64,000 nt of DNA from a virus. The notes under the pieces are model-generated. The model saw only the letters and a program-made list of their open reading frames with translations, was not told the origin of the DNA and made no database searches. This document shows positions 1-64,000 of the stretch, one piece after another. The stretch lies in the IMG/VR virus record IMGVR_UViG_3300042564_004805, positions 64,001 through 128,000 of that record; one strand, written 5' to 3'. The position numbers and the translations under genes were made by a program. The first letter of the stretch is position 1. Each line of letters begins with the position of its first letter.

Positions 1-1308
1 AATCAAACGATCATTACCCACAGGGCGGATTTGCCCCACTACTGTTTCCTTGCTCATGTTCAAACTTCGAATAGCACTGGGATATAGACTGTTGATGTCT
101 ACACCGCCAATCCATTTGTGCATGCCTTCAACTGGGTCAGCCACATATGCACCAGCAATACCATTGGGCTCAATGTCTTCACCCTGATCGTCTTTCATGA
201 TTTCAGGATTGTCTCTACGTCGAGTAGGAACACATAAGCCAAGATCATGTGCTTCGTTAGTAATGGCATTGTCAATAAGCTGTACTGACCCCATTGTTGT
301 TTGGATCAACACTCCGTTTGTGTGTGCTAGATCATTGCTTAGATCAATGAATTTCAGCTTGCGATCAATTTTCACCAACAGCATAACGTCTTGCCTGTTA
401 TAGGCAATGAACTTTTCAAAGTCTTCGTTATAGAGCTTGTCCAAGCTGCCTTCGTAAGCTATCTTCTTGTCGCCCACTTCATACTCGCCCACAAAGTCCA
501 GTCGATAACTGTGCATCTCGTGATAGGTATGCTTGCGGTACAGTTGCAGATAGTCAAGATGGACTCTGCCCACTAGATCAAAAGTAATAGTGGGCTTGCC
601 ATAGCTTTCATACTCCCTTTTCTTGGGAAATTTGTTCCAGAGACACAGCCTTTTAGTGTGCTCCTTACTCAAAATTTGAATGATACGATTGTGCAAATAG
701 GGAATATCATAACCCTCTGAATTCCAACCTGTGAGAACATCTGCATCCTCAATGAGGGTGAGAAACACATCCAATAGCTCAGTTTCATTGCTACACAGCA
801 CAGTGTCTTCAAATTTGTCCACAACTGCTGATGCTTGCTCTACTGTGAGTGTTTTGGGTTTGAGGACAAGAGTAAAGTTTTTGCCCAGCCAACTCAAATA
901 TACAGATACTGCTGTAATGGGATTGAACGCCTCGTCAGTTGACGAGAAGCCCCGATCAGGATCAAAATCAGTTTCCAAGTCAAAAAACGCCACATGCAAC
1001 TGTGGACTTGCTGTATTTTTGTAATGTTCATAAAAACAACGGAAAATGGGATTGCTATCACTTTCATATTGTTGTGTTTTTGGAACCAAGCGACACTCTC
1101 TTTGAAACTCTTCCCAACGATTGGTTTCAAATTTATCCAGCCGTTCACCATAAATGCTAGTGTATTTTCCACGCTCACTGGGAAAATACATTACGTATTT
1201 GCTGGGATATGTGTTGTAGACTCGTTTGTGGTTTACACGCTCCACAACTTGAATACAGTGTTTGTCTTTCTCCAAAATAGCATCAACATACGTCATCCAA
1301 AACTCCAT
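1..1308 (-). CDS. 43: DNA polymerase, family B (T4 gp43-like), 3' end cut by window edge
   Basis: This is the replicative DNA polymerase with a 3'-5' proofreading exonuclease domain. Seen in the translation: ExoI motif FFDLETDFD (D110, E112), ExoII motif TGWNSEGYDIPYL, ExoIII motif YNRQDV, and polymerase motif A (DINSLYPS) just before the window ends; motifs B and C lie outside. These are the standard family B signatures, and the N-terminus resembles T4-type phage polymerases. The ATG at 1308 is chosen because it gives an N-terminus (MEFWMTYVD) like other gp43 proteins. The ATG at 1296 is the alternative; it forms an ATGA overlap with the preceding small reading frame. No strong Shine-Dalgarno sequence is visible. 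Confidence 0.95.
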   Translation of the reverse strand, partial: MEFWMTYVDAILEKDKHCIQVVERVNHKRVYNTYPSKYVMYFPSERGKYTSIYGERLDKFETNRWEEFQRECRLVPKTQQYESDSNPIFRCFYEHYKNTASPQLHVAFFDLETDFDPDRGFSSTDEAFNPITAVSVYLSWLGKNFTLVLKPKTLTVEQASAVVDKFEDTVLCSNETELLDVFLTLIEDADVLTGWNSEGYDIPYLHNRIIQILSKEHTKRLCLWNKFPKKREYESYGKPTITFDLVGRVHLDYLQLYRKHTYHEMHSYRLDFVGEYEVGDKKIAYEGSLDKLYNEDFEKFIAYNRQDVMLLVKIDRKLKFIDLSNDLAHTNGVLIQTTMGSVQLIDNAITNEAHDLGLCVPTRRRDNPEIMKDDQGEDIEPNGIAGAYVADPVEGMHKWIGGVDINSLYPSAIRSLNMSKETVVGQIRPVGNDRLI

Positions 1309-1508
1309 AATCCATATAAATTCAACCCTGTATAAAACAACATCATTACAGCGAGTAATAGATTCTTACGCAAAATACTGCTGATGGTCAAGGCTACACT
1401 GCCAAACAACCAAAACAAATACAATGTGCTCAAAGGTAATATTTGAAAGGCTTAAACGGCGACAGCCAGCAGTATGCTGGCTGTACCTAAAATCTCCAAA
1501 AAAAACAT
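1293..1508 (-). pseudogene. small membrane protein gene interrupted by an in-frame TAA
   Basis: Reading from the ATG at 1508, 18 codons (MFFLEILGTASILLAVAV) are followed by TAA at 1452-1454. The same frame then continues open for 52 more codons to TGA at 1293-1295. The whole translation is strongly hydrophobic, with three likely membrane segments (around ILLAVAV, LYLFWLFGSVALTI and LLLAVMMLFYTGLNLYGLW). That is the pattern of a small phage membrane protein of about 70 residues, loosely PnuC-like. The terminal TGA overlaps an ATG inside the polymerase start region. The simplest reading is a gene inactivated by one nonsense mutation or carrying one sequencing error. I do not recognise a specific family. 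Confidence 0.6.
1462..1484. repeat. perfect 10-bp inverted repeat, 3-nt loop
   Basis: ACAGCCAGCA and TGCTGGCTGT flank GTA, giving a stable GC-rich hairpin. It lies within the interrupted membrane-protein frame, about 150 nt upstream of the DNA polymerase start. There is no U-tract on either strand, so it is not a classical terminator. T4 gp43 represses its own translation through an operator hairpin, but that one sits right at the ribosome-binding site, so any parallel here is speculative. Confidence 0.5.
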
Positions 1509-1520
1509 TACAATCCATTT

Positions 1521-1541
1521 AGATCTTTGAGTCAAAGATCT
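1521..1541. repeat. perfect inverted repeat between dsbA-like gene and polymerase leader
   Basis: AGATCTTTGA and TCAAAGATCT surround a single central base. It lies 31 nt downstream of the dsbA-like stop codon (minus strand) and just upstream of the ATG at 1508. It could slow or end transcription of the dsbA-like gene, or be a protein-binding palindrome. No U-tract follows it. Confidence 0.4.
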
Positions 1542-1572
1542 ATAAAAATGTATCCTTGCTTTGAGTGCAGCC

Positions 1573-1848
1573 TTAGGAAACACCTGCTGCTTTTAGCACT
1601 TCTTCAACACTGTCCAGCTGTGTTTGAAGATCGTTCAAAGTGTCTTGATTCTGCTGGCTCATCTTGTAGGCGGTTCGGATAGCCATGTTTAGGATCTTTT
1701 TGTCAATATCCAGTTCCTCACTTACTGATCCCACTTGGTCTTTTAGTCCCTCTTTGAGGGTAGCAATCTCGCGCAACACATCAATACCTGAATTCACAAG
1801 GGCCATAATCTTTGAGCGATCATTTGGTCCTAGAGTGCCGATACCCAT
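1573..1848 (-). CDS. dsbA: DsbA-like dsDNA-binding / late transcription accessory protein
   Basis: A 91-aa, mostly alpha-helical protein. The second half (ELDIDKKILNMAIRTAYKMSQQN, then an acidic helix) matches the pattern of T4 DsbA and its relatives in many T4-like phages, where a Lys- and Asn-rich helix precedes an acidic tail. T4 DsbA binds double-stranded DNA near late promoters and modestly stimulates late transcription. The ATG at 1848 has GGAG about 10 nt upstream. The assignment rests on length, helix pattern and phage context, not on a catalytic motif. Confidence 0.55.
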   Translation of the reverse strand: MGIGTLGPNDRSKIMALVNSGIDVLREIATLKEGLKDQVGSVSEELDIDKKILNMAIRTAYKMSQQNQDTLNDLQTQLDSVEEVLKAAGVS

Positions 1849-1904
1849 CTACTTTTGCTCCACGTTTGTTGTATGCCATGATTGTGTGGCAGACAGCACA
1901 TGTG

Positions 1905-2900
1905 TCAAACAACAATAAGGCTGCTGGCTTGGACTCCATTGTTATATCCAATGAGGGAGAATTCTTGTGTGCTCTGGGCTTGCCAAGGAGTTTTGAATCC
2001 AGTGTACTGGTTCAACATGCCTCCAACAGAAAAGTTAAATGACTCTTGGCTTGTTAAGGGGTTTTGGAAATTAGCTACGTCCTGGAATCTATAGCCCTCT
2101 TGTGTAGTGCTCCGCCAATTCAAAGCTGTGTCGTTGAACCAAACTGTAGATCCTGACAGTGCAACAATAGCTTCTTTGCCCAGTGTGGATCGGTATAATA
2201 ACCGCGTAAATGGTTTGGATTTGCCTTGATCTTTTAAATTATCAAACAATGTCCATTCTGTGCTTGTGGTTTGAAAATCGTTGGTATAGGCTATCCAGCC
2301 TTTGCCGCCCAGCCAAACTTTTACACTACTTCCTACGTGGGCTTCAATACTGTAAATACCGCCAGGGATAATATCTGGAAGTAGTATTCTTGTCCAAGAG
2401 TCAGTGTTGTCTTCACTATAGATTACCACAGGCTGTCGCAGATGATTTGTGCAGCCCACAGCAATCCATTTTCCTAGGCCCAAGTGTTTGATATCAAACA
2501 AAGTCATGGGTTCTTGATAACTGACAAATTTTCTGACCCAAGTTGCTGGACCACCATTTCCAGACACTGCGACAAATCCAGTTTCTGCAAGGTTACTGAA
2601 GTTTTTTTCATGTCCCACAACTGTGAACAATCCTTGTCCCCATGTGATTTTGTTAACAAGCCAACTTTTGTTTTCAGGAGTGTAGGAATACCAATTTACA
2701 CCATCACCACTTACTGTGAAGTCTCCAAAATTTGTAGCACCAACCCACGTATTGTTTCCATACGCCATGGATTGTATGCTGCCCAGTCCATTGACTGGAC
2801 TATTGCCTGTAGTCCAGCCTAATTCATTGGTAGAGAAGGCATATAATGCCCTGCTGTACCACCGTGTGGGATCCATACCAAAACTATACAAAGTTGCCAT
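1905..2900 (-). CDS. predicted beta-propeller virion protein (BNR/YCF48-like repeats)
   Basis: 331 aa with irregular repeats ending in patterns such as YGNNTWVGA, SGDGVNWYSY, GQGLFTVVG, GLGKWIAVG, SEDNTDSWTR and GSTVWFNDTALNW. These are the 'S-D-x-x-x-W' and 'G-x-W-V-A-V-G' signatures of sialidase-type (BNR/YCF48) propeller blades. There is no signal peptide and no sialidase active-site pattern that I can identify, so it is more likely a binding or structural protein than an enzyme. It ends close to dsbA-like and starts 7 nt after the neighbouring gene's stop, in the same transcription unit as the polyvalent proteins. No clear Shine-Dalgarno is visible. Confidence 0.6.
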   Translation of the reverse strand: MATLYSFGMDPTRWYSRALYAFSTNELGWTTGNSPVNGLGSIQSMAYGNNTWVGATNFGDFTVSGDGVNWYSYTPENKSWLVNKITWGQGLFTVVGHEKNFSNLAETGFVAVSGNGGPATWVRKFVSYQEPMTLFDIKHLGLGKWIAVGCTNHLRQPVVIYSEDNTDSWTRILLPDIIPGGIYSIEAHVGSSVKVWLGGKGWIAYTNDFQTTSTEWTLFDNLKDQGKSKPFTRLLYRSTLGKEAIVALSGSTVWFNDTALNWRSTTQEGYRFQDVANFQNPLTSQESFNFSVGGMLNQYTGFKTPWQAQSTQEFSLIGYNNGVQASSLIVV

Positions 2901-2906
2901 TTCAGC

Positions 2907-4022
2907 TTATTTAACCGAGGGAAATTTGCCATTGCTTTGAGTTTGAGGAGGAACTCCTCCTGCTGTGACTTTGTTGAGAAATTTCCGGGCTTGTTTTTGA
3001 ACAGCATCAGGTCCCACATCGGTGGTAGTGTTCACACCTTTAACTATCTTGCCCACACCAGCTGTTTCGCCAAGACTGGGTTTGAGAATCAAGTAGCCAT
3101 CTGTTCCTGGCGAGAGAGAGTAGGGAAAACTCTCTTGCTTGGTTACCCAAGTCCAACCCAGATGTCTTGCTAATTTTGGTGCCATACTCTTATAACGCTT
3201 TTTCCTGCTCGGGGCCCAAGCCTGGAACCAAAGTCCATTTACAGGTAAGGTTTTTTGATGATCAATAGCATACTTGAGAAGTTGAAACACAGCACTGAAG
3301 ACTTTAAAGGCTGAACCTGTGCCACTTATGTCCATGCCATACTCTGTGTGCCTAAATTCCACCTCGTAAATACCCCTCTTCTGAGGCTCTTGCAATCGAG
3401 ACATTCGAAGCTCGTATTCGTTGCCATCAATTTCAAACAAAAAATCAATATAGCTGTCGCCTTCTGTTTTTATCTTCCATTTATCCCGGGGAAGTTGGTA
3501 ATCAAAAGCCTCTTGCAATTTTGGTTGAACTATTGCACTGGGCTTATATACAACAAAGTCACTTGTGTCAAAATCAAAATATACTTTGGCACCAGCTCTC
3601 TGCGCCAACATTTGACCCAATGCGCTATAGAGCTTGTTCCTGCTGCCGCGTCCACCAATAAAAGTCAAGTAGTCCCATTCATGAGATCCAAGCCAACCAA
3701 AGAGGCGTCGCACCAATTCTTTCCACAAGGGTATGGCCTTAAGGCCCATTGTGCCAGTTTGTTCTATTTCCCCATCCACTGTCCATAACCAAACATAGCC
3801 CTTGGCTTGTGGATTGGGCTCTAAATCACTGGCAGCCAATGCATCCTGTAAGTCTTTTTGATTTTTATCTTGAGTAAGTCTTTGTTCGACTAAATGGTCA
3901 TCATACTCAAAGCTTGTAATATATCTTGAAACTGAGCCCACATTGTCTTGTTGCCATTTGGTTGTCAATGGCTGATAAGCTTCTAGCAACTTCTTTAAGG
4001 GCACTAAATGGTAAATTCTCAT
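2907..4022 (-). CDS. module-sharing protein, relative of the giant neighbours
   Basis: 371 aa, no recognised enzyme motif. It begins with MRIYHLVPLKKLLEAY, which echoes the YH-[LMS]-T/V openings of the ADP-ribosyltransferase-like modules next door. Around residues 110-150 it has the motif WDYLTFIGGRGSRNKLYSAL. The 964-aa neighbour carries two copies of the same element (WDYLVFAGAGDSRQRVY and WDYINFSGDERSRNKLY). So a roughly 130-residue module has been duplicated within and between these genes. The start ATG overlaps the neighbour's TGA (GTATGAG), indicating translational coupling. Function is unknown; a virion or ejected protein is my inference from the neighbours. Confidence 0.6.
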   Translation of the reverse strand: MRIYHLVPLKKLLEAYQPLTTKWQQDNVGSVSRYITSFEYDDHLVEQRLTQDKNQKDLQDALAASDLEPNPQAKGYVWLWTVDGEIEQTGTMGLKAIPLWKELVRRLFGWLGSHEWDYLTFIGGRGSRNKLYSALGQMLAQRAGAKVYFDFDTSDFVVYKPSAIVQPKLQEAFDYQLPRDKWKIKTEGDSYIDFLFEIDGNEYELRMSRLQEPQKRGIYEVEFRHTEYGMDISGTGSAFKVFSAVFQLLKYAIDHQKTLPVNGLWFQAWAPSRKKRYKSMAPKLARHLGWTWVTKQESFPYSLSPGTDGYLILKPSLGETAGVGKIVKGVNTTTDVGPDAVQKQARKFLNKVTAGGVPPQTQSNGKFPSVK

Positions 4023-6913
4023 ACTTTTATAAGGTTTCCTTTGAGATCTGTGATAGTAATCCTATCAATACTTACAGGTGTTACCTGACAATTGGGCAGC
4101 AAATTATCTCTATCTGAAGGCTGCATGGTATCTACTGGCATATATGCTCGTGCAGTTTTATCCTCAGGTGTTATTTCCCAACTTAAGATGTATTTGCCAA
4201 ACCAATCATGCTCACCAACATCAAAAAATATAGCAATAACTGGAGTGAAAGGATATTCCACAGTGCTATATCGGCCAAATTCTCTAGCACCAGTCTCATC
4301 ATATTTTGGTTTCAGTCCGCCTGACTTTATTATACTTGTAAGCTTATTGGTCATATGGTATACTCGCTGGCCCACAATACTTTTGCCTGGATATAAATTA
4401 TATTGGGAATATTGCATGCCAGGCTCATACCAAATATTTGCTCCAGGACGCAAACCTTTGTAACTTAAACTTTCGTCCAAGTTAGTGAATGATGCAAGCT
4501 TGTCCTGCTTGACAATTGCAAAGCTTTTGTTAGTGTGCAACACTGTGCTATCAGCAGGTGCCAACTGTTTTGCCAGCCGGAGATAGAGCTTGTTGCGGCT
4601 GCGCTCATCCCCACTGAAGTTGATGTAGTCCCAGCTGTGGGTCTGGAAAAACCATTTGAGTTTTCGTATAATCAAATCAAATAATTGGGCACTTTTTTGG
4701 TCAAACATACCTGTTACAGAGATGCTGTGATCTACAGAGAAGGACACTTCATATCCAACCCAGTTTTCTGGCACTTGCTTTTGCAAGATAGTTTGAAGCT
4801 CATAAGAAGCGTCTTTTACGACTGCTATTTGCACTTCACTGCCAGCAAATTCAAATTCAGTGTAGTGGGTTGAACCGCCCTTTATTGATTGCCAATCTCC
4901 AGGAAGTGGCTTGCCTTTAAAAACTTCATCCAGCTCTTGAGATTTTGCTGCCAACAAATGGTTTTTGATCAGCAGGAACCAATCTCCAAATTGCATTGGC
5001 TCTGAATCAAGTCCTGGAGATATCTGACTCAATATTTTAGTATATACTCTTTGTCTACTGTCCCCAGCACCTGCGAAGACCAAATAGTCCCATTCTATAT
5101 TTTGTAGTAGTCCTATGATTTTTCCTACAACAATTGAAATTACATTCGCTGCACCTGTGCCTAGTAAGCCTGTTGGATCAGTTTCGCCATCTACCCTGAA
5201 TATTATTTCTCTGCCAACCAGGTTTGCTCCAGCCTCTATGTTTTTCTTCATCAACACATAGGCACCAGATTGGGCCCAATCCCGACTCACACTTATTGTG
5301 ATCTTATATCCTTGAAGATCAAACTCTGTTTCAAACATTTCTGCGTCGCCGCTTCCATATTTTTTCCAATCGCCTGGAATATGCTCACCACTTATGATTT
5401 CATCAACTCTAGTTGCTCCGCCGCAATGTTTGTTTTGAAACCAGTTGGCTTGGCGTTTGTCTAGAGTTGTAGCACCCTGGCGTGTTTTGAGTTTTTGTGT
5501 TTTGTCACATGTGACACCTCCGCCATACAGTCTGGTGATTTTGGATTTGAGAGTGCCAGGCGCACCTTTGCGCTCTGTTAACAATGTATCAACAGGCATT
5601 TTCTCCCAATGCAGCCATGCTGATGGTGCAACTTGGTTGTGCACACCAGGATCGTATTCTACAACCTTTCCTCGGTATATCTCCCTTATTTGATTCGCTG
5701 GTATAGAGCCTTTGACTCCCACTTCATGTGATCCTGTGCCTTGCACATGCACAATTTTTGATTCATCAGGTTTGGGCACTGCAATTACCCATGCTGGATT
5801 GTCCCAGTTGGCTTTTTGATTCCATGGTGCAAAACTATGAGCATAAGTTTCAGCTGACCTGGGTTCAGTTGAAAAATAGGTTAAGCCCTGTTGCCCAGCC
5901 AAGTTATACTCGCCTTTGCTTTGTATCACTCCTGTTTTTTTGATATTTTGAAATTCATGATTACTCATGCCCCTATACACTAGGTTGGGATTTGGAGTTA
6001 TGTTTAAATTGGCACGCAAATGAGATTTGGGAACAAGCTGATCTTTTACGGCGATGACTTTGCCATCATCGTCTTCAAGTGGGTCACTTTTGATGTCAAA
6101 ATAATTGGGATCATATTCGCCCAATCTACCTCTCCAGGTTACACGGTATGTGTCTCTTTTGTTTTCATTTTCTTCTGAGAGACTTTTTTGAGTCTTTAAC
6201 AGCAGTTCAAAAAACGGGCCAGATACACTAGTGTTTGCTCTCTGTGGTACAAGACGCAGGTTGAGTGCTTCAATCCATTCAGGTTTGATGTGCCTAGCAC
6301 GCAATCCACCGACAAAAAACAAATGAGTTTCAACAGGTGCATCGCCTTCAGTTTCTAGGACCGCATACATTCTGTTGCGGCCTTCGTGCCCAATTACTCT
6401 TGCGGATTTATTATAACGACCTTTTTCCCATTCTATTGGTATGTCTAAGACCAGCCAAGGACTGGCCATTCCCTGCCCTTGATCTAGTTGCTGTTTGATA
6501 TAATCCACACTCCCAGCATGTTCTCTTGACAAAGGGCTAGCCAATTTCAAAAATACACTGGGCTTCATCGCGACTCTCAAGCCAAGATAATCCACATTCT
6601 TATTGTCAGGCACTTCCCCAATGCCACTCACATTGTCGATTTTTACTTCATTTAGCAGGGCAAACAGCTCTATCAGAAGAGCTTCTTGAGCAGGCTTTTT
6701 CTCAAGTTTGCTCAATTTCTTGTAATAGTTAAGATCCTCACCCAAGTGATCCAAGGCTATTTCTCGCGCCACACTCCGCAACCGGGTGTGTTCCATCTCC
6801 ACTTTGATGCCCTGTGCCAGCTGTTTCTCCACAGAGTCTGTTGACACTTTGTATTTTTTAGCCAGCTCAGCTACGCTACTGGTAGGCTTGTTCAATAGGT
6901 CATTCAGTTTCAT
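4019..6913 (-). CDS. giant polyvalent protein with ADP-ribosyltransferase-like domains
   Basis: 964 aa from the ATG at 6913, which lies inside the upstream gene's last codons (coupled). Domain order as I read it: residues about 10-75, DUF5661-like helical domain (motif VAREIALDHLGEDLNYY); 95-225, a domain with GHEGRNRMYAV; 310-420, ADP-ribosyltransferase-like fold (VYRGMS, LTYFSTEP); 520-840, two copies of the module with the WDYL-x-F-x-G...SRxxxY motif; 850-960, a second ADP-ribosyltransferase-like domain opening with RVYHMT and GGLKP. Chains of unrelated effector domains are typical of phage polyvalent proteins. The N-terminus MKLNDLLNK resembles capsid-targeting leaders of T4 internal head proteins. 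Catalytic competence of the transferase-like domains is not established. Confidence 0.7.
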   Translation of the reverse strand: MKLNDLLNKPTSSVAELAKKYKVSTDSVEKQLAQGIKVEMEHTRLRSVAREIALDHLGEDLNYYKKLSKLEKKPAQEALLIELFALLNEVKIDNVSGIGEVPDNKNVDYLGLRVAMKPSVFLKLASPLSREHAGSVDYIKQQLDQGQGMASPWLVLDIPIEWEKGRYNKSARVIGHEGRNRMYAVLETEGDAPVETHLFFVGGLRARHIKPEWIEALNLRLVPQRANTSVSGPFFELLLKTQKSLSEENENKRDTYRVTWRGRLGEYDPNYFDIKSDPLEDDDGKVIAVKDQLVPKSHLRANLNITPNPNLVYRGMSNHEFQNIKKTGVIQSKGEYNLAGQQGLTYFSTEPRSAETYAHSFAPWNQKANWDNPAWVIAVPKPDESKIVHVQGTGSHEVGVKGSIPANQIREIYRGKVVEYDPGVHNQVAPSAWLHWEKMPVDTLLTERKGAPGTLKSKITRLYGGGVTCDKTQKLKTRQGATTLDKRQANWFQNKHCGGATRVDEIISGEHIPGDWKKYGSGDAEMFETEFDLQGYKITISVSRDWAQSGAYVLMKKNIEAGANLVGREIIFRVDGETDPTGLLGTGAANVISIVVGKIIGLLQNIEWDYLVFAGAGDSRQRVYTKILSQISPGLDSEPMQFGDWFLLIKNHLLAAKSQELDEVFKGKPLPGDWQSIKGGSTHYTEFEFAGSEVQIAVVKDASYELQTILQKQVPENWVGYEVSFSVDHSISVTGMFDQKSAQLFDLIIRKLKWFFQTHSWDYINFSGDERSRNKLYLRLAKQLAPADSTVLHTNKSFAIVKQDKLASFTNLDESLSYKGLRPGANIWYEPGMQYSQYNLYPGKSIVGQRVYHMTNKLTSIIKSGGLKPKYDETGAREFGRYSTVEYPFTPVIAIFFDVGEHDWFGKYILSWEITPEDKTARAYMPVDTMQPSDRDNLLPNCQVTPVSIDRITITDLKGNLIKV

Positions 6914-9900
6914 TAGGATCTTCTTCAAGGTTGCGGATTTTTTTCACCGTTGTAGTAGGCTTTCCCCAAGGTTCCGGCCAGCGTTGCGTAAATTTCAGCC
7001 TCACATTGGCTGCAGGAATTGGCTTGTAGATGACCCATGCATCGTAATCGTGCTGAATATCCAATGCTGGATCAGGAGTTAGATCATTGGGATCTTGAAC
7101 CTTGATTTCCCATATATCCATACTCTCGCCCTCATCTTGACTCCAATAGTAAGCCCAATCTTCAGCTTGTTCAAAAGTTTCAAACAGAAACACACCTGGT
7201 TGTCGCAATATATGATCATGTTCCTTTGTTTTGGGAACAAGTCCTCTCTGGCGTATGCTCAAACGGTTTCTTGTTCTTGTGACATGATAGAGTTTAGTGG
7301 GCAGTGGCTCATCTCCCTGCCCGAGCCACGGGGCAGCTTCTGAGACCTGGTCTTTGTTTAAATCTAGTAACATCACAGGATACCCAGTTGAACTGCGAGC
7401 TATTTCTTTGAAGTCATAAGACTTATACCATTTCTCAAGTTGTGATTGTCTTTTGGGATCATCTGAGACAGCAGTGAGAATGACAGCATGAGCCTGGTTG
7501 TCTATTGCATCCCCAATACCAGCCTCTAAAATCCAGCTACCTACTCCAGACCCTTGATGATCTTCCTCGACCCATATGTTTTTGAACACAGCTATTGTTT
7601 TGTATCTGCGTTGCAATTTTTCTGCAAGGTCGGCGGGTGCATTTTCACTTGCAAGATAATTGACCAATTGTGGGGTAGATGTATCAGTTATGTAGGCTTC
7701 GAGACCTCCATGTTCCTCTTGTTGATCAATGCTTATGCTTTCATTTGTCTTGCTCTTGCCCCAGTTTTTTGCACCCTTTTTCCTGCACTGCACTAATGCA
7801 CCGCTGGCATAGGCACTGGGCCAAACTTTGTAGCGACTCTTGACTTTGTAGTAGCAGGCATCTTGTTTTTCACTGAGCATAGAGTAGTTAACCATTTGGC
7901 CTCCGCAATGTGGACAACTGGAGTTTTCTTTCAGCTCATGCTCTGTCAAAGCCAGTTGTATGTTTTTCACATCTTCTGTGCGTATGTGCACAAGATTGCT
8001 CATGCCCATGCTTCGACTGTTCCAATAGCCTTGGTTGTGGAGATGCATCATCATATAGTAGAGATATTCTGGCATCAGCTGTTCAGTAGCTGTGACTTTG
8101 ATTCCAATATGATAGGGACTGAATTCTTTGGCTGGTGTGCCCACATTTGTTCTATCACTGCGTCGCACAAGCCAAAAGTCAGCATCAGGAAAATTAGTTT
8201 TGATAGTGCAGAGATCTCCCAATTTTGTAGAGCCAACACTTTCTTTTGTGGCTACGTTCCGGGCCTTGCCTTCACGTTCAGGATTGGGATCTTCTCTACG
8301 CTTGCGCCTAGCAGCAGTTGCACGTTTTTTCTTGCCCAGTGCCCAAGCCTTCCGCTGTGGCAGGCATTTGGGCTTGCCTTCGCCTTCACTGCCTCTAGCA
8401 CAGTCGCCTCTGATCTTGCCATCTGTCCCAAATCGCACCCATTTTTGTTTGAACCAATCACGCAAGCTTTCATCCAAATATTGCGCTTCCCAATCCATGA
8501 AGTTTTCAGCAAATTTTTGGCACCGTTCTCGTATGTTTGTATCAGCAGTAACCATAATATTGAAAGTGCGTTGACTTTGGGATTGAGTTGTATCAGAGTA
8601 GCCGCAATAGACTTTTTTGACAGGACTCTTGTTGATTAGGTCAGTACAACTTTCACCATATCTTGGCATCTGCTCGCTGCATGGACTGCATGTGGTTACA
8701 ATTATACAGCCATCAGGTATGCTTCCGTATTTTTTACGATAAGCCCTCATAGCCAATCGTTCAGCATGATACCATTTGTCATTGGCAAATGTGCTGAAAC
8801 CTATTACAAGACGGTTGCGGGGATCCAACAACCCTGCGGCTACCCATCCGTATTTGTCAGGGTTTTTCTTTCGTCTGGTGTCAACTAGGTTACACAATGC
8901 AACTAAGATGCGATCCAGCTTTTTATAGTTGTGTATTTCTACGTTATTGTTTTCATTCAAGGGCTTGCTAGTTGTCTTTCCGCCCTTTTGTCGTTTGCGT
9001 CTAGCAGCACAGTGAGCACGTTGGCTGAACCCTTGAGGATTAGAGCAGTTGATACTCTTCTTATACTTTTTGGTCCATTTTTCCTCAACAACAGAGGGAT
9101 TGCCATTCTCTATACCACTAGATTCCCACTTGCGGAAAAGAGGATGGTCAACACTTTTGGGACTGTAGACTTCCATGCTGCGATAGGCATAGTCGTTGCC
9201 ACCCAAGTATTGCACATACCCTCTCAAAGCCCAAGCGCCCATGGCAGGTGCAGCACTGTGGTGAGTATAATGTTCGCTATCCGCAGCCACAACACTGCCA
9301 TCTTTGTAGATCACAAATCTGGCACTGTGATACTTGTTGTTGCGTGCCAACCTTTTCAAATCTTGAATTGTGGGATTTTTGTGAACCATACGCTGGTCTT
9401 CATCAGTCCAAGCTTCTTCCAACTTCTTTCCCATTTGGACTAAACTGGTGCCTGTAAATGGGTTGTTTGATCCTCTGTTCTCCACATCGTAACCCAGCTT
9501 GTGATAAAAGCCTTCGCTTTCCCATTTGGCCTCTACGACGCTCTTGGTGGCCCCTTTGTTCTTTGCGATAGTCAAGGCTTGTAACATCAACGCTTTGCCA
9601 GCACCAGGTTTGTTGTCATAACTGCCCAACCATTTCACATGCGCCACTTGATTTTCAATCACCACATGTATTGCAGTTACACTGAACACGCCTAGATCTG
9701 GGGTATAGTTATAGAGGAAAATGCTATTTTTTCCCAAGTTGGGATTGTCAAGTGCTCGTAAGTTATTTTTAACCACATAAGCAACAGCCTCTAAGGCTTT
9801 GAAATCCTTGTCAAGTTTTTCATACTTTGGTCCCGCAGCATCATAGCTGGCGTCGTTAATCTCTTCTTGCTCATATGTGATTGCACCCAATAAGTCTTCT

Positions 9901-10628
9901 AGATCTGCGCGATCCAGTTGATTAGCTGATTCCTCAAGAGGTAAGTTCCAATAACCAGTTCCTTGATCTTGAAATCCCATCTTCTCATAAAATTTGTGGC
10001 TGTTCCAGATGGGTTTCACAACAGCGAGTAAGGCACCTTGTTTCTGGCTTTGTGCTAACCCCTGCTCCAAAAGTTGCCTACCAGTGCCATTCAAACTACC
10101 TAACCAAGTGATTTTTGCTGTCTTGTTGTCGAGCAGTATGTGCAATGCACTTTGGCAACCTTCAGTGTAGAGCCAAATGCTGTTGTTACCTAGTTGTGGA
10201 TCGTTTTCAAAAAGCTTCTGTGATTCCAAAACGTGACTGATGGCACGCAAGGCTCGATAGGCTTTGCTTTGCGTTCCCAGTTGACTGCTTGCCGTCGTTA
10301 GCTGGCGAGAAATTTGTTCGTTGTAGGTTTGCATCAGTGTCCCACAAGAAGTGAGAACAGCTATAGTTGGTGATGTATGGGGTGTTGTAGAGCGAGAATC
10401 AAACACTATATCCTTGGCTGGATCTTTGTAGATAGAGGTTGTTATATATCCTGATTGCAGGATATTAGGCGCATTGTCTAGTATAGTGCTATGATAGAGT
10501 TCACTGGGATTATTTTTTGACTCTTCCGGCTTGTCATTCTTTGGGTCAGTGTCTTCCCACTGGCTGAACACACTGGGTTTTTGATTCTGTTGGTCCTCCT
10601 TGTTTTCCAAAATATCAACCAGCTTCAT
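6900..10628 (-). CDS. giant polyvalent protein: ART-like, three GNATs, deaminase, DNA-recognition-like, ART-like
   Basis: 1242 aa. In order: residues 1-12, MKLVDILENKED leader with I-L-E, the type of site cut by T4 gp21 protease; 43-115, ADP-ribosyltransferase-like start (LYHSTILDNAP); about 120-230 and 275-385, two acetyltransferase (GNAT) domains each ending in FYxKxG[FY]; about 525-545, Cys/Arg-rich CSNPQGFSQRAHC motif; 565-690, cytidine-deaminase-like zinc enzyme with HAE (621-623), CSPC (647-650) and C661; 725-795, basic WVRFGTDGKIRGDC...DPNPEREGKA segment; 800-895, a domain reminiscent of type I restriction specificity subunits (LGDLCTIK, PEYLYYMM); 905-955, zinc-ribbon CPHC with a KVWPSAYASGAL motif; 1005-1090, third GNAT (HQGSGVGSW); 1110-1230, ADP-ribosyltransferase-like (LYHVT, GVFLFE). 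Each motif is visible; the ejected-effector role is inferred. Confidence 0.75.
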   Translation of the reverse strand: MKLVDILENKEDQQNQKPSVFSQWEDTDPKNDKPEESKNNPSELYHSTILDNAPNILQSGYITTSIYKDPAKDIVFDSRSTTPHTSPTIAVLTSCGTLMQTYNEQISRQLTTASSQLGTQSKAYRALRAISHVLESQKLFENDPQLGNNSIWLYTEGCQSALHILLDNKTAKITWLGSLNGTGRQLLEQGLAQSQKQGALLAVVKPIWNSHKFYEKMGFQDQGTGYWNLPLEESANQLDRADLEDLLGAITYEQEEINDASYDAAGPKYEKLDKDFKALEAVAYVVKNNLRALDNPNLGKNSIFLYNYTPDLGVFSVTAIHVVIENQVAHVKWLGSYDNKPGAGKALMLQALTIAKNKGATKSVVEAKWESEGFYHKLGYDVENRGSNNPFTGTSLVQMGKKLEEAWTDEDQRMVHKNPTIQDLKRLARNNKYHSARFVIYKDGSVVAADSEHYTHHSAAPAMGAWALRGYVQYLGGNDYAYRSMEVYSPKSVDHPLFRKWESSGIENGNPSVVEEKWTKKYKKSINCSNPQGFSQRAHCAARRKRQKGGKTTSKPLNENNNVEIHNYKKLDRILVALCNLVDTRRKKNPDKYGWVAAGLLDPRNRLVIGFSTFANDKWYHAERLAMRAYRKKYGSIPDGCIIVTTCSPCSEQMPRYGESCTDLINKSPVKKVYCGYSDTTQSQSQRTFNIMVTADTNIRERCQKFAENFMDWEAQYLDESLRDWFKQKWVRFGTDGKIRGDCARGSEGEGKPKCLPQRKAWALGKKKRATAARRKRREDPNPEREGKARNVATKESVGSTKLGDLCTIKTNFPDADFWLVRRSDRTNVGTPAKEFSPYHIGIKVTATEQLMPEYLYYMMMHLHNQGYWNSRSMGMSNLVHIRTEDVKNIQLALTEHELKENSSCPHCGGQMVNYSMLSEKQDACYYKVKSRYKVWPSAYASGALVQCRKKGAKNWGKSKTNESISIDQQEEHGGLEAYITDTSTPQLVNYLASENAPADLAEKLQRRYKTIAVFKNIWVEEDHQGSGVGSWILEAGIGDAIDNQAHAVILTAVSDDPKRQSQLEKWYKSYDFKEIARSSTGYPVMLLDLNKDQVSEAAPWLGQGDEPLPTKLYHVTRTRNRLSIRQRGLVPKTKEHDHILRQPGVFLFETFEQAEDWAYYWSQDEGESMDIWEIKVQDPNDLTPDPALDIQHDYDAWVIYKPIPAANVRLKFTQRWPEPWGKPTTTVKKIRNLEEDPNETE

Positions 10629-11253
10629 TTACAGGCTCCACATGTGTCATATAGCTGTCATCTGTATAAAAGTCCACAGCGTTCTCCACACTGTAGACTG
10701 TCATGTCTATTTGATACCCAGGATTACTGGTTATAGGATTTTTCACCCAAGCATTGTCATGCCAAATGATTCTATTGTTGGGATAAAGATAATAGTTTCC
10801 TTCATCCATTTTGAACAAATGCGCGCATTTGTGTTCAGGCGTTTCACTGAAATTGGTGTCAGTAAAAGCAGAGTTTTCCCAACCCCAGTCTAAAGTCATA
10901 CAGTATTGTCCTTGACGACGTTCCCCAGTGTAAACCAACAACGTAGCCCTTAACCCCGCCATGCGTTGCCGGACCTGCACATCAATATAATGACTGAAAC
11001 AGTCCCAATAAACATGTTCTGCAAGTGGTCTTACTGGTGCATCATTACGCCAACAAAAAGCAGTTATGGGTCGACGTGTCCAGTTCACTCCATTTTCCAA
11101 AAATGCTTCAAATAAAGGCGTGCGTTTCTCCATACTTGCGACACTGTGTACATCACAGGGAGTGAACTCGCCGTGGCCTTTGGTGTGATTGTAAAGGTAT
11201 TGGTTACGTATTAGGCATGTTAAAACGGGGATATTATGATTCAAATATGGCAT
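10615..11253 (-). CDS. conserved phage protein of unknown function
   Basis: 212 aa from the ATG at 11253; longer versions would run into the divergent sirtuin gene. The protein is rich in aromatic residues and Trp/His/Cys (for example NWTRRPITAFCWRND, GWENSAFTDTNF, NNRIIWHDNAW) and has no membrane segment or catalytic motif I can name. It sits at the head of the minus-strand block that leads into the giant polyvalent protein, and its 3' end overlaps that gene's start. No Shine-Dalgarno precedes the ATG; an AATAAATA box lies only 4 nt upstream. Confidence 0.6.
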   Translation of the reverse strand: MPYLNHNIPVLTCLIRNQYLYNHTKGHGEFTPCDVHSVASMEKRTPLFEAFLENGVNWTRRPITAFCWRNDAPVRPLAEHVYWDCFSHYIDVQVRQRMAGLRATLLVYTGERRQGQYCMTLDWGWENSAFTDTNFSETPEHKCAHLFKMDEGNYYLYPNNRIIWHDNAWVKNPITSNPGYQIDMTVYSVENAVDFYTDDSYMTHVEPVNEAG

Positions 11254-11257
11254 AGTA

Positions 11258-11265
11258 TATTTATT
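11258..11265 (-). promoter_or_regulatory. candidate late promoter box AATAAATA abutting a start codon
   Basis: The minus strand reads AATAAATATACTATG, close to the T4 late consensus TATAAATACTATT. The box ends 4 nt before the ATG at 11253, so initiation the usual short distance downstream would give a leaderless or nearly leaderless mRNA. This is consistent with the absence of a Shine-Dalgarno sequence there. Confidence 0.4.
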
Positions 11266-11349
11266 GTCTGGACAGTGAGCACAATACAAAGGCAGTAAAC
11301 ATGAGAATTGGATTGCAACCCTCCAGAAATTTGTTGCATAATCAAAATT

Positions 11350-12081
11350 ATGACCCAATTATTGATTTTTAGCGGCGCTGGTTTGAGTGCTGAAAGCGGC
11401 ATCCCCACATTTAGAGAAGATAGCGAAGGTTTATGGAGCCGTTATGATCCATTGGTTTACAGTAATTACGCCACTTGGCGACAAAACTTTCAAATTGTAA
11501 ATGAATTTCACAGCGACTTACGGGAAATGCTTCTGAAGTTTCAGCCAAACGCCGCCCACAAACAGGTGGCAGAATGGCAGAGAAAATACAGTGCAACAGT
11601 GATAACTCAAAATGCAGACCTCTTGCTAGAGGAGGCTGGTTGCATCCCTGTTGTGCATGTTCACGGACAGCTGGATGAAATGCAATGCGAAAACTGTGGC
11701 CATGTTTGGAATATTGGCTACACTCGATACAACATCTCCCTAGGTTGTCCCAATTGCCAAAGCCTGACTGATGTCAAGCCTGCGGTAGTGTTGTTTGGTG
11801 AACCAGCACCCAAATACCAATATCTCTACAACACACTGGACAGCCTTACAGACAAAAGCCTGTTCCTGTGTATTGGAACATCAGGCTCAGTTGTTCCTGT
11901 TGATAACTTCGCAAAAGTGTTGGATTGTCCTAGTGTAATCAACGTGTTAAATTTAAATCGGGACATTGACGGCTACTTGCCTCCGATAGTTCCTTCTCAC
12001 TGGACTCACTGCCTATTAGGGCCTGTAACTCAACAACTGCACAAAATAGACAAGATCTTACAAGAGCATTTTGGTTTCTAA
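11350..12081 (+). CDS. SIR2-family NAD-dependent deacylase (sirtuin)
   Basis: 243 aa from the ATG at 11350, which places the Rossmann signature FSGAGLSAESGIPTFR at the extreme N-terminus as in bacterial CobB. Further motifs are TQNADLL (the Q-N-x-D loop), the catalytic-His region VVHVHG, and a four-Cys zinc ribbon (CENC...CPNC). Nicotinamide-releasing deacylation of lysine, or removal of other acyl groups, is the family reaction. All core residues appear intact, so an active cytoplasmic enzyme is expected. It is divergent from the 10.6-kb gene and leads a short plus-strand run. No clear Shine-Dalgarno is visible. The defence-type SIR2 NADases usually lack this tight zinc ribbon, which favours a true deacylase. 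Confidence 0.9.
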   Translation: MTQLLIFSGAGLSAESGIPTFREDSEGLWSRYDPLVYSNYATWRQNFQIVNEFHSDLREMLLKFQPNAAHKQVAEWQRKYSATVITQNADLLLEEAGCIPVVHVHGQLDEMQCENCGHVWNIGYTRYNISLGCPNCQSLTDVKPAVVLFGEPAPKYQYLYNTLDSLTDKSLFLCIGTSGSVVPVDNFAKVLDCPSVINVLNLNRDIDGYLPPIVPSHWTHCLLGPVTQQLHKIDKILQEHFGF

Positions 12082-12114
12082 ATAACACAAACGTTTCAAG
12101 ATCTGGGAAACCAA

Positions 12115-12693
12115 ATGAAAATTCAAGACCTTACGCAACCTTTGAATGAAAGTGTAAATCAAGCCATTCAATGGCACCAGGATAACAAAGTTCCGCTAGT
12201 TGATAACATATTCCGTATTCACAGCCCAGCTTGGTTTGAGTTTTTTTGTGAGATGCGACGTCGTGTTTCTTGTGGAGATATACTCTTGGAACACGCTCTT
12301 GACCAGGACATGATTGAGAGTGATTTAGGCACGTTTGGTGTGTATGAAGGCAGAATGGTTCCGTTGGATTGTATTTTTGAAACTCCAGAAAGTCTTGATG
12401 AGGCTGAGTATCAAGGAAAAGCTGTTGAGCTTAACAAGCCCAAGAGAGGCGGTCCTAAAAAGTATTACGTCTACGTCAAGAATCCCAAAACAGGCAGGGT
12501 CAAAAAAATTGCCTTTGGTGATGTGTCAGGTTTGAGTGTTAAAATCCGCGATCCCAAACGACGCAAAGCGTTTGCTTCTCGTCACAACTGTGAACAAAAA
12601 ACAGACAAAATGAAGGCTGGATACTGGGCGTGTAGAGTTCCCCGCTATACTAAATCCTTGGGATTGAGTCCAATTAGTGCCAAATGGTGGTAA
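12115..12693 (+). CDS. basic virion-type protein with possible capsid-targeting leader
   Basis: 192 aa. It starts MKIQDLTQPLNES, where L-N-E followed by S fits the gp21-type cleavage rule (L/I-x-E). The C-terminal half is basic: YYVYVKNPKTGRVKKIAFGD, then RRKAFASRHNCEQKTDKMKAGYWACRVPRY, ending in SAKWW. This C-terminal block recurs in virion proteins of T4-like phages as I know them; its Cys and His residues suggest metal or nucleic-acid binding. Its exact function is unknown to me. It follows the sirtuin by 33 nt with GGGAAACC before the ATG and overlaps the next gene by TAATG. Confidence 0.65.
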   Translation: MKIQDLTQPLNESVNQAIQWHQDNKVPLVDNIFRIHSPAWFEFFCEMRRRVSCGDILLEHALDQDMIESDLGTFGVYEGRMVPLDCIFETPESLDEAEYQGKAVELNKPKRGGPKKYYVYVKNPKTGRVKKIAFGDVSGLSVKIRDPKRRKAFASRHNCEQKTDKMKAGYWACRVPRYTKSLGLSPISAKWW

Positions 12694-12956
12694 TGAATCC
12701 CTACAGTGACAAGAAACAAATTCAAGGTTTGGAAAGAACATTCTTTCAATCTGTAGATTCTCATGAGCTAGTGTGGCATCGAGATCACTGTCACAGACTT
12801 ATTACAGTGGTTGAGGGTAATGGTTGGCAACTTCAAATGGACAACTGCATGCCCTGCAATCTCAAGCCCGGCGATGTCGTGAGAATCCCCCGAGACACCT
12901 TCCATAGACTATTGAAGGGCTCAGGGGATTTGAAATTGTTGATAGTTGAAGATTAG
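12693..12956 (+). CDS. small cupin-like protein
   Basis: 87 aa from the ATG that overlaps the upstream stop (TAATG). The pattern WHRDHCHRLITVVEGNGW, LKPGDVVRIPRDTFHRLLKG has the two conserved blocks of a minimal cupin barrel: a His-containing strand followed by G-D-x-x-x-I-P-x-x-x-x-H. The fold usually binds a metal or small ligand. Short versions like this occur in several large phages, but I know of no assigned role. The nine bases before 12693 would allow a slightly earlier start (12684), which is less likely. Confidence 0.65.
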   Translation: MNPYSDKKQIQGLERTFFQSVDSHELVWHRDHCHRLITVVEGNGWQLQMDNCMPCNLKPGDVVRIPRDTFHRLLKGSGDLKLLIVED

Positions 12957-12975
12957 GTACCAGTGGCCATTATAC

Positions 12976-13563
12976 TTACTTACCTTGAACCAGTGGGCTG
13001 ATAACAGAGTTTGGTGCCAACACTCGATAAACGCTTGACCTATTGATCTTAAGCCGCCTTGCGATCTCACTTGCACCAACCCCTTGGGATTTTAGTGACT
13101 GAATCTCAGCCAGCTGCCTGCGTGCTGTTGGCGCCCTGCCCTTGTAGCGCCGCTCTGCCTTTGCCTTGGCGATGCCCTCTCGCTGCCGCTCAAGCATCAT
13201 TTGACGCTCAAACTCTGCTACTGCGCCTAAAACAGTCAGCATCAACTTGGATATTGCATTTCGTGTGTCTAATTCCATGCCGTTCATGCTCTGCACTATT
13301 AGGCCAATTTCTCGCTTTTCCAAATCTTCTACAATTTTGAGAAGATCTGATGTACTTCGAGCCAACCGGTCTACTCGTGTAACCATAAACACATCTTTTT
13401 CACGAATATATGACATCGCTGCGGTGAGCTGCGGTCTACTTCCAACAGCACTGGTTTGTTCTGCGAAGATTTTTTCACACCCAGCCTGTTGCAATGCTGC
13501 AATTTGAGATTCTAGACTTGCGGATTGTTCATGTGTGCTAGTCCTTGCATAACCTATAAGCAT
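12976..13563 (-). CDS. serine recombinase of the resolvase/invertase family
   Basis: 195 aa from the ATG at 13563, preceded by AAGGA at a good distance. The N-terminal catalytic domain shows LIGYARTSTHEQSASLESQ, with the nucleophilic Ser after R-T, and VTRVDRLARS. The long E helix (AEFERQMMLERQREGIAKAK) follows, then a C-terminal helix-turn-helix (GVGASEIARRLKINRSSVYRVL). This is the small Tn3-resolvase/Hin-invertase type, which recombines short sites and is normally carried by transposons, plasmids or phages with invertible tail genes. No transposase or flanking inverted repeats are visible nearby. It lies convergent to the cupin gene. Confidence 0.92.
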   Translation of the reverse strand: MLIGYARTSTHEQSASLESQIAALQQAGCEKIFAEQTSAVGSRPQLTAAMSYIREKDVFMVTRVDRLARSTSDLLKIVEDLEKREIGLIVQSMNGMELDTRNAISKLMLTVLGAVAEFERQMMLERQREGIAKAKAERRYKGRAPTARRQLAEIQSLKSQGVGASEIARRLKINRSSVYRVLAPNSVISPLVQGK

Positions 13564-13585
13564 TACTTTTTCCTTATAATATAAT

Positions 13586-13966
13586 TCAGCTATTGAGGTC
13601 AGGAGCTTCGCGTTCAAACTCCTTGATATTCCAAGCTTTCACCCCAAAATATTCCTGCAACAGCTTGAGCACAATATTGGAATCAAAGTCCTTACAAGAA
13701 AACACGTCTAGGTGAAGTGTCCAAGTGTGAGGTACAAAATGACATACAATAGCCGATGTAGTAATAAGTTGCACAGCACTGATACCAGCTTTAGTAACAT
13801 CGTGGTCTGCGAACCAATGAATCTCTGGTCGACCAAATGCAATCATATCAATATCGTTAACCAGTTGGTCAACCCATTTGGTTACAGTCTCTTTGTCGTT
13901 GATGGCTTCATTGCACCCTGCTGCATCGACGACCAAATGTTTGCCCCAGCTTGGTAGGTTTTTCAT
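13586..13966 (-). CDS. speD: S-adenosylmethionine decarboxylase (SpeD)-like protein
   Basis: 126 aa, typical length of class 1b bacterial or phage SpeD. It begins with WGKHLVVDAAGCN and contains GISAVQLITTSAIVCHFVPHTWTLHLDVFSCKDFD, matching the SpeD core E-S-H-I-x-x-H-T-x-P...DVFTC. In canonical enzymes self-cleavage between Glu and Ser makes the pyruvoyl cofactor. Here the Glu position is Thr (T-T-S) while the Ser, the active-site His and the Cys appear kept, so processing may be altered. SpeD makes decarboxylated SAM for spermidine and is a known auxiliary gene in marine phages. AAGGAG precedes the ATG and a late box lies about 40 nt upstream. Confidence 0.8.
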   Translation of the reverse strand: MKNLPSWGKHLVVDAAGCNEAINDKETVTKWVDQLVNDIDMIAFGRPEIHWFADHDVTKAGISAVQLITTSAIVCHFVPHTWTLHLDVFSCKDFDSNIVLKLLQEYFGVKAWNIKEFEREAPDLNS

Positions 13967-14006
13967 CTCATATGTGCTCCTTGGTATAAAAGATGGTTTA
14001 AGTGGT

Positions 14007-14014
14007 TATTTATA
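14007..14014 (-). promoter_or_regulatory. T4-type late promoter TATAAATA for the speD-like gene
   Basis: A perfect TATAAATA on the minus strand lies 40 nt upstream of the ATG at 13966, with an AAGGAG ribosome-binding site in between. It overlaps the stop codon of the UV endonuclease gene (CTA TAA ATA), so some of the match comes from coding sequence. Confidence 0.55.
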
Positions 14015-15068
14015 GTGTTTGAGAATAGTCATATAATTCTCTAGCAGCTAAATTCTTTTCCTTGGCTTCGCACATGAGATCCATCCTATCCCAAAACTCA
14101 AGACAGTAGCTGTTCAACGCCTTGTTCCAAGGTCGCTTGCTGTGGGCACGCAGCTTGCTTCGTTTGATACCACTTGACTCGAGCAACGCAATGTCTGGCC
14201 TGGTTGTGTTGCTGTGGGAGGGAAGTACATCTTCGTGCGGCCAAGCCACATGAATTTCTGGACGTGCACCACGCCAACTTTCAATCACCTGGGTCAGCCT
14301 TGGGTCATCTGGACTGAGATACGTTCCTTGATGAATCCAGTAGTGGTTGATGTCGAGACAGATCTTCACCTTGTCTTTCAAGGGCAAGAGATGATCGAGA
14401 CCGTAACTGTACTCATCATTCTCCACACTCAGCCATTGCTTTGTGTCACTGCTCAGCCGAGCAAAGCTGTGTTGAAAGTAATCAAGGAAATCGTCTCGAC
14501 GGGCACCACCATGGATGTTGATCTCCTGTCGCTGATCACTTCCATCAAAGCCCATGAGCCGGAAAATCTCCGAGTGGTACTCGAGGTCTTCAATAGCACG
14601 CTCCACCACCTCGGGCTCATGACTCACAAGCATAGTGAACTGTCCAGGATGCGTGCTGAGTCGAATGTCGAAGTCACGTGCTAGTTTGCCTACCTCCCCA
14701 AATCCGCGCAGTGCTTCAATCATCACAGATTCTTGATAGGCAGAGCTCCAATTGGCGTGTGTGCGAGCAGGGAGAATCTCACTGCCAATTCGCATCATTC
14801 GGAGTTCTTGTGGCCAACTGCCTACAAGCTGAAACTGCCTCATAAGTACCTCAGTGTTGTAGCGCACAATGCCACACAGCTTGTCAATGGCTTGTGTACG
14901 TGTGAGCTTTTCCAGTGAGGTTACAGTTGTGCCTTTTGTGTTGTAGAGGCTGTGCCACTCTGCTGCGCTCTTCTTGTCTTTGAACTCTGTTTCAGATACA
15001 AATTTACAGCAAAAACCAATTCGCTTGTCAGTCACCAGAGTCTCCTGTGTTACACACTTTTTTAACAT
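14010..15068 (-). CDS. uvsE: UV damage endonuclease (UvdE/UvsE)
   Basis: 352 aa from the ATG at 15068; a TTG at 15086 is the alternative. Family signatures are IGFCCKFV near the start, MMRIGSEILPARTH, RLSTHPGQFTML, INIHGGARRDDF, and metal-binding His/Asp/Glu residues in LSVENDEYSY, ICLDINHYWIHQG and EIHVAWPHEDV. UvdE is a TIM-barrel enzyme with a two- or three-metal centre that nicks DNA 5' of UV photoproducts, starting excision repair without UvrABC. The protein looks complete. A phage copy would repair solar UV damage to incoming or replicating DNA. Confidence 0.93.
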   Translation of the reverse strand: MLKKCVTQETLVTDKRIGFCCKFVSETEFKDKKSAAEWHSLYNTKGTTVTSLEKLTRTQAIDKLCGIVRYNTEVLMRQFQLVGSWPQELRMMRIGSEILPARTHANWSSAYQESVMIEALRGFGEVGKLARDFDIRLSTHPGQFTMLVSHEPEVVERAIEDLEYHSEIFRLMGFDGSDQRQEINIHGGARRDDFLDYFQHSFARLSSDTKQWLSVENDEYSYGLDHLLPLKDKVKICLDINHYWIHQGTYLSPDDPRLTQVIESWRGARPEIHVAWPHEDVLPSHSNTTRPDIALLESSGIKRSKLRAHSKRPWNKALNSYCLEFWDRMDLMCEAKEKNLAARELYDYSQTL

Positions 15069-15089
15069 AGTTTGCTGTTGCGTCAAAAC

Positions 15090-15431
15090 TTATTGCCAGG
15101 TCAACCGAAACTCAGTTACTGCCTCTTGGCTATAAAATAGAACATAGAGTGGGAAGCGTTTCAGTAGGTCCGGATAGCTTCCCGCGTCCTCTTTGATGTC
15201 TTCAATTACCTTGCTGTTCATGTGTATCAAGCTGAAGCCACTGTCTCGCCAACTGTTGGTCCAACCACCGGGCTCACCAGCTGAGAACACTACCCTGAAC
15301 CACGTGTAGGCATTGGCGGGCACTTCTTTGCCCCAGCTTTCTAGGCACCACCTGTAGATGGGCAGCACTTTTTCAAACTCATGCACCTTCTCCACAAAGA
15401 TGTCTTGCCAGCGAATCTCGTTTATAGCCAT
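15090..15431 (-). CDS. small protein ending in FRLTW (FxLxW family)
   Basis: 113 aa, no recognised domain. The C-terminus (SQEAVTEFRLTWQ) matches the endings of three neighbouring proteins: acidic residue, hydrophobic, x-x-F-x-L-x-W. The body resembles them weakly through Trp-rich stretches (YTWFRVVF). It lies directly before the UvdE gene (stop at 15090) and overlaps the upstream paralogue at its start. Function is unknown. Confidence 0.6.
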   Translation of the reverse strand: MAINEIRWQDIFVEKVHEFEKVLPIYRWCLESWGKEVPANAYTWFRVVFSAGEPGGWTNSWRDSGFSLIHMNSKVIEDIKEDAGSYPDLLKRFPLYVLFYSQEAVTEFRLTWQ

Positions 15432-15730
15432 GTGAGTTGAAACCTAGTCATGTCGCTTTTGTTGGCGAACCAAAACACCCAGTCGCCATTGTCGTGGAGA
15501 TCATCGTAAATGAAACACCAATCTCCTTCAAAGTAGTCCAACCAGCCCCACATTGCCTCCTGGATGATGTTGCCTGCTCTTTCTTCACAGAGCTCTTTTT
15601 CACACCAGGCCTGCATTTCTTGCAATTTGGCGCTGTTGAGGATATCCTGTTCAATACTCACACAGTAAGCAAACACATATTGCAAGAGGTCTTTGCGCTC
15701 GTAGCCATCAATACTTCTTTGGATTTTCAT
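15422..15730 (-). CDS. small protein ending in FQLTW (FxLxW family)
   Basis: 102 aa ending in DWVFWFANKSDMTRFQLTWL. The pattern WVFWF...D-x-x-x-F-x-L-x-W aligns with the neighbours (DVFWFLTEDDAVKFSLVWG). The N-terminal part (LLQYVFAYCVSIEQDILNSAKLQEMQAWCEKEL) is helical and differs from them, so the conserved C-terminal block may be the shared functional element. It overlaps the next gene by about ten bases and follows the upstream paralogue immediately. Confidence 0.6.
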   Translation of the reverse strand: MKIQRSIDGYERKDLLQYVFAYCVSIEQDILNSAKLQEMQAWCEKELCEERAGNIIQEAMWGWLDYFEGDWCFIYDDLHDNGDWVFWFANKSDMTRFQLTWL

Positions 15731-15731
15731 G

Positions 15732-15968
15732 CTACCCCCATACCAATGAGAATTTCACAGCATCATCTTCCGTGAGAAACCAAAACACATCACCGGTCCA
15801 AGTGTATCTGTCAGCGCCAATCACAGTGTTGCACCATTGATGTATCTCCTGCCACTTGCCAAAATGTTCTTTTGACGTGTAGACAAAAGGATACTCGGCG
15901 TCCTGAAGATCTTTGCCGTACACAATTCTGTCTTTAGGAAGCCGAGTCCATTTTGTTATATCAAACAT
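15732..15968 (-). CDS. small protein ending in FSLVW (FxLxW family)
   Basis: 78 aa from the ATG at 15968, chosen because MFDITKWTRLP aligns with the start of the upstream paralogue (TDISKWRKLPP). A GTG at 16058 overlapping the upstream stop could give a longer form. Its last 28 residues (from YTWTGDVFWF to the end) are almost identical to the upstream protein, so this is a recent tandem duplication. A central W-x-E-I-H-x-W-C block is also shared. Function is unknown. Confidence 0.6.
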   Translation of the reverse strand: MFDITKWTRLPKDRIVYGKDLQDAEYPFVYTSKEHFGKWQEIHQWCNTVIGADRYTWTGDVFWFLTEDDAVKFSLVWG

Positions 15969-16048
15969 GGGCGTCTCTGCTGAAAGATAGGGCCATATGG
16001 TAACTCGAATATCAATGTCAACTAGGAAAACCAATGTTTTTTTCCATG

Positions 16049-16309
16049 TTAGCCCCACACAAGTGAGAATTTTACTGCATCATCTTCTGTGAGGAACCAA
16101 AACACATCACCAGTCCAGGTGTAGTTGTCTTGTCCCAAAACATTTTGGCACCATGCGTGAATCTCACTCCATTTATTACTCTGTGAATTTTGAACCAGAA
16201 CATACGGATAACCAGCAGCCAATAGATTATTGCTAGAGACTCTTTGGTTCGGAGGCAGTTTCCGCCACTTGCTGATGTCTGTCCCAATTGGTGCAAACCA
16301 GTCCCTCAC
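16049..16309 (-). CDS. small protein ending in FSLVW (FxLxW family), GTG start
   Basis: 86 aa. The GTG at 16309 overlaps the TGA of the upstream YjfC-like gene (CTGTGAGG), suggesting coupled translation; no ATG is available in a sensible place. It contains DISKWRKLPPNQRV, KWSEIHAWCQN and then a C-terminal block identical to the downstream paralogue (DVFWFLTEDDAVKFSLVWG). Four such genes lie in a row, which indicates tandem amplification. No known domain. Confidence 0.6.
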   Translation of the reverse strand: MRDWFAPIGTDISKWRKLPPNQRVSSNNLLAAGYPYVLVQNSQSNKWSEIHAWCQNVLGQDNYTWTGDVFWFLTEDDAVKFSLVWG

Positions 16310-17457
16310 AGAAACCAATGTGGCACCACGCGGCTGGTGTCCTGCACAATCTCTCGGGCACTGTCTCGAATGATGAGCCCAGCTGGCTTGTCTCCCACCA
16401 CCCAACTGCCAATCACAGCATGATGGCCATCTTGCTGGAACAGTCGCGCCCGCTGTTGGTAGATCCGGTGCCCGTGATACTTGCCCGCAGTGCTCGCTAC
16501 CTCGCGTCCATTGCTCACAATACTGATGTTGGCACCCTCACGGCTGAGCATGGGCTTAGCCACGTAGTCGCTGCCACCAGCTTCTGTTGAGGTCCAGTAG
16601 GCAGGCAGAATGTTGGGGTGATCCGGGAACATCTCGTGGAGCACAGGCAGAATGCCTTTGTTGCTCAGTATGCACTTCCAGATGGGTTCAATGATGCCGC
16701 TGACATCATTCCTTGTGTGCTGGCCAAACTCATCCGAGAACATCCACTCCCACGGATACAGCTTGAACCAATACTTGATGGGGCGATCTTCCAGGTCCAC
16801 AAACTGATTGTTGAGCCAGCCAATGTCGCCTAGGTTGATGAAGCGTGCATCAAGGCCAGCCTGTGTGGCCAGGTCCTGAAGATACACACAAGTCTGCCGC
16901 TCTTCCTCATTGTCCCCAAAGCCAGCAAAGTAAAAGGGCTCACCCGGTGGCATGAGCACGCGAATCTCAGTAAATCGCTCCACGAGGCGCTCATGTAGGC
17001 TGTTGAACTGATCTGCGCCACGGCGCTCGTCCTGTAGCCAAAACCACTGCATCATAGCCGACTCAATCACCATAGTGGGCGTGTCAGCGTTGTATTCCAG
17101 CATCTTGGGCGGACCCTTGCCGTCATAGGCGAAGTCAAATCGCCCATAGAGTGATGGGTCGTTCCGTGCCCAACTCCACTGGATGTAGTCGTGATAGTCA
17201 GCTGGGATGCCCATGCGCGTCATCAGCTCACGGTCATTGAACACTCGGTCCACAGCATCGAGGCAGCGAGCATGCACCTCTTCGGTAGCAGCTTCCAGCT
17301 CATCAATCTCGGCACTGGTGAACTCGTAGGCCACAGTCTCGTCCCAGTAGGTGCCATCTCCACCAGTGCTGGGGTTGCCACTTGTGTGAAACGTGAAGCC
17401 CACTTCCTCGGCACGCTCGCGCCAGTTGGGACGGGCCTGCATTGTGTGACGTCGCAT
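16306..17457 (-). CDS. glutathionylspermidine synthase-like ATP-grasp ligase (YgiC/YjfC family)
   Basis: 383 aa from the ATG at 17457, which has a strong AAGGAG ten bases upstream. Family features are YWDETVAYEF near residues 35-45, GRFDFAYDGKGPPKMLEYNADTPT, EPIWKCILSNKGILPVL, and the ATP-grasp C-terminal part YVAKPMLSREGANISIV followed by IGSWVVGDKPAGLIIRDS. These match E. coli YgiC/YjfC, ATP-grasp enzymes related to the synthetase half of GspSA but without the amidase. The true substrate of YgiC/YjfC is not known. It sits downstream of DUF1190 and DUF350 genes, exactly as in bacterial operons. Confidence 0.9.
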   Translation of the reverse strand: MRRHTMQARPNWRERAEEVGFTFHTSGNPSTGGDGTYWDETVAYEFTSAEIDELEAATEEVHARCLDAVDRVFNDRELMTRMGIPADYHDYIQWSWARNDPSLYGRFDFAYDGKGPPKMLEYNADTPTMVIESAMMQWFWLQDERRGADQFNSLHERLVERFTEIRVLMPPGEPFYFAGFGDNEEERQTCVYLQDLATQAGLDARFINLGDIGWLNNQFVDLEDRPIKYWFKLYPWEWMFSDEFGQHTRNDVSGIIEPIWKCILSNKGILPVLHEMFPDHPNILPAYWTSTEAGGSDYVAKPMLSREGANISIVSNGREVASTAGKYHGHRIYQQRARLFQQDGHHAVIGSWVVGDKPAGLIIRDSAREIVQDTSRVVPHWFL

Positions 17458-17479
17458 ATGATGTCTCCTTCTGAGCCTT

Positions 17480-17507
17480 ACTGTAGCAGAATTTTTGGGT
17501 TTGTCAA
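17480..17507 (-). promoter_or_regulatory. sigma-70 type promoter TTGACA-16-TACAGT before the YjfC-like gene
   Basis: On the minus strand, TTGACA (17502-17507) and TACAGT (17480-17485) are 16 bp apart, followed by AAGGAG and the ATG at 17457. The -35 overlaps the stop codon of the upstream DUF1190 gene, so each gene of the cassette can be read separately. Confidence 0.65.
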
Positions 17508-18220
17508 CCGCCGCCCGAGCTGCCCATACCAGCACCACTACCACCAAATCCACCGCGGCTAGCACTGCTGGTGCTCACAGCACTTGAGCCACTAGAGGGG
17601 ACACTCGCGCGGCTTACAGAGGTGGGCATAGTCCGGGCCACTGTGCCTGCACTGCTTGCAGCCGGAGCACCTGGAGAGGCGGGCTTTACATTCCATCCAG
17701 CGCGGGCTGCGCCCTGGTTCATGCCACTGCCCAAGCGCCCGCTGTCATAACTCGAGCCGCCTCCGTAGTAGTTTCCTACCATAACTGGTGTAGTGGCCCC
17801 ACCGCCGCCGTGGTAACCACCAGCCATCACTCGACGATCTTCGCGCTCTCGGGCATTTGTAGGGCTGTTGTAGCCTTGAAAGTAAACCGGCCGAGTATCT
17901 GCTGTCATGCGTCCTGCCATGAAGCCAACCATGGCTGGTAGCCAAATGTTGCCCGAATTTCCCGGTCCAGTTACCGACGTGCAACGCTCGTGTCCACGAG
18001 CAATACAGCTTTGCTCGTCATTGTATTTCGGCGCTGTAGACACATGATCGCTCATGGCCTTGTACCAGCGATCATCACAATTTGTGCCTCCCATGCTCTT
18101 GCATTGGTCAGCACTCTCGTAGATGGGATCACCATCCTTGGGCTTGTCATCACAAGCTGTGAGGCTGATGGCGCTTACTGAGCCCAACAGCACTAGAGCA
18201 ATTTTTTGACTGTGTCGCAT
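17504..18220 (-). CDS. DUF1190 lipoprotein (YgiB/YjfM family)
   Basis: 238 aa with a type II signal peptide: MRHSQKIALVLLGSVSAISLTAC, lipobox L-T-A-C with Cys23. The mature part has the family's paired Cys motifs (ADQCKSMGGTNCDDRW and EQSCIARGHERCTSV), then WLPAMVGFMAGR and PVYFQGY, then a low-complexity Gly/Ser tail ending in GGG. These are the hallmarks of DUF1190 (YgiB/YjfM) proteins, anchored in the outer or inner membrane. It lies between the DUF350 and ATP-grasp genes, with its own promoter and AGGAG ribosome-binding site. A lipoprotein gene in a lytic-phage background is unusual. Confidence 0.88.
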   Translation of the reverse strand: MRHSQKIALVLLGSVSAISLTACDDKPKDGDPIYESADQCKSMGGTNCDDRWYKAMSDHVSTAPKYNDEQSCIARGHERCTSVTGPGNSGNIWLPAMVGFMAGRMTADTRPVYFQGYNSPTNAREREDRRVMAGGYHGGGGATTPVMVGNYYGGGSSYDSGRLGSGMNQGAARAGWNVKPASPGAPAASSAGTVARTMPTSVSRASVPSSGSSAVSTSSASRGGFGGSGAGMGSSGGG

Positions 18221-18237
18221 GTGTGTCTCCTGCGAGG

Positions 18238-18265
18238 ACTATAGCAGGTTTAAGGAAAGTGTCAA
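18238..18265 (-). promoter_or_regulatory. sigma-70 type promoter TTGACA-16-TATAGT before the DUF1190 gene
   Basis: TTGACA (18260-18265) and TATAGT (18238-18243) on the minus strand are 16 bp apart, followed by AGGAG and the ATG at 18220. This is a strong match to a host housekeeping promoter, suggesting early expression. Confidence 0.75.
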
Positions 18266-18267
18266 GC

Positions 18268-18666
18268 TTAGTAGGTGAAGCAGGCTGCCTGTAGGATACC
18301 AACAGCCAGGCTGCTGGTACCCAACATGATTGCATCAGCCATGCAGCGGTCAACTGCAATACTGCGCTGTAGGTTGCCAAACACCCAGTTCATGATCTCC
18401 CACATTAGGAGTTGCATAGCCAGTGCCACAGCACACCAAATGACCTTGTCAAGCCAACCAGTGCTGTAGATGATCACAGAGGCCATAGCTACTGTCATGC
18501 CCAGCAGGGTGCCAGCAAAACTCAGTGCTGCGGCTGTGTTCCCTTCTCGGATGAGTTGGATCTCATCATAGGGCGTGATCCGGATGTAGATGTAGAGGCT
18601 GATGACAATCATCACAAGGCTGCTGCCAAAATACAGCAGGAAGTTGGGCAGGGTAGCTAGTAGCAT
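18268..18666 (-). CDS. DUF350 membrane protein (YjfL family)
   Basis: 132 aa with four predicted membrane helices (around residues 5-28, 45-67, 70-95 and 110-130). The motifs EGNTAAALSFAGTLLGMTVAMAS and MLGTSSLAVGILQAACFTY are the family's internal-repeat pattern; DUF350 proteins carry a duplicated two-helix unit. In enterobacteria yjfL lies with yjfM (DUF1190) and yjfC (ATP-grasp), the same three families found here in the same order. AAGGAAACCC precedes the ATG. Biochemical function of the family is not established; a channel-like or stress-related envelope role is only a guess. Confidence 0.88.
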   Translation of the reverse strand: MLLATLPNFLLYFGSSLVMIVISLYIYIRITPYDEIQLIREGNTAAALSFAGTLLGMTVAMASVIIYSTGWLDKVIWCAVALAMQLLMWEIMNWVFGNLQRSIAVDRCMADAIMLGTSSLAVGILQAACFTY

Positions 18667-18682
18667 CTCTGGGTTTCCTTTT

Positions 18683-18943
18683 TCAGAAAAATGTCAAAAT
18701 AACCTGGGCAGCCACGCCAGGGTCCACGATCACCACACTGTCTCTATTGTTGAGCCAGCCGTTGGGACTGCGAGCATGGCAGTAATACCACCGACTGCCT
18801 TGATTGTGGGGTCCATGGCTGCGTCCCAGGGTACTCTTGCATAGCACCATAATGGGCTTGAGCTCAGCACGCCTTTCCTTGGCATTTGTTGCAGTGCTGA
18901 AAAATATCCAGCCTGGGCTCTTGGGCAGTTTCTCATACTTCAT
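18683..18943 (-). CDS. unknown small protein overlapping the DNA ligase stop
   Basis: 86 aa from the ATG that overlaps the ligase stop codon (TAATG). No recognised domain. It has features of a small alpha/beta domain: SPGWIFFSTATNAKE, GSRWYYCHARSPNGWLNNRD and a hydrophobic C-terminus (AAQVILTFF). It is tightly coupled to the ligase, so a role in DNA metabolism is possible but not shown. Confidence 0.6.
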   Translation of the reverse strand: MKYEKLPKSPGWIFFSTATNAKERRAELKPIMVLCKSTLGRSHGPHNQGSRWYYCHARSPNGWLNNRDSVVIVDPGVAAQVILTFF

Positions 18944-20292
18944 TAGATCTTCTCGCCTGGGGCCCAGCCACGCCAACGCTCAAAGCGAGGAAAGCGCAGG
19001 CTATACGTGTCACCGTTCTCACTCTTGGAGATGAGATCTGCTCGTATCTCACCAATACGCCCAACTGCCTTTTTCCGGTGCTTCCAGATCACATCACGAT
19101 CCTCGTCGCTCCAGCCGCTGCCTACACTAACCGAGATCACTCGTCCTTGATCCTCGCCACCAAACTCCACAGCACCCATGGTGTGTTCATACTTGGTGCC
19201 AGGTTTACCTGGAACAACAGCAGTTACCTCAAGGTCTACAAAAATAAATGGTTTTGTCTTCAACCAATTTGAGCTTCGCTTGCACTTGTAAGGAGCCCCG
19301 GGATCCTTCACCATGATTCCTTCTACGCCACTGTCAAGTGCCTCGCGGTTGAACTCGCTGAGGCGAGCCTGCCCCTCCTCTGTGTCTAGGTCAATTTCCA
19401 CCTTGGGCACAACACTGACCTGGTCCTTGGTAGCAGACTTCAGGAGCGGTTCCAGCTCACACAGTGCGAGGTGACGATCACGCTGCGAGACCTTGTATTC
19501 GCCCTTGAGAAATGCACTCAAGGGCACAATGTCAAACAGTGCAAGATGTGCATCAGAAGTGTCAACGTTCTTCTTGCGCTTGAACTGCTTCATCATAGCC
19601 TGAAAGCTGGCAGACACAACCTCCCCATCCAGCACAACGCTTTCAGTTAGTTGGGGCAAGAGTGTAGCCAGCGCCTCAGTTAGTTGAGGGAAGTTATTGT
19701 TGATGTGGCCATTCCGGCTGTATTGGATTACTTCGCCAGTAGCCTTGTTCAACACAGTGAGCAACCTTGCTCCATCCAGCTTGAAGTCGCACAGCTTCTT
19801 GCCCCGCATGTCATTGGGGTGATCGTCACTGTCCTTGGCCAGCTGGCAAGTGAACACTGGCACAGTGTAAGCTTTGGCGTCTTTGCCGAGCTTGCCTAGC
19901 ACCTTGTTGATGGTGGTCTCACTCAGGCCGCACTTGAAGTCCTTGAGTAGCACGCGCCTATACCAATTGTTCCACTCGTGCGTGTTGCAGCTTTCAGCAG
20001 CTTCCAACACAGCGTCACGAGCATCATGCCCGGTAAGCTTGCGATTCTTCAGTGCATCTGCGAGAGTTTTGAAGTGTGCAAACGTGTAGCTGCCCGCAGC
20101 TGGTCCCTGCTCAGTATCATCAATAAGCGGAACCTTCTTGATGCCAAAGGTCACGAGCGCATCAAACGCCAGCATTGCACCTTTAAAAAAGTCTGTGATG
20201 CCCAGCTTCCAAGCCTGCTCAACAATCGCTTCCTTGTCCAGCCGACTGTTGGTGGCTTCTAGTGCAACAATTACGTCAGCTGCGGTTTGCAT
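18943..20292 (-). CDS. 30: ATP-dependent DNA ligase (T4 gp30-like)
   Basis: 449 aa. Adenylation motif I is KLDGAR with the catalytic Lys at about residue 171. Further nucleotidyltransferase motifs are YSRNGH, VVLDGEVV, GVEGIMVKDP and SNWLKTKPF, followed by an OB-fold region ending in WRGWAPGEKI. The N-terminal helical domain (residues 1-140) is similar in size to that of T4 gp30. It seals nicks between Okazaki fragments and during repair or recombination. It is transcribed from its own strong promoter (20319-20346) and is translationally coupled to the small gene downstream. Confidence 0.93.
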   Translation of the reverse strand: MQTAADVIVALEATNSRLDKEAIVEQAWKLGITDFFKGAMLAFDALVTFGIKKVPLIDDTEQGPAAGSYTFAHFKTLADALKNRKLTGHDARDAVLEAAESCNTHEWNNWYRRVLLKDFKCGLSETTINKVLGKLGKDAKAYTVPVFTCQLAKDSDDHPNDMRGKKLCDFKLDGARLLTVLNKATGEVIQYSRNGHINNNFPQLTEALATLLPQLTESVVLDGEVVSASFQAMMKQFKRKKNVDTSDAHLALFDIVPLSAFLKGEYKVSQRDRHLALCELEPLLKSATKDQVSVVPKVEIDLDTEEGQARLSEFNREALDSGVEGIMVKDPGAPYKCKRSSNWLKTKPFIFVDLEVTAVVPGKPGTKYEHTMGAVEFGGEDQGRVISVSVGSGWSDEDRDVIWKHRKKAVGRIGEIRADLISKSENGDTYSLRFPRFERWRGWAPGEKI

Positions 20293-20318
20293 ACGCTCTC
20301 TTCCCTCTTTGTCAGCAC

Positions 20319-20346
20319 ACTATACAGCAGTGTGTGCGGGAGTCAA
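20319..20346 (-). promoter_or_regulatory. sigma-70 type promoter TTGACT-16-TATAGT before DNA ligase
   Basis: TTGACT (20341-20346) and TATAGT (20319-20324) on the minus strand are 16 bp apart and precede the ligase ATG at 20292 by about 26 nt. The -35 hexamer lies inside one arm of a 12-bp hairpin. Confidence 0.7.
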
Positions 20347-20369
20347 CACCAAATTGTGACTCCCGCACA
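20333..20369. terminator. 12-bp hairpin between a small gene and the ligase promoter
   Basis: TGTGCGGGAGTC and GACTCCCGCACA form a perfect 12-bp stem with a 13-nt loop. It lies 5 nt past the stop of the 64-aa gene on the minus strand, the usual place for a terminator, but no U-tract follows. One arm includes the -35 of the ligase promoter, so an operator-type palindrome is the alternative. Confidence 0.45.
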
Positions 20370-20373
20370 AAAT

Positions 20374-20568
20374 TTAGGCTGCTAGGCGCAGGTAGCCATA
20401 TTTGCGAAGCAGTGTTTCCAGCGGCTGCTCATTTACCACCAGTCGACCCTTTTCGTTCACTGTCACTGAGCCCACACCGCGGAGGTTGTTTTCATCTTCG
20501 CCATACACAACTCGATCACCAATGTTGGCCACAAAGCCCCGACGAGGTTCAGCAGAATAAATTACCAT
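20374..20568 (-). CDS. small early protein of unknown function
   Basis: 64 aa, with AAGGAGAGACTCAA before the ATG and a near-perfect sigma-70 promoter upstream, so it is very likely expressed early. The sequence (RRGFVANIGDRVVYGEDENNLRGVGSV, TLLRKYGYLRLAA) looks like a small beta-barrel followed by a helix. Small, strongly expressed early phage proteins often target a host enzyme, but nothing here identifies a partner. Confidence 0.7.
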   Translation of the reverse strand: MVIYSAEPRRGFVANIGDRVVYGEDENNLRGVGSVTVNEKGRLVVNEQPLETLLRKYGYLRLAA

Positions 20569-20603
20569 TTGAGTCTCTCCTTTGTGTGTTTGTAGTGTAT
20601 CTG

Positions 20604-20632
20604 TATATAGCGCGTAGTTTTTGTGCTGTCAA
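20604..20632 (-). promoter_or_regulatory. strong sigma-70 type promoter TTGACA-17-TATATA
   Basis: On the minus strand TTGACA (20627-20632) and TATATA (20604-20609) have the optimal 17-bp spacing. It drives the 64-aa early gene starting at 20568. Confidence 0.8.
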
Positions 20633-20665
20633 CACCCTGCCAGTCAAAAACGTTTCAAAGAGTTA

Positions 20666-21205
20666 TCAATTTTTGTTCAGTTTCCGATCACACTCCTTAT
20701 ATACACGAAGTGCCTCAGCATATAGACCTGGATCAGCATCCGCCAGCACCTCTAGGAGAGCACGCTTCTCTCGAAGCCATACTACAGCGAAACCTGGGTC
20801 ATTGTCAACAATACTCTCAGCATTATCAATAAGATCTGCAAGCTTGATGTTCCGAGCCTCTGTGCTAGCTAGCTTGGTGTGCTCCAGGTCTAGAGCTTTG
20901 CGTGCTCGCCGGTTCCCATCTTCAGGCCGACTAACATCAGTTAGCATCTCCACGAGGTGATACACATTGTTACCAAACAGGTCACGAATCAGTTCAAGGT
21001 CCACATTGGTGTCCTCAACTGCGTCGTGAAGCCAGGCGGCAGCACGCATCTCATCCGAGACAGGGGCCTGGCTGAACTTGTCCAAGGTAGCCACCACACG
21101 CTCGCAGTGTGTCCAGTAAGGTGCATCTGAATACTTGCGTCGCTGTCCCACAGCAGAGTGAGCAGCAATTGAGAAGATCTTTGCACTGTGAACTAGATCA
21201 CTCAT
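20666..21205 (-). CDS. HD-domain (p)ppGpp hydrolase-like protein
   Basis: 179 aa from the ATG at 21205, which overlaps the upstream stop (CTATGAGTGA). The HD-superfamily signature is complete: RRKYSDAPYWTHCERV (first His), AAAWLHDAVEDT (His-Asp plus E-D), and NIKLADLIDNAESIV (final Asp). The spacing and the H-D-x-x-E-D-T motif match the hydrolase half of RelA/SpoT and the small alarmone hydrolases (MESH1 type). There is no synthetase domain. A phage enzyme of this type could remove (p)ppGpp and keep the host out of the stringent response. Other HD phosphohydrolases remain possible. Confidence 0.8.
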   Translation of the reverse strand: MSDLVHSAKIFSIAAHSAVGQRRKYSDAPYWTHCERVVATLDKFSQAPVSDEMRAAAWLHDAVEDTNVDLELIRDLFGNNVYHLVEMLTDVSRPEDGNRRARKALDLEHTKLASTEARNIKLADLIDNAESIVDNDPGFAVVWLREKRALLEVLADADPGLYAEALRVYKECDRKLNKN

Positions 21206-21557
21206 AGCCAAACCTTTCGTAATATCCGGCGCCTGTTTGACGCCAAAGTTGATCCACATATGCTTCAAGGGCTTCAACACTAGCGCAATGCGCGTCATTG
21301 AGCACAATGACCCGAATCAACGCTGCACAATCGCTGGTGTATAGATGCACTTCCGGCTCATAAGTGAGTTGCGCACCCGGATAGCCAGGCACATTCTTCC
21401 AGTTGTACTGGATCACATCGATGAAATAACGAATGCCCTTTTCATCTGACACACGCTTTTGATACCCGTATTGGTTGAACTCTGGATCAAGTCGGGAAGG
21501 AAGAGGATTAGGAAACCTCTTGTAGCCACTCTCAACCAAAGCTTCCTGAGTCAGCAT
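21198..21557 (-). CDS. unknown phage protein co-transcribed with the HD hydrolase
   Basis: 119 aa, no family I can name. Tyr- and Asn-rich with an alpha/beta look (GIRYFIDVIQYNWKNVPGYPG, EPEVHLYTSDCAALIRVIV, EALEAYVDQLWRQTGAGYYERFGYE). The GGAGG ribosome-binding site and strong promoter upstream make it a well-expressed first gene of a two-gene unit with the HD protein, whose start it overlaps. Confidence 0.65.
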   Translation of the reverse strand: MLTQEALVESGYKRFPNPLPSRLDPEFNQYGYQKRVSDEKGIRYFIDVIQYNWKNVPGYPGAQLTYEPEVHLYTSDCAALIRVIVLNDAHCASVEALEAYVDQLWRQTGAGYYERFGYE

Positions 21558-21580
21558 ATGTGCCTCCTGTTATGGAGCTC

Positions 21581-21608
21581 ATAATAGCTGACTCAGGAAA
21601 AATGTCAA
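21581..21608 (-). promoter_or_regulatory. sigma-70 type promoter TTGACA-16-TATTAT
   Basis: TTGACA (21603-21608) and TATTAT (21581-21586) on the minus strand are 16 bp apart and precede GGAGG and the ATG at 21557. It sits in the short gap downstream of the RfbH-type gene. Confidence 0.75.
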
Positions 21609-21616
21609 CAGGAGAT

Positions 21617-22921
21617 TTAGCTTGTGGCTCGCTGCACCACTGAAGCGATGTAGTCGCACATACCCTCTGTGATTGTGGGACTGCAACCCAGGAAAAACAC
21701 GCGGTCGAGCACCAAGTTGGCATTGGAATAATCTCGATAGTCACCGAGATGGCGATACCCAGGATGCACTAGGATATTGCCAGCAAAATAATTTCTGGTT
21801 TGAATCCTATTTCCCTCTAGGAAGCTCACAAGGTGCTCTTTCTGTTCTTTGCTTTCACAAATCACAGGCACACCGAACCAACTGGTCTCGGCTTCTCTTC
21901 GCTCATTCACCACACGCACCCCCGGCACAGTTTCTAAAATATCTTGGATGCGAGTTTTGTTGATACGGCGAAGAGCGTGTATCTTTTCCCATTTTTTCAG
22001 CTGAACTAAGCCAACTCCACCTTGCATGTCTAGTGGCTTGAGATTATAGCCCATGTTGCTGAACAAATATTTGTGGTCCATGACCGTGTCATACTCTTGG
22101 ATCCACTTTTTGAACCTCTCGCCACACATGCCACACTGAATGAGATTTTGTGCCCCCACACAATGGCAGTCGCGACCCCACCAGCTGATGCTCCGTGCCA
22201 GGGTGACGATCTCTTTACTCTTGCTGCTCACCATACCGCCTTCCATGGTGCAGAGATGGTGTGCTGGATAAAAGCTACAAGATGCTGCCACACTGAAGTC
22301 GGTGAGATACTGTCCTCGCCACTTGCTGCCTAGGCTGTCACAGTTGTCTGAGATGAGCTGGAGCTTGTGCCGGGCTGCAATCTCTTGAATCCTATCAAAG
22401 TCATAGGGATTGCCCAACACGGGACTGCTGAACACCGCAACCGTTTTTGATGTGATTTTTGACTCCAGTTGTGTCAAATCCCAGTTGAGATCAGAGAAGT
22501 CAATGTCCACAAAAACTGGCTTGAGATTGTTTTGTACAATGGGAGCAATAGTAGTGGGGAAGCCACACACACAAACCAAAATCTCGCTGTCGTCACTCCA
22601 CCCAAAACTCTTTTTCAGTGCTGCAATCATTGCGAGATTGGCCGAGCTCCCGCTGTTTACCATCACATTATGGGGTAGATTGAACTTTTCGCCAAAACCC
22701 TTTTCAAAGCGAGCAACCTTTTCACCACTGCTCAACCATTTGCCCTTCAATATGCTGTGCATCATTTCGGCAATTTCATCTTGATCCCAGTAGGGACCAG
22801 AATAATAAACAGTGGATTTACCAGGTTCAAAATCACCTGAGTTGGCCATGTAAGGAAACAAATTGGGTTCTTCATTACCAACTTGGTTAAGAAAATCTTG
22901 TATGTGGGCGCGAATGCTCAT
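21617..22921 (-). CDS. rfbH: RfbH-type CDP-4-keto-6-deoxyglucose 3-dehydrase (DegT/AHBA family)
   Basis: 434 aa, PLP-fold sugar enzyme. NSGSSANL and VFVDID are the DegT/DnrJ cofactor-binding motifs. At the place of the Schiff-base Lys the sequence reads SFYPAHHLCTMEGG, with His instead of Lys, the hallmark of the PMP-dependent dehydrases RfbH/E1 and ColD. The Cys cluster WGRDCHC...CGMCGERF fits the [2Fe-2S] ligands of RfbH, which favours RfbH over ColD. The reaction removes the 3-hydroxyl on the way to 3,6-dideoxyhexoses. It lies just downstream of an epimerase gene. No reductase partner (RfbI/E3) is visible in the window. Confidence 0.85.
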   Translation of the reverse strand: MSIRAHIQDFLNQVGNEEPNLFPYMANSGDFEPGKSTVYYSGPYWDQDEIAEMMHSILKGKWLSSGEKVARFEKGFGEKFNLPHNVMVNSGSSANLAMIAALKKSFGWSDDSEILVCVCGFPTTIAPIVQNNLKPVFVDIDFSDLNWDLTQLESKITSKTVAVFSSPVLGNPYDFDRIQEIAARHKLQLISDNCDSLGSKWRGQYLTDFSVAASCSFYPAHHLCTMEGGMVSSKSKEIVTLARSISWWGRDCHCVGAQNLIQCGMCGERFKKWIQEYDTVMDHKYLFSNMGYNLKPLDMQGGVGLVQLKKWEKIHALRRINKTRIQDILETVPGVRVVNERREAETSWFGVPVICESKEQKEHLVSFLEGNRIQTRNYFAGNILVHPGYRHLGDYRDYSNANLVLDRVFFLGCSPTITEGMCDYIASVVQRATS

Positions 22922-22942
22922 GAAAAACTCAAGGCCTTTTTG

Positions 22943-23788
22943 TTAAGAGTGTGTGGAAATGCTGCGGATAAGATCAGTTAAGCCTTGTGTCAAACACACT
23001 TGAGGCGCAAACCCCAAACTTTGAAGCAGGGTCGTATCAAGCCAAAAATCTCGACTTTGTATTTTTTGATGAAATTCAGGTGTTGGTATGCCATTGATCT
23101 GAGATCTACTATTTGTTAGATGGGCAGATATGTCAATCACATCACGCAATAGCGTGGCATGCCCTGAGCCAATGTTGTAGATAGTGTTGAGCTCACCTTT
23201 TTCAAGCACCAAGCTGATGGCTCTTACTGCGTCGTCAATATAGAGTAAGTCTCTGTAAACCATACCATTCTCATACAAGTCAATGGGTTTGTTATGATAC
23301 AATTGTGAGACCATGTGTTGGATAGCGTTTTTCTTTGTGCTTGCTCCAGCGTCTCCTGGCCCATAAATGTTAGACAAACGCAGGATACGATACTTGACGC
23401 CAAAGGTGTTGCACCAGCTCATCAAGAGCTGCTCTGCTGTTCTCTTGGTAATGCTGTAAAATCCCCGAGGATCACAATGCGCAGTTTCAGGAACAGGTAA
23501 TTGTGTATGACTTCCATACACAAACCAAGATGACACAAAATTGAAAACAACATCTGGTTGATTGCAGTGTTGTAGGGTCTCCATCAATACATTTAAATTT
23601 GTATTGATGTCCTTGTGCAGGTCACTGAATACATTATAATTGTCAGTTGTAGAGATGAGATACAGTATGTTGTTTGTGGGAGGAGTTCGGGAATTTCGAG
23701 GAACACCTATGCATTTGTGTTGGGTTTTTTGAACAAATGCACTGCCCACAAATCCTGTGGCCCCAAAAACTGAAATTGCTGTTTCCAT
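22943..23788 (-). CDS. NAD(P)-dependent sugar epimerase/dehydratase (extended SDR)
   Basis: 281 aa. The N-terminal Rossmann motif is ISVFGATGFVGSAF (G-x-x-G-x-x-G), the active site is FYSITKRTAEQLL (Y-x-x-x-K), and there are NIYGPGD and YRDLLYIDDAVRAI, all typical of nucleotide-sugar epimerases, dehydratases or reductases. Next to the RfbH-type enzyme it may carry out the following reduction or epimerisation of a dideoxysugar, as in abequose, paratose or tyvelose synthesis. The exact product cannot be told from sequence alone. Confidence 0.88.
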   Translation of the reverse strand: METAISVFGATGFVGSAFVQKTQHKCIGVPRNSRTPPTNNILYLISTTDNYNVFSDLHKDINTNLNVLMETLQHCNQPDVVFNFVSSWFVYGSHTQLPVPETAHCDPRGFYSITKRTAEQLLMSWCNTFGVKYRILRLSNIYGPGDAGASTKKNAIQHMVSQLYHNKPIDLYENGMVYRDLLYIDDAVRAISLVLEKGELNTIYNIGSGHATLLRDVIDISAHLTNSRSQINGIPTPEFHQKIQSRDFWLDTTLLQSLGFAPQVCLTQGLTDLIRSISTHS

Positions 23789-23826
23789 GCATTATATTTG
23801 TGCACAGAAACAGCAATGTCAATTTG

Positions 23827-24564
23827 TCATTGAGTTTTTCGTACCCAACTGGGTGGAGGCTTGCAGAAGCCAGGCTCGCTACCTGGGAAGGCGACTCGAG
23901 TCTGATAACTGTTTCTTTCCTTGAGACGGATACCCATTTTTTGAAGGTTGTCAGCACTGTCATAAAAGATGGTTTGAACAACCTGCGGTTGATTGCTGTT
24001 TCGTTCAAATCTCACATGAGTGGTATTGAAGGACGTTTCTTGACCAAATCCAGTACCAACACTGCCTATACTCATTGAACTAGCAGCTATTGACCCAGAG
24101 GCTCGCAGCACACTCTTGCCAAGTTGATGAATGTCAACGGCTCCATAAAATGGAAAGGGTTGCCCAGTGTAGCTGGGCTCTTTTTGGAGAAACCAAGCTA
24201 CACCAATCACCCCAACATTGCTGGTGTCTGAACCAGATTCTGCTGCATAACTATGCTTCTTGCTGCCAAATACAAACTCAGCTGCCTGTTCCCTATTCAA
24301 CATCCAGCCAGGAACGCTTGTGGTTCCCTGTGCTGGAATCAAAAACCCATTGCTTTCATAACTGGCGGGCTTGCCATCAATTACGCAGATGCCGTCAACA
24401 GACACTACAGCCATCACTGGGCTTAAGGTGTGGTTTTGAAGTTCAATAACATAGTTACTGCCCGCTCGACCCTCAATCCAGGTTTGGCCACGATGAGGGT
24501 ATTCATCAGCTGGAGAGCGACCTTTGGGCCGAATAATAAAATCCAACCCATAGCCGTTACGCAT
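23827..24564 (-). CDS. conserved phage protein of unknown function
   Basis: 245 aa with conserved-looking blocks HRGQTWIEGRAGSNYVIELQN, VMAVVSVDGICVIDG, GTTSVPGWMLNREQAAEFVFG and GVIGVAWFLQKE. The beta-rich pattern suggests a jelly-roll or sandwich fold. I have the impression of seeing this family in other large phages and plasmids but cannot name it. Its start overlaps the stop of the vWA gene, so the two are probably co-expressed. Confidence 0.6.
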   Translation of the reverse strand: MRNGYGLDFIIRPKGRSPADEYPHRGQTWIEGRAGSNYVIELQNHTLSPVMAVVSVDGICVIDGKPASYESNGFLIPAQGTTSVPGWMLNREQAAEFVFGSKKHSYAAESGSDTSNVGVIGVAWFLQKEPSYTGQPFPFYGAVDIHQLGKSVLRASGSIAASSMSIGSVGTGFGQETSFNTTHVRFERNSNQPQVVQTIFYDSADNLQKMGIRLKERNSYQTRVAFPGSEPGFCKPPPSWVRKTQ

Positions 24565-25309
24565 TTTTGTTGCCCATTACCGTGTTGCGATCAACTGCGC
24601 TATACATAGTCTCGCTTGCATAGAGATCAGCGGTAGATACTCCAGCACTTTTGGCCATGCGAACACGAGTAGTGGTCTTGCTTAGCACATCCATGGTGTC
24701 TGCCATGCTGTTGGTTGAGTAGGTTACTGTGTTACTTTGTTGCATACCAAATGTGTGACCCATTGCAAATGCATCTACATTGGCACCAAGGAAGGTGAAA
24801 GTCCAGTCAGAGGCTTCACTCAGCTTGACCATTTCCTTGATTTGAGCTGTGTTGTAGCTGCGGCTTGAGTTTTCCTCGCCGTCAGTTACAATCACAACCA
24901 GCACACCTGGCCGTTCGGCCTGAGGCACTGAGTTAAGAACCTTGTTGATCTTTTCCAAAGTGTGCCCAATAGCATCCATTAGGTTGGTGCCACCACCAGG
25001 CTGATAGTCAGCTGATGTAAGTGCCTTAACAGACTTCACATGTTGATTTTCAAACAATGTAGTGATTTGTGGGGCGTCAAATTTAACAATAGTGAGATAG
25101 GCATCACCAGCGCCTTCGGCAGTCTTTTGTCCTTCAACAAACTCATTCAATCCAGAAATTGTAGCATCGCGCACACGGCCCATGCTTCCACTTTCATCAA
25201 GAACCACTGCAATAAGAGTTCCATTGCGACCAGCTGCGGCTGGTGTCCAATTCACTAGTGATTGTGCAGGAAAAGGATTTGCCCAGACTGGGTTATTATT
25301 TTGTTGCAT
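24557..25309 (-). CDS. von Willebrand factor type A (vWA) domain protein
   Basis: 250 aa. The metal-ion-dependent adhesion site is complete: D-x-S-x-S in VVLDESGSMG, a Thr in GGGTNLMDAI, and the Asp of VVIVTDGEEN. The rest of the vWA Rossmann-like domain follows (FTFLGANVDAF). Phage vWA proteins are seen now and then but lack a settled role; vWA domains generally bind protein partners through a metal. No MoxR ATPase is encoded nearby. It is coupled to the 245-aa unknown protein. Two hairpins lie just upstream. Confidence 0.85.
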   Translation of the reverse strand: MQQNNNPVWANPFPAQSLVNWTPAAAGRNGTLIAVVLDESGSMGRVRDATISGLNEFVEGQKTAEGAGDAYLTIVKFDAPQITTLFENQHVKSVKALTSADYQPGGGTNLMDAIGHTLEKINKVLNSVPQAERPGVLVVIVTDGEENSSRSYNTAQIKEMVKLSEASDWTFTFLGANVDAFAMGHTFGMQQSNTVTYSTNSMADTMDVLSKTTTRVRMAKSAGVSTADLYASETMYSAVDRNTVMGNKNA

Positions 25310-25327
25310 TACTTGCCTTCTTTCACG

Positions 25328-25384
25328 TCCAGGTCTAAACTGCCTGGAGATACAAACATGCTGAACACTGTATCCAGCATGTTT
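25328..25384. terminator. two hairpins in the gap between the RyR and vWA genes
   Basis: AAACATGCTG and CAGCATGTTT (25354-25363 and 25375-25384) form a 10-bp stem with an 11-nt loop. On the minus strand the stem is followed by a short TTTGT. A second, smaller stem (TCCAGG/CCTGGA, 25328-25333 and 25343-25348) lies closer to the vWA start. Position after the RyR gene stop suggests a terminator followed by a leader hairpin. Nothing else is visible in this 108-nt gap. Confidence 0.5.
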
Positions 25385-25417
25385 ATTTAACGGTGATAAT
25401 TTTAAGGGTGCAAGTTT

Positions 25418-25996
25418 TTAGGCGGTAGTTTTTTGACTGATCTGGTAACCAAAATTGTCTAGGATACTCAATAAGTCTTTTACAGCCTCTATGTTTTGTT
25501 CTCTAGCTGTAGAGGGCAATTGTTCCCAAGGTTGTATAAGTGGGTGTGTTTTCTGGGCTGTGCTCATTTTGATACCAAATTTCCATCCCTTGTCAACTGC
25601 TTCTTTCATCCAGCGAGTGTGCTGGTGTTTTGCCCAAAGATTTAAGATTTCGTCAATAGCAGTGTCTTGTATGCGTGTAGCTCCAGGAGAGGCTGTAACA
25701 GTATTTTGGCTACTGTCAATGAGGAAGTCGCCTTTGGGGAAAGTTTTGTTCCATTCTTGAACCAGGAAGTACAATTCACTATCAGTTATGTCGCGAACCA
25801 AAGGAATTGTATAACAAAATTTGCCTGAACGGGTTTTTTTGGCATAAAAATTACTTTCTCGTGTGATATCGTGACTGTATAAAGTGGTCTTTCCAATAAG
25901 ACCACTAGGTAGTTGTGTTTCAACACAGGTAAACCACTGCAATACAACAGATTTAGACAGTTTTTGTGGCACAATCAACGATATATAATTACTCAT
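25418..25996 (-). CDS. RyR-domain protein
   Basis: 192 aa. The C-terminal half (residues about 118-185) reads HTRWMKEAVDKGWKFG, KTHPLIQPWEQLPSTAREQN, AVKDLLSILDNFGY. This is the pattern of the RyR domain (Pfam PF02026: H-x-R-W-x-x-x-K-x-x-x-G-W-x-x-G ... K-x-H-P ... L-P). The N-terminal half is an unassigned beta-rich domain. RyR domains in bacteria and phages occur in conflict systems and have been linked to nucleotide-type ligand sensing; that link is from general knowledge. The start codon has an AATAAATA box 6 nt upstream and no Shine-Dalgarno. Confidence 0.75.
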   Translation of the reverse strand: MSNYISLIVPQKLSKSVVLQWFTCVETQLPSGLIGKTTLYSHDITRESNFYAKKTRSGKFCYTIPLVRDITDSELYFLVQEWNKTFPKGDFLIDSSQNTVTASPGATRIQDTAIDEILNLWAKHQHTRWMKEAVDKGWKFGIKMSTAQKTHPLIQPWEQLPSTAREQNIEAVKDLLSILDNFGYQISQKTTA

Positions 25997-26002
25997 GCAG
26001 CT

Positions 26003-26010
26003 ATTTATTC
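26003..26010 (-). promoter_or_regulatory. candidate late promoter box AATAAATA abutting the RyR gene start
   Basis: The minus strand reads AATAAATAGCTGCATG-A, so the box ends 6 nt before the ATG at 25996. If used, the transcript would begin at or within a few bases of the start codon. Confidence 0.35.
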
Positions 26011-26024
26011 AAATTGGTTTGAGG

Positions 26025-26348
26025 TCACAAATAGCATGCATCCATACACAACTGAACTCCTGCAATTTTGTCACTACCCAACATCAAACTGTTGCGTAGA
26101 GTCATCACGCATATGCTTTGTTTTTCAACCATAAGTCGGTTATAGAGATCTACAAATTTACCGTGCAAATTGTTGTCACCCCCATTCCATACAAACTGGT
26201 CTTGATTCACCAACATTGTGATAGGTTCCTGGTCAATATTGAACACATAATGCCTACCTGTGGCATCAATAAGATGCAGGCACCAACAAATAACAGGCTC
26301 CACTACTGGTTCTTCAAGAGCTTCTTCCAGAGCGACGGTTGTATCCAT
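26025..26348 (-). CDS. unknown small acidic protein
   Basis: 107 aa, with AAGGAGTAAATTAT before the ATG. The acidic start (ALEEALEEPVVEP) is followed by an alpha/beta region (RHYVFNIDQEPITMLVNQD, GKFVDLYNRLMVEKQ). No known domain. It stands between the oxygenase-kinase and RyR genes in the same direction. The sequence gives no clue to its function. Confidence 0.6.
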   Translation of the reverse strand: MDTTVALEEALEEPVVEPVICWCLHLIDATGRHYVFNIDQEPITMLVNQDQFVWNGGDNNLHGKFVDLYNRLMVEKQSICVMTLRNSLMLGSDKIAGVQLCMDACYL

Positions 26349-26377
26349 ATAATTTACTCCTTGAGGTTTTTGGTTAT

Positions 26378-27307
26378 TTAGAGTGTGATTTTTTTGGTTT
26401 CAATCTTTTTGATTATTTTGTCCACAGACTCGTCATCCGCTGTGAGCAGCTCAAAATCATAATATTGTGGTGGCTCAAGCTCAGCTTCATCACCGCTGCG
26501 CATCCACACCAACACATCAGGATTGATGACTTGCCGTTGATCGTCAAGAGGACATGCATGATCTAAAATCACACAACTGCTTCGATCGTTACGTGCCATA
26601 GTTAGCATGCGATAGCTTTGTCTCATTCTGCCATCAATGCTAAAATCAATGTCTTTGTCACGCACTCTCACGTCCCAACTGCGCATCAAAGCACTGCTTG
26701 GCAATTTCTCATGCAGCTTTCGAGACATCTCTGCACGATTGCTGCCAGGTGCACCCATCACCAACACTCTAAACTTGCGATCAGTACACAGACGATAATA
26801 CTGCACCATACCCTGATCAAGGCTGTGAAATACCCACGGCCTGAAAAACACACCTTGGCTGGGTTCCAACAAAATGTTGGTGTGCAAATTCCACTCAAAC
26901 AAATTCATGTAGTTGAAGTTGTAGCCGTCAAGTGCTGTTTCTGCATCAACTTCGCCAGAGGAGTTAATATGATGATAGAGGTTGAGAGTTGTTCTCTCCA
27001 GTGCACAGACAAAGGCCCACTCATTGGGTGAGTCAAACTCTTCAAAATGAATCACGTTGTTCAAGGGACGGCGAAACACTCCGCTGCGCTTGTGATCAAT
27101 AACCACACGCTCGCCCAATACCTTGCTCATTACCGGCTCAAGTCGATCCAGCACCATGTTGAAGTTTTCCAACTCCATTCCATAACTGTTGGGCGTGAAT
27201 CTCAGCCCCTGCACCACTTGTGCGGCTCGTTGTGCATCCTGTGGATTTAAAAAATTGTCAGCATGGATCAATTTCACCATGCCTCTCACCATTGGTGTGC
27301 TAGTCAT
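26378..27307 (-). CDS. 2OG-Fe(II) oxygenase-like domain fused to a degenerate kinase domain
   Basis: 309 aa. Residues about 10-180 fit a 2-oxoglutarate/Fe(II) oxygenase barrel: VIHFEEFDSPNEW, then FFRPWVFHSLDQ and YYRL, the distal His and Arg/Tyr end of the fold. Residues 180-305 resemble adenylylsulfate-kinase-like P-loop domains of marine phages (DIDFSIDGRMRQSYRMLTMA, VILDHACPLDDQR, DVLVWMRS). The P-loop itself reads GAPGSNRAEMS, where the Lys and Ser/Thr of G-x-x-G-x-G-K-[ST] are missing, so kinase activity is doubtful. A later ATG at 27280 is a possible start. The oxygenase assignment is tentative. Confidence 0.6.
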   Translation of the reverse strand: MTSTPMVRGMVKLIHADNFLNPQDAQRAAQVVQGLRFTPNSYGMELENFNMVLDRLEPVMSKVLGERVVIDHKRSGVFRRPLNNVIHFEEFDSPNEWAFVCALERTTLNLYHHINSSGEVDAETALDGYNFNYMNLFEWNLHTNILLEPSQGVFFRPWVFHSLDQGMVQYYRLCTDRKFRVLVMGAPGSNRAEMSRKLHEKLPSSALMRSWDVRVRDKDIDFSIDGRMRQSYRMLTMARNDRSSCVILDHACPLDDQRQVINPDVLVWMRSGDEAELEPPQYYDFELLTADDESVDKIIKKIETKKITL

Positions 27308-28085
27308 TCAAAAGTCTCCAAATCTCACTGGCTGTATCTAGGAACAAGGCACTCAAAATATGTGAGGGGTCAGCTACCACCAGTGGAGCGCCTTCATCTC
27401 CTTGCCATCGCAACTCAGCATTCAAGGGCAAACTGCACAAAATTTTGGTATCAAATTCTTGGCACAACGTGGCTGCACCAGAGTGACCAAAAACATGATT
27501 AGTATGTCCGCAATTCTCACAAACATGTGTGCTCATGTTTTCCACGACGCCCAACAACCGTAATCCTCTGTTTTGATACATTTGCATGCCTCGTCTTGTA
27601 TCAGCAACAGCCACCCGTTGCGGGGTTGTCACAGTCACTACTCCTGCAGAGGGTAATTTGTCACAAATGCTGGTGTGAACATCTCCAGTGCCTGGAGGCA
27701 TGTCCACTACTAAACAGTCTAGTTCTCCCCAATCAGTGTGGCACAACAAATTGATTACACCCATACTCATCATTGGACCTCGCCAACTAACAGCTTGACT
27801 TTCACTTATTCTCGTGGCCAACGTGGTTATTTTTACACCATATTGAACAAAAGGCAAGCTCAGCTGGGGGTCAGTGCTGACTTTTACACTGGTGTTTTCT
27901 GGTAATGCCCACATCACTGCTTGACTGGGACCAGAAATATCAGCATCCAATAGTCCTATACGCAAGCCTTGATGAGCTAAGCTGGCTGCCAAGTTTGCAG
28001 CTACAGTGCTTTTGCCTACACCGCCTTTGCCACTGCTGACCAGCAAATGGTGCTTCACACCTGTCAATCCACTTGACCCTGTCAT
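27300..28085 (-). CDS. mrp: Mrp/ApbC-type P-loop ATPase (Fe-S cluster carrier family)
   Basis: 261 aa. The deviant Walker A is SSGKGGVGKSTVAANLA, Walker B-like LLDADISGPSQ and LVVDMPPGTGDVH, and a CENCG motif (C-x-x-C) supplies the pair that bridges a 4Fe-4S cluster in Mrp/Nbp35 dimers. All landmark motifs are intact. Host Mrp delivers Fe-S clusters to apoproteins; a phage copy could serve a phage Fe-S enzyme such as the RfbH-type dehydrase 5 kb downstream. It lacks the N-terminal DUF59 domain of many bacterial Mrp proteins. The start overlaps the upstream stop (TGATG). Confidence 0.9.
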   Translation of the reverse strand: MTGSSGLTGVKHHLLVSSGKGGVGKSTVAANLAASLAHQGLRIGLLDADISGPSQAVMWALPENTSVKVSTDPQLSLPFVQYGVKITTLATRISESQAVSWRGPMMSMGVINLLCHTDWGELDCLVVDMPPGTGDVHTSICDKLPSAGVVTVTTPQRVAVADTRRGMQMYQNRGLRLLGVVENMSTHVCENCGHTNHVFGHSGAATLCQEFDTKILCSLPLNAELRWQGDEGAPLVVADPSHILSALFLDTASEIWRLLND

Positions 28086-29014
28086 CAGTTTTTAAACACT
28101 TCAAAATTTACAATTTGTGCGATTTCGTCAATTTGTTTGTTGCTGAACCGCATTATGCCATCATTCATCCGGTCCGCAAATTCACAATCTGTGCCAGTAA
28201 GTCTGATAGGGCTATATACTGGCTTTTGCCCATTACGGTAGATTTTGAAATGGTTGGGATAGCTGACATTGATTTCATCTGTACTGCCCATCATCACCAA
28301 ACCAGGCTTCGCCATAGAGCGCGCCATGTGTTGCCCTACGCTGTCGCACCCAACAAAATAGTCACACTCTGCTATAAAACTCAAATACATTCTGAGATCT
28401 GGATTCATGGTGTCAAGATCAATACTGGTTTTGTCTCCAGGGTGCTTAAGCTCACGCAAGCCAAAATACACTACCAAAATGTCTTTGTTGAATTTTTGAA
28501 CCAGGCTGAGATAGTCATCAGGATCCATGCTGCGATGGCTGCTGTCATAGGGTTTTCCATTCATCATGCCAATGCCGCTGCCGTAGGGTTGGATTACAAC
28601 AAGTCGACGTTTGTTGGTTTCGGCTAGCTTTTCCTTGATAAGTCGTCTCACAGTGTCTCTTTCCAGATTGCTGATGTAGAGATGTGGATGTTCCAAATCA
28701 CAGTGATCATCAGTTTTGTTGATTTCCTCATCAAAGGCCTCAGCTAAGCTCAAACGCTGATTGTAGTAGCCGTGAATATAATAAGGCTCTGGACACACCA
28801 CACGATTGTTTCGGATGAACAAGTCAAACGCACCTTTTTGGCTAATACTAAAACTGCGATTTTGCAGTAATGGGTGGCTCCAGAACAGCAACTCCCAGCC
28901 ATGTATCAGCACCTTGAAGTCGTCTGTTGGGTTCAATCGTGCATATTTCTCCAGTGCTGGTATGGCTGCAATCACACGGCCGGCGCCACCGTTAATGATG
29001 AATGTCGTGTTCAT
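28085..29014 (-). CDS. glycosyltransferase, family 9-like (GT-B)
   Basis: 309 aa from the ATG at 29014, which has AAAAGGATCC upstream. It opens with FIINGGAGRVIAAIPALEKYAR, the G-G-x-G-D/R-x-x-x-x-x-P pattern of heptosyltransferase-like GT-B enzymes. The C-terminal donor domain has VVIQPYGSG, LVVYFGLREL and CDYFVGCDSVGQHMARSMAKPGLVMMG, the S/D-S-x-x-x-H-x-A signature of GT9. It overlaps the upstream methyltransferase by 23 nt. Its acceptor is unknown; it belongs to the minus-strand sugar cassette. Confidence 0.75.
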   Translation of the reverse strand: MNTTFIINGGAGRVIAAIPALEKYARLNPTDDFKVLIHGWELLFWSHPLLQNRSFSISQKGAFDLFIRNNRVVCPEPYYIHGYYNQRLSLAEAFDEEINKTDDHCDLEHPHLYISNLERDTVRRLIKEKLAETNKRRLVVIQPYGSGIGMMNGKPYDSSHRSMDPDDYLSLVQKFNKDILVVYFGLRELKHPGDKTSIDLDTMNPDLRMYLSFIAECDYFVGCDSVGQHMARSMAKPGLVMMGSTDEINVSYPNHFKIYRNGQKPVYSPIRLTGTDCEFADRMNDGIMRFSNKQIDEIAQIVNFEVFKN

Positions 29015-29657
29015 TGAGGATCCTTTTGTTGGGTTTGGTGAGCAATCGCCACCAGCTGTTTTTGTGAACTCTTGGTGTGGTAACGTGGGAAGGGATGAGC
29101 CCTTGTGCTTGTGTTTCAAATCCTGTTTTCTCCAAAACTGTAGTGGTGGGAACCCCATCATCATAAAAACTTGTTTGATTGGGAATGGCTTTAGTGATGT
29201 TTTCCACCACAAAAATTGTTCCCCCTGGCTGCAAAAGGTGCCACAGAAGGGGAATTTCCTGCTCTATATAAGGACTATGTTGCAAAACCCAAACACACAT
29301 CACATGAGTGAAAGTTCCTGATTTCAACAAGCCAGGCGCATCACTCAATGCCACAGAAGAGAAGTTTTTGTGATTCACATAATCATTTGCCAATTCCAGC
29401 ATCTCTGGTTGCAGATCCACACCCACTACACTACAGCTATGCGCTTGAATCAATGCCTGGCTTAATCGACCCACACCACACCCCCAATCCAGCACTCTAC
29501 TGTTTTCATCAACAGGGGAGAATGTGGTCAACATATTGAGTGCCCATTGGGTTTCTTTTTCCCATCTGCCAGCAGTGGTGCCACCTTCAGGAGTTAAGAT
29601 CAAGCTTTGTGCATGTTCAAAACTTTCGGGTTTGAAAAAATCAGGATTGTAGCTCAT
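28992..29657 (-). CDS. SAM-dependent methyltransferase (class I)
   Basis: 221 aa. Motif I is VLDWGCGVGRLS, motif II VVGVDLQPEM, and motif IV HVMCVWVLQHS. A C-terminal extension continues through PPGGT-like LLQPGGTIFVVEN. The fold and motifs fit a small-molecule or sugar O-methyltransferase. It is flanked by and overlaps glycosyltransferase and Cys-cluster genes in the same operon. Substrate unknown. Confidence 0.85.
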   Translation of the reverse strand: MSYNPDFFKPESFEHAQSLILTPEGGTTAGRWEKETQWALNMLTTFSPVDENSRVLDWGCGVGRLSQALIQAHSCSVVGVDLQPEMLELANDYVNHKNFSSVALSDAPGLLKSGTFTHVMCVWVLQHSPYIEQEIPLLWHLLQPGGTIFVVENITKAIPNQTSFYDDGVPTTTVLEKTGFETQAQGLIPSHVTTPRVHKNSWWRLLTKPNKRILNEHDIHH

Positions 29658-30018
29658 GGTACTTTCGCAATTCCCAGGTGGTGTCTAAGTCTTTGGCCCA
29701 TTTTGCCAAGTTTTGATAGCTGCTGAGAGGCACTTGCGGCCAAACTTCTGTCGCATGCAACCTTTGTGTTTTGTCTGCCATTCTTTCAACAGTGACCAAG
29801 AGCCCGCACTCACTGGGACGCATGCTGTCGTCCAACAGCCCTTGTAGCCAAAGGCATTGAAACCGAGTGCAGAATTCAGGTTTAGTGATGTAAATGGTGC
29901 AACCTGTGGTGTGCAAAAATCTGCAGGGGGTGCCGCGAGTTTGAATGTTTCCATAGGCATTGCCATAGAGATGGCCTTCACAACAGGCAGTGCAACTCCC
30001 GCAACTTCTATTGGGCAT
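29641..30018 (-). CDS. YkgJ-like cysteine-cluster protein
   Basis: 125 aa. The N-terminus has CGSCTACCEGHLYG, then TPCRFLHTTGCTIY and PEFCTRFQCLW, which together give the C-x-x-C-x-x-C-C ... C ... C ... C spacing of the YkgJ/UPF0153 family, thought to chelate zinc or iron. Such proteins are often neighbours of hydroxylases or methyltransferases. The gene overlaps both neighbours by a few bases. Role in the cassette unknown. Confidence 0.75.
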   Translation of the reverse strand: MPNRSCGSCTACCEGHLYGNAYGNIQTRGTPCRFLHTTGCTIYITKPEFCTRFQCLWLQGLLDDSMRPSECGLLVTVERMADKTQRLHATEVWPQVPLSSYQNLAKWAKDLDTTWELRKYHELQS

Positions 30019-30823
30019 AATTTTGCCACCACTGTTTCCAGTCTAAGAATGGATCCATTTGCGCATCAAATTGCATGTGCAGAGCCAAGCTGGGAATAGG
30101 ATTGAATCTAATGGCTGGTCCGTTCCGCCAAATATTCCAGATAGTGTTGTCTTCTGTGTAGCGAAACTCATTTTCCTTGCCCTTGCGCAAATACATGCCG
30201 CTGTAGTTCAAACTCAAGGCCTCAAACAAACCCCAATTTTGTTCTATCAAGCTTGGCACAGTCAACATCACAAAAGTTGTGTAGATGCCGCTTCTCCAGT
30301 GGCGAGCTGTGCCATGCACTAGCCAACAGGGTGGGGTAGGTGGATCATAGCATTCAGGCGCGTCGAATGGATATAATACTATCTGATCATTGTTCAATTT
30401 TTGTTTGAAGAGGAAATAGCTGTCCACCATCTCTTGTAGAGAGGATGGCGCATGTAAGTAGTCATCTTCCACACAATACACTAAGTCACTACTGCTGTTT
30501 TTGGCACGCAAAAACACCTCATGTCCTGAGTTTTGATAGCCTTGCGTTTCCAATTGAACCAGTTCAAAATTTGGTAAGAGAGATCCCTTTTCCTTAAGAA
30601 ATTCCACTAACGCCGGGCTGCTGCTGTCGTCCAACACAGTGAGTTTTACGTGAAACCAAGTGCAGTGTAGGATGGCAGCCACAAGGCTGTTGAAACAGCC
30701 CTTTACCAAGTCAATTTTTTCCATGTCACAATAGCGCACCCGCCAATCATTGTGTACATTGGCTCGATCACAAGTGCGCAAAATCACATGCAACTCAAGA
30801 GGATTGGTATTTTGAATACTCAT
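30008..30823 (-). CDS. glycosyltransferase (GT-A, family 2-like)
   Basis: 271 aa from the ATG at 30823, with TTGGAGATATTGAGC before it. The GT-A signatures are HVILRTCDR at the start, LTVLDDSSSP, and the metal-binding VYCVEDDYLH (D-D-Y in place of D-x-D). The C-terminal half carries EDNTIWNIW and LALHMQ, plausible acceptor-side residues. It is placed between a sulfotransferase and the Cys-cluster gene. Acceptor and sugar unknown. Confidence 0.75.
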   Translation of the reverse strand: MSIQNTNPLELHVILRTCDRANVHNDWRVRYCDMEKIDLVKGCFNSLVAAILHCTWFHVKLTVLDDSSSPALVEFLKEKGSLLPNFELVQLETQGYQNSGHEVFLRAKNSSSDLVYCVEDDYLHAPSSLQEMVDSYFLFKQKLNNDQIVLYPFDAPECYDPPTPPCWLVHGTARHWRSGIYTTFVMLTVPSLIEQNWGLFEALSLNYSGMYLRKGKENEFRYTEDNTIWNIWRNGPAIRFNPIPSLALHMQFDAQMDPFLDWKQWWQNYAQ

Positions 30824-30825
30824 GC

Positions 30826-31605
30826 TCAATATCTCCAAACTTCCATATTGGAGTATTGGCTTAAGATATCTGGAGGCAAAATAGTTTCTCTAGGCCGCCA
30901 TTCTACTCTGCTGTGTATTTTATGTAATTGCATACCAATCTCTGCATCATACTCGTCCCAACTGGCCTCTACCGCGTCAAAATCATGAGGGTAGTAGGGT
31001 TCTCCGATGAAATTATACACTGCCTGGAGCACGCCTTGGGGATTTCGACACAACTGTTCGTATTCGATCAACATCAACATATGTTTTTCTGCACTAGTAA
31101 TAGCTTGTTTCACTCCAGTATAGGCAAATTCCACTATGCCATTCTTCTCCATCAACAAGTTCATCCGATCATACACACTGTCGCCAATCCCACCAAAAAT
31201 GGTGTTTTTGTCAAAAGGGTGTCGTCGATGTGCAGTTTCAAAACTGTCCAAAACCCATTTGAGGTCACGCACACAAACCAACACTCGTGAGCTGGGATAA
31301 ACCTCCTGGATTTGTGGCAAGAGTCGGGTCCAGGCTCGGTTGGTGTTCCAACAAATACTTTTGTCTACATCTTGGTAGTAGCCGTCAAACAATGCTCGCA
31401 CAAGATTTTTTCTGCGACTCACTGGTACTTCTGTTCGCATACCAGGACTGTCTACACTAGTTTCAATCACTCCTCGAACCATAGTGGCCAGTGGATCAGT
31501 AATGCTGGCATGCATCACTGGATTCTGCCGCAAAATGCTGCTTAGCAAGGTGCTTCCGCTCCGTGGTAGCCCGCTTATCATGTGATAGTGTTTTTCAGTT
31601 GTCAT
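30826..31605 (-). CDS. sulfotransferase
   Basis: 259 aa from the ATG at 31605. The PAPS 5'-phosphosulfate loop is GLPRSGSTLLSSILRQNP and the 3'-phosphate-binding region is RVLVCVRDLKWVLDSFETAHRR. Both sit at normal positions for a cytosolic-type sulfotransferase. It would transfer sulfate from PAPS onto a hydroxyl, here probably of a sugar or a glycosylated protein. The degenerate kinase gene at 26.4 kb, whose family normally makes PAPS, is suggestive but probably not an active PAPS source. Confidence 0.85.
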   Translation of the reverse strand: MTTEKHYHMISGLPRSGSTLLSSILRQNPVMHASITDPLATMVRGVIETSVDSPGMRTEVPVSRRKNLVRALFDGYYQDVDKSICWNTNRAWTRLLPQIQEVYPSSRVLVCVRDLKWVLDSFETAHRRHPFDKNTIFGGIGDSVYDRMNLLMEKNGIVEFAYTGVKQAITSAEKHMLMLIEYEQLCRNPQGVLQAVYNFIGEPYYPHDFDAVEASWDEYDAEIGMQLHKIHSRVEWRPRETILPPDILSQYSNMEVWRY

Positions 31606-32950
31606 TTTGTTGTTTTTCTCGTAGAGTTGTTTTAATAATTTCACCTGCTCTCTGCAATGGTGTAGACCAACACCCTGGAGTCTGTTGCTTCAGTACACGT
31701 AAGCTTTTTGAATACCATGGCGTGCTCTCGTCAGTATGTGTGCTGGTCCAAACATAATATTCCAAAATAGGCACACACACAATCCCAGGCACTCCCATAC
31801 TGGCGGCTGCATGTATTATACTAGTACAACTGCTGAGCACAATATCCATTTGACTGAGATAGTCCAGTGTGTCGTCCCAGGAGTTGATCCTGGCTCGAAG
31901 ATTATGGCATCTCTCGTGCGTGTGCTGTAGATCAAAATTGTAGATTTCAACATCCGAGGGTATCACACTCAGCATCTGCTCCAAAGGAATACAGCGATAA
32001 ATGTCCTGCTCAAAATAAGGGTTGCCTTGACATTTTACCCCAACACGTAGTTTTTTTGACGCAGGCAGTTTGGTATGAGGTTGGCCAGACGCTGTGAGAT
32101 AAGGCCCTTTCCAAAGGTCTTGTTCGCCAACACCCAAATCAATAGGCAAGTTCATGAGATAAGTCCAGGGCTGATGAACATCAATCTCCTCCTCATTCAC
32201 CAACACTTCAAATCCATGTCGGCGGAACACTTGGGCTAATCCAGGGCGGTCTAATATGCTGAAAAGTTTTGGTTGCATACCCAAGTTTTTGAGATGGTTG
32301 AAGAACCTGATGTTGATGAGCTCGTCACCAGCTCCTCCGCAGGCATTCACATAGAGAGTTTGGCCTGGCACCTTCACTCCATTCCAAATTCTCATTCCTT
32401 TGATGTCAAAAACAGTTGTGCGATCTCTGTCCGTGTGTAGGAACCACCGAATTCCTTCAGCAGTTTGTCCAGCTCGGAGCAGTGGATGAGTGTCAGTTAT
32501 GCGCAGATTCTCGCACTGGTCAGCTGTGACCCAAGGCTGACACTTCAAATCATTTATTACTCTTTCGCTCTCGCCACGCTCACCATTTAACTTCAAACTG
32601 GCAGCATAACTCACTATAGCGTCAAAGTCATTTGGGCGCATTTCCAAATTTATCTTATTGTAAAATAATGCTTTTTCTGGCTGATTTGCACGATAATAGG
32701 CTTTGCCTAAGTTCACTCTTGCTACATAAGATTCTTCAGGTGTAGTGCACATACCTGCAACAGTTTCAGCACACTTGACAGCCAAGTCTGTATGACCAAT
32801 CTTTAGGCTCACTGTGCCCAAAGTTTCCAGCTCTAGCAGTGTTTGCGCTCTGGGCCAATAATGGTCCAAGAGTTGAAATGCCAGTGGATGATTTTCCTGT
32901 TTGGCCAACTCCAGTGCTGTGGTTTTCACATGCTCAAATGTTGAGCTCAT
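31595..32950 (-). CDS. TPR-repeat protein fused to a GT9/GT41-like glycosyltransferase
   Basis: 451 aa. Residues 1-140 hold helical tetratricopeptide-type repeats (LGTVSLKIGHTDLAVKCAETV, VNLGKAYYRANQPEKALFYNK). Residues 190-450 form a GT-B domain: NACGGAGDELINIRFFNHLK near its start and DIVLSSCTSIIHAAASMGVPGIVCVP near its end, the nucleotide-sugar site. TPR-GT fusions often glycosylate proteins (OGT-like), which makes a virion-protein acceptor attractive. The final WYSKSLRVLKQQ region is typical for this type. Operon overlaps on both sides. Confidence 0.8.
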   Translation of the reverse strand: MSSTFEHVKTTALELAKQENHPLAFQLLDHYWPRAQTLLELETLGTVSLKIGHTDLAVKCAETVAGMCTTPEESYVARVNLGKAYYRANQPEKALFYNKINLEMRPNDFDAIVSYAASLKLNGERGESERVINDLKCQPWVTADQCENLRITDTHPLLRAGQTAEGIRWFLHTDRDRTTVFDIKGMRIWNGVKVPGQTLYVNACGGAGDELINIRFFNHLKNLGMQPKLFSILDRPGLAQVFRRHGFEVLVNEEEIDVHQPWTYLMNLPIDLGVGEQDLWKGPYLTASGQPHTKLPASKKLRVGVKCQGNPYFEQDIYRCIPLEQMLSVIPSDVEIYNFDLQHTHERCHNLRARINSWDDTLDYLSQMDIVLSSCTSIIHAAASMGVPGIVCVPILEYYVWTSTHTDESTPWYSKSLRVLKQQTPGCWSTPLQRAGEIIKTTLREKQQNDN

Positions 32951-32953
32951 GGG

Positions 32954-33496
32954 TTACTTTACTACCACTAACTGAATGTAGACTTCGTCGATTATGTTAC
33001 AGTGCTGTTCAAGATACTGCTCTACCTGTTCTTTAGGTTGCCCCACAAATTGATCTTTGTATTTTTCCATGGGTCGCAAGCTGTAGTCCACCACCTCAAA
33101 ATCCACATTGTAGCGTTCGGCAAGCCTACTGGCATGTGCACCTTGCTTGCGTGCCAATTGGTTGTATTTGCAGCCAAACAAGCGCAAGCCATCTACAGTG
33201 ACTGGGCGTTTGTGCGTGGGGTCGCTGAAGAAGTCATCACTGCGGTGATGAGGTACATGAATATGTACTCTTGCCCCAGGTTTGCACACTCGATAAATTT
33301 CCTGCAGACAGTGAAAATACCCCTCGCCCAAGTGCTCTAACACATGAGTGGCTCTCAACACATCTACACTGTTGGTGGGAAATGGGAAAATGTCTTTTTC
33401 AAGGTCAAAACAAAAATCAGGATTGCAGTTGGGATCGTAGTCACAGTGCACATATCCATCAATCCTGTCTTCACCTGCGCCAATATAGATTTTCAT
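32954..33496 (-). CDS. SAM-dependent methyltransferase, Methyltransf_11-like
   Basis: 180 aa. IYIGAGEDRIDGYVHCDY is a shortened motif I region, followed by DVLRATHVLEHLGEGYFHCLQEIYRVCKPGARVHIHVPHH, which has the H-V-L-E-H and L-K-P-G pattern of this subfamily. Such proteins usually modify sugars or lipids in polysaccharide loci. It overlaps the carbamoyltransferase gene's stop. Substrate unknown. Confidence 0.8.
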   Translation of the reverse strand: MKIYIGAGEDRIDGYVHCDYDPNCNPDFCFDLEKDIFPFPTNSVDVLRATHVLEHLGEGYFHCLQEIYRVCKPGARVHIHVPHHRSDDFFSDPTHKRPVTVDGLRLFGCKYNQLARKQGAHASRLAERYNVDFEVVDYSLRPMEKYKDQFVGQPKEQVEQYLEQHCNIIDEVYIQLVVVK

Positions 33497-35097
33497 TGTG
33501 ATTTCTCCAAAAGCTGTCCATTCAACATCAGTGCGGCAACGCTGTCATTGGTTTCAAAAAATCTCAAACTCTGTTCAGGAGTTTCCATAATGGGCTCTCC
33601 AGCGCCATTCAAGCTGGTGTTGCACAGCACAGGAACGCCTGTCAATTGATGGTAACAAGTGAGCAGTTGGTGCAACTGGGGATTTTGTTCAGCTGTAACA
33701 GTTTGCGGGCGTGCACTGTTGTCCACATGACACACTGCTGGAATCAGTTGCGGCTTCAGCACTTGTGCAGTGTAAAGCATGTAGGGGCTCGAGGGTATTG
33801 GCAAGGAGAACCAATCGTGGGCGTGTTCCTGCAACACCACAGGCGCAATAGGTCGAAACCATTCTCTGTTTTTCACTGCGAAATTTATTTTCTCACGCAT
33901 GTGATAGCTTTGTGCATCAGCCAAAAGACTTCTGTGGCCCAGTGCTCGAGGCCCATATTCGCTTCTGCCCCAGTGCCAGGCCACTATAGCTCCTTGAGCC
34001 AGTAGCTCACAAACTCTAGTGTAGTCCACAATGGAGGTAGTGTTTTGAGAAGGTCCCAAATAACATAAATTCTGCGGTTGATAATTTTGCCTTGGTAAGT
34101 CAAACAAATGGTGCGCTACCCAAAGAGCGGCGCCCACCGCATTGCCGTCATCGCCACATGCAGGAAAGTGATGAATGCCCTCCCAAAGCTTGCTTTCAGC
34201 TATCCGGCTGTTCAAGATGCAGTTCAGCATGCTGCCACCACTGAGGCATAACTGTCGTTGCGGATAAATTTGGTGCAGTGTAGCTAGTGTTTCCAGAACA
34301 CTCTTCTCCAGTAGCTCTTGAATAGTAGCAGCCAAATCACTGCTTTCCTTGTGTGTGAGCTCATGTGGGTGCTTGGCAATGAGTTTTTCCCACACATTGC
34401 TCCAGAACTTCCTGTATTCCAACTCAGCGTGTTCTTGAACACTGAACCATTGTTTTTTCAAAATCTCATCAAAAATAGGGCCAGTGAGTGATTTACCATA
34501 ACTGCTGAGTCCCATGGTGGTGCCTGCCTTGCTGTAGGCTGGGGAGAAACCCAACAGCTCGGTGAAGATGGCATACCCAATACCTGAGATGAGTGTTGGG
34601 CACATTTGAGCTTGAAGCTTAGTGCCTTCACCAAAAAACACCATGTTGTTGTCGCCAAGTTCGCCAAAACTGCTGTCTAAGCTGAAACAAATGGCCTTAT
34701 CAAAATTGCTAGTGTAGTAGGCACTGCTGGCATGCGCCAAATGATGTGGCAGCACATACACTGGTATTTTGTGGCTGCCGAGGAAAACACCTGTAAGCGT
34801 TCGCACGTCGTTGTTGTAGAGTGAGTAGGCAGTTCTCTCCACAGTGTTGCCATCACTGTCATATAGTGCCAAGACACCGTTGCTGTGGTTGGCCTTGTAG
34901 TCAGCCAATGCTATGCAACTGATGTCCTCAGGTTTAAGTGAAGCTTCCTGAAGTATAGCCTCAATTGTTTTGTTGGTTACACCAAAAGCCTTTTTTTCTC
35001 TAGTAACACGTTCTGTTCCCAAAGCTGCTGTTAATCTGCCATTTTTCACAACTGCCACAGCACCGTCGTGAGAAAAATTCATTCCCAATATGTTCAT
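33493..35097 (-). CDS. carbamoyltransferase (NodU/CmcH/TobZ family)
   Basis: 534 aa, two-domain. The N-terminal YrdC-independent Kae1-like domain opens with ILGMNFSHDGAVAVV and has HHLAHASSAYY, the metal-binding H-x-x-H-A. Later, GGSMLNCILNSR and LGHRSLLADAQ fit the ATP-binding and C-terminal parts, with WFRPIAPVV near the end. NodU-type enzymes use carbamoyl phosphate and ATP to place a carbamoyl group on a sugar hydroxyl; relatives in some phages are linked to DNA-base hypermodification. The sugar cassette around it favours glycan carbamoylation, but base modification is not excluded. Confidence 0.9.
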   Translation of the reverse strand: MNILGMNFSHDGAVAVVKNGRLTAALGTERVTREKKAFGVTNKTIEAILQEASLKPEDISCIALADYKANHSNGVLALYDSDGNTVERTAYSLYNNDVRTLTGVFLGSHKIPVYVLPHHLAHASSAYYTSNFDKAICFSLDSSFGELGDNNMVFFGEGTKLQAQMCPTLISGIGYAIFTELLGFSPAYSKAGTTMGLSSYGKSLTGPIFDEILKKQWFSVQEHAELEYRKFWSNVWEKLIAKHPHELTHKESSDLAATIQELLEKSVLETLATLHQIYPQRQLCLSGGSMLNCILNSRIAESKLWEGIHHFPACGDDGNAVGAALWVAHHLFDLPRQNYQPQNLCYLGPSQNTTSIVDYTRVCELLAQGAIVAWHWGRSEYGPRALGHRSLLADAQSYHMREKINFAVKNREWFRPIAPVVLQEHAHDWFSLPIPSSPYMLYTAQVLKPQLIPAVCHVDNSARPQTVTAEQNPQLHQLLTCYHQLTGVPVLCNTSLNGAGEPIMETPEQSLRFFETNDSVAALMLNGQLLEKSQ

Positions 35098-35100
35098 AAC

Positions 35101-35931
35101 TTAGTATAATAGCCATTTGTCCTGAGAAATCAAATAATCACGTAAATGTAAATATCCCTTCATCATGGTGTGAAATTTCAATAATTGCCCTTGCATGGTG
35201 TTTTTGTTGTAGTCAATTTTTTCCAAATGTTCAAAGTAGAAGAGGCATTCTTGTTCGCTGAGATACAAAGGTGCGTTGTACCAACCATGAAATCCCAATG
35301 CTGAGGTGTAACCAGTGAGCACTTCTGCACAGAATTTTAAGCTGATATGTGCTGGAGCGAATCGAATGTTGTAGGCAGTTTCAAGGTAATTCTGGTTGAG
35401 CAGTGTAATCACAGCATCCTCACTGATGAAGGGCGTGTTGTGATTGGGGGTGTAGTTCCGGGTTTTGATCTGGGGATCTTCAGCTAGGATTTTGAGGAGG
35501 CGACGGCTTCGCAAGCTTAATCCTCCGCCACAGGTGAACCAATCTGCGTTTTTAAATTCTTGGTAGTGGCCACTGGCTTGCAGGCTGCCTTTCATTGGCG
35601 GAAATTCAGGATGCGAGAGGCTGCCCACGTAATCATATTCAAAATATTCATCAGTCCAGGCTTTGGGGTTTGTGGCTATGCCATCATAGTGTGCTATCAA
35701 CACAAAATCAGTGTTGATGTAGCTGTGCATGCTCTTGAGGCAGAAATCACAGTATTCCAGCATGCCAAAGTTTTCTGGAATTGGATATTGTGTATGGGGT
35801 TGTGCAAGAGTTAATGGTTGATCTGACACCACAATTGTGGTGGTGATCGGTGTAGAGGCAAGGGTTTTTTGAAGTGAGAAACTAGTGAGTTCGTGCTGGA
35901 TGTTTGTGATGGTGAATAGAGTAAGGGTCAT
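35101..35931 (-). CDS. DUF5672-like putative glycosyltransferase
   Basis: 276 aa. The core INTDFVLIAHYDG, AWTDEYFEYDYVGS, CGGGLSLRSRRLLKIL and ISEDAVITLL fits DUF5672, a GT-A-like family found in phage and bacterial sugar loci. The HYDG strand end probably takes the place of the D-x-D metal site. It starts the cassette at its upstream end, directly after the RCC1 adhesin genes in transcription order (32 nt gap). Confidence 0.75.
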   Translation of the reverse strand: MTLTLFTITNIQHELTSFSLQKTLASTPITTTIVVSDQPLTLAQPHTQYPIPENFGMLEYCDFCLKSMHSYINTDFVLIAHYDGIATNPKAWTDEYFEYDYVGSLSHPEFPPMKGSLQASGHYQEFKNADWFTCGGGLSLRSRRLLKILAEDPQIKTRNYTPNHNTPFISEDAVITLLNQNYLETAYNIRFAPAHISLKFCAEVLTGYTSALGFHGWYNAPLYLSEQECLFYFEHLEKIDYNKNTMQGQLLKFHTMMKGYLHLRDYLISQDKWLLY

Positions 35932-35963
35932 CCAGTAAGCTTAGTTGGCGATTTGACTGTGTG

Positions 35964-37313
35964 CTAGTTATAGCACTGGAGAATTGCAGCCGTCATGGAA
36001 CCGGCCGAAGTTTGACACCACGCGGTGCTGCTGCTTATTTCTCTCACCGGACTTGAGCGATTGGTAACAGTGTTATCTCCTAACACACCGCAATCGTTAA
36101 ATCCCCAAGTCCAAAGTGTGCCATCTGTCTTTATTGCAGTGTTGTGATTACTACCAGCTGAAGTTTGACACCAAGTGGTGGAATTGGTGATTTCTCTCCC
36201 TGGACTTGATAGTAGACCTGTGTTGTTGATTCCTAACTGCCCACACTGGTTAAATCCCCAACTCCAAAGTGTGCCATCTGTTTTTATTGCACTAGTCCAG
36301 GCGCTTGCCGAAGTTTGACACCAAGTGGTGCTGCTGCTTATTTCTCTCACCGGACTTGAGCGATTGGTAACAGTGTTATCTCCCAACTGCCCACACCTAT
36401 TACACCCCCAACTCCAAAGTGTGCCATCTGTCTTTACTGCACTGATGGTAATACCTTTACCAGCTGATGTTTGACGCCAAGTGGTGGAACTGGTGATTTC
36501 CCTTACAGGACTTGAGCGATTGGTAACAGTGGTGTCTCCTAACATACCGCAATAGTTATTTCCCCAACTCCAAAGTGTACCATCTGTTTTTAATGCACTG
36601 GTGTGAAAACTACCACTTGATGTTTGACACCAAGTGGTTGAACTGGTGATTTCTCTCACTGGACTTGAGCGACTTGTAACAGTGTTATCTCCCAATCTGC
36701 CACACCCGTTATATCCCCAAGTCCAAAGTGTACCATCTGTTTTTAATGCACTGTTGTGAGAATTACCAGCTGAAGTTTGACACCAAGTAGTTGAACTGGT
36801 GATTTCCCTTACAGGACTTGAGCGACTTGTAACAGTGTTGACTCCCAACTGACCCTGGACATTGTATCCCCAAGTCCACAGTGTGCTATCTGTTTTTATT
36901 GCACTAGTGAAGGCGCTGCCTGCCGAAGTTTGACACCAAGTGACAGAACTGGTGATTTCTCTCACTGGACTTGAGCGACTTGTAACAGTGTTGTCTCCTA
37001 ACGGACCGCATATATTACGACCCCAAGTCCACATCTGTCTAAGAGGCCAATCTCGACGTAAAACCCTACCATCCAATCCCACCCATGAAGTACAAGTGGA
37101 TATTACAGGTACACAAATACTTTTGACAAAAACTGTTTGACCAAAACCTATGCACTTTGTAGCTAGGTCAGGTAAGTCTGATACTGTGTTAACAACAAAA
37201 CTAATGCCAACTCCAGCAGCACTGGTTTGGGCTGCTAACAAAGGAAAACAAACACTGTCGCAAGCAGTTATTAATGAGTCAATACTAGTTTGGATTTCAG
37301 AGGGTGTTGGCAT
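35964..37313 (-). CDS. RCC1-repeat seven-bladed propeller adhesin, copy 1
   Basis: 449 aa. An N-terminal region of about 100 residues (NTVSDLPDLATKCIGFGQTVFV) is followed by seven repeats of about 50 residues of the form SSPVREITSSTTWCQTSAG...ALKTDGTLWTWGxNxxGQLGDN. This is the RCC1 blade (L-W-x-W-G-x-N-x-x-G-Q-L-G). Seven blades make one closed propeller. There is no signal peptide. The tail-fibre-like head and phage context suggest a receptor-binding or fibre-tip protein. GGAG precedes the ATG. Repeats are nearly identical at DNA level to those of copies 2 and 4. Confidence 0.85.
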   Translation of the reverse strand: MPTPSEIQTSIDSLITACDSVCFPLLAAQTSAAGVGISFVVNTVSDLPDLATKCIGFGQTVFVKSICVPVISTCTSWVGLDGRVLRRDWPLRQMWTWGRNICGPLGDNTVTSRSSPVREITSSVTWCQTSAGSAFTSAIKTDSTLWTWGYNVQGQLGVNTVTSRSSPVREITSSTTWCQTSAGNSHNSALKTDGTLWTWGYNGCGRLGDNTVTSRSSPVREITSSTTWCQTSSGSFHTSALKTDGTLWSWGNNYCGMLGDTTVTNRSSPVREITSSTTWRQTSAGKGITISAVKTDGTLWSWGCNRCGQLGDNTVTNRSSPVREISSSTTWCQTSASAWTSAIKTDGTLWSWGFNQCGQLGINNTGLLSSPGREITNSTTWCQTSAGSNHNTAIKTDGTLWTWGFNDCGVLGDNTVTNRSSPVREISSSTAWCQTSAGSMTAAILQCYN

Positions 37314-37326
37314 GTTCTGTCTCCAT

Positions 37327-38667
37327 TTACTTCAAGGCACTGGTGTGAAAACCACCAGCTGATGTTTGACGCCAAGTGGTGGAACTGGTGATTTCCCTTA
37401 CAGGACTTGAGCGATTGGTAACAGTGGTGTCTCCCAACTGACCAGAGCCATTGCCGCCCCAAGTCCAAAGTGTGCCATATATTTTTAATGCACTGGTATG
37501 TATCCACCCGACAGAAGTTTGACACCAAGTGGTGGAACTGGTGATTTCCCTTACAGGACTTGAGCGATTGGTAACAGTGGTGTCTCCCAACTGACCAGAG
37601 CCATTGTATCCCCAAGTCCACAGGGAGCCATCTGTTTTTATTGCAGCGGTATGGATACCAGCTGAAGTTCGACACCAATTGGTGCTGTTGGTAATTTCTA
37701 TGTTTGGATTTGAACTATTAGTGATGGTGTTGTTTCCCAGCTGGCCCGACCCGTTTTCTCCCCAAGTCCAAAGTGTGCCATTTGTTTTTATTGCAGCAGT
37801 ATTCGTAGGGCCTGCTGAAGTTTGACACCAAGTGGTTGAACTGCTACTTTCTCTCACTGGACTTGACTTAGCCGTAACAGTGTTGTCTCCCAACTGACCC
37901 CAACCGTTCCAGCCCCAAGTCCAAAGTGTGCCATCTGTTTTTAATGCACTGGTATGGCTGCCGCTGTTAAACCCGCCTGACGAAGTTTGACACCAAGTAG
38001 TTGAGCTGGTGATTTCTCTCACTGGGCTTGAGCGACTAGTGACAGTGTTGTTTCCCAGCGTACCACAGGATGCATTTCCCCAACTCCAAAGTGTGCTATC
38101 TGTTTTCAATGCGCTTGTGTGGGCATTACCAGCTGAAGTTTGACACCAAGTGGTTGAGCTTGTGATTTCCCTTACAGGACTTGAGCGACTTGTAACAGTG
38201 TTATCTCCCAACTGACCAGAGACATTGTAGCCCCAAGTCCACAGTGTGCTATCTGTTTTTATTGCACTAGTCCTACCACCGTTGGCAGCGGCGGCTGAAG
38301 TTTGACACCAAGTGGTGGAACTGGTGATTTCTCTCACTGGACTTGAGCGACTAGTGACAGTGTTGTCTCCTAACCGACCACACCCGTTAAAGCCCCAACT
38401 CCAAATTTGGTTTAGGGGAGTAGTACCTATAACACCCCATCCCGTAACTGTGGCCACATACAGTGAGGTATTCAACACAACATAATACAATTCACCCACA
38501 TTTGCGGCGGCTGTTGGTAAATCAGTCACTGCGTTCACCACATACACCTTGCCGCTTCTCAACTGCTGCAATACCTTGCTGTAGTAAAACAAATCCTGCT
38601 CATTAGTAGTGCTGGATATTTTTTGCTGCATTGTGAACACTAGATTAGCTACATTGATGGTAGACAT
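37327..38667 (-). CDS. RCC1-repeat seven-bladed propeller adhesin, copy 2
   Basis: 446 aa from the ATG that overlaps the upstream stop (TGATG). The N-terminal region (LVFTMQQKISS, VNAVTDLPTAAANVGELYYVV) is a head module shared in outline with the other copies. Seven RCC1 blades follow. The fifth blade is the odd one (SSNPNIEITNSTNWCRT), diverged from the near-invariant SSPVREI. The last blade and the first of copy 1 are almost identical at DNA level, which points to recent exchange. Confidence 0.85.
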   Translation of the reverse strand: MSTINVANLVFTMQQKISSTTNEQDLFYYSKVLQQLRSGKVYVVNAVTDLPTAAANVGELYYVVLNTSLYVATVTGWGVIGTTPLNQIWSWGFNGCGRLGDNTVTSRSSPVREITSSTTWCQTSAAAANGGRTSAIKTDSTLWTWGYNVSGQLGDNTVTSRSSPVREITSSTTWCQTSAGNAHTSALKTDSTLWSWGNASCGTLGNNTVTSRSSPVREITSSTTWCQTSSGGFNSGSHTSALKTDGTLWTWGWNGWGQLGDNTVTAKSSPVRESSSSTTWCQTSAGPTNTAAIKTNGTLWTWGENGSGQLGNNTITNSSNPNIEITNSTNWCRTSAGIHTAAIKTDGSLWTWGYNGSGQLGDTTVTNRSSPVREITSSTTWCQTSVGWIHTSALKIYGTLWTWGGNGSGQLGDTTVTNRSSPVREITSSTTWRQTSAGGFHTSALK

Positions 38668-40028
38668 CAAAGGAATCCTTTGCAGGTTAGGATTTTTAAG
38701 GCACTAATATGGGCAGATGCCGAAGTTTGAAACCAAGTAGTAAAACTGCTGATTTCTCTTACTGGACTTGAGCGACCAGTTGTTGTGTTGTCTCCCAACT
38801 GACCATACTGGTTCCGGCCCCAATTCCAAAGTGAACCATCGGTTTTCAATGCACTGACTGTCTGATTTCTGGAAGTTGAGGTTCGACACCAATTATTGCT
38901 GCTGGTGATTTCTCGCCCTGGTACTCCAGTACATGCGGTGGTGTTGTTTCCCAACACACCACAACTGCCGTACCCCCAGGTCCAAAGTGTGCCATCTGTT
39001 TTTACTGCGGTGCCGGCATTGGAACCTGAGGCAGTTTGACACCAAGAAGTACTAGAGAGGGCTTCTCTCACTGGACTTGATCTATTGGTTGAGGTTCCGT
39101 CTCCCAATGTACCGCAGAAATTGCGTCCCCAAACCCACAATGTGGAGTCTGTTTTCACTGCACTGGATACTTGACTTCCAGGGGAAGTTTGGCACCAATT
39201 GGTGGAACTGGTGATTTCTCTCACTGGACTTGACCGCGTATTGGTGGAGTTGTCTCCTAACTGACCCCAAATACCACATCCCCAAGTCCATAGTGAACCA
39301 TCTGTTTTAACTGCACTAGCTATGCTCGCACCAAAGGCAATTTGGCACCAATTGCTGCTGCTGCTGATTTCTCTTACCGGACTTGAGCGACTTGTTGTTG
39401 TGTTATCGCCCAACTGCCCACAGAGATTGAGTCCCCACACCCAAAGTGTGCCATCAGTTTTTATTGCACTAGTGGGACTATTACTACCAGCCGCAGTTTG
39501 GCACCAATTACTGCTGCTGCTGATTTCTCTTACGGGACTTGAGCGACTTGTTGTTGTGTTGTCTCCTAACGAACCACCCGTGTTATAGCCCCAACTCCAA
39601 AGCGAGCCATCTGTTTTTATTGCACTGGTGTGACCACCACCAGCCGAAGTTTGACACCAATTGCCGCTGTTGCTGATTTCTCTCACCGGACTTGACCGAC
39701 AAGTAACAGTGTTGTCTCCCAACTGACCAAACCCATTGGCTCCCCAAGAAAAAACGCTGGGTTCAACACGCTGCACGATGCTTCGAAAGTCTGTTGTCCA
39801 ACAAATGCCATCACTGACGCGATACTGGCAAGTGTCTTGTAGATACACCATCCTTCCTTGATTCAAGGTCGCAGTGGGCAAAGCAGCGAGATTGGAAAAA
39901 GAAACCACTGCTTGAGTGTCGAGAATACATTGTGCACCCTGCAACTGACAACAGCTTAATGGAGTAAGCCCACCTGCTGCCAAACGTGAAGTAATTTGTG
40001 TTTGTAGTGTTTTTGCTGATGTGGTCAT
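38667..40028 (-). CDS. RCC1-repeat seven-bladed propeller adhesin, copy 3
   Basis: 453 aa from the ATG at 40028, 2 nt after the upstream stop. The head module contains SNLAALPTATLNQGRMVYLQDTCQYRVSDGICW, a pattern seen in phage fibre heads. The seven blades are more varied than in copies 1, 2 and 4 (REISSSSNWCQ, REALSSTSWCQ, GVPGREITSSNNWCR). The C-terminus ends in HISALKILTCKGFL, slightly longer than needed, and its stop overlaps copy 2. Confidence 0.85.
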   Translation of the reverse strand: MTTSAKTLQTQITSRLAAGGLTPLSCCQLQGAQCILDTQAVVSFSNLAALPTATLNQGRMVYLQDTCQYRVSDGICWTTDFRSIVQRVEPSVFSWGANGFGQLGDNTVTCRSSPVREISNSGNWCQTSAGGGHTSAIKTDGSLWSWGYNTGGSLGDNTTTSRSSPVREISSSSNWCQTAAGSNSPTSAIKTDGTLWVWGLNLCGQLGDNTTTSRSSPVREISSSSNWCQIAFGASIASAVKTDGSLWTWGCGIWGQLGDNSTNTRSSPVREITSSTNWCQTSPGSQVSSAVKTDSTLWVWGRNFCGTLGDGTSTNRSSPVREALSSTSWCQTASGSNAGTAVKTDGTLWTWGYGSCGVLGNNTTACTGVPGREITSSNNWCRTSTSRNQTVSALKTDGSLWNWGRNQYGQLGDNTTTGRSSPVREISSFTTWFQTSASAHISALKILTCKGFL

Positions 40029-40029
40029 G

Positions 40030-41403
40030 TTATTGCGGAACAACTAATATAGTTTTAATAGCACTAGTATCCACTTTACCAGCCGAAGTTTGACACCAAG
40101 TGGTGCTGCTGGTGATTTCTCTCACTGGACTTGATCGATTGGTAATAGTGTTGTCTCCCAACTGACCACACAAATTGCCTCCCCAAGTCCAAAGTGTACC
40201 ATCTGTTTTTAATGCACTGTTATTGACACAACCAGCCGAAGTTTGACACCAAGTGGTGCTGCTGGTGATTTCTCTCACTGGACTTGAGCGACCAGTTGTT
40301 GTGTTGTCTCCCAACTGACCACACCCGTTAGAGCCCCAACTCCAAAGAGCGCCATCTGTTTTTATTGCAGACGCGTGCCGATATCCAACTGATGTTTGAC
40401 ACCAAGTAGTGCTGCTGCTGGCTTCTCTCACTGGACTTGACCGGTTTGTTGTTGTGTTGTCTCCCAACTGCAAACCTCCTCCCCAACTCCAAAGTGTGCC
40501 GTCTTTTTTTATAGCACTAGTGCTTATACCACCAGCTGAAGTTTGACACCAAGTGGTGCTGCTGGTGATTTCTCTTACAGGACTTGACTTACTTGTAGCA
40601 GTGTTGTCTCCCAATCGACCATAGCCGCCGGAGCCCCAACTCCAAAGTGTGCCATCTGTTTTTACTGCACTGGCAGTATAATTACTGGATGCTGTTTGAC
40701 ACCAAGTGGTGCTGCTGGTGATTTCTCTTACTGGGCTTGAGCGATTGGTAATAGTGTTGTCTCCCAACTGACCAGAGGCATTGCTGCCCCAACTCCAAAG
40801 TGAACCATCTGTTTTTATTGCATGTGTACTTCTGTTATCAGACGTAGTTTGACACCAAGTGGTGCTGCTGGTGATTTCTCTTACAGGACTTGACTTACTT
40901 GTAGCAGTGTTGTCTCCCAATCGACCGTAGTTGCCTCTGCCCCAACTCCAAAGTGTGCCATCTGTTTTTAATGCACTGGTATGATAAAAGCCAGCTGAAG
41001 TTTGACACCAAGTGGTGCTGCTGGTGATTTCTCTTACTGGGCTTGAGCGATTGGTAATAGTGTTGTCTCCCAATCGACCGTTGTTGTTGCCGCCCCAACT
41101 CCAAAGAGCTCCTCCCACTGTAGGAGTGAAATTCCTGCCATCAAAACCAATCCAACAGCCATTGAGGCTCACTACGGGCACAAGTGCATCGCACAAAAAA
41201 ACAACATGCCCATTTGGTAACCCAGTTGAACAACTGCAACCAAATAAGGTATCTATGCTGATGAAACTACTCCGATTACTGTCAACAGCGTCTTGTGATG
41301 CTGCTGCTAACACCACATCCATACTGCATGTGAGTGTGCCACTTGAGCATATTTCGCTCACCACAGAGTTGAGAAGTGTTGCACAGCAGAGGTTATTGGC
41401 CAT
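40030..41403 (-). CDS. RCC1-repeat seven-bladed propeller adhesin, copy 4
   Basis: 457 aa with AAGGAAGCGCAAG before the ATG. The head has SIDTLFGCSCSTGLPNGHVVFLCDALVPVVSLNGCWIGFDGR. Seven blades follow with almost uniform REITSSTTWCQTS sequences, so this copy is one of the most homogeneous, consistent with ongoing gene conversion. One blade (LWSWGGGLQLGDN) is shortened by about five residues. It precedes a separate virion-type gene that splits the six-copy array. Confidence 0.85.
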   Translation of the reverse strand: MANNLCCATLLNSVVSEICSSGTLTCSMDVVLAAASQDAVDSNRSSFISIDTLFGCSCSTGLPNGHVVFLCDALVPVVSLNGCWIGFDGRNFTPTVGGALWSWGGNNNGRLGDNTITNRSSPVREITSSTTWCQTSAGFYHTSALKTDGTLWSWGRGNYGRLGDNTATSKSSPVREITSSTTWCQTTSDNRSTHAIKTDGSLWSWGSNASGQLGDNTITNRSSPVREITSSTTWCQTASSNYTASAVKTDGTLWSWGSGGYGRLGDNTATSKSSPVREITSSTTWCQTSAGGISTSAIKKDGTLWSWGGGLQLGDNTTTNRSSPVREASSSTTWCQTSVGYRHASAIKTDGALWSWGSNGCGQLGDNTTTGRSSPVREITSSTTWCQTSAGCVNNSALKTDGTLWTWGGNLCGQLGDNTITNRSSPVREITSSTTWCQTSAGKVDTSAIKTILVVPQ

Positions 41404-41414
41404 CTTGCGCTTCC

Positions 41415-42065
41415 TTAACCACCACTCACTAGATTGGGCACGTTGCCTACCACTAACACTTCCAACTCCTCTATAGTGGTTGAGGCAGTGATTTCATCAT
41501 CTTTGAGTTTTTCCCAGTCAAATGTGGCTTGAATATGCGCTGCACCAGCAGCGACGCATTGGCCTAATTCATCTTTTGTGAGAGTGAGCCAAGTTTCCGG
41601 AAACTTCCAATTCACTGTTTCATCAGTTGCCATAAGAGAGTATTTTTGCACAAAAATGTTCCTACCTTCTCTGCTAGTGTCAATAGTAACTTTTTTACCT
41701 TGTATCACAGTGTGTGTGCCACCCACTTCAGCAGTGTAGCGATTGGCTTGTGCCTCGTCTCGCAACTGAGCTTGTATCTCCCAAATTTGCTTGTATTTGA
41801 TCTCAAATGTACCAACGGCAATTGCAGGATTAGTGAAATCCCAGAACGGACCATAATAGGTTTGTGTTCGAGAGTTATGATCGGGTATCACCAGCTGTGC
41901 TGTGGTCAAATAGGTGGCATCGTCTATCACAATAGGAACGGTTTCAGGGTCATTGCGCGGCAGCAATGCTGAAATCTTAAGGCGGTCCAGACCGCCTTCA
42001 AACATTGGCCTATTCCAACTCATTGGACCTACCAACACTCTTTCGTTATGTACTAACACATACAT
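41415..42065 (-). CDS. phage tail-fibre-associated protein
   Basis: 216 aa with AAGGAATAAAAT before the ATG. The sequence (MYVLVHNERVLVGPMSWN, YYGPFWDFTNPAIAVGTF, KYKQIWEIQAQLRDEAQANRYTAE, EGRNIFVQKY) has the look of a virion protein found beside fibre genes in T4-like marine phages, possibly a fibre assembly or connector protein. I cannot give a family number. It sits inside the RCC1 array, between copies 4 and 5. Confidence 0.6.
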   Translation of the reverse strand: MYVLVHNERVLVGPMSWNRPMFEGGLDRLKISALLPRNDPETVPIVIDDATYLTTAQLVIPDHNSRTQTYYGPFWDFTNPAIAVGTFEIKYKQIWEIQAQLRDEAQANRYTAEVGGTHTVIQGKKVTIDTSREGRNIFVQKYSLMATDETVNWKFPETWLTLTKDELGQCVAAGAAHIQATFDWEKLKDDEITASTTIEELEVLVVGNVPNLVSGG

Positions 42066-42082
42066 ATTTTATTCCTTTTATC

Positions 42083-43402
42083 TTAAATTGTTTGCCGGGC
42101 TACAGTAAACAGGCCCTGTCCTATGCTAACTTCACTCCAGGAGCTTGAACTGGATATTTCACGTATAGGCAATAAACTTCTGATTGTAGAGTTGTTACCA
42201 AGTTGGCCACAATTGTTATTACCCCACATCCATAAAGTGCTTGCGGTTGTTAAAGCGCCACTTCTGCCAAAGCCGGCAGTGACTTGGCACCAATTGGTTG
42301 CACTTGTTGCTTCCTGAATTGGTGAGCTCCTGGATACAGTAGAGTTGTCTCCTAAAGCACCACAAGCGTTGCAACCCCATGCCCATAGTGTGTTAGTTGT
42401 TTTTAAGGCAATAGAGTGAGCAAACCCAGCGGAAGTTTGACACCAAGTGGTGGAGCTACTTATCTCTTGAACGGGACTTGATACATTGCTAGTGCTATTA
42501 TTGCCAAATTTGCCACACTCGTTTGACCCCCATCCCCATAAAGTACCACTTGTTTTGAGTGCTAGGGTACCGTAGAGGCCGGCAGAAACTTGACACCAAT
42601 TGGTTGAACTGGAAATTTCTCGCACAGGACTAGACCTATTAGACAGATTGCATGTGCCCAGTTGCCCAGTCCCATTATTTCCCCAACCCCAAAGGGTTCC
42701 ATCTGTTTTTAGTGCAGCAGTATGCGAATATCCAGGTGAGGTTTGGCACCAAGTGGCACTGCTGCTGATTTCACGCACTGGGCTAGATTTGTTAACTATA
42801 GTGTTATCACCCACTTGGCCATATGTGTTCTTTCCCCATGCCCACAAACTGCCATCACTTTTAACACCAGACATTGTGTAAAAAGACGTACCTATTTGAC
42901 ACCAAGTTGTGCTGCTGGTGATTTCTCTTACAGGACTTGACTTACTGGTAACAGTGTTGTCTCCCAACTGACCACATACGTTATTGCCCCAAAGCCATAA
43001 GGAACTATCCTGTTTTAACCCCATTGAATTTACCGAACCAGCTCTGAGTTGCAGCCAGTTGCAGGAGCTTGTAATCTCTCTGACAGGACTTGATTGATTG
43101 GTTGTATTACTTGTGCCCAATTGTCCACAACTGTTTGACCCCCACGCCCAACCTGTGTTAGACTGTGATACAATAGGAATCCAAAATACAGAATTACTGA
43201 AAACTACTCTTTGAGCGTCTTCAACCAAATACAATTTACCATTGCTGGCTGATGCAGTAGGTAATAATTGAGAACAGGCTACAACAAACATAGCGCCTGT
43301 TCTCAGTTGTTGAATAGCCCGTGTATATGTGAGCAAATCTAGATTGTCGTTGCCTGCTGCGATTTTTTGGCTAAGGGCAAATTCAATTTGATTTAAGTTC
43401 AT
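42083..43402 (-). CDS. RCC1-repeat seven-bladed propeller adhesin, copy 5
   Basis: 439 aa. Head: FALSQKIAAGNDNLDLLTYTRAIQQLR, AMFVVACSQLLPTASASNGKLYLVEDAQRVVF, clearly related to the head of copy 2 (ISSTTNEQDLFYYSKVLQQLRSGKVYVVN). Seven blades, more diverged than in copies 1, 2 and 4 (VQEISSSTTWCQ, IQEATSATNWCQV, LPIREISSSSSWSEV). Its start overlaps the stop of copy 6 (CTATGAAC), so the two are translated together. Confidence 0.85.
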   Translation of the reverse strand: MNLNQIEFALSQKIAAGNDNLDLLTYTRAIQQLRTGAMFVVACSQLLPTASASNGKLYLVEDAQRVVFSNSVFWIPIVSQSNTGWAWGSNSCGQLGTSNTTNQSSPVREITSSCNWLQLRAGSVNSMGLKQDSSLWLWGNNVCGQLGDNTVTSKSSPVREITSSTTWCQIGTSFYTMSGVKSDGSLWAWGKNTYGQVGDNTIVNKSSPVREISSSATWCQTSPGYSHTAALKTDGTLWGWGNNGTGQLGTCNLSNRSSPVREISSSTNWCQVSAGLYGTLALKTSGTLWGWGSNECGKFGNNSTSNVSSPVQEISSSTTWCQTSAGFAHSIALKTTNTLWAWGCNACGALGDNSTVSRSSPIQEATSATNWCQVTAGFGRSGALTTASTLWMWGNNNCGQLGNNSTIRSLLPIREISSSSSWSEVSIGQGLFTVARQTI

Positions 43403-44748
43403 AGTGCTACAAATCCTGAAATTTTACCTTGAATGGCCATTGTTTGCCTTGTACTGCTAGTTACACAACTCCACGACGTGGCTGATGTTATCTCTCTCAC
43501 AGGACTGGAAACTGATGTAACTGTGTTGTTCCCCAACGCGCCACATGATGCATTTCCCCAGGTCCACAATGTGCCATCTGTTTTTAACGCCGCGGTATGC
43601 GCGCATCCACCAGATACTTGACACCAAGTTGTTGATGATGAAATTTCTTGTATAGGACTGCTCCGGCTGGTTGCAGTATTATTTCCCAGCTCTCCACATG
43701 TATTTAAACCCCATGCCCACAGAGTGCCATCGGTTTTTATAGCATTTGAATGATACTTGCCAGGCCCAAATGTGCACCAATTTGTAGAGCTGGAAACTTC
43801 TCGAACTGGGCTGCTGGCATTTGAGGTAGAGTTGTTACCGAGAACGCCATATCCACCTGAGCCCCAGCTCCAAAGTGTATTGTCTTTTTTCAACGCAACT
43901 GCTAGGTTGTAACCGTTTTGTATTCTGCACCAGGAGGTTCCGCTTGTTATTTCTCGCACTGGTGAACTGAAGTTAGTTGTGTTGTTGGTTCCCAGTACTC
44001 CACATGTGTTGACTCCCCAGGTCCACAGACTGCCATCAGACTTGACAGCAGCAGAGTGTCGCAGCCCTCCACTGCTGATTGAACACCAATTTGTACTTGA
44101 TGATACCTCGCGGATTGGAGAACTGCGGGTTGTTTTGGTGCCATCGCCCAAATTACCGCAAAAGTTGTCGCCCCATGCCCACAGTGTGCTATCACATTTT
44201 AAAGCCAAAAGATGGAACGCAAATGACCCTACACTTGTCCAGGTTGAAGAACTACTTATTTCACGAACTGGACTACTTTGGTTAGCTGTTGCATTATTGC
44301 CCAGTGCACCACAATTGTTGTAACCCCAAGTCCATAGTGAAAGGTCTGATTTTATTCCTGCTGATGTTGTATTGCTAGTGACAGTAACCCAATTGCAGCT
44401 TGAGCTTATTTCTCGAACAGGTGAACTCTGGGAAGTTGTTGTATTATTGCCCAAACCTCCACAGAGGTTCCAACCCCACCCAAACACACATGCGCCTGTC
44501 CAATTTGTATTGAAGTCATTGGTCCATTGGGTGCCATCACTGTAGCGATAGTCGCCAATGTCCGTTATCCAAATAAACCTGCCTGTATTGTCACATGCTG
44601 TTGGCAATGCTGCACAATTTGCTACACAATAGATCCCATTCAAAGCCGCTTGAATACCTGCCAACTGAGCAGTTTGCAGAACATCTTGATTGGCCAAGAC
44701 AATGCATGCGTTGGCTTGTGTGATGAGTTTGCCAGCAGCCACAGACAT
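43399..44748 (-). CDS. RCC1-repeat seven-bladed propeller adhesin, copy 6
   Basis: 449 aa. Head: NAALPTACDNTGRFIWITDIGDYRYSDGTQWTNDF, the same 'L-P-T-A ... G-R-x-x-x-x-D ... Y-R-Y-S-D-G' pattern as copy 3. Seven blades follow, among the most diverged of the array (SSPIREVSSSTNWC, SSPVREVSSSTNWC), suggesting an older copy. It is first in the transcription order, close behind the 85-aa protein and the late promoter at 45044. Confidence 0.85.
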   Translation of the reverse strand: MSVAAGKLITQANACIVLANQDVLQTAQLAGIQAALNGIYCVANCAALPTACDNTGRFIWITDIGDYRYSDGTQWTNDFNTNWTGACVFGWGWNLCGGLGNNTTTSQSSPVREISSSCNWVTVTSNTTSAGIKSDLSLWTWGYNNCGALGNNATANQSSPVREISSSSTWTSVGSFAFHLLALKCDSTLWAWGDNFCGNLGDGTKTTRSSPIREVSSSTNWCSISSGGLRHSAAVKSDGSLWTWGVNTCGVLGTNNTTNFSSPVREITSGTSWCRIQNGYNLAVALKKDNTLWSWGSGGYGVLGNNSTSNASSPVREVSSSTNWCTFGPGKYHSNAIKTDGTLWAWGLNTCGELGNNTATSRSSPIQEISSSTTWCQVSGGCAHTAALKTDGTLWTWGNASCGALGNNTVTSVSSPVREITSATSWSCVTSSTRQTMAIQGKISGFVAL

Positions 44749-44752
44749 GTGA

Positions 44753-45010
44753 TTAAGTCAGTGCCAACAAAGCTAGTGTTCGAGCAGTGTTGTCTTGGCC
44801 ACCAAAACTGCCCCAAACTGTGCCGTCGTAGCCTTCAAAACTGGCTTGCGTAGTATTGTAACGGATTTGTCCTGTTGCTGCTGTTGGTCTTTCACCATCT
44901 GTGCCCACAGGCAATTTTAGTGCAGATGTGCCGCTGAAATTGGCATACCCAGTAATAGTCAAATTTTGGTTATCGGCGATGACTGTAACGCCTGATATTT
45001 TTATGGCCAT
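44753..45010 (-). CDS. small fibre-tip or structural protein
   Basis: 85 aa with AAAAGGAGCGCGAAG before the ATG. The sequence (ISGVTVIADNQNLTITGYANFSGTSALKLPVGT, RPTAATGQIRYNTTQASFEGYDGTVWGSFGG) is the common 'A-x-G-x-I-R-Y-N-x-x-x-x-x-F-E-G-Y-x-G-x-x-W-x-x-L/F' motif of phage fibre and neck proteins. It opens the late adhesin transcription unit: a TATAAATA box lies 34 nt upstream. Confidence 0.7.
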   Translation of the reverse strand: MAIKISGVTVIADNQNLTITGYANFSGTSALKLPVGTDGERPTAATGQIRYNTTQASFEGYDGTVWGSFGGQDNTARTLALLALT

Positions 45011-45043
45011 CTTCGCGCTCCTTTTAGAGTACTCGGTTGCACT

Positions 45044-45051
45044 TATTTATA
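45044..45051 (-). promoter_or_regulatory. T4-type late promoter TATAAATA for the RCC1 adhesin unit
   Basis: Perfect TATAAATA on the minus strand in a 59-nt gap, not inside a coding frame that matters, 34 nt upstream of the ATG at 45010 with a good ribosome-binding site between. Best late-promoter candidate of the window. Confidence 0.7.
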
Positions 45052-45069
45052 GAGACGTGAGAACATTAC

Positions 45070-45620
45070 TTAACTTTGATTTAGTCCCAAGTGTTTTTTC
45101 AATACTTCAATACTTTCGGCCTGCTCTTGCAATGCCTTCAACAACAGCGGTATCAACTGAATATATGCCACAGTTTTCCCTGACGCGGTTGTACTCACAA
45201 GAGATGGTATAACTTGCTCTACTTCTTGAGCCAATAAACCAAAACTGTGTTTGCTGGCATGCTTCCAGTCAAAACTAACGGGATTGAGTTCCTTGAGAAT
45301 AGCCCAACTGTCGGTAATTGTTGAGATGTTTGTTTTGAACGCAGCATCACTGATGCTGTTGAAGTCAACAGCAGCCACTTCACCAGTGCCAGGATTATAG
45401 GTGAATGCTGTTGCAGTGCTGCGTATCCTAGGAGTAGTGCTAGAGCCAGCAGTGTCCACAAAAACCGGATAAAATGTTGAATTTGTTGTGGTATTTGTAG
45501 CAGTAATTGAGGTTGAGCTGCCGGCTGTTCCGCTCCATCCACTAGTGCCAGAAAATCCACTTGTGCCCGCACCGCTAAATCCGCTCCATCCACTTGTTCC
45601 GCTCCAGCTTTTGAATACAC
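45070..45620 (-). pseudogene. 5'-truncated tail fibre: collagen-like repeats plus S74 chaperone domain
   Basis: The frame encodes G-T-S-G-W-S-G-F-S-G type collagen-like repeats (45500-45610), then a short linker, then a complete peptidase S74 intramolecular chaperone domain: SDAAFKTNISTITDSWAILKELNPVSFDWK, HSFGLLAQEVEQVIPSLV, VAYIQLIPLLLKALQEQ. S74 domains trimerise fibres and cut themselves off. No ATG or plausible start lies upstream in frame; instead the frame runs directly into a decayed glycosyltransferase. A GTG at 45459 would give 129 aa with only the S74 domain. Most likely a remnant of a longer fibre gene. Confidence 0.75.
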
Positions 45621-46044
45621 AGCTTATTCCTGCTCGGGGGTTGATTTCAAATGGTTGATTGAGAGCTCAAATTCAAAAATTTCTCTCTTGAGGCAGAAAC
45701 ACAACATCATTGTTGAGCAAAATTATGCGTTGACCTTTGGCTAGCTTGATAGCTAGATTGTTGGCACCACTTTATCCCAAGGGTTGATCACTCCATACAA
45801 TTTGACAGTGATCAGCCATGCCAACACTGACAAATTGCTGTTGTAGATCTTGTAGATAGTCACATTTGTTGTCTGTGCAACCATTGGCGCTGACTATCAA
45901 TTCAACGTCAGTCATTTTGTTATGAGAGCAAAGGCTTGTAGTGCAAGGTTCTAACAAGTCATTGCAGTGGTTGTAGGTTGGTATGATAATAGAGTATTTG
46001 AATTGTAGAGTCACAACAAAATTATACAAACTTTTTGATAGCAC
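45621..46044 (-). pseudogene. glycosyltransferase family 2 remnant with three in-frame stops
   Basis: The first 90 codons from 46044 encode a normal GT2 start: KYSIIIPTYNHCNDLLEPC, VELIVSANGCTDNKCDYL, CQIVWSDQPLG. TAA (45772-45774) follows, then the same frame continues as NNLAIKLAKGQRIILLNNDVVFLPQERNF, the expected acceptor/D-x-D region, then TGA-Ile-TGA (45673-45675 and 45667-45669) where Trp is expected, then LNQPFEINPRAGISCV. So three nonsense codons have hit one GT2 gene, and its 3' end is replaced in the same frame by the fibre sequence downstream. Confidence 0.8.
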
Positions 46045-46063
46045 TACAATTTAGAGATTGAAA

Positions 46064-46567
46064 CTACACGTTCATCTCCGGAAGGAATCCCGGAGGATAA
46101 GGATTCACTGATTCCACAGGAACAATGTGTAAACTAGGCCAAATAATATTGAAAGGATCTTGTTGTGTTTGAGGTATATCAGCTAGTTCTTGAATATAGC
46201 GTTCGAGAGTGAGGATATCATCAATTGGAGTGAGACCCAATCTTAAGTATCGATTACAGCGTTCAACTCTCCATGCAACCGACTGAATAAGTATATCTCT
46301 CTGTTGTCGCACATCTTTCCATTTTGTCTGCTTCAGCATTTCAAGTTCTTCCAGGGTATATTCGGTCACTATCCACGCACCTGTGATATCATTCCACAAC
46401 AATTTCTCATTGTCCTGTAGTTGAGGAGGATCACTTACAGGCACATATCCAGCATCATCAATTTCTTCTGGAGTGAAAGTGCTAGGATCAGTTCGTGTTC
46501 TACCATCTAATAGTCTTATCCTGAATGGCAACGACTGAGGCCATTGGTTTTTATAGGAATACAGCAT
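46064..46567 (-). CDS. tail fibre assembly-like protein
   Basis: 167 aa from the ATG at 46567, preceded by AAGGAGACATAAT. It contains RIRLLDGRTRTDPSTFTPEEIDDAGYVPV near the start and KDVRQQRDILIQSVAWRVERCNRYLRLGL with PFNIIWP towards the end. The D-x-R-D-x-x-x-x-x-x-W-x-x-x-R helix pattern resembles phage tail fibre assembly/DUF4376-type proteins, which chaperone or cap fibres. The upstream gene's stop is 2 nt before the ATG. Confidence 0.6.
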   Translation of the reverse strand: MLYSYKNQWPQSLPFRIRLLDGRTRTDPSTFTPEEIDDAGYVPVSDPPQLQDNEKLLWNDITGAWIVTEYTLEELEMLKQTKWKDVRQQRDILIQSVAWRVERCNRYLRLGLTPIDDILTLERYIQELADIPQTQQDPFNIIWPSLHIVPVESVNPYPPGFLPEMNV

Positions 46568-46568
46568 A

Positions 46569-46859
46569 TTATGTCTCCTTAAGTTCCTGAGAATCTTGGC
46601 ATAGTAGTATTGATGAGACCTCCGAGATAGAGTTTTTGTTGTTGTTATCAAGTGAGATACTATAAGCACTATTTTGCAATAGTGAATGATTGCAATAGTA
46701 ATTGACTGCGACAGTAGTGATTGTCTTGACAAATATCATCTTGTAATCTACCACTTGCCCAATGGGCATTTGGCGAAATGGAACTTCCATTTCGCTAGCA
46801 TGATGCATCCGCATTCCTGGCAAGTCTTCATTATAGTAAATCTCGAACATGATTGGCAT
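46569..46859 (-). CDS. small unknown protein of the adhesin region
   Basis: 96 aa with GGAAGGATTC before the ATG. It begins MPIMFEIYYNEDLPGMRMHHASEMEVPFRQM and ends in a Ser/Asn-rich stretch. No known domain. Coupled to the fibre-assembly-like gene (TAATATG junction). An alternative ATG lies three codons in. Confidence 0.5.
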   Translation of the reverse strand: MPIMFEIYYNEDLPGMRMHHASEMEVPFRQMPIGQVVDYKMIFVKTITTVAVNYYCNHSLLQNSAYSISLDNNNKNSISEVSSILLCQDSQELKET

Positions 46860-46922
46860 GAATCCTTCCGTTCATGGTATTTTGAAGGGTCATCCAGCAG
46901 CTTGAGGTTTGTCAACAACATC

Positions 46923-47798
46923 TTATAGATTCCCAGTCTGGGTTGTCGGGAACAGTCTAGTGGTTCCTGGCCATATTATGCGAACGGCCCCATTCCCGCC
47001 ACTAACGCTACCGCCGCCGTCACTCTGAAGCCCACCGCCGCCATACAATGCACCCACACCTGTACCTGTGTAACCCTTGCCATTTTCGCCACCACTGCCG
47101 CCGCCGCCGCCTGCACTGCTACTCGCTCCCCCATTACCCCCTGCTGTTCCATTTGCTCCTTGTCCCAGTATTCCTACGCCGCCCCCAGCTGTTGCATAAT
47201 AAGAGCTACCTCCACCGCCGCCACCGCCGGAACCAGCGTTGCCAGGTCCTGATGCGCCACTTGTAACGCCCGCAGCACCACCATTACCTGTGTAGCCACC
47301 TGCGCCACCACCACCAGAATACGCGCCAGTATTTGAAGCACCACCATTACCTCCGCCGTCTCCAACATAAGTTCCACCTGCACCTGCATAAGTTCCACCT
47401 CCACCTTGTACGGTTAAAGCGGATATGAAATAGCTAGCAGCACCATTTGCACCAGCACCGCCACCTGCACCAACAACCACAGTATATAATGTGCCTGGCG
47501 TAACACTGATGTTATTTTTATAACCCAAACCACCGCCACCGCCACCTAGATATGTGGTCGCTGTGGCACCTTTTCCGCCCCCTCCCCCAACGCATACTAC
47601 ACTCACGCTATTTACTCCCGCAGGGCATGTCCATGTGTATGTACCGGGAGTGGTATATGCCTGTTGTCCAAGGGAAAGAATTACGGGTGGCCAACGATTA
47701 TGCTTTACTGCCAAAAAATTTTCTCTCAAAGACCATACTCCTGAAGCTACTGAAGTAGTTGGATCATTTGGTTTGCCTATGATATTGCCTTTGCCCAT
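46923..47798 (-). CDS. glycine-rich adhesin
   Basis: 291 aa. Residues 45-75 form a beta strand region (QAYTTPGTYTWTCPAGVNSVSVVCVGGGG) that is a common lead into glycine-rich domains. Then about 200 residues are dominated by Gly runs (GGGGGGLGY, AGGGAGANGAASY, SGGGGGGGSSYY), ending in GNGAVRIIWPGTT. Such sequences can pack as polyglycine-II helices, as in the gp38 tip adhesins of S16-type T4-like phages. It is likely exposed at a fibre tip. Confidence 0.75.
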   Translation of the reverse strand: MGKGNIIGKPNDPTTSVASGVWSLRENFLAVKHNRWPPVILSLGQQAYTTPGTYTWTCPAGVNSVSVVCVGGGGGKGATATTYLGGGGGGLGYKNNISVTPGTLYTVVVGAGGGAGANGAASYFISALTVQGGGGTYAGAGGTYVGDGGGNGGASNTGAYSGGGGAGGYTGNGGAAGVTSGASGPGNAGSGGGGGGGSSYYATAGGGVGILGQGANGTAGGNGGASSSAGGGGGSGGENGKGYTGTGVGALYGGGGLQSDGGGSVSGGNGAVRIIWPGTTRLFPTTQTGNL

Positions 47799-47817
47799 TT
47801 ATACGGTCTTTTATCTG

Positions 47818-48849
47818 CTAGAGTTTTTCAATGAGTACGCTGCCATTTCCGGTGGTGTTTACCCCGGCTGTGTTGGATTGGTTGCTGCCGTTGTTGATGC
47901 TGCCACCGCCACCTCCTGGTCCCAAGGCAGGACAGGTACACGCCCCCACACCGCCAGCACCGCCGCCACTGTAGCCACCACCACCACCACCTAGGTAGCT
48001 GCTGGCACCGCCTCCACCGCCAAACCCGCCGTTAGCCGCCGTGCCACCGTATTGCACACCTCCGGTCCCCCCCGTGCCGCCATTGAGAAAACTGTTACCG
48101 CCGCTTGAAGCGCCTTCACCGCCGCCGCCAGCTGCGCCGTTGCCGCTATAGCCACCACCGCCACCACCAACTGAAACACATCCATTGGTGGCACCACCGC
48201 CAGAACCAAGTGTGCCTCCACCTCCTCCGGTATCTCCCCCGGCATTGCCAGAGGTGAGTATGCTGGCATCCTTGTTGGCCCATGTGCCTGCCGAACCTCC
48301 GCCGCCTCCGCCAGCTATGATCAGTATGGTGTTGTCCTGTTTAGTCACGAAGCTGCTGCCGCCGCCGCCGCCCTTGCTACCACCGCACGCATTATTACCG
48401 GTGACACCCTGTTGTCCTACCAATATCTTGAGTTTTTCGCCCTGGGTAAGGGAGAAGGTGCCTATCATGCGTGCACCGGCACCAACACCGGTAGCACCGC
48501 TGCCTCCCCTAGCACCTATTGCTGTTATCCGGTATGACGCTGTCAAAGGAACCGTCCATAGCTGTATCCCGGATGTTACGCTGAAATATGCTGTGTTGGT
48601 GTTCCATCCTGACGGTGTAGGCGTGCCGGTCATCCCACCCTGTGCCTGTGCCAGTGTTGGTCCTGAACTGCCGCTAGCAGTGCCAGGTGTAAATGTAGCT
48701 GACGTAAATCCGTAGAGTGCTTGCCCAGGCCAGGTATTCCCGTATTTTGCATCAGCTTGTGCTTCTGAGCTCCAGACTCCTTTGGCCGTAGTTGATGTAG
48801 GATTATTTTCAATCCCAATAACACCGCCGTTATCAAAGTTAGTATTCAC
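47818..48849 (-). CDS. glycine-rich adhesin, second copy
   Basis: 343 aa. The N-terminus (GGVIGIENNPTSTTAKGVWSSEAQADAK) has the same layout as the neighbouring glycine-rich protein (GKPNDPTTSVASGVWSL). The middle has a jelly-roll-like strand pattern (TAYFSVTSGIQLWTVPLTASYRITAIGARGG) and then long Gly runs with aromatic spacers, ending GNGSVLIEKL. This resembles the glycine-rich domain of ALK/LTK-type receptors and phage tip adhesins. The paired copies suggest duplication. Starts overlap the upstream stop. Confidence 0.75.
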   Translation of the reverse strand: MNTNFDNGGVIGIENNPTSTTAKGVWSSEAQADAKYGNTWPGQALYGFTSATFTPGTASGSSGPTLAQAQGGMTGTPTPSGWNTNTAYFSVTSGIQLWTVPLTASYRITAIGARGGSGATGVGAGARMIGTFSLTQGEKLKILVGQQGVTGNNACGGSKGGGGGSSFVTKQDNTILIIAGGGGGGSAGTWANKDASILTSGNAGGDTGGGGGTLGSGGGATNGCVSVGGGGGGYSGNGAAGGGGEGASSGGNSFLNGGTGGTGGVQYGGTAANGGFGGGGGASSYLGGGGGGYSGGGAGGVGACTCPALGPGGGGGSINNGSNQSNTAGVNTTGNGSVLIEKL

Positions 48850-49208
48850 TAACTGATTTCCTCATAGCTACACACAGCTTCCAGATCACTTACAGCACTA
48901 GCAGTCAAACGTATGCTGTCGCCTTCTTCAAGATAAATTGAAGTATCTTTGCTGATAACAACTAGCGATGCGTCTGCTGGTACGGAAATGGTATTCGCTA
49001 GTCTATACGCTACAGAACTTCTGAACAAATCCACAGTAATGTCTGCATTGTTGGTCCCGTCAACATTTGAAATTACTAGACTGTTGATTTTAAAGACTTT
49101 GTTACTTGCTGCTGAATTGGTAACTATTGCTGTAGCACTTGTACCAACTGCTTGTACCGCAGTTTTACCAATAATTGTTGTGACATTTACTATATTAGGG
49201 GCTGACAT
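48849..49208 (-). CDS. small virion structural protein
   Basis: 119 aa, Ser/Thr/Val-rich with regular beta strands (TIIGKTAVQAVGTSATAIVTNSA, NSLVISNVDGTNNADITVDLFRSS, DTSIYLEEGDSIRLTASA). This is the profile of a small jelly-roll virion protein found beside fibre genes in many marine phages. No catalytic motif. It follows the collagen-like fibre by 14 nt. Confidence 0.65.
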   Translation of the reverse strand: MSAPNIVNVTTIIGKTAVQAVGTSATAIVTNSAASNKVFKINSLVISNVDGTNNADITVDLFRSSVAYRLANTISVPADASLVVISKDTSIYLEEGDSIRLTASAVSDLEAVCSYEEIS

Positions 49209-49222
49209 AACTTTTTAAATCC

Positions 49223-51235
49223 TTATCCAAAAACAATTGCCATCGCAATAGCTTTGCCTGTAGTAACACCTGCTCCGCCACTGAATCCACTAGTTCCGCT
49301 AAAGCCGCTGACACCACTACAGCCGCTTGCTCCGCTGAAGCCGCTTGTGCCACTAGTTCCGCTGACACCACTAAAGCCGCTTGTTCCACTGAATCCACTT
49401 GTGCCACTGAATCCACTTGTGCCACTGAATCCACTGAACCCAGAGGTGCCACTCCAGCCACTTGTGCCACTCCATCCACTTACGCCACTAGTTCCGCTAG
49501 CGCCTGTAGGTCCTGTTACTCCATCAGCGCCATATGCAATTAAATGTGCTGAAAGCCAAGTTCCTGGACCGTCAGCAGTGCCATATTGCACTGTAACATT
49601 ACTTCCGGTACCGTTAAAGGCAGTAACTTGAGCAGAGTCAGTAGATCCATTGAAGTAAACAACTTTGCTGCCACCAAGTGAAATTCCCGTAGACGTTACA
49701 GTTTGAACTTGGGCAATTAATATAGTTCCAGAGTTTTTAAGTATCTGGCCGTTATATTGATTAGTTGCCACAGACGCTGCACTGACCCAAACACCGAAAC
49801 TTAAATTATAATAACCTGCAACAGTTGGTTTGAATGTATATGTGCTGGCGTTCCACCAGTTTTGTGGATCATAATAATCAGCTAAGGGTAAAACTAACGT
49901 ACTTGCGCTAGCAACTGTTTGATCACTTGTTAAGATAGCAGTTAAAATGTAAGAACTAGCTGCTAATGTAGACGCAGGACCAACAGGACCTGTTGGTCCT
50001 GTTACACCTGTTACACCTGGGGTGCCAGTTGCACCAGTTGCGCCACTACCAGTAGGTCCTATTAAGCCAGTTGCTCCACTGAATCCGCTGACACCACTAA
50101 AGCCGCTTGCTCCGCTGACACCACTAAAGCCGCTTGCTCCGCTAGTTCCGCTGAACCCACTAGTTCCGCTGACACCACTAAAGCCGCTTGTTCCGCTCCA
50201 TCCACTAGTTCCACTTGTGCCACTCCAGCCGCTTGTGCCACTTGTTCCACTAGTTCCACTTGTGCCGCTCCATCCACTGGTTCCACTTGTGCCGCTCCAT
50301 CCACTAGTTCCACTTGTGCCGCTCCATCCACTAGTTCCACTTGTGCCGCTCCATCCACTTACACCACTAGTTCCACTAGTTCCGCTGCCTCCAGAATATC
50401 CGCTCTCTCCTGAATAGCCAGACTCACCTGATGCCCCTGAATAACCACTCTCTCCAGAGTATCCTGAATAGGCAGAATATCCAGAGACACCTGACTCTCC
50501 AGAATAGCCTGACTCACCTGATATCCCAGAATAACCACTCTCTCCAGAATAACCTGAATAACCACTCTCTCCAGAATAACCTGAATAACCAGAGTAACCT
50601 GAATAACCAGAGTAACCTGAATAACCTGAATAACCACTCTCTCCAGAGTACCCACTCTCTCCAGAGTACCCACTCTCTCCAGAGTACCCACTCTCTCCAG
50701 AGTAGCCTGATACTCCACTGCCAGAATAACCACTTTCACCAGAGTAACCTGACCGGCCAGACTCACTTGAATACCCACTGGCACCAGAATACCCACTGGC
50801 ACCAGAATACCCACTGGCACCAGAATACCCAGATTCTCCAGATTTTCCTGAAGTTCCTGAATAACCACCTTGACCAGAGTAGCCTGATACTCCGCTGCCA
50901 GAGTAGCCGCTTGTTCCAGACTCGCCTGAGTAACCTGATATCCCAGAATAACCACTAGCACTGTTGGGCCCAGTTGGTCCAGTTGAGCCAAGGGTGCTTA
51001 CCCCAGAATAACCACTAATGCCTCTTGCCCCTGTTGGCCCAGTGGGTCCTTGTGCGCCAGTTGTGCCAGTACCCCCTCCACCGCCAGGGGTAAATGGTAA
51101 CCCACCAGGAGTTACGCCGTCAGAAAAACGTAACTCAACTTCCCCGCTTGCGTAGAATATCTCCCCATCGCGACCAACATACTCATTTATATCATTTGTG
51201 AACTTGCTGGTCCAAATTTTACGAATTTGAGTCAC
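49223..51235 (-). CDS. collagen-like tail fibre with a C1q-like domain
   Basis: 670 aa. Residues 1-60 form the head (TSKFTNDINEYVGRDGEIFY, LRFSDGVTPGG). Residues 60-420 are collagen-like, first G-x-T-G-P-T, then dozens of S-G-Y-S-G-E-S-G and S-G-T-S-G-W-S-G units. Residues about 425-570 are a C1q/TNF-type jelly roll: YTFKPTVAGYYNLSFGVWVS, NGQILKNSGT, VVYFNGSTDSAQVTAFNG, TWLSAHLIAYG. A second collagen-like stretch (residues 575-655) and a short tail follow. The repeat type is the same as in the truncated S74 fibre at 45.5 kb. No late box is evident directly upstream. Confidence 0.85.
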   Translation of the reverse strand: MTQIRKIWTSKFTNDINEYVGRDGEIFYASGEVELRFSDGVTPGGLPFTPGGGGGTGTTGAQGPTGPTGARGISGYSGVSTLGSTGPTGPNSASGYSGISGYSGESGTSGYSGSGVSGYSGQGGYSGTSGKSGESGYSGASGYSGASGYSGASGYSSESGRSGYSGESGYSGSGVSGYSGESGYSGESGYSGESGYSGESGYSGYSGYSGYSGYSGYSGYSGESGYSGYSGESGYSGISGESGYSGESGVSGYSAYSGYSGESGYSGASGESGYSGESGYSGGSGTSGTSGVSGWSGTSGTSGWSGTSGTSGWSGTSGTSGWSGTSGTSGTSGTSGWSGTSGTSGWSGTSGFSGVSGTSGFSGTSGASGFSGVSGASGFSGVSGFSGATGLIGPTGSGATGATGTPGVTGVTGPTGPVGPASTLAASSYILTAILTSDQTVASASTLVLPLADYYDPQNWWNASTYTFKPTVAGYYNLSFGVWVSAASVATNQYNGQILKNSGTILIAQVQTVTSTGISLGGSKVVYFNGSTDSAQVTAFNGTGSNVTVQYGTADGPGTWLSAHLIAYGADGVTGPTGASGTSGVSGWSGTSGWSGTSGFSGFSGTSGFSGTSGFSGTSGFSGVSGTSGTSGFSGASGCSGVSGFSGTSGFSGGAGVTTGKAIAMAIVFG

Positions 51236-51242
51236 AAGAGCT

Positions 51243-51572
51243 TCAACCCAAAATAGAGGGTTTGATACTTACAGTTGGTATGAAATCTTTTTTTGCTGTA
51301 ATTTTTGAGATATTGGACTGTTGAGGTGTATGAAAATCATCCTCTGGGTTTATCACAGTGGGATCTTCAGTTGTGGGCCCCACGCTGTCTTTTACAGTGT
51401 CAAGGTGTTGTTGGAGTGGTGGACTCCACTTGGCATCGCCCTCTTCACCATAACGCACTCCAGGATTTATCACATCACTGTCAGCTTGCGCTTTCAACAC
51501 ATCGCCCAAGGGGATGTTGATTGTAACAGGCACATTTACAGTAAATTCTCGAATAAATTCTTTAGCTCTCAT
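51243..51572 (-). CDS. small virion-type protein with possible capsid-targeting leader
   Basis: 109 aa. It starts MRAKEFIREF, where I-R-E followed by F fits a gp21-type cleavage site and the M-[KR]-x-x-[DE]-[FIL] pattern shared with two polyvalent proteins and the 12.1-kb protein. The rest (VPVTINIPLGDVLKAQ, KDFIPTVSIKP) is not recognised. It lies just upstream of the collagen-like fibre in the same operon. Confidence 0.55.
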   Translation of the reverse strand: MRAKEFIREFTVNVPVTINIPLGDVLKAQADSDVINPGVRYGEEGDAKWSPPLQQHLDTVKDSVGPTTEDPTVINPEDDFHTPQQSNISKITAKKDFIPTVSIKPSILG

Positions 51573-51593
51573 ATTTTACACCACATATGTTTG

Positions 51594-52301
51594 TCATTTA
51601 GACACCAAAACATACCAAACTCCAGAAATAGGCACTTGCCCAGATAAATTCAATTGGCAAGTCATCTCATCAATTAAGGTTATTGTTGTGGGATTTACCA
51701 GTTGGTAGTTGGTGTCATATACTTGAACAAACACAAGTCTCTGTGCAAGGCCATGAACAACGGTCAACACATCGGTCACAATATTTTGAGATGAAAACGG
51801 CATTTGGAAGCTGGTGACTGGGGCAGACCCAGGAGGGCCAGCAGGACCGGTGGGACCTTGTATGGGGCCTTTGGGGATAAATCCAGGACTCAGGGCACCA
51901 AAGTTCAAAAGTATTTCAGAAACACTGCCAACCGTGCTGTCGTCAATAGGTGCTGGAGTCAAATAATCTCTGCTTACAACAGCTCTTACCCAAACATAAT
52001 TGCCTACAAATGTATATGCAAAGCTGCCGGTGTCCCCACCAAATAGGCCACTGGGATTGAACAAATCTCTAGGGAATTGTACATAAGGCAGGTCTGACTG
52101 TAGATAAACAGGAAACCAGTCTTGTTCAACTGGATTATCTGCCAACGAGGCTTGAATTAAAATCCGGCCTGTAAAATTTGTTAACGTTAGGGCTACTGTA
52201 TGACTACCGCCAAGAAAATTGGTGTAGCCTGCGCCTTTTTGCTTTTCGCCAGTTACATTGACCTTACCGCTAGTAGTTGGTAATAAGACAAGACTTTCCA
52301 T
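51594..52301 (-). CDS. fibre-type protein with a short collagen-like segment
   Basis: 235 aa. Beta-rich N-terminal domain (SHTVALTLTNFTGRILIQASLADNP, FVGNYVWVRAVVSRDYL), then a short GPIQGPTGPAGPPG collagen-like hinge at about residue 145, then a C-terminal domain (FVQVYDTNYQLVNPTTITLIDEM, VWYVLVSK) like the 'H-x-L-x-x-x-x-V-x-V-x-D-x-x-x' tip domains of phage fibres. Transcribed from a CATAAATA box 26 nt upstream. Confidence 0.7.
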   Translation of the reverse strand: MESLVLLPTTSGKVNVTGEKQKGAGYTNFLGGSHTVALTLTNFTGRILIQASLADNPVEQDWFPVYLQSDLPYVQFPRDLFNPSGLFGGDTGSFAYTFVGNYVWVRAVVSRDYLTPAPIDDSTVGSVSEILLNFGALSPGFIPKGPIQGPTGPAGPPGSAPVTSFQMPFSSQNIVTDVLTVVHGLAQRLVFVQVYDTNYQLVNPTTITLIDEMTCQLNLSGQVPISGVWYVLVSK

Positions 52302-52326
52302 AATTTCTCAACAATTGATTTGTCGA

Positions 52327-52334
52327 TATTTATG
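52327..52334 (-). promoter_or_regulatory. late promoter box CATAAATA for the fibre-type gene at 52.3 kb
   Basis: CATAAATATCG on the minus strand, 26 nt upstream of the ATG at 52301, in non-coding sequence just past the stop of the 58-aa gene. It matches the N-ATAAATA late consensus. Confidence 0.65.
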
Positions 52335-52340
52335 GAAAGG

Positions 52341-52517
52341 TCAAATAGAGACTTCAATAACCAGTTTACTGTCTTCAAGTAGCTGCTCTACAACACTGGG
52401 CAAGCTTTCAAACAATGCCAAAAGCTGCTCAGAAGAGAGCACACTAGCCAGTTGTTCATCATCCTTGATAAGTTTGCTGATGGAAATTGAAATAGTTTGA
52501 CAGGCTATTTGTGCCAT
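52341..52517 (-). CDS. 58-aa small protein, late gene
   Basis: A short gene with AAGGACCTTATAA before the ATG at 52517 and GATAAATA 22 nt upstream. The translation MAQIACQTISISISKLIKD, EQLASVLSSEQLLALFESL, EDSKLVIEVSI ends in TGA at 52341. The composition (amphipathic helix, then a beta strand) is protein-like. It is probably a small virion or regulatory protein; no family is recognised. Confidence 0.6.
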   Translation of the reverse strand: MAQIACQTISISISKLIKDDEQLASVLSSEQLLALFESLPSVVEQLLEDSKLVIEVSI

Positions 52518-52538
52518 TTATAAGGTCCTTGATTAGAG

Positions 52539-52546
52539 TATTTATC
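52539..52546 (-). promoter_or_regulatory. late promoter box GATAAATA for the 58-aa gene
   Basis: GATAAATA on the minus strand, 22 nt upstream of the ATG at 52517 with a ribosome-binding site in between. It shares its TAA with the stop codon of the preceding gene, so part of the match may be incidental. Confidence 0.5.
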
Positions 52547-52859
52547 CTCTGTTTTTTGGCCTTCTGCCACGCTTTTTTCCACGATTGATTTGTAGGCCAT
52601 TGGCGTCAAGATCTGCATGTTGCAGATAGCGATCTAGCCCCATGCCATCCACTTCCACAATCTTGTTGATATCCAAGTCAAGACTGCTGTTGTTTTGTGT
52701 ATGCACTCCTGTAATTTTTACACAGGGCGCAAGTATAGCATGTGCAACTACAAATCTATGATAGACTCTAGAGGATGCTGACTCAGCAACCCCTATGACT
52801 GTGCCTTTGCTTATCAATCCTTTTTGGCACAAGCTTTGAATAGCTGATGTTTTGTTCAT
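52542..52859 (-). CDS. unknown protein with basic RGKKRGRRPKNRG tail
   Basis: 105 aa. The core (KGTVIGVAESASSRVYHRFVVAHAILAP, VDGMGLDRYLQHADLDANG) is followed by a strongly basic C-terminus. The VDGM...RY...D...G layout recurs in my memory of T4-like marine phages, but I cannot attach a name. The basic tail suggests nucleic-acid contact. Its start overlaps the stop of the ClpA-like gene (CAATGAAC). Confidence 0.6.
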   Translation of the reverse strand: MNKTSAIQSLCQKGLISKGTVIGVAESASSRVYHRFVVAHAILAPCVKITGVHTQNNSSLDLDINKIVEVDGMGLDRYLQHADLDANGLQINRGKKRGRRPKNRG

Positions 52860-55162
52860 TGCGCAGACACCTCTGAGTTGTTTTCATTAAAGGCCTCATT
52901 TGGGCCTGTGGGGAGACTACATACTGTGCCTAAAAATTCCAATTTCAGCTTATGTGCTGCTGCATCAAGTGTAACTAACACTCTTCCTCCTGACTTCAAC
53001 TTTCCAAATAACATCTGGCGGCTCATGGGCTTTTTGATATGGTTGTCAATTACCCGACTCAAAGGCCTAGCTCCCATCGAAGGGTCAAAACCATTCTTCA
53101 CCAACCATTCTTGCGCATCAGGATCAACTACTACACACACATTTTTGCTTTGTGAAGCTTGATTCAGTTGTTGAATGAATTTGATAACAACTTTCTGCAT
53201 GGTTTCTTTGTTCAACGCACCAAATGGCACTACTGCATCCAATCGATTCCTGAACTCTGGACGGAAAAATTGTTTTACAGCTTCTTTGTCTGCATCACTG
53301 TTTTTGGTAGCACCAAAGCCAATACTATGCTTTTCCATTTCCACAGCACCAAGATTACTGGTAAAAATCAAGATTGCATTTTTCAAACTCACTGTTTTTT
53401 GATTTTGGCTTGTGATGCTGCCTTGATCCATCGCTTGCAGAAAAACATTCAATACATCAGGATGAGCTTTTTCCACTTCGTCACACAGCAGCACACAACT
53501 GGGTGTTTGCTCTAGTGCGTTGATAAGAGCACCACTGCCAGCACTGCCGTCGCTGTAACCCACATATCCAGGGGGACTGCCAATAAATCTAGCAACAGAA
53601 TGTTTTTCTTGAAACTCGCTCATGTCAAAGCGAACAAAACTATAACCCAGTTTGTCTGCTAACATCTTGGCCAGTTCAGTCTTGCCCACACCACTTGGCC
53701 CTGTGAACAAGAAGCTTCCCAGTGTTTTGTTTTGTTCTCGTAGTCCACTATAAGCCAAATACACTGCATCAACAAGAGTGTCTACTGCTGTGTCTTGGCC
53801 GTAAATTACTTTTTTGAGATCATTATCTAGAGTAGATAATTTATTACTCTCAGATGTTTCCAAGTTTTCAAGGCTGACTTTGGCAATCCTACAAACTTGT
53901 TGTTCAATATTCTCTACTTGAACAACCTTTTTGGTTTTTCCTTTGATTTTCACTGTTGCACCAGCTGCATCAATCAAATCAATTGCCTTATCTGGCAGAT
54001 ACTTGTTGAAAATATATTTTACACTGAGATCAACTGCTGCCTCTGCACATCCTGGTGCATAAGTTACATTGTGAAACTTTTCAAAAGTTTTGATCAATCC
54101 TTGAATTACTTTTTTAGCATCACTTACACTGGGCTCAACTACATCTTGTTTCTCAAAACGCCGAAGTAGTGCTCGATCCTTTTCAAAATACTTCCGATAT
54201 TCGTCATATGTTGTGGAACCAATAGTGCGAATTTCTCCCCGACCCAACGCTGGCTTGAGAATATTGGCTGCATCCATTGCATTGCTGCTGTTGCCGCCAG
54301 CACCCATAATCATATGAATTTCATCAATGAAAATAATAACATTGGGCAAACTTTTTAACGCCGTAATAATGTTTTTCATTCTGTCTTCAAAGTCGCCACG
54401 ATATTTGGTCCCAGCAACAATGCTATTGATATCCAAGCTCCAGATTTCTTGATTCAAAAGAACTTTTGGCACGGTTTGTTCCACTATTCTCTTGGCAAGT
54501 CCTTCCACAAGTTGTGTTTTGCCTACCCCTGGATGGCCCACAAGTATAACATTGTTCTTGAGTTTTCGGGCCAGCGTTTCAACTAGTTGATCAACATCAG
54601 TGTCTCTACCAATAAGTGCAGTGATCTTGCCCTGTTTGGCACGTTGATTTAAATTGGTGGCAAATTGAAACAACACCATTCTTGCATCGTCTTCACTCAT
54701 GCCCATCTCATCCGTTTCTTGACTATTTTGTGTAAGATACGAGGTGATATTGCTTTTGTTGATGTTGTGTTTTTGTAAAAAATACACAGCCCAACTTTGT
54801 TCTGCATTGTAAAGTGCCAGCAACATGTCCACACTGTTCATAACAGTTTTGCCCATGAACAAGCTTTGCGCTTTGGCTTGCTTGATTACACTCATCAGTG
54901 TGGAGGTGTATTTGGGTTGATACACTCCGTCAGGCACAATACTATGATATTTGGAATCTTTGAGATAACTGACTACATCAGCTTTGAGCTTTTTTGGAGA
55001 ACAACCCAAGGCTGTTAACATGGTGTCAATGTCTTGAAATTCCAATAGTGCTATCAGCACATGCTCTACCACCACATATTCGTGATGATGTTTTATTGCA
55101 ATAGAGTAACTTCGATTTATTACTTGCTCAAAATCATTTTTTGAATTAAAGGGCTCTTTCAT
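52856..55162 (-). CDS. clpA: ClpA-type AAA+ unfoldase
   Basis: 768 aa from the ATG at 55162. An N-terminal Clp domain (about residues 8-150) is followed by D1 with Walker A GHPGVGKT (about 209-216) and Walker B VIIFIDEIHMIMGAG, then D2 with FTGPSGVGKTELAKML (about 490) and CVLLCDEVEKAHPDVLNVFLQAMDQG. There is no ClpB-type middle domain. The loop EMEKHSIGFGATKNSDADKEAVKQFFRPEFRNRLD carries an I-G-F tripeptide where ClpA has I-G-L, the known ClpP docking loop. So a phage unfoldase able to feed host ClpP is plausible. No phage ClpP or ClpS is visible in the window. Confidence 0.93.
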   Translation of the reverse strand: MKEPFNSKNDFEQVINRSYSIAIKHHHEYVVVEHVLIALLEFQDIDTMLTALGCSPKKLKADVVSYLKDSKYHSIVPDGVYQPKYTSTLMSVIKQAKAQSLFMGKTVMNSVDMLLALYNAEQSWAVYFLQKHNINKSNITSYLTQNSQETDEMGMSEDDARMVLFQFATNLNQRAKQGKITALIGRDTDVDQLVETLARKLKNNVILVGHPGVGKTQLVEGLAKRIVEQTVPKVLLNQEIWSLDINSIVAGTKYRGDFEDRMKNIITALKSLPNVIIFIDEIHMIMGAGGNSSNAMDAANILKPALGRGEIRTIGSTTYDEYRKYFEKDRALLRRFEKQDVVEPSVSDAKKVIQGLIKTFEKFHNVTYAPGCAEAAVDLSVKYIFNKYLPDKAIDLIDAAGATVKIKGKTKKVVQVENIEQQVCRIAKVSLENLETSESNKLSTLDNDLKKVIYGQDTAVDTLVDAVYLAYSGLREQNKTLGSFLFTGPSGVGKTELAKMLADKLGYSFVRFDMSEFQEKHSVARFIGSPPGYVGYSDGSAGSGALINALEQTPSCVLLCDEVEKAHPDVLNVFLQAMDQGSITSQNQKTVSLKNAILIFTSNLGAVEMEKHSIGFGATKNSDADKEAVKQFFRPEFRNRLDAVVPFGALNKETMQKVVIKFIQQLNQASQSKNVCVVVDPDAQEWLVKNGFDPSMGARPLSRVIDNHIKKPMSRQMLFGKLKSGGRVLVTLDAAAHKLKLEFLGTVCSLPTGPNEAFNENNSEVSAQ

Positions 55163-55184
55163 ATGTGCTGTCCTGGTGAAAGAT

Positions 55185-56042
55185 TTAAGATGTTTGGGGG
55201 TGTGCCCATTTTGAAATGGCATCAAGCTGATCTTGATCCAGCTTTTGTGGCAGCTCTACATGGAGTCTGACCATGAGGTCACCACGTGAAGAACTATTAC
55301 TACTGAGCGGCATGCCCTTGCCTTTGACGTTAAGTAGAGTTTGATCTTTGGACAAAGGCGGGACTTTCATGGAAACTGCACCGCCTTCAATCACACTAAC
55401 AAGCTTGTCAACCCCCACTAATGTTTCCCAAATGTTGGCCTTCAGTGTAGTCAACAAATGAGGCCCACTCCTCTCGAACACAGAGTGCGGCGTAACAAAC
55501 ACAGTAATATACAAATCTCCAGGTGCTAAATTGGCATGTGTTCGGCTACCGTTGCCAGCATATCGTAACCTATACCCACTATCAATACCTGCAGGTATGT
55601 TCACAACTAAATTGATGTTTTGGCCAGCACTATCAGTAAATTGAATTGGTACACTTTTTCCTGTGAACGCTTCTTCCAAGGTTATATTCAACTGAACTTG
55701 CGTGTCAGGATTACGACTTGGTCGTTGGCTAAAGTGGTCAAATCCTTGACCTCGGAAGATTTGTTCAAAAATATCACCAAAGGGTGATCCTCCTCCACGG
55801 AATTCAAAATGGAATCCACCTGGCTGACTTCCACCAAACTTGCGTTGCTGATCGTAAGCTTGACGCTTGTCTTCGTTACCTAGAGTATCATAAGCCTCAT
55901 TGATCTCTTTGAATTTACTCTCAGATTCACTGCTTTTGTTACGGTCTGGATGATACTGCATTGCAAGTGTGCGATAAGCCTTTTTCAACTCATCTTGAGT
56001 TGCATTTTCTTGCACGGCAAGGATACTATAATAATCTTTCAT
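55185..56042 (-). CDS. DnaJ/CbpA-type J-domain co-chaperone
   Basis: 285 aa. J domain: MKDYYSILAVQENATQDELKKAYRTLAMQYHPDRNK with the H-P-D motif, and FKEINEAYDTLGNEDKRQAYD. A Gly/Phe region follows, then two C-terminal beta domains (QVQLNITLEEAFTGKSVPIQF, LLNVKGKGMPL) without the zinc finger, so it is a class B (CbpA-like) protein. It would stimulate host DnaK and deliver substrates. It lies directly upstream of the ClpA-type gene. A perfect consensus sigma-70 promoter ends 6 nt before the ATG, predicting a leaderless mRNA. Confidence 0.92.
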   Translation of the reverse strand: MKDYYSILAVQENATQDELKKAYRTLAMQYHPDRNKSSESESKFKEINEAYDTLGNEDKRQAYDQQRKFGGSQPGGFHFEFRGGGSPFGDIFEQIFRGQGFDHFSQRPSRNPDTQVQLNITLEEAFTGKSVPIQFTDSAGQNINLVVNIPAGIDSGYRLRYAGNGSRTHANLAPGDLYITVFVTPHSVFERSGPHLLTTLKANIWETLVGVDKLVSVIEGGAVSMKVPPLSKDQTLLNVKGKGMPLSSNSSSRGDLMVRLHVELPQKLDQDQLDAISKWAHPQTS

Positions 56043-56048
56043 ATGTAT

Positions 56049-56077
56049 ATTATATTTTTATATTGCTGCCTTGTCAA
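56049..56077 (-). promoter_or_regulatory. perfect sigma-70 promoter TTGACA-17-TATAAT, abutting the DnaJ start
   Basis: TTGACA (56072-56077) and TATAAT (56049-56054) on the minus strand with an exact 17-bp spacer. The normal start point about seven bases past the -10 coincides with the A of the ATG at 56042. The gap to the divergent plus-strand gene is 100 nt. Confidence 0.85.
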
Positions 56078-56142
56078 TGCAGGAAAAACTAGCAACTTAT
56101 TGAACACACAAAACTTTGTAAATATGTTGATGGGAAAATTAC

Positions 56143-56814
56143 ATGTCTGATATTGCTCGCGTCCTAATATCATATTTTCGAACGGTTCATCCCTTGAAGA
56201 TGCTGTGGCATTTGTTTGTGATTTTCTGCCTGCTGTGCATGATAAGCACCAGCTACATTGTTGCTTTTCATTTTCAACCTGTGATTGATCTTTGGCAACG
56301 CAGTAACAGCATGAACAACTTTGCAAGAGAATTACAAGTCAGCGTTGCAGTGGATACAGCAGCCAATCAATCACTAAATCAAATACTTACAACTACCAAT
56401 TCCAACCGTGCATATATTTTCCGATTTCACAATGGTATTCCTAGCCCCAATAATGTGCCATTTATTTTCCACACAAATACTCACGAAGTAATTAAACCTG
56501 GTACCAATAGGATCATGAACTTTGGGCAAAGGCTGCCCAGCAGTTTGATCACCAACATGAGTACTGAATTTCTCAAGAGAAAATGCGTGAGTTTGACCAA
56601 TATCAATGCTCGACCAGATAGTGCACTCTATTGGTATTATGAATCCAGAGCAGCATTGCACATAACCCGTTGTGCATTTTTCTCAAATAATGGTGACCTT
56701 TTGGGCTTTGTTGGTGTTGACTATACAGAGCCCACTCCTGCTGCTCAAGTACGTAATAACGAAGACATTGTGAAACAAACGGCAGATCAACTGGGCCGAA
56801 TATTTGATAGATAG
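56143..56814 (+). CDS. membrane-anchored protein with a GAF-like periplasmic or cytoplasmic domain
   Basis: 223 aa. One membrane helix at residues about 18-44 (MLWHLFVIFCLLCMISTSYIVAF) with a short basic cytoplasmic start. The soluble part contains AYIFRFHNGIPSPNNVPFIFHTNTHEV, then ALYWYYESRAALHITRCAFFSNNGDLLGFVGVDY, a pattern like a small GAF/PAS-type sensor or an N-anchored lysis-associated protein of large phages. No lytic motif is seen. It starts the plus-strand block opposite the DnaJ gene. Function uncertain. Confidence 0.6.
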   Translation: MSDIARVLISYFRTVHPLKMLWHLFVIFCLLCMISTSYIVAFHFQPVIDLWQRSNSMNNFARELQVSVAVDTAANQSLNQILTTTNSNRAYIFRFHNGIPSPNNVPFIFHTNTHEVIKPGTNRIMNFGQRLPSSLITNMSTEFLKRKCVSLTNINARPDSALYWYYESRAALHITRCAFFSNNGDLLGFVGVDYTEPTPAAQVRNNEDIVKQTADQLGRIFDR

Positions 56815-56855
56815 CTGACATCCACTACAATTTATTTTGTAGATAAGGATCAGTC

Positions 56856-57956
56856 ATGAATATTCTCATACCAATGGCAGGGTTGGGCTCTAGATTTTCC
56901 AACATTGGGATACAAGAGCCTAAACCGCTTATTGAGGTTAACTCTCGCACACTGATTGAGCATAGCATCAAAAGCTTTGATGTTGATGGAAAATTTATTT
57001 TTGTAACACGCAAATATGAGAACCCAGCATATTCACACCAGCTGAACAGTCTATTGAAGCAACTACGCCCTGAATGTGAGATAATTGAAATAGATCGTGT
57101 CACAAATGGTGCCAGCCAAACAGCATTGTGTGCTCGAGAGTTTATCAACAACAATGAGCCGCTAGTGATTTATAATTGCGATCAAATCATCAATTGGGAT
57201 CCTCGAGAGTTTTTAAAATTTACAAGCGATACCGGAGTTGATGGGGCAGTTGTGCTTCACAAAGAAAGGGATCCCAAGAACAGCTTTGCTGAGATCAAAA
57301 ACAGTCGAGTAGTACAGGTTGTGGAGAAAAATCCCATCTCAGATGATGCACTAATTGGTTTTCACTATTGGAAACGCGGCTGTGATTTTGTAGAAAGTGC
57401 AGAAAAACTCCTGTCAGAATTTACATTTCACGGCCGGCCTGAGTGTTACATAAGCGAAACTTACAACTATCTCATTCAACAAGGCTCAAGCATTTTCCCA
57501 TATTTTGTTGCTCCAAACATTTATATTCCGTTGGGCACTCCAGAAGATGTGGCACGGTATTTGGGTAAGGTGAAGGAGTTTTACAGCAGCAAGCCCAAAA
57601 CAATTTTTTGCGACATTGACGGCACCCTTATTCAACATCAGCATTCCATAAGTGAGGCATTGCGAGTTGAGCCAAAAATACTACACGGTGTACGAGAAAA
57701 GTTCAACCAATGGGATAGCCAAGGGCACACTATTATACTTGTTACAGCCAGAAAAGAAAGTACTAGAGCTGCCACAGTTGCACAGCTTGAGAGTATTGGT
57801 ATAGCGTATGATCAACTGTTGATGGGTGTTACAAGTGGTACAAGAGTAATTGTAAATGACAAGCTTAGTGAAGCTGACAGTAATAGAGCACTGGCTGTAA
57901 ATGTATTAACTGATCAAGGGTTTGGAATTGTGAACTGGGAGTCATTTGGTCTATGA
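56856..57956 (+). CDS. sugar-phosphate nucleotidyltransferase fused to a HAD phosphatase
   Basis: 366 aa with AAGGATCAGTC before the ATG. Residues 1-240: nucleotidyltransferase starting ILIPMAGLGSRF (the G-x-G-x-R-x signature) with EPKPLIEV and YNCDQIINW, ending IYIPLGTPEDVARYLG. Residues 245-366: HAD-type hydrolase FCDIDGTLIQHQ (D-x-D-G-T nucleophile loop), ILVTARKES and IVNDKL. The fusion would activate a sugar-1-phosphate and remove a phosphate from the precursor, as in some heptose or deoxysugar pathways. It opens the second sugar cassette. Confidence 0.85.
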   Translation: MNILIPMAGLGSRFSNIGIQEPKPLIEVNSRTLIEHSIKSFDVDGKFIFVTRKYENPAYSHQLNSLLKQLRPECEIIEIDRVTNGASQTALCAREFINNNEPLVIYNCDQIINWDPREFLKFTSDTGVDGAVVLHKERDPKNSFAEIKNSRVVQVVEKNPISDDALIGFHYWKRGCDFVESAEKLLSEFTFHGRPECYISETYNYLIQQGSSIFPYFVAPNIYIPLGTPEDVARYLGKVKEFYSSKPKTIFCDIDGTLIQHQHSISEALRVEPKILHGVREKFNQWDSQGHTIILVTARKESTRAATVAQLESIGIAYDQLLMGVTSGTRVIVNDKLSEADSNRALAVNVLTDQGFGIVNWESFGL

Positions 57957-58282
57957 AGTTGTTGAAACACAACAATATGCTACGAGGATGGTTTGTGGGC
58001 GATTTTGAGCCCACTGCTTGGCCCACAAAAGACTTTGAAGTTGGTTTTCGCACACACAAATCCAGTGATCCTCCTGATCCGCACTTTCACACAAAAGTTA
58101 CTGAGATCAATCTCATTACCAGCGGGAGAATGAGAATTCAAGACACTGAGCTCAGCTCTGGAGATATTTTTATTCTGTATCCTTGGGAAATCACCAATCC
58201 TGAGTTTCTTGAGGACACAAGTATTATTTGTGTCAAGGTTCCCAGTATGAATGACAAACAACTCTTGACCTTGGGTGACTAG
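57953..58282 (+). CDS. cupin-fold protein
   Basis: 109 aa. HFHTKVTEINLITSGRMRIQDTELSSGDIFILYPWEIT has the two cupin motifs, H-x-H-x-x-x-x-E at the start and G-D-x-x-x-x-x-P later. Small cupins in sugar loci are often isomerases or epimerases (RmlC/FdtA-type), but a protein this short could also be a ligand-binding cupin. Start overlaps the upstream stop (CTATGAAG). Confidence 0.7.
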   Translation: MKLLKHNNMLRGWFVGDFEPTAWPTKDFEVGFRTHKSSDPPDPHFHTKVTEINLITSGRMRIQDTELSSGDIFILYPWEITNPEFLEDTSIICVKVPSMNDKQLLTLGD

Positions 58283-58951
58283 GTGCGTGTGGCACTTTGT
58301 TTTTCAGGTTTACCAAGATTTGTAAGGGAAACGCATCGTTACTGGAAACGATGTCTATTAGACGTATATCAACCTGACGTATTCATTCACACTTGGCAAA
58401 ATCTAGATTTTGACCCCAATAATTTTTGGAGCTTATATCAACCCAAAATCCTGTCCTGGGAACAACCTAAAAAATATGATGTAAGCCTGTACACAGACCG
58501 CATTTGGGCATACCGTACTATACCACAAAATCAACTTGCACAATATACTGGAATTCAAAAAGCCATTGGCTTGGCGCTTGACTATCAAACTAATTTTGGG
58601 TTTGAGTATGACGTGATTATCCGTGCAAGATTTGATTGGTTCCTTCAAACTGTGGAGCTGGAATTGAACAACGCAGTAAATGTAGCCCATACACCGGGAT
58701 TATCTGGGCATCGATTCCAGTTCTTGGACCAAGAGTATCTGGGCATAAGTGACCAATTTGCATATGGCAGCAGTACAACTATGAAAACTTACGCACAACT
58801 AGTGGATTGGCTTCCTACACTCTATCAAGACTACAAGGTGGATTTTTGTGGCGAGTTGTTTTTGAAAAGCCATCTTTTGTTACACAACATACCAGTCAAA
58901 GAACACAACTGGCATAACGGAATAGTAAGACCAACAGGAATTATACCATGA
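58283..58951 (+). CDS. putative glycosyltransferase (GT-A-like), GTG start
   Basis: 222 aa. The GTG start directly follows the upstream TAG. The N-terminus MRVALCFSGLPRFVRETHRYW and the strand end VIIRARFDWF are the features of a small family of putative transferases in phage and bacterial capsule loci, where R-x-R/D-x-D ends the nucleotide-binding strand. It shares this layout with the 60.1-kb protein (MKLALCLYGPYRHF and FVIVSRADVIY). Sugar and acceptor unknown. Confidence 0.65.
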   Translation: MRVALCFSGLPRFVRETHRYWKRCLLDVYQPDVFIHTWQNLDFDPNNFWSLYQPKILSWEQPKKYDVSLYTDRIWAYRTIPQNQLAQYTGIQKAIGLALDYQTNFGFEYDVIIRARFDWFLQTVELELNNAVNVAHTPGLSGHRFQFLDQEYLGISDQFAYGSSTTMKTYAQLVDWLPTLYQDYKVDFCGELFLKSHLLLHNIPVKEHNWHNGIVRPTGIIP

Positions 58952-59421
58952 GATTGATTGCACATCGAGGACTTTTGTATGGTCCTGATCCCAAAGCTGA
59001 AAACACTCCCCAATCAATCCACACTTGTTTGGAGTTGGGAATTGACGTGGAAATTGATGTTTGGTACACAGACGGCTGGATGTTGGGGCATGATGCTCCA
59101 TCAATTAGAGTAACAACTGATTTCCTAACACAGCAAAACTTATGGATTCACGCTAAGAATGCAAAAGCTTGCCAAGAGTTGAGCCAGTTACACCACTTGC
59201 ACCCAATGTTGAACTATTTTTGGCATGAAAATGATGAGCGTGTATTAACAAGCCAAAATTACTGGTGGACATCACCAAACAAACCATTGTTCTCAAATAG
59301 TATAGCAGTAATGCCTGAATGGCACACCCCACTTGATAAATTAGCTGAATGCTTGAGCTGGGATGCGTTTGGAATATGCTCTGACTGGATAAGCCTGTTG
59401 CATCCTGTAGGTGCACAATGA
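58948..59421 (+). CDS. glycerophosphodiester phosphodiesterase-like protein, short
   Basis: 157 aa. LIAHRG (H-R), AENTPQSIHTCLELGIDVEIDVWYTD (E-N-T, E-x-D) and LGHDAPS (second His) are the front half of a GDPD active site in a TIM barrel. The family is usually about 240 aa, so the C-terminal half of the barrel is shortened. A cut-down form could act on a sugar-phosphate glycan; activity is uncertain. Start and stop overlap the neighbours. Confidence 0.7.
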   Translation: MRLIAHRGLLYGPDPKAENTPQSIHTCLELGIDVEIDVWYTDGWMLGHDAPSIRVTTDFLTQQNLWIHAKNAKACQELSQLHHLHPMLNYFWHENDERVLTSQNYWWTSPNKPLFSNSIAVMPEWHTPLDKLAECLSWDAFGICSDWISLLHPVGAQ

Positions 59422-60125
59422 AAGAAGTAATAGTAGCACACCAACTGGGATTGGGTGATTATTTCATTTGTAATGGCTTAGTCAACTATTTCTCAGAAAT
59501 ATACGATCAGGTATTTGTGCCTGTGAAACCTCACAACTGGCCCACAGTTTCCTGTTTATATCAAGACAATCCCAAAGTAAAACTACTAAAAATAGACGGT
59601 ATTAGTGAGACTGTTGAAAACAGCTTAGATTGTTTTGGCATACCTATAATCGAAGCTGATGTGTATATGCATCGACCCACAAGTGCACGGTGGTACAGGT
59701 GGTACTATGAGCAATTTGGCTTACCTTATGAATACCGATTCTCCCAATTCAAATTACCACAATGTATTCCTGATGTTGACGCAGTGTATGATATGGTTGT
59801 GGGAGACTCTACCCCGTATAGATTAGTCCATGACGAGCCCAGCATTGGTGGAAGGGTGCCTTTGAAATGGGTAGATGAAAGTGCTCACGATGTACGTATT
59901 GTAAAAGTCTCACATAATGTTACATCAAATCTTCTTTCCTGGATACGTGTAATTGAAAATGCACAAGAGATACACCTCATTGATAGCAGTGTTTTCAACT
60001 TCATTCACAGCGTTGGCGAACTGCTAACTCATAAAAAAATCTACTATCACACTACTCGAAACAGTCAGTTCACTTATGAGCAACATGATATTCAAAAATA
60101 CACTCCTTGGATCAAGGTAGTATAA
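59418..60125 (+). CDS. putative GT-B-like glycosyltransferase
   Basis: 235 aa. VIVAHQLGLGDYFICNGLVNYFSE at the N-terminus is the G-L-G-D-x-x-x-x-x-G strand-turn-helix of heptosyltransferase-like enzymes, and the C-terminal part has IHLIDSSVFNFIHSVGEL, the donor-side D-S-S-x-x-x-x-H pattern. Smaller than typical GT9 enzymes. It belongs to the plus-strand sugar cassette and overlaps the next gene by TAATG. Confidence 0.65.
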   Translation: MKEVIVAHQLGLGDYFICNGLVNYFSEIYDQVFVPVKPHNWPTVSCLYQDNPKVKLLKIDGISETVENSLDCFGIPIIEADVYMHRPTSARWYRWYYEQFGLPYEYRFSQFKLPQCIPDVDAVYDMVVGDSTPYRLVHDEPSIGGRVPLKWVDESAHDVRIVKVSHNVTSNLLSWIRVIENAQEIHLIDSSVFNFIHSVGELLTHKKIYYHTTRNSQFTYEQHDIQKYTPWIKVV

Positions 60126-60868
60126 TGAAACTAGCACTGTGCCTGTATGGCCCTTATCGACATTTCAACAATGTTGCAGCTAGCTTGCGAACTCATTTGT
60201 TTAGCTGTTTGAACATAGACCTGTTTGCCTGTGTTTACGATGCATCGTCCTTGGGAATGTATCCTGCAGATTCAAACCATCCACGATACACACATAAAAA
60301 TCCTGGTGGTTTTCCAACACACCAGGATTTTTCAATGTTATCAAGCTTATGTCCTTTACAATCTGAGACATTTAGCTTGGATTCCCAGTGTTTTTCAAAC
60401 TCACTTGCACAGTTGAAATCAAATATTGGCTCTGTTGAAGATTATCCTCTAGCAATGTGGGCCAATTTATGGGCACAAGAAAGAGTTGTTGAGATGGCAA
60501 GCTGTTTTTCTCAAAAATACGATTTTGTCATTGTAAGCCGAGCTGATGTCATCTATCAAAACTCCTTGCCTCAGTGGTGTTTTGATTACAACCAACTTCT
60601 GGTTCAACGTAAATTTGGGTGTGGCAGTCCTTGCGATTTTTGGTTTATAGGCAACAGCAGCACAGCAAATCAAGCAGGCAAAAGATTTTCCTGCTTCTCA
60701 GACAAAGACTTTCATCCTCACAAAGCGTTTGATACCCATTTAAAACACCATAATATTGAAGTCTGTTTTGCAGATTTGCCGTTAAATGTGGTACAACGTA
60801 GATATACAGGATGGTGGTATACTCCATATATTTCTGATCCTGATTCTTTGCCAAAGGTGATTACATGA
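60125..60868 (+). CDS. putative glycosyltransferase, relative of the 58.3-kb protein
   Basis: 247 aa from the ATG at 60125. MKLALCLYGPYRHFNN aligns with the start of the 58.3-kb protein, and YDFVIVSRADVIYQNSLPQW corresponds to its R-A-R-F-D strand; here R-A-D provides the acidic end. Further residues (GSPCDFWFIGNS) resemble a nucleotide-sugar loop. Duplicated putative transferases within a cassette are common in capsule-like loci. Function inferred from motif and context. Confidence 0.65.
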   Translation: MKLALCLYGPYRHFNNVAASLRTHLFSCLNIDLFACVYDASSLGMYPADSNHPRYTHKNPGGFPTHQDFSMLSSLCPLQSETFSLDSQCFSNSLAQLKSNIGSVEDYPLAMWANLWAQERVVEMASCFSQKYDFVIVSRADVIYQNSLPQWCFDYNQLLVQRKFGCGSPCDFWFIGNSSTANQAGKRFSCFSDKDFHPHKAFDTHLKHHNIEVCFADLPLNVVQRRYTGWWYTPYISDPDSLPKVIT

Positions 60869-61929
60869 AACTAGCTGTATATACTATCTCCCTTAACGAA
60901 AGACATTTTGTAGAGCGTTGGTGTGACAGTGTCAAAGAAGCTGACTATCTAGTCGTAGCTGACACTGGCAGCACAGATGGCACTGTGGAGGCATTGCGAG
61001 AACGTGGTGTACAAGTAAGTGTTATTAAAATCAAACCTTGGAGGTTTGATGATGCACGCAACATGGCACTAGCATTGGTTCCAGAAGATGTTGATGTCTG
61101 TATCTCTATGGACATGGATGAGATGATGGCCCCCGGTTGGCGAGAAGAGCTGGAAAAACATTGGTTACCTGGCACAACAAGACTGCGCTATCATTATGTT
61201 CACAACTTTGATGCCAATGACCAACCACTTAGTCAATTCCTTGCAGACAAGCTGCATAGTAGATTTGGTTATCGATGGAAGCGTGCAGTGCATGAAACTA
61301 TTTTTCCCATTGGTGATGAAAAAACCGTCGTAGCCCCCAGTGTTGTTATGTGGCACAAACAAGATCCTAGCAAAAGTCGTGGCCAATATCTACCCTTGCT
61401 GGAAACAAGCTACAAAGAGATGCCACGTGACAGTCAATTGTGCTATTGGTTGGCAAGAGAGTATGCTTGGTATAATCAGCCTGAAAATGCTGCTGAACAT
61501 TTCCAAAAGTATCTTGCCATGCCTGAAAGTGGTTGGGCTGATGAACGGAGCGAGGCTATGAAGTGGTTAGCCAAATGTCTACCCCATGAAGAATTGAAGT
61601 GGCTGAGACTAAGTTCTGTTGAAAGTCCCACACGACGAGAAGTTTGGTTAAATCTAGCCGAATATTACTACAACAATGCTGATTGGCCCAATCTCTATGC
61701 GGCTGCTAAAGAAGGTTTGAAATGTGCTCACAAGAGCAACAGCTATCTTGATTATTCGCACGCTTGGGGAGGAAGAATGTATGATCTATGCGGATTAGGT
61801 GCTTGGAACCTCGGCCTAAAGGACGAAAGCCTCAGAATGTTTGAAGAAGCTGCACGTCTTGAGCCAGAAGATGGCCGCATCAAATCCAATTATGAGTTTG
61901 TGAAATCTGTCCTGGAGAACAAAGGATGA
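60865..61929 (+). CDS. glycosyltransferase family 2 with C-terminal helical repeats, copy A
   Basis: 354 aa. The GT2 domain starts VYTISLNERHFVERWCDSVKEADYLVVADTGSTDGT, continues with VCISMDMDEMMAPGWREEL (D-M-D-E metal site) and VHETIF (catalytic region). Residues 200-354 form TPR-like helices (SQLCYWLAREYAWYNQPENAAEHFQKYL, AWNLGLKDESLRMFEEAARLEP). The fusion is like the family of SunS-type or beta-glycan transferases. Together with the next gene it forms a duplicated pair. Confidence 0.85.
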   Translation: MKLAVYTISLNERHFVERWCDSVKEADYLVVADTGSTDGTVEALRERGVQVSVIKIKPWRFDDARNMALALVPEDVDVCISMDMDEMMAPGWREELEKHWLPGTTRLRYHYVHNFDANDQPLSQFLADKLHSRFGYRWKRAVHETIFPIGDEKTVVAPSVVMWHKQDPSKSRGQYLPLLETSYKEMPRDSQLCYWLAREYAWYNQPENAAEHFQKYLAMPESGWADERSEAMKWLAKCLPHEELKWLRLSSVESPTRREVWLNLAEYYYNNADWPNLYAAAKEGLKCAHKSNSYLDYSHAWGGRMYDLCGLGAWNLGLKDESLRMFEEAARLEPEDGRIKSNYEFVKSVLENKG

Positions 61930-63104
61930 CAAAATTGAAAATAGGCGTCTATGCTCCGGCATTGAACGAGAACAAAAATGCTGCTGCTTGGGCCCTGTCA
62001 TGTGCAGATGCTGATTACCGAGTAGTAATAGATACAGGCAGCACAGATGATACAAAACAAATTTTACAAGAGAATAAAGTTTCTGTATATGATACATTGA
62101 TCAGTCCTTGGCGTTTTGATGATGCATATAATATCGCAATGAGTTTGTTACCAGCTGATTGTGATGTATGCATTTGTCTTCATATGGATGAACGTCTTGA
62201 TAACGGCTGGCGAGAACTGTTGGAAAAGTCATGGACACCAGAAACCACTAGACTTAGATATACATATATTTGGAATTGGTTGTCACCTGGTGTGCCTGGC
62301 CGCATCTGGAATGGAGATCGCATCCATGCGCGACGAGGTTTTCGATGGGTAGGTGCGACTCACGAAGGGTTATGCAGCCGTGTGCCTGAAGTTCAAACCA
62401 GTTGCCCCGAGCTGCGTATCCTCCACTACCCTGAATTCAAAAACAAAAACGGCGATCTACCATTGCTTCAGGAAGCAGTGAGAGAATATCCTCACGATGC
62501 ACGCATGCGAGCTTATCTGGGCAGAGAATATATGTATCGAGGTATGAAGGAAGATTGCATCAAAACTTACAAAGAGTTCTTGACAATGCCTTGCTGGAAT
62601 GTAGAGCGAGGATTTGCAATGCAAAACTTGGCATCAGTGGATGATGAAAACAAAGAGTTCTGGTTGAAGATGGCTACTATGGAAACTCCAAATCATAGAG
62701 AGCCATTGGTTGAGCTAGCTCGATATTATTATACAAAAGCCAATTGGGGTGAATGCTACAAACATGCTGTAAAAGCCCTAGAGATCACTCAACATCCAAT
62801 GGACTACACTTGTAACGAAGACTCATGGAGTTGGTTACCACATGATCTTGCCAGCATAAGTGCTTGGAATTTGGGGTTAAGAACAGAAAGCTTAGATTAC
62901 GCTTCCAAGGCGGTTGAACACAATTCAAATGATGGCAGACTAAAAAACAACCTTAAGATTATCCAAGATTGGTTTGACAGCAATGTGGAAAAATCAACAG
63001 AAACTGTTGTCTTAGTGCCCAACCTTCAAAATACAGACAATGATGTGGCAGTAGTCCTGAACGATAATGAGGCTACACTGGACTCAACTGAGGTCAATGA
63101 GTAG
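61926..63104 (+). CDS. glycosyltransferase family 2 with C-terminal helical repeats, copy B
   Basis: 392 aa, clearly a paralogue of the preceding gene: [59 protein letters not shown] (H-M-D-E) and ATHEGL. The helical repeat half is matched ([41 protein letters not shown]). It carries an extra C-terminal acidic tail of about 35 residues. The stop codon lies 11 nt inside the convergent IF-1 gene. Confidence 0.85.
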
Positions 63105-63342
63105 CGTTGGAATTCCGAGGAGGGCGCTTTTGTCGGTAGACAATGCGTCCTTTCGTCAAATCATATGCGCTTAGCTCTACGGTCACATGATCAAGATGAT
63201 GGACATTGATGTTGTTGATTCTCAATTTGCCAGCCAAGTGAGCTAGTATTGTAAGTCCGTTTTCCAATTGTACTCTGAACAGACTGTTGGGACAAACTTC
63301 AATAACTGTGCCGTTGACTGTGATGTAATCTTCTTTGCTCAT
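63094..63342 (-). CDS. infA: translation initiation factor IF-1 homologue
   Basis: 82 aa. [29 protein letters not shown]...[15 protein letters not shown]...[21 protein letters not shown] matches bacterial IF-1 along its whole length: S1/OB-fold, with the G-T-V, F-R-V, A-H-x-x-G-K-x-R and Y-D-L-x-K-G-R-I blocks. IF-1 binds the ribosomal A site of the 30S subunit. The tail [10 protein letters not shown] is an addition of about ten residues. A phage IF-1 could tune initiation on phage mRNAs, including weak-leader ones. No Shine-Dalgarno is evident; a CTAAATA box lies a few bases upstream. Confidence 0.92.
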
Positions 63343-63496
63343 ATAAGGTATTTAGGCAAGTCGTTATGTACCATCCTGATAGCCTTTTTCCTCAACACCA
63401 TTAAGTGTAATATGAAAGCATTGACAGTTATTTTTGCATAGCTCCAGGGAGTCCAGTAGACTCATCTCAGAAGATGATTTAAGGCTTCAACCTATT

Positions 63497-63883
63497 ATGA
63501 ACAGCATCCACTACATAAGTTGGCGAACATGGCAAGAAGAGGAAGTTACTACTCCTTGGGTCTGGTATCCCTTACAACAGGGCCACATGTATAAAAAAAG
63601 AACATCCTGCAAGAGCTCATTGACTGTAACTGAGGAATTGGTAGCTGATGCGTTTCAAACCAAGAACCAATCACTGCTAGATGAAATCAACCAAAATTAT
63701 ATTCAAGATGTGGAGTTGGCTTCGTTTATTGTTGCCGAGTCAGAAAATCAAGCTGTGACTGAAATCTTGCAGTATTTTCCTGATGCGGAAATCACCCGTT
63801 GCCAGCAAATTGAACCTCAAACAAAACAACAGATACTAGAGCTGTTTGATCAAGCCATCAGAAAAAAAGAGCTGGGAAAATAA
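63497..63883 (+). CDS. unknown protein
   Basis: 128 aa from the ATG at 63497 (an alternative start lies 63 nt upstream). NSIHYISWRTWQEEEVTTPWVWYPLQQGHMYKKRTSC is followed by a helical acidic region (ADAFQTKNQSLLDEINQNYIQDVELASFIV) and a short basic end. No recognised family. It is convergent with a minus-strand gene: its stop codon lies in the loop of the terminator hairpin. Confidence 0.55.
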   Translation: MNSIHYISWRTWQEEEVTTPWVWYPLQQGHMYKKRTSCKSSLTVTEELVADAFQTKNQSLLDEINQNYIQDVELASFIVAESENQAVTEILQYFPDAEITRCQQIEPQTKQQILELFDQAIRKKELGK

Positions 63884-63893
63884 TTCCCAGCTC
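63869..63893 (-). terminator. Rho-independent terminator (minus strand)
   Basis: GAGCTGGGAA and TTCCCAGCTC form a 10-bp stem with a 5-nt loop. Reading on the minus strand the stem is followed by seven T residues. It lies 30 nt past the stop of the minus-strand gene that enters the window from the right edge, and overlaps the 3' end of the plus-strand gene. Confidence 0.88.
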
Positions 63894-63923
63894 AGGTAGT
63901 ATCCAAGTTTTTTGTTTTTGAGG

Positions 63924-64000
63924 TTAAATCTTAACCTGTTTGGTGGCGCGGATAGCAGCCTCCTTGGTATGAGTAACAGCTACAGCCACCCACTGCTGGG
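63924..64000 (-). CDS. C-terminus of a minus-strand gene, cut by window edge
   Basis: Only the last 25 codons are inside the window: QQWVAVAVTHTKEAAIRATKQVKI then TAA at 63924-63926. The alternating pattern with an Ala/Lys-rich helix is protein-like, and the strong terminator 30 nt downstream supports a real gene. Identity cannot be told from this fragment. Confidence 0.6.
   Translation of the reverse strand, partial: QQWVAVAVTHTKEAAIRATKQVKI

What the first reader, a model, noticed from the sequence alone, without database searches (positions are those of the whole stretch)
4019..10628. Two giant multi-domain proteins that look like ejected host-takeover effectors
The 964-aa and 1242-aa proteins string together at least four ADP-ribosyltransferase-like modules (VYRGMS/YFST; RVYHMT; LYHSTILDNAP; LYHVT/GVFLFE), three acetyltransferase domains, a deaminase and DNA-recognition-like and zinc-ribbon segments. 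The N-termini are MKLVDILENKE and MKLNDLLNK. Known background: T4 packages Alt, an ADP-ribosyltransferase, and internal proteins in the head by an N-terminal leader cut by gp21 after L/I-x-E. The hypothesis is that these proteins are packaged and delivered with the DNA, giving the phage a set of NAD- and acetyl-CoA-using effectors at time zero.
Basis: partly seen in the sequence, partly recalled or inferred. Interest (0 to 1): 0.85.

Follow-up and report, generated by a model that had tools for sequence, protein, structure and literature searches.

The report
Effector polyproteins cut by capsid protease
A very large virus of bacteria encodes long chains of different enzymes that look as if they ride inside its head, and the joints between the links carry the cutting signal of the virus's own head-maturation protease, so one packaged chain could become many separate weapons; this is a prediction from sequence and still needs a test on real virus particles.

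Summary
Both proteins are real (P1 1242 aa, P2 964 aa) and overlap end to end with a third, P3. Confirmed: three acetyltransferases and a deaminase in P1, and an ART-like module in P2, 45.6% identical to a phage "large polyvalent protein". Of four claimed ARTs, one is well supported, one weak, one untestable, one a fragment.

The packaging idea gains support and extends. A 328-kb contig of the same phage encodes a T4 gp21-family protease. In relatives the modules are split and reshuffled; new gene starts carry MKLxDLL-type leaders, most ending in xE. Internal junctions keep [LIV]xE: 150 of 179 module starts have it within 14 residues, against 24 of 268 interior windows. A 134-residue GNAT cassette is present or absent between nearly identical phages, with breakpoints at E residues.

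Best reading: polyvalent effector polyproteins, head-targeted and cut by the phage's own prohead protease. In S-CREM2 all 5 leader-matching proteins were in virions (pattern drawn post hoc); S-SZBM1 did not replicate this (1 of 5). Packaging, cleavage and targets are unproven here.

The parts
6900..10628 (-). P1, 1242-aa multi-module protein, start ATG, MKLVDILENKE; overlaps the start of P2 by 14 bases
10605..10628 (-). P1 leader MKLVDILE| ending in an LxE site (P1 residues 1-8)
10404..10502 (-). LYHST fragment (P1 43-75), probably an incomplete ART; missing from relative L018
9942..10265 (-). GNAT-1 (about P1 122-229); followed by ..LPLEE|SANQ
   Evidence: (PF13508, three stretches; FR47 187-227)
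9429..9806 (-). GNAT-2 (about P1 275-400)
   Evidence: PF13673 342-402
9096..9398 (-). Module M9 (P1 411-511), unknown function; starts after KKLEE|AW; the L023 version starts MKLLDLFE|ARF
8964..9080 (-). Module M1 KWTKKYKKSINCSNPQGFSQRAHC.. (P1 517-555), preceded by VVEE|; split relatives NLEE| and DLEE| behind their own leader
8493..8936 (-). Deaminase-like domain (P1 about 565-712), preceded by PLNE|; HAE and two Cys after a P visible in sequence
   Evidence: (PF00383 586-676)
8253..8468 (-). Module M2 LRDWFKQKWVRFGTDGKIRG.. (P1 721-792), preceded by YLDE|; at least 567 relatives in IMG/VR
7944..8231 (-).
7758..7916 (-). CPHCGG ribbon-like stretch and module M3 DACYYKVKSRYKVWPSAYASGALVQC (P1 905-957), with ELKE| before the ribbon and MLSE| before M3
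7338..7739 (-). GNAT-3 cassette of 134 residues (P1 about 964-1097), present or absent between nearly identical contigs, breakpoints at KTNE| (T-N-E) and QVSE| (V-S-E)
6984..7298 (-). C-terminal LYHVT module (P1 about 1111-1215), weakly KptA/ART-like
4019..6913 (-). P2, 964-aa multi-module protein, MKLNDLLNK; overlaps the start of P3 by 4 bases
6695..6868 (-). DUF5661 (P2 16-73)
   Evidence: PF18905 E 2.5e-11
6218..6646 (-). Module M6 VKIDN..HEGRNRMYAV (P2 90-232), ParB-like by eye only; internal junction ALLNE| aligns with split-gene leader MKLWDFLQE|
5597..5986 (-). ART-1 module VYRGMS (P2 310-439); its conserved N-terminal part follows SLSE|
5423..5566 (-). Module M5 GAPGTLKSKIT..WFQNKHC (P2 450-497), preceded by LLTE|
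4955..5401 (-). GNAT-like repeat 1 (P2 505-653), preceded by RVDE|
4499..4891 (-). GNAT-like repeat 2 (P2 675-805), preceded by ELDE|; one fold row only, plus homology to P3
4022..4369 (-). C-terminal RVYHMT module (P2 849-964), fold untestable here
2907..4022 (-). P3, 371 aa if the ATG at 4022 is the start (my gene caller preferred a GTG six codons later): leader-like MRIYHLVPLKKLLE|AY, two repeats homologous to P2's GNAT-like repeats, third junction LGE|TAGVG

Best explanation
P1, P2 and P3 are head-packaged polyproteins of early effectors in a T4-type jumbo phage. An N-terminal leader of the T4 capsid-targeting kind (clear on P1, probable on P3, uncertain on P2) draws each chain into the prohead core. 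The phage's gp21-family protease, active during head maturation, cuts after [L/I/V]-x-E, removing the leader and severing the chain at the linkers between modules. The freed modules (ART-like, GNATs, a deaminase-like enzyme and small Cys-containing basic modules) stay with the DNA and are ejected with it. Because cassettes are bounded by the same short site, modules can be gained, lost, fused, or split off behind a new leader without losing delivery. Shown here: module identities as graded, leader and junction motifs, the protease and capsid protein in the same genome, and cassette swapping. Inferred: packaging of these proteins, cleavage at the internal sites, ejection, and all host targets.
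For: gp21-family protease and gp23 capsid protein with a candidate LxE site in the 328-kb contig of the same phage. Junctions: [LIV]xE within 14 aa upstream of 150 of 179 distinct module starts versus 24 of 268 interior windows; [LIV]xD 15, [LIV]xK 14, [LIV]xQ 20 and Ex[LIV] 75 among the same 179. The signal is local: 11 of 132 at -42..-28, 30 of 147 at -28..-14, 127 of 155 at -14..0, 6 of 180 at 0..14, 24 of 180 at 14..28. Without the module used for retrieval (M2) and M13: 92 of 106. The same modules directly follow start-codon leaders: one search lists 32 leaders (25 start MK or MR; at least two, MRVHE| and MLAE|, are not convincing) and 137 internal junctions (at least 4 of them leaders behind an upstream ATG), e.g. 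MRAEEFMNE|NLRKWF, MRLTDFITE|KCWKGY, MRAGEFITE|AWSEKY. P2's internal IELFALLNE|VKIDN aligns with split genes MKLWDFLQE|VKIDN and MRLIDLFEA|VKIDN. The leader regex fits 28 of 69 M2-bearing ORFs at their first ATG, against 109 of 1149 other ORFs of the same loci, some of them spurious. A GNAT cassette of 134 aa is present or absent between contigs about 99% identical, breakpoints KTN/E and QVS/E. The ART-1 cassette sits in P2 here but in the P1-like ORF of L018, where it follows NQISE|. In S-CREM2, 5 of 219 CDS match the regex; all 5 are among the 52 virion proteins, 0 of 167 undetected. T4 gp21 cuts after L/I-X-E and the first 10 residues of IPIII suffice for targeting (PMC9026906 sections 9 and 10).
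Against: No virion or cleavage data for this phage. S-SZBM1: 5 of 218 CDS match the frozen regex, 1 of the 30 proteins in its Table 1 and 4 of 188 others (Fisher P 0.53). The S-CREM2 regex was written after its virion N-termini had been seen, and one of its five hits, gp17 MKQIIIHE, may be chance. P2's leader has no conserved LxE; some split genes (MKLSNLFD.., MKISQLLNK..) have a leader-like start without it. M13 (DUF5661) 0 of 12, GNAT-2 0 of 2, GNAT-1 1 of 2, M8 1 of 2 and M5 3 of 5 upstream windows carry the motif. The left break of the GNAT cassette is T-N-E, not [LIV]xE. S-RIM2's relative has no leader, and VQME rather than [LIV]xE before its DACYH module. S-CREM2's gp137 was detected in virions without a leader. 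The homology-boundary test gave 2.5-fold for [LI]xE but also 2.1-fold for Ex[LIV]. LxE also occurs inside domains. Windows within a module family share ancestry, so P values overstate independence. Genes lie far from the capsid cluster.
Confidence: 0.62

Rival explanations
1. Packaged but not cut apart: the chains are ordinary polyvalent proteins that enter the head by the leader and are ejected whole; the internal [LIV]xE motifs are relics of fusing leader-bearing genes, or N-caps of the modules.
For: Several junctions keep leader-like residues (P2 ELFALLNE; L023 TLMELFDL). An E also precedes M2 in the small phage C75C1 (MGELKKW). Ex[LIV] is enriched at homology boundaries too and is present in 75 of 179 upstream windows.
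Against: Unrelated modules share the motif at a set spacing: with M allowed in the first place and M13, GNAT-1 and GNAT-2 left out, the E sits 0-2 residues before the anchor in 138 of 164 cases. Internal junctions mostly lose the M[KR]xx[DE][FIL] part and become acidic before the hxE, as expected if only the cut site is kept. The GNAT cassette breaks at the E residues.
Confidence: 0.2
2. Early or middle non-virion host-takeover proteins, made after infection; MK-rich N-termini are coincidental.
For: Genes are not next to the capsid cluster; a DNA polymerase-like gene (by eye) and Sir2 lie nearby; no virion data.
Against: Leader-plus-module genes recur in about two dozen distinct forms; the related S-RIM2 module protein lies two genes from the terminase small subunit, in the neck gene cluster; leader-bearing enzymes are virion proteins in S-CREM2.
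Confidence: 0.13
3. Structural or DNA-condensing head proteins in which the small basic Cys modules are the working part and the enzyme domains are decayed.
For: M2 and M3 are short, basic and strongly conserved; the P1 YHST stretch is a fragment.
Against: GNATs and the deaminase pass Pfam cut-offs; the deaminase keeps HAE and Cys residues by eye; a GNAT cassette is gained or lost as a unit.
Confidence: 0.05

Closest known systems
Polyvalent proteins (Iyer et al. 2017, PMC5512222)
   Same: Several unrelated enzyme domains (ART-like, GNAT) in one phage protein; P2 residues 254-440 are 45.6% identical to an annotated large polyvalent protein.
   Different: In the parts read, that paper proposes embedded metallopeptidases or C-terminal assemblin-like peptidases; here no peptidase family matched P1-P3, and the predicted cutter is the phage's separate head protease acting at [LIV]xE linkers.
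T4 internal proteins IPI-IPIII and Alt with capsid-targeting leaders cut by gp21 (PMC9026906, PMC3012670)
   Same: MK-type leader ending in an L/I-x-E site on the IPs, gp21-family protease, cargo in the head; T4 Alt is an ART.
   Different: T4 cargo is one protein per gene, cut at its termini (T4 scaffold proteins are cut into several pieces, but these mostly leave the head); here up to about ten modules are strung together with a site between most of them.
Giant-phage head proteins with processed propeptides (SPN3US, PMC5694885; phiKZ)
   Same: Large phages carrying many head proteins matured by a prohead protease.
   Different: Propeptides are mostly long; only gp45 has one of T4-leader length. 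Multi-effector chains were not mentioned in the passages read.
Cyanophage virion enzymes (S-CREM2, PMC10665884; S-SZBM1, PMC9146016)
   Same: Virion-detected cytidylyltransferases (both phages), a kinase and a SAM hydrolase (S-CREM2) start with MK..F..FL.E-type or similar leaders.
   Different: Separate genes, not chains; the parts of those papers that I read do not name the leader.

Membership tests
Polyvalent proteins (PMC5512222) | Two or more biochemically unrelated domains in one polypeptide of a mobile element | tested here: met
   GNATs and deaminase in P1 over Pfam cut-offs; ART-like and GNAT-like folds in P2 (low-confidence model)
Polyvalent proteins (PMC5512222) | Homology to known polyvalent-protein domains | tested here: met
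   P2 254-440 to Pag-Yong1 large polyvalent protein, 45.6% identity, E 2e-44
Polyvalent proteins (PMC5512222) | H-Y-D active site of polyvalent ARTs (a usual trait) | tested here: inconclusive
   P1 C-term keeps H (YHV) and a D (YD.WVIYKP) in four sequences; P2 ART-1 looks R-S/T-E-like
Polyvalent proteins (PMC5512222) | Gene near late virion genes (described as typical, not required) | tested here: not met
   P1 at 66.8 kb, capsid cluster at 237-241 kb of the 328-kb contig
Polyvalent proteins (PMC5512222) | Delivered into the host with the DNA | not testable with these tools
   needs virion proteomics
T4-type head cargo with capsid-targeting leader (PMC9026906): P1 and P3 | Short N-terminal propeptide (7 residues in Alt, 10-19 in the IPs) ending in L/I-x-E | tested here: met
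   P1: MKLVDILE|; P3: MRIYHLVPLKKLLE|, if the ATG start is right
T4-type head cargo with capsid-targeting leader (PMC9026906): P2 | Short N-terminal propeptide ending in L/I-x-E | tested here: not met
   MKLNDLLNKPTSSVAE: only V-A-E at 16, not kept in L022 and L023. PMC9026906 says an Asp at position 10 stops processing but not targeting, so packaging is not excluded
T4-type head cargo with capsid-targeting leader (PMC9026906) | gp21-family prohead protease in the same phage | tested here: met
   PF03420 E 3.2e-23 in the 328-kb contig; contig matches the window's record at 100%
T4-type head cargo with capsid-targeting leader (PMC9026906) | Found in purified virions and cleaved | not testable with these tools
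   no proteome of this phage
T4 Alt/VIP2-type ADP-ribosyltransferase | ART fold with R-S-E residues and homology to Alt | tested here: inconclusive
   R, T and E invariant in ART-1; fold matches at Z 6-8 on a pLDDT-48.6 model; no Pfam ART family matched; not compared with Alt itself
GNAT acetyltransferases (PF13508) | Match over Pfam's gathering score | tested here: met
   P1 51.9 bits against 27, three stretches
Cytidine deaminase-like (PF00383) | Match over Pfam's gathering score | tested here: met
   P1 586-676, 38.7 bits against 25

The most novel reading that the evidence does not exclude
T4-type phages in general run a plug-in delivery system: effector cassettes bounded by [L/I/V/M]-x-E are strung into polyproteins, pulled into the prohead by one leader, and turned into a set of separate effectors by the head-maturation protease acting in trans. 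Cassettes (ARTs, GNATs, deaminases, a sigma-70 region 4 domain in L024, small Cys modules) move between phages, and between fused and stand-alone genes, along these sites.
Probability: 0.5. Interest if true: 0.86.

Novelty: new variant of a known kind. Interest (0 to 1): 0.74.

Why it matters
If true, the protease that matures the capsid is also the switch that turns one packaged chain into many early effectors, a viral polyprotein strategy inside a DNA phage head. It would explain how large phages load a varied arsenal with a single targeting signal, give a simple sequence rule (leader plus [LIV]xE linkers) for finding packaged effectors among the many unknown phage genes, and identify small conserved environmental-phage modules as head cargo. 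The rule can be checked with existing phage proteomes by searching for semi-tryptic peptides.

Tried and rejected
Structure prediction gave poor models: P1 C-terminal module pLDDT 48 with no useful fold match; P2 pLDDT 48.6, used only for its ART-like and GNAT-like stretches. No Foldseek match reached E 0.001.

The DNA-recognition-like claim had no Pfam support. ParB-like is by eye only: no Pfam match. The RVYHMT module had no relatives beyond identical copies in the one scan made; its one PDB sequence match, E 1.9, is noise.

A genome-collection scan for ART-1 found none. Profile searches against PDB sequences with A2 and A4 found nothing useful.

The homology-boundary test was judged too confounded, since most proteins had been retrieved by one module and Ex[LIV] rose as well; it was replaced by the per-module test.

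The leader regex as a general predictor of virion proteins was not upheld: S-SZBM1 failed. There I counted only the 30 proteins of Table 1; a passage of the text names further proteins as detected, which I did not count. Among 30 T4 CDS tested it hits ipII, ipIII and vs.6, annotated GrcA, and misses ipI. A looser regex without the MK/MR start gave no significant result in S-CREM2 as a whole (7 of 52 against 12 of 167, P 0.13). Two regex counts in this phage (9 of 55 MK/MR starts against 1.06 expected; LxE in 6 of 9 against 50 of 319) were post hoc, and the later regex hits 9 of 328 proteins, some plainly by chance.

Print searches for a prior description; none of the titles, abstract starts and passages seen described protease-punctuated effector chains. 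Papers were not read whole: abstract, sections 6, 9, 11, 32 and passages of PMC5512222; sections 9, 10 and passages of PMC9026906; section 18 and passages of PMC10665884; section 27 and passages of PMC9146016; passages only of PMC7824862, PMC9503650, PMC3037559, PMC9964418, PMC9602691, PMC3012670, PMC5694885.
Full report
Where it is. The window is bases 64001-128000 of a 141,401-base virus record. That record is 100% identical to bases 60-141460 (reversed) of a 328,603-base IMG/VR contig, so the larger contig was used for the rest of the phage. The host is not known. P1 (6900-10628), P2 (4019-6913) and P3 (2907-4022) lie head to tail on the minus strand with overlapping ends (14 and 4 bases), as in a translationally coupled operon. 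P3's start is uncertain: my gene caller chose a GTG six codons after the ATG.

What the proteins contain. P1: three GNAT stretches and a PF00383 deaminase, over Pfam cut-offs, plus small modules in a stretch (678-990) matched by phrog_727, E 2e-40. P2: DUF5661; a module with HEGRNRMYAV; a YRGMS module 45.6% identical to a large polyvalent protein of Planktothrix phage Pag-Yong1, with invariant R, T and E at the places expected of an R-S-E ART; a Cys module; two repeats shared with P3; and an orphan RVYHMT end. The P2 model is poor overall (pLDDT 48.6). Still, residues from about 310 to 447 align with CC0527 (Z 8.4, rmsd 3.1, 106 aligned), Tpt1 (Z 7.3, 3.5, 91), the Rhs toxin TreX (Z 6.3) and PltA (Z 6.1). 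Residues 505-655 align almost only with GNATs such as YhhK (Z 7.8, 3.6, 102), Elp3 and TacT; the second repeat, 675-805, gives one row, also an acetyltransferase (Z 6.1). Z values below 8 can be background, so these are supportive, not decisive. The P1 C-terminal module resembles KptA weakly (E 0.5 in PDB sequences; 0.012 in Pfam).

The head protease. The contig encodes a PF03420 protease (E 3.2e-23), a scaffold-like protein rich in [LIV]xE (6.2 per 100 aa against 1.4 for all predicted proteins) and a gp23 capsid protein (E 7.1e-96) whose N-terminal part holds GILFE|NATPG. T4 gp21 cuts after L/I-X-E, and ten N-terminal residues of IPIII are enough for targeting (PMC9026906, sections 9 and 10). 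IPII and IPIII read MKTYQEFIAE|A and IPI has a longer start with a STITE|A string.

Split genes carry leaders. In relatives the modules are divided differently, and the new gene heads look like leaders: MKLQELLDFNAANLEE|KWTKKY, MKLWDFLQE|VKIDN, MMLWEILDCHIADLEE|KWTKKY, MKLLDLFE|ARF, MRLIDLFEA|VKIDN, MRIKDLKPTAQTLQE|LFKP; two, MKLSNLFD.. and MKISQLLNK.., lack the E. The split leader MKLWDFLQE|VKIDN aligns with the internal IELFALLNE|VKIDN of P2. From these and the earlier loci 74 distinct contexts were listed. Several are tiny genes of leader plus module: MRAEEFMNE|NLRKWF, MKVAEIVNE|DLRKWF, MRIEEIVTE|DLRKWF, MRSDEFISE|NLKQWF. The later regex fits 28 of 69 M2-bearing ORFs with a closed 5' end, against 109 of 1149 other ORFs of those loci.

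Junctions. For 18 reference modules in 15 families, [LIV]xE lies within 14 residues upstream of 150 of 179 distinct starts, against 24 of 268 windows inside modules; the same 179 give 15 for [LIV]xD, 14 for [LIV]xK, 20 for [LIV]xQ and 75 for Ex[LIV] (interior windows 19, 59, 46 and 14 of 268). By module: M1 17 of 17, M2 58 of 61, M3 28 of 33, M12 25 of 28, M10 6 of 6, M5 3 of 5, M6 3 of 3, M7 3 of 3, M8 1 of 2, M9 2 of 2, M11 2 of 2, deaminase 1 of 1, GNAT-1 1 of 2, GNAT-2 0 of 2, DUF5661 0 of 12. The signal falls off on both sides: 11 of 132, 30 of 147, 127 of 155, 6 of 180, 24 of 180 in five windows from -42 to +28. Leaving out M2 and M13: 92 of 106. Members of one module family are related, so the formal P value is not meaningful; the point is that unrelated modules share the motif. 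One search lists 32 leaders, 25 of them starting MK or MR and a few (MRVHE|, MLAE|, MSSIF..) not convincing, and 137 internal junctions, at least 4 of which are leaders behind an upstream ATG. Internal junctions keep hxE but mostly not the front of the leader, and are acidic before it. Outside the counted set, S-RIM2's protein has VEE before its M2-like module but VQME before DACYH, and no leader.

Cassette movement. A contig matching the window at 98.7-99.6% (L014) lacks exactly 134 residues of P1, the third GNAT, between KTN/E and QVS/E; L018 lacks the same 134. The left site is T-N-E, the right one V-S-E. The ART-1 cassette sits in P2 here but in the P1-like gene of L018, where it follows NQISE|.

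Tests against virion proteomes. S-CREM2 (Table 3 of PMC10665884): the regex matches 5 of 219 CDS, all among the 52 detected, 0 of 167 undetected (Fisher 6.5e-4): SAM hydrolase MKDFDSFLEE, kinase MKRFDAFLTEE, cytidylyltransferase MKNFSSFLTE, gp13 MKDLHSFLTE and gp17 MKQIIIHE, the last perhaps by chance. I wrote this regex after seeing virion N-termini, so it is not an independent test; most detected proteins of unknown function do not match it. Frozen and applied to S-SZBM1 (Table 1 of PMC9146016), it matched 5 of 218 CDS: 1 of 30 detected (cytidylyltransferase MRFRQFIIE) and 4 of 188 others, P 0.53. The rule is therefore not a proven predictor. A 39-kb phage, C75C1, carries a KWVRFG-like module with no leader (MGELKKWRDQNW), one example that the leader is not part of the module.

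How it most likely works. Leader-guided entry into the prohead, gp21-type cutting at leader and linkers, ejection of the separated modules with the DNA. Targets are unknown. ART-like and GNAT modules would most simply modify host proteins, as Alt does in T4, and the deaminase would act on nucleotides or nucleic acid; these are inferences.

Relation to the known. Polyvalent proteins and their injection were proposed in PMC5512222 (abstract, sections 6, 9, 11, 32 and passages seen), including an analogy to viral polyproteins, but with embedded peptidases. ARTs in phage heads are reviewed in PMC9503650 (passages). PMC9026906 suggests that capsid-targeting leaders let T4-like phages carry various proteins. 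What I did not find is the combination: effector chains with the head protease's cut site between modules.

Noticed in passing
L024:7713-11357 (IMG/VR contig 3300017917_001562): A 1215-aa chain with leader-like MFLNDLYN, a sigma-70 region 4 domain (PF04545, E 1.2e-17) and repeated GVAEG/GVAEA strings between its parts: possibly a packaged transcription factor in a second punctuated polyprotein.
   Followed up: partly
G001:C1 177280-178107 (-), 118517-119116 (+), 197393-197794 (+): Other leader-like genes of the same phage: MRITDLNPRILRE.. with LYRAQ/SWTSD/EFIL (ART-like by eye), MKINEITQRIVWHSS.. and MRASDFLSPKIQLTE.. (ParB-like by eye); no Pfam match at E 0.05.
   Followed up: partly
window 11308-12081 (+): Sir2-family gene (PF02146, E 2.8e-37) close to the operon, another NAD-using protein.
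   Followed up: no
window 16306-17565 (-): Glutathionylspermidine synthase (PF03738, E 6.7e-140), to my knowledge unusual in a phage.
   Followed up: no
window 10615-11358 (-): Protein matching phrog_3704, labelled ferredoxin (E 2e-46), just upstream of P1.
   Followed up: no
window 52856-55225 (-): ClpA/ClpB-like AAA protein (PF07724, E 1.5e-50).
   Followed up: no
window 36000-41106 (-): Neighbouring genes of about 450 aa whose DNA matches one another at 75-82% in the contig comparison: a tandem gene family of unknown role.
   Followed up: no
S-CREM2 OR473000 gp12 (7704-10313): Virion-detected Cas9-like nuclease whose residues 17-25 read LRFASFMAE|A, a leader-like string not at the annotated start.
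   Followed up: no
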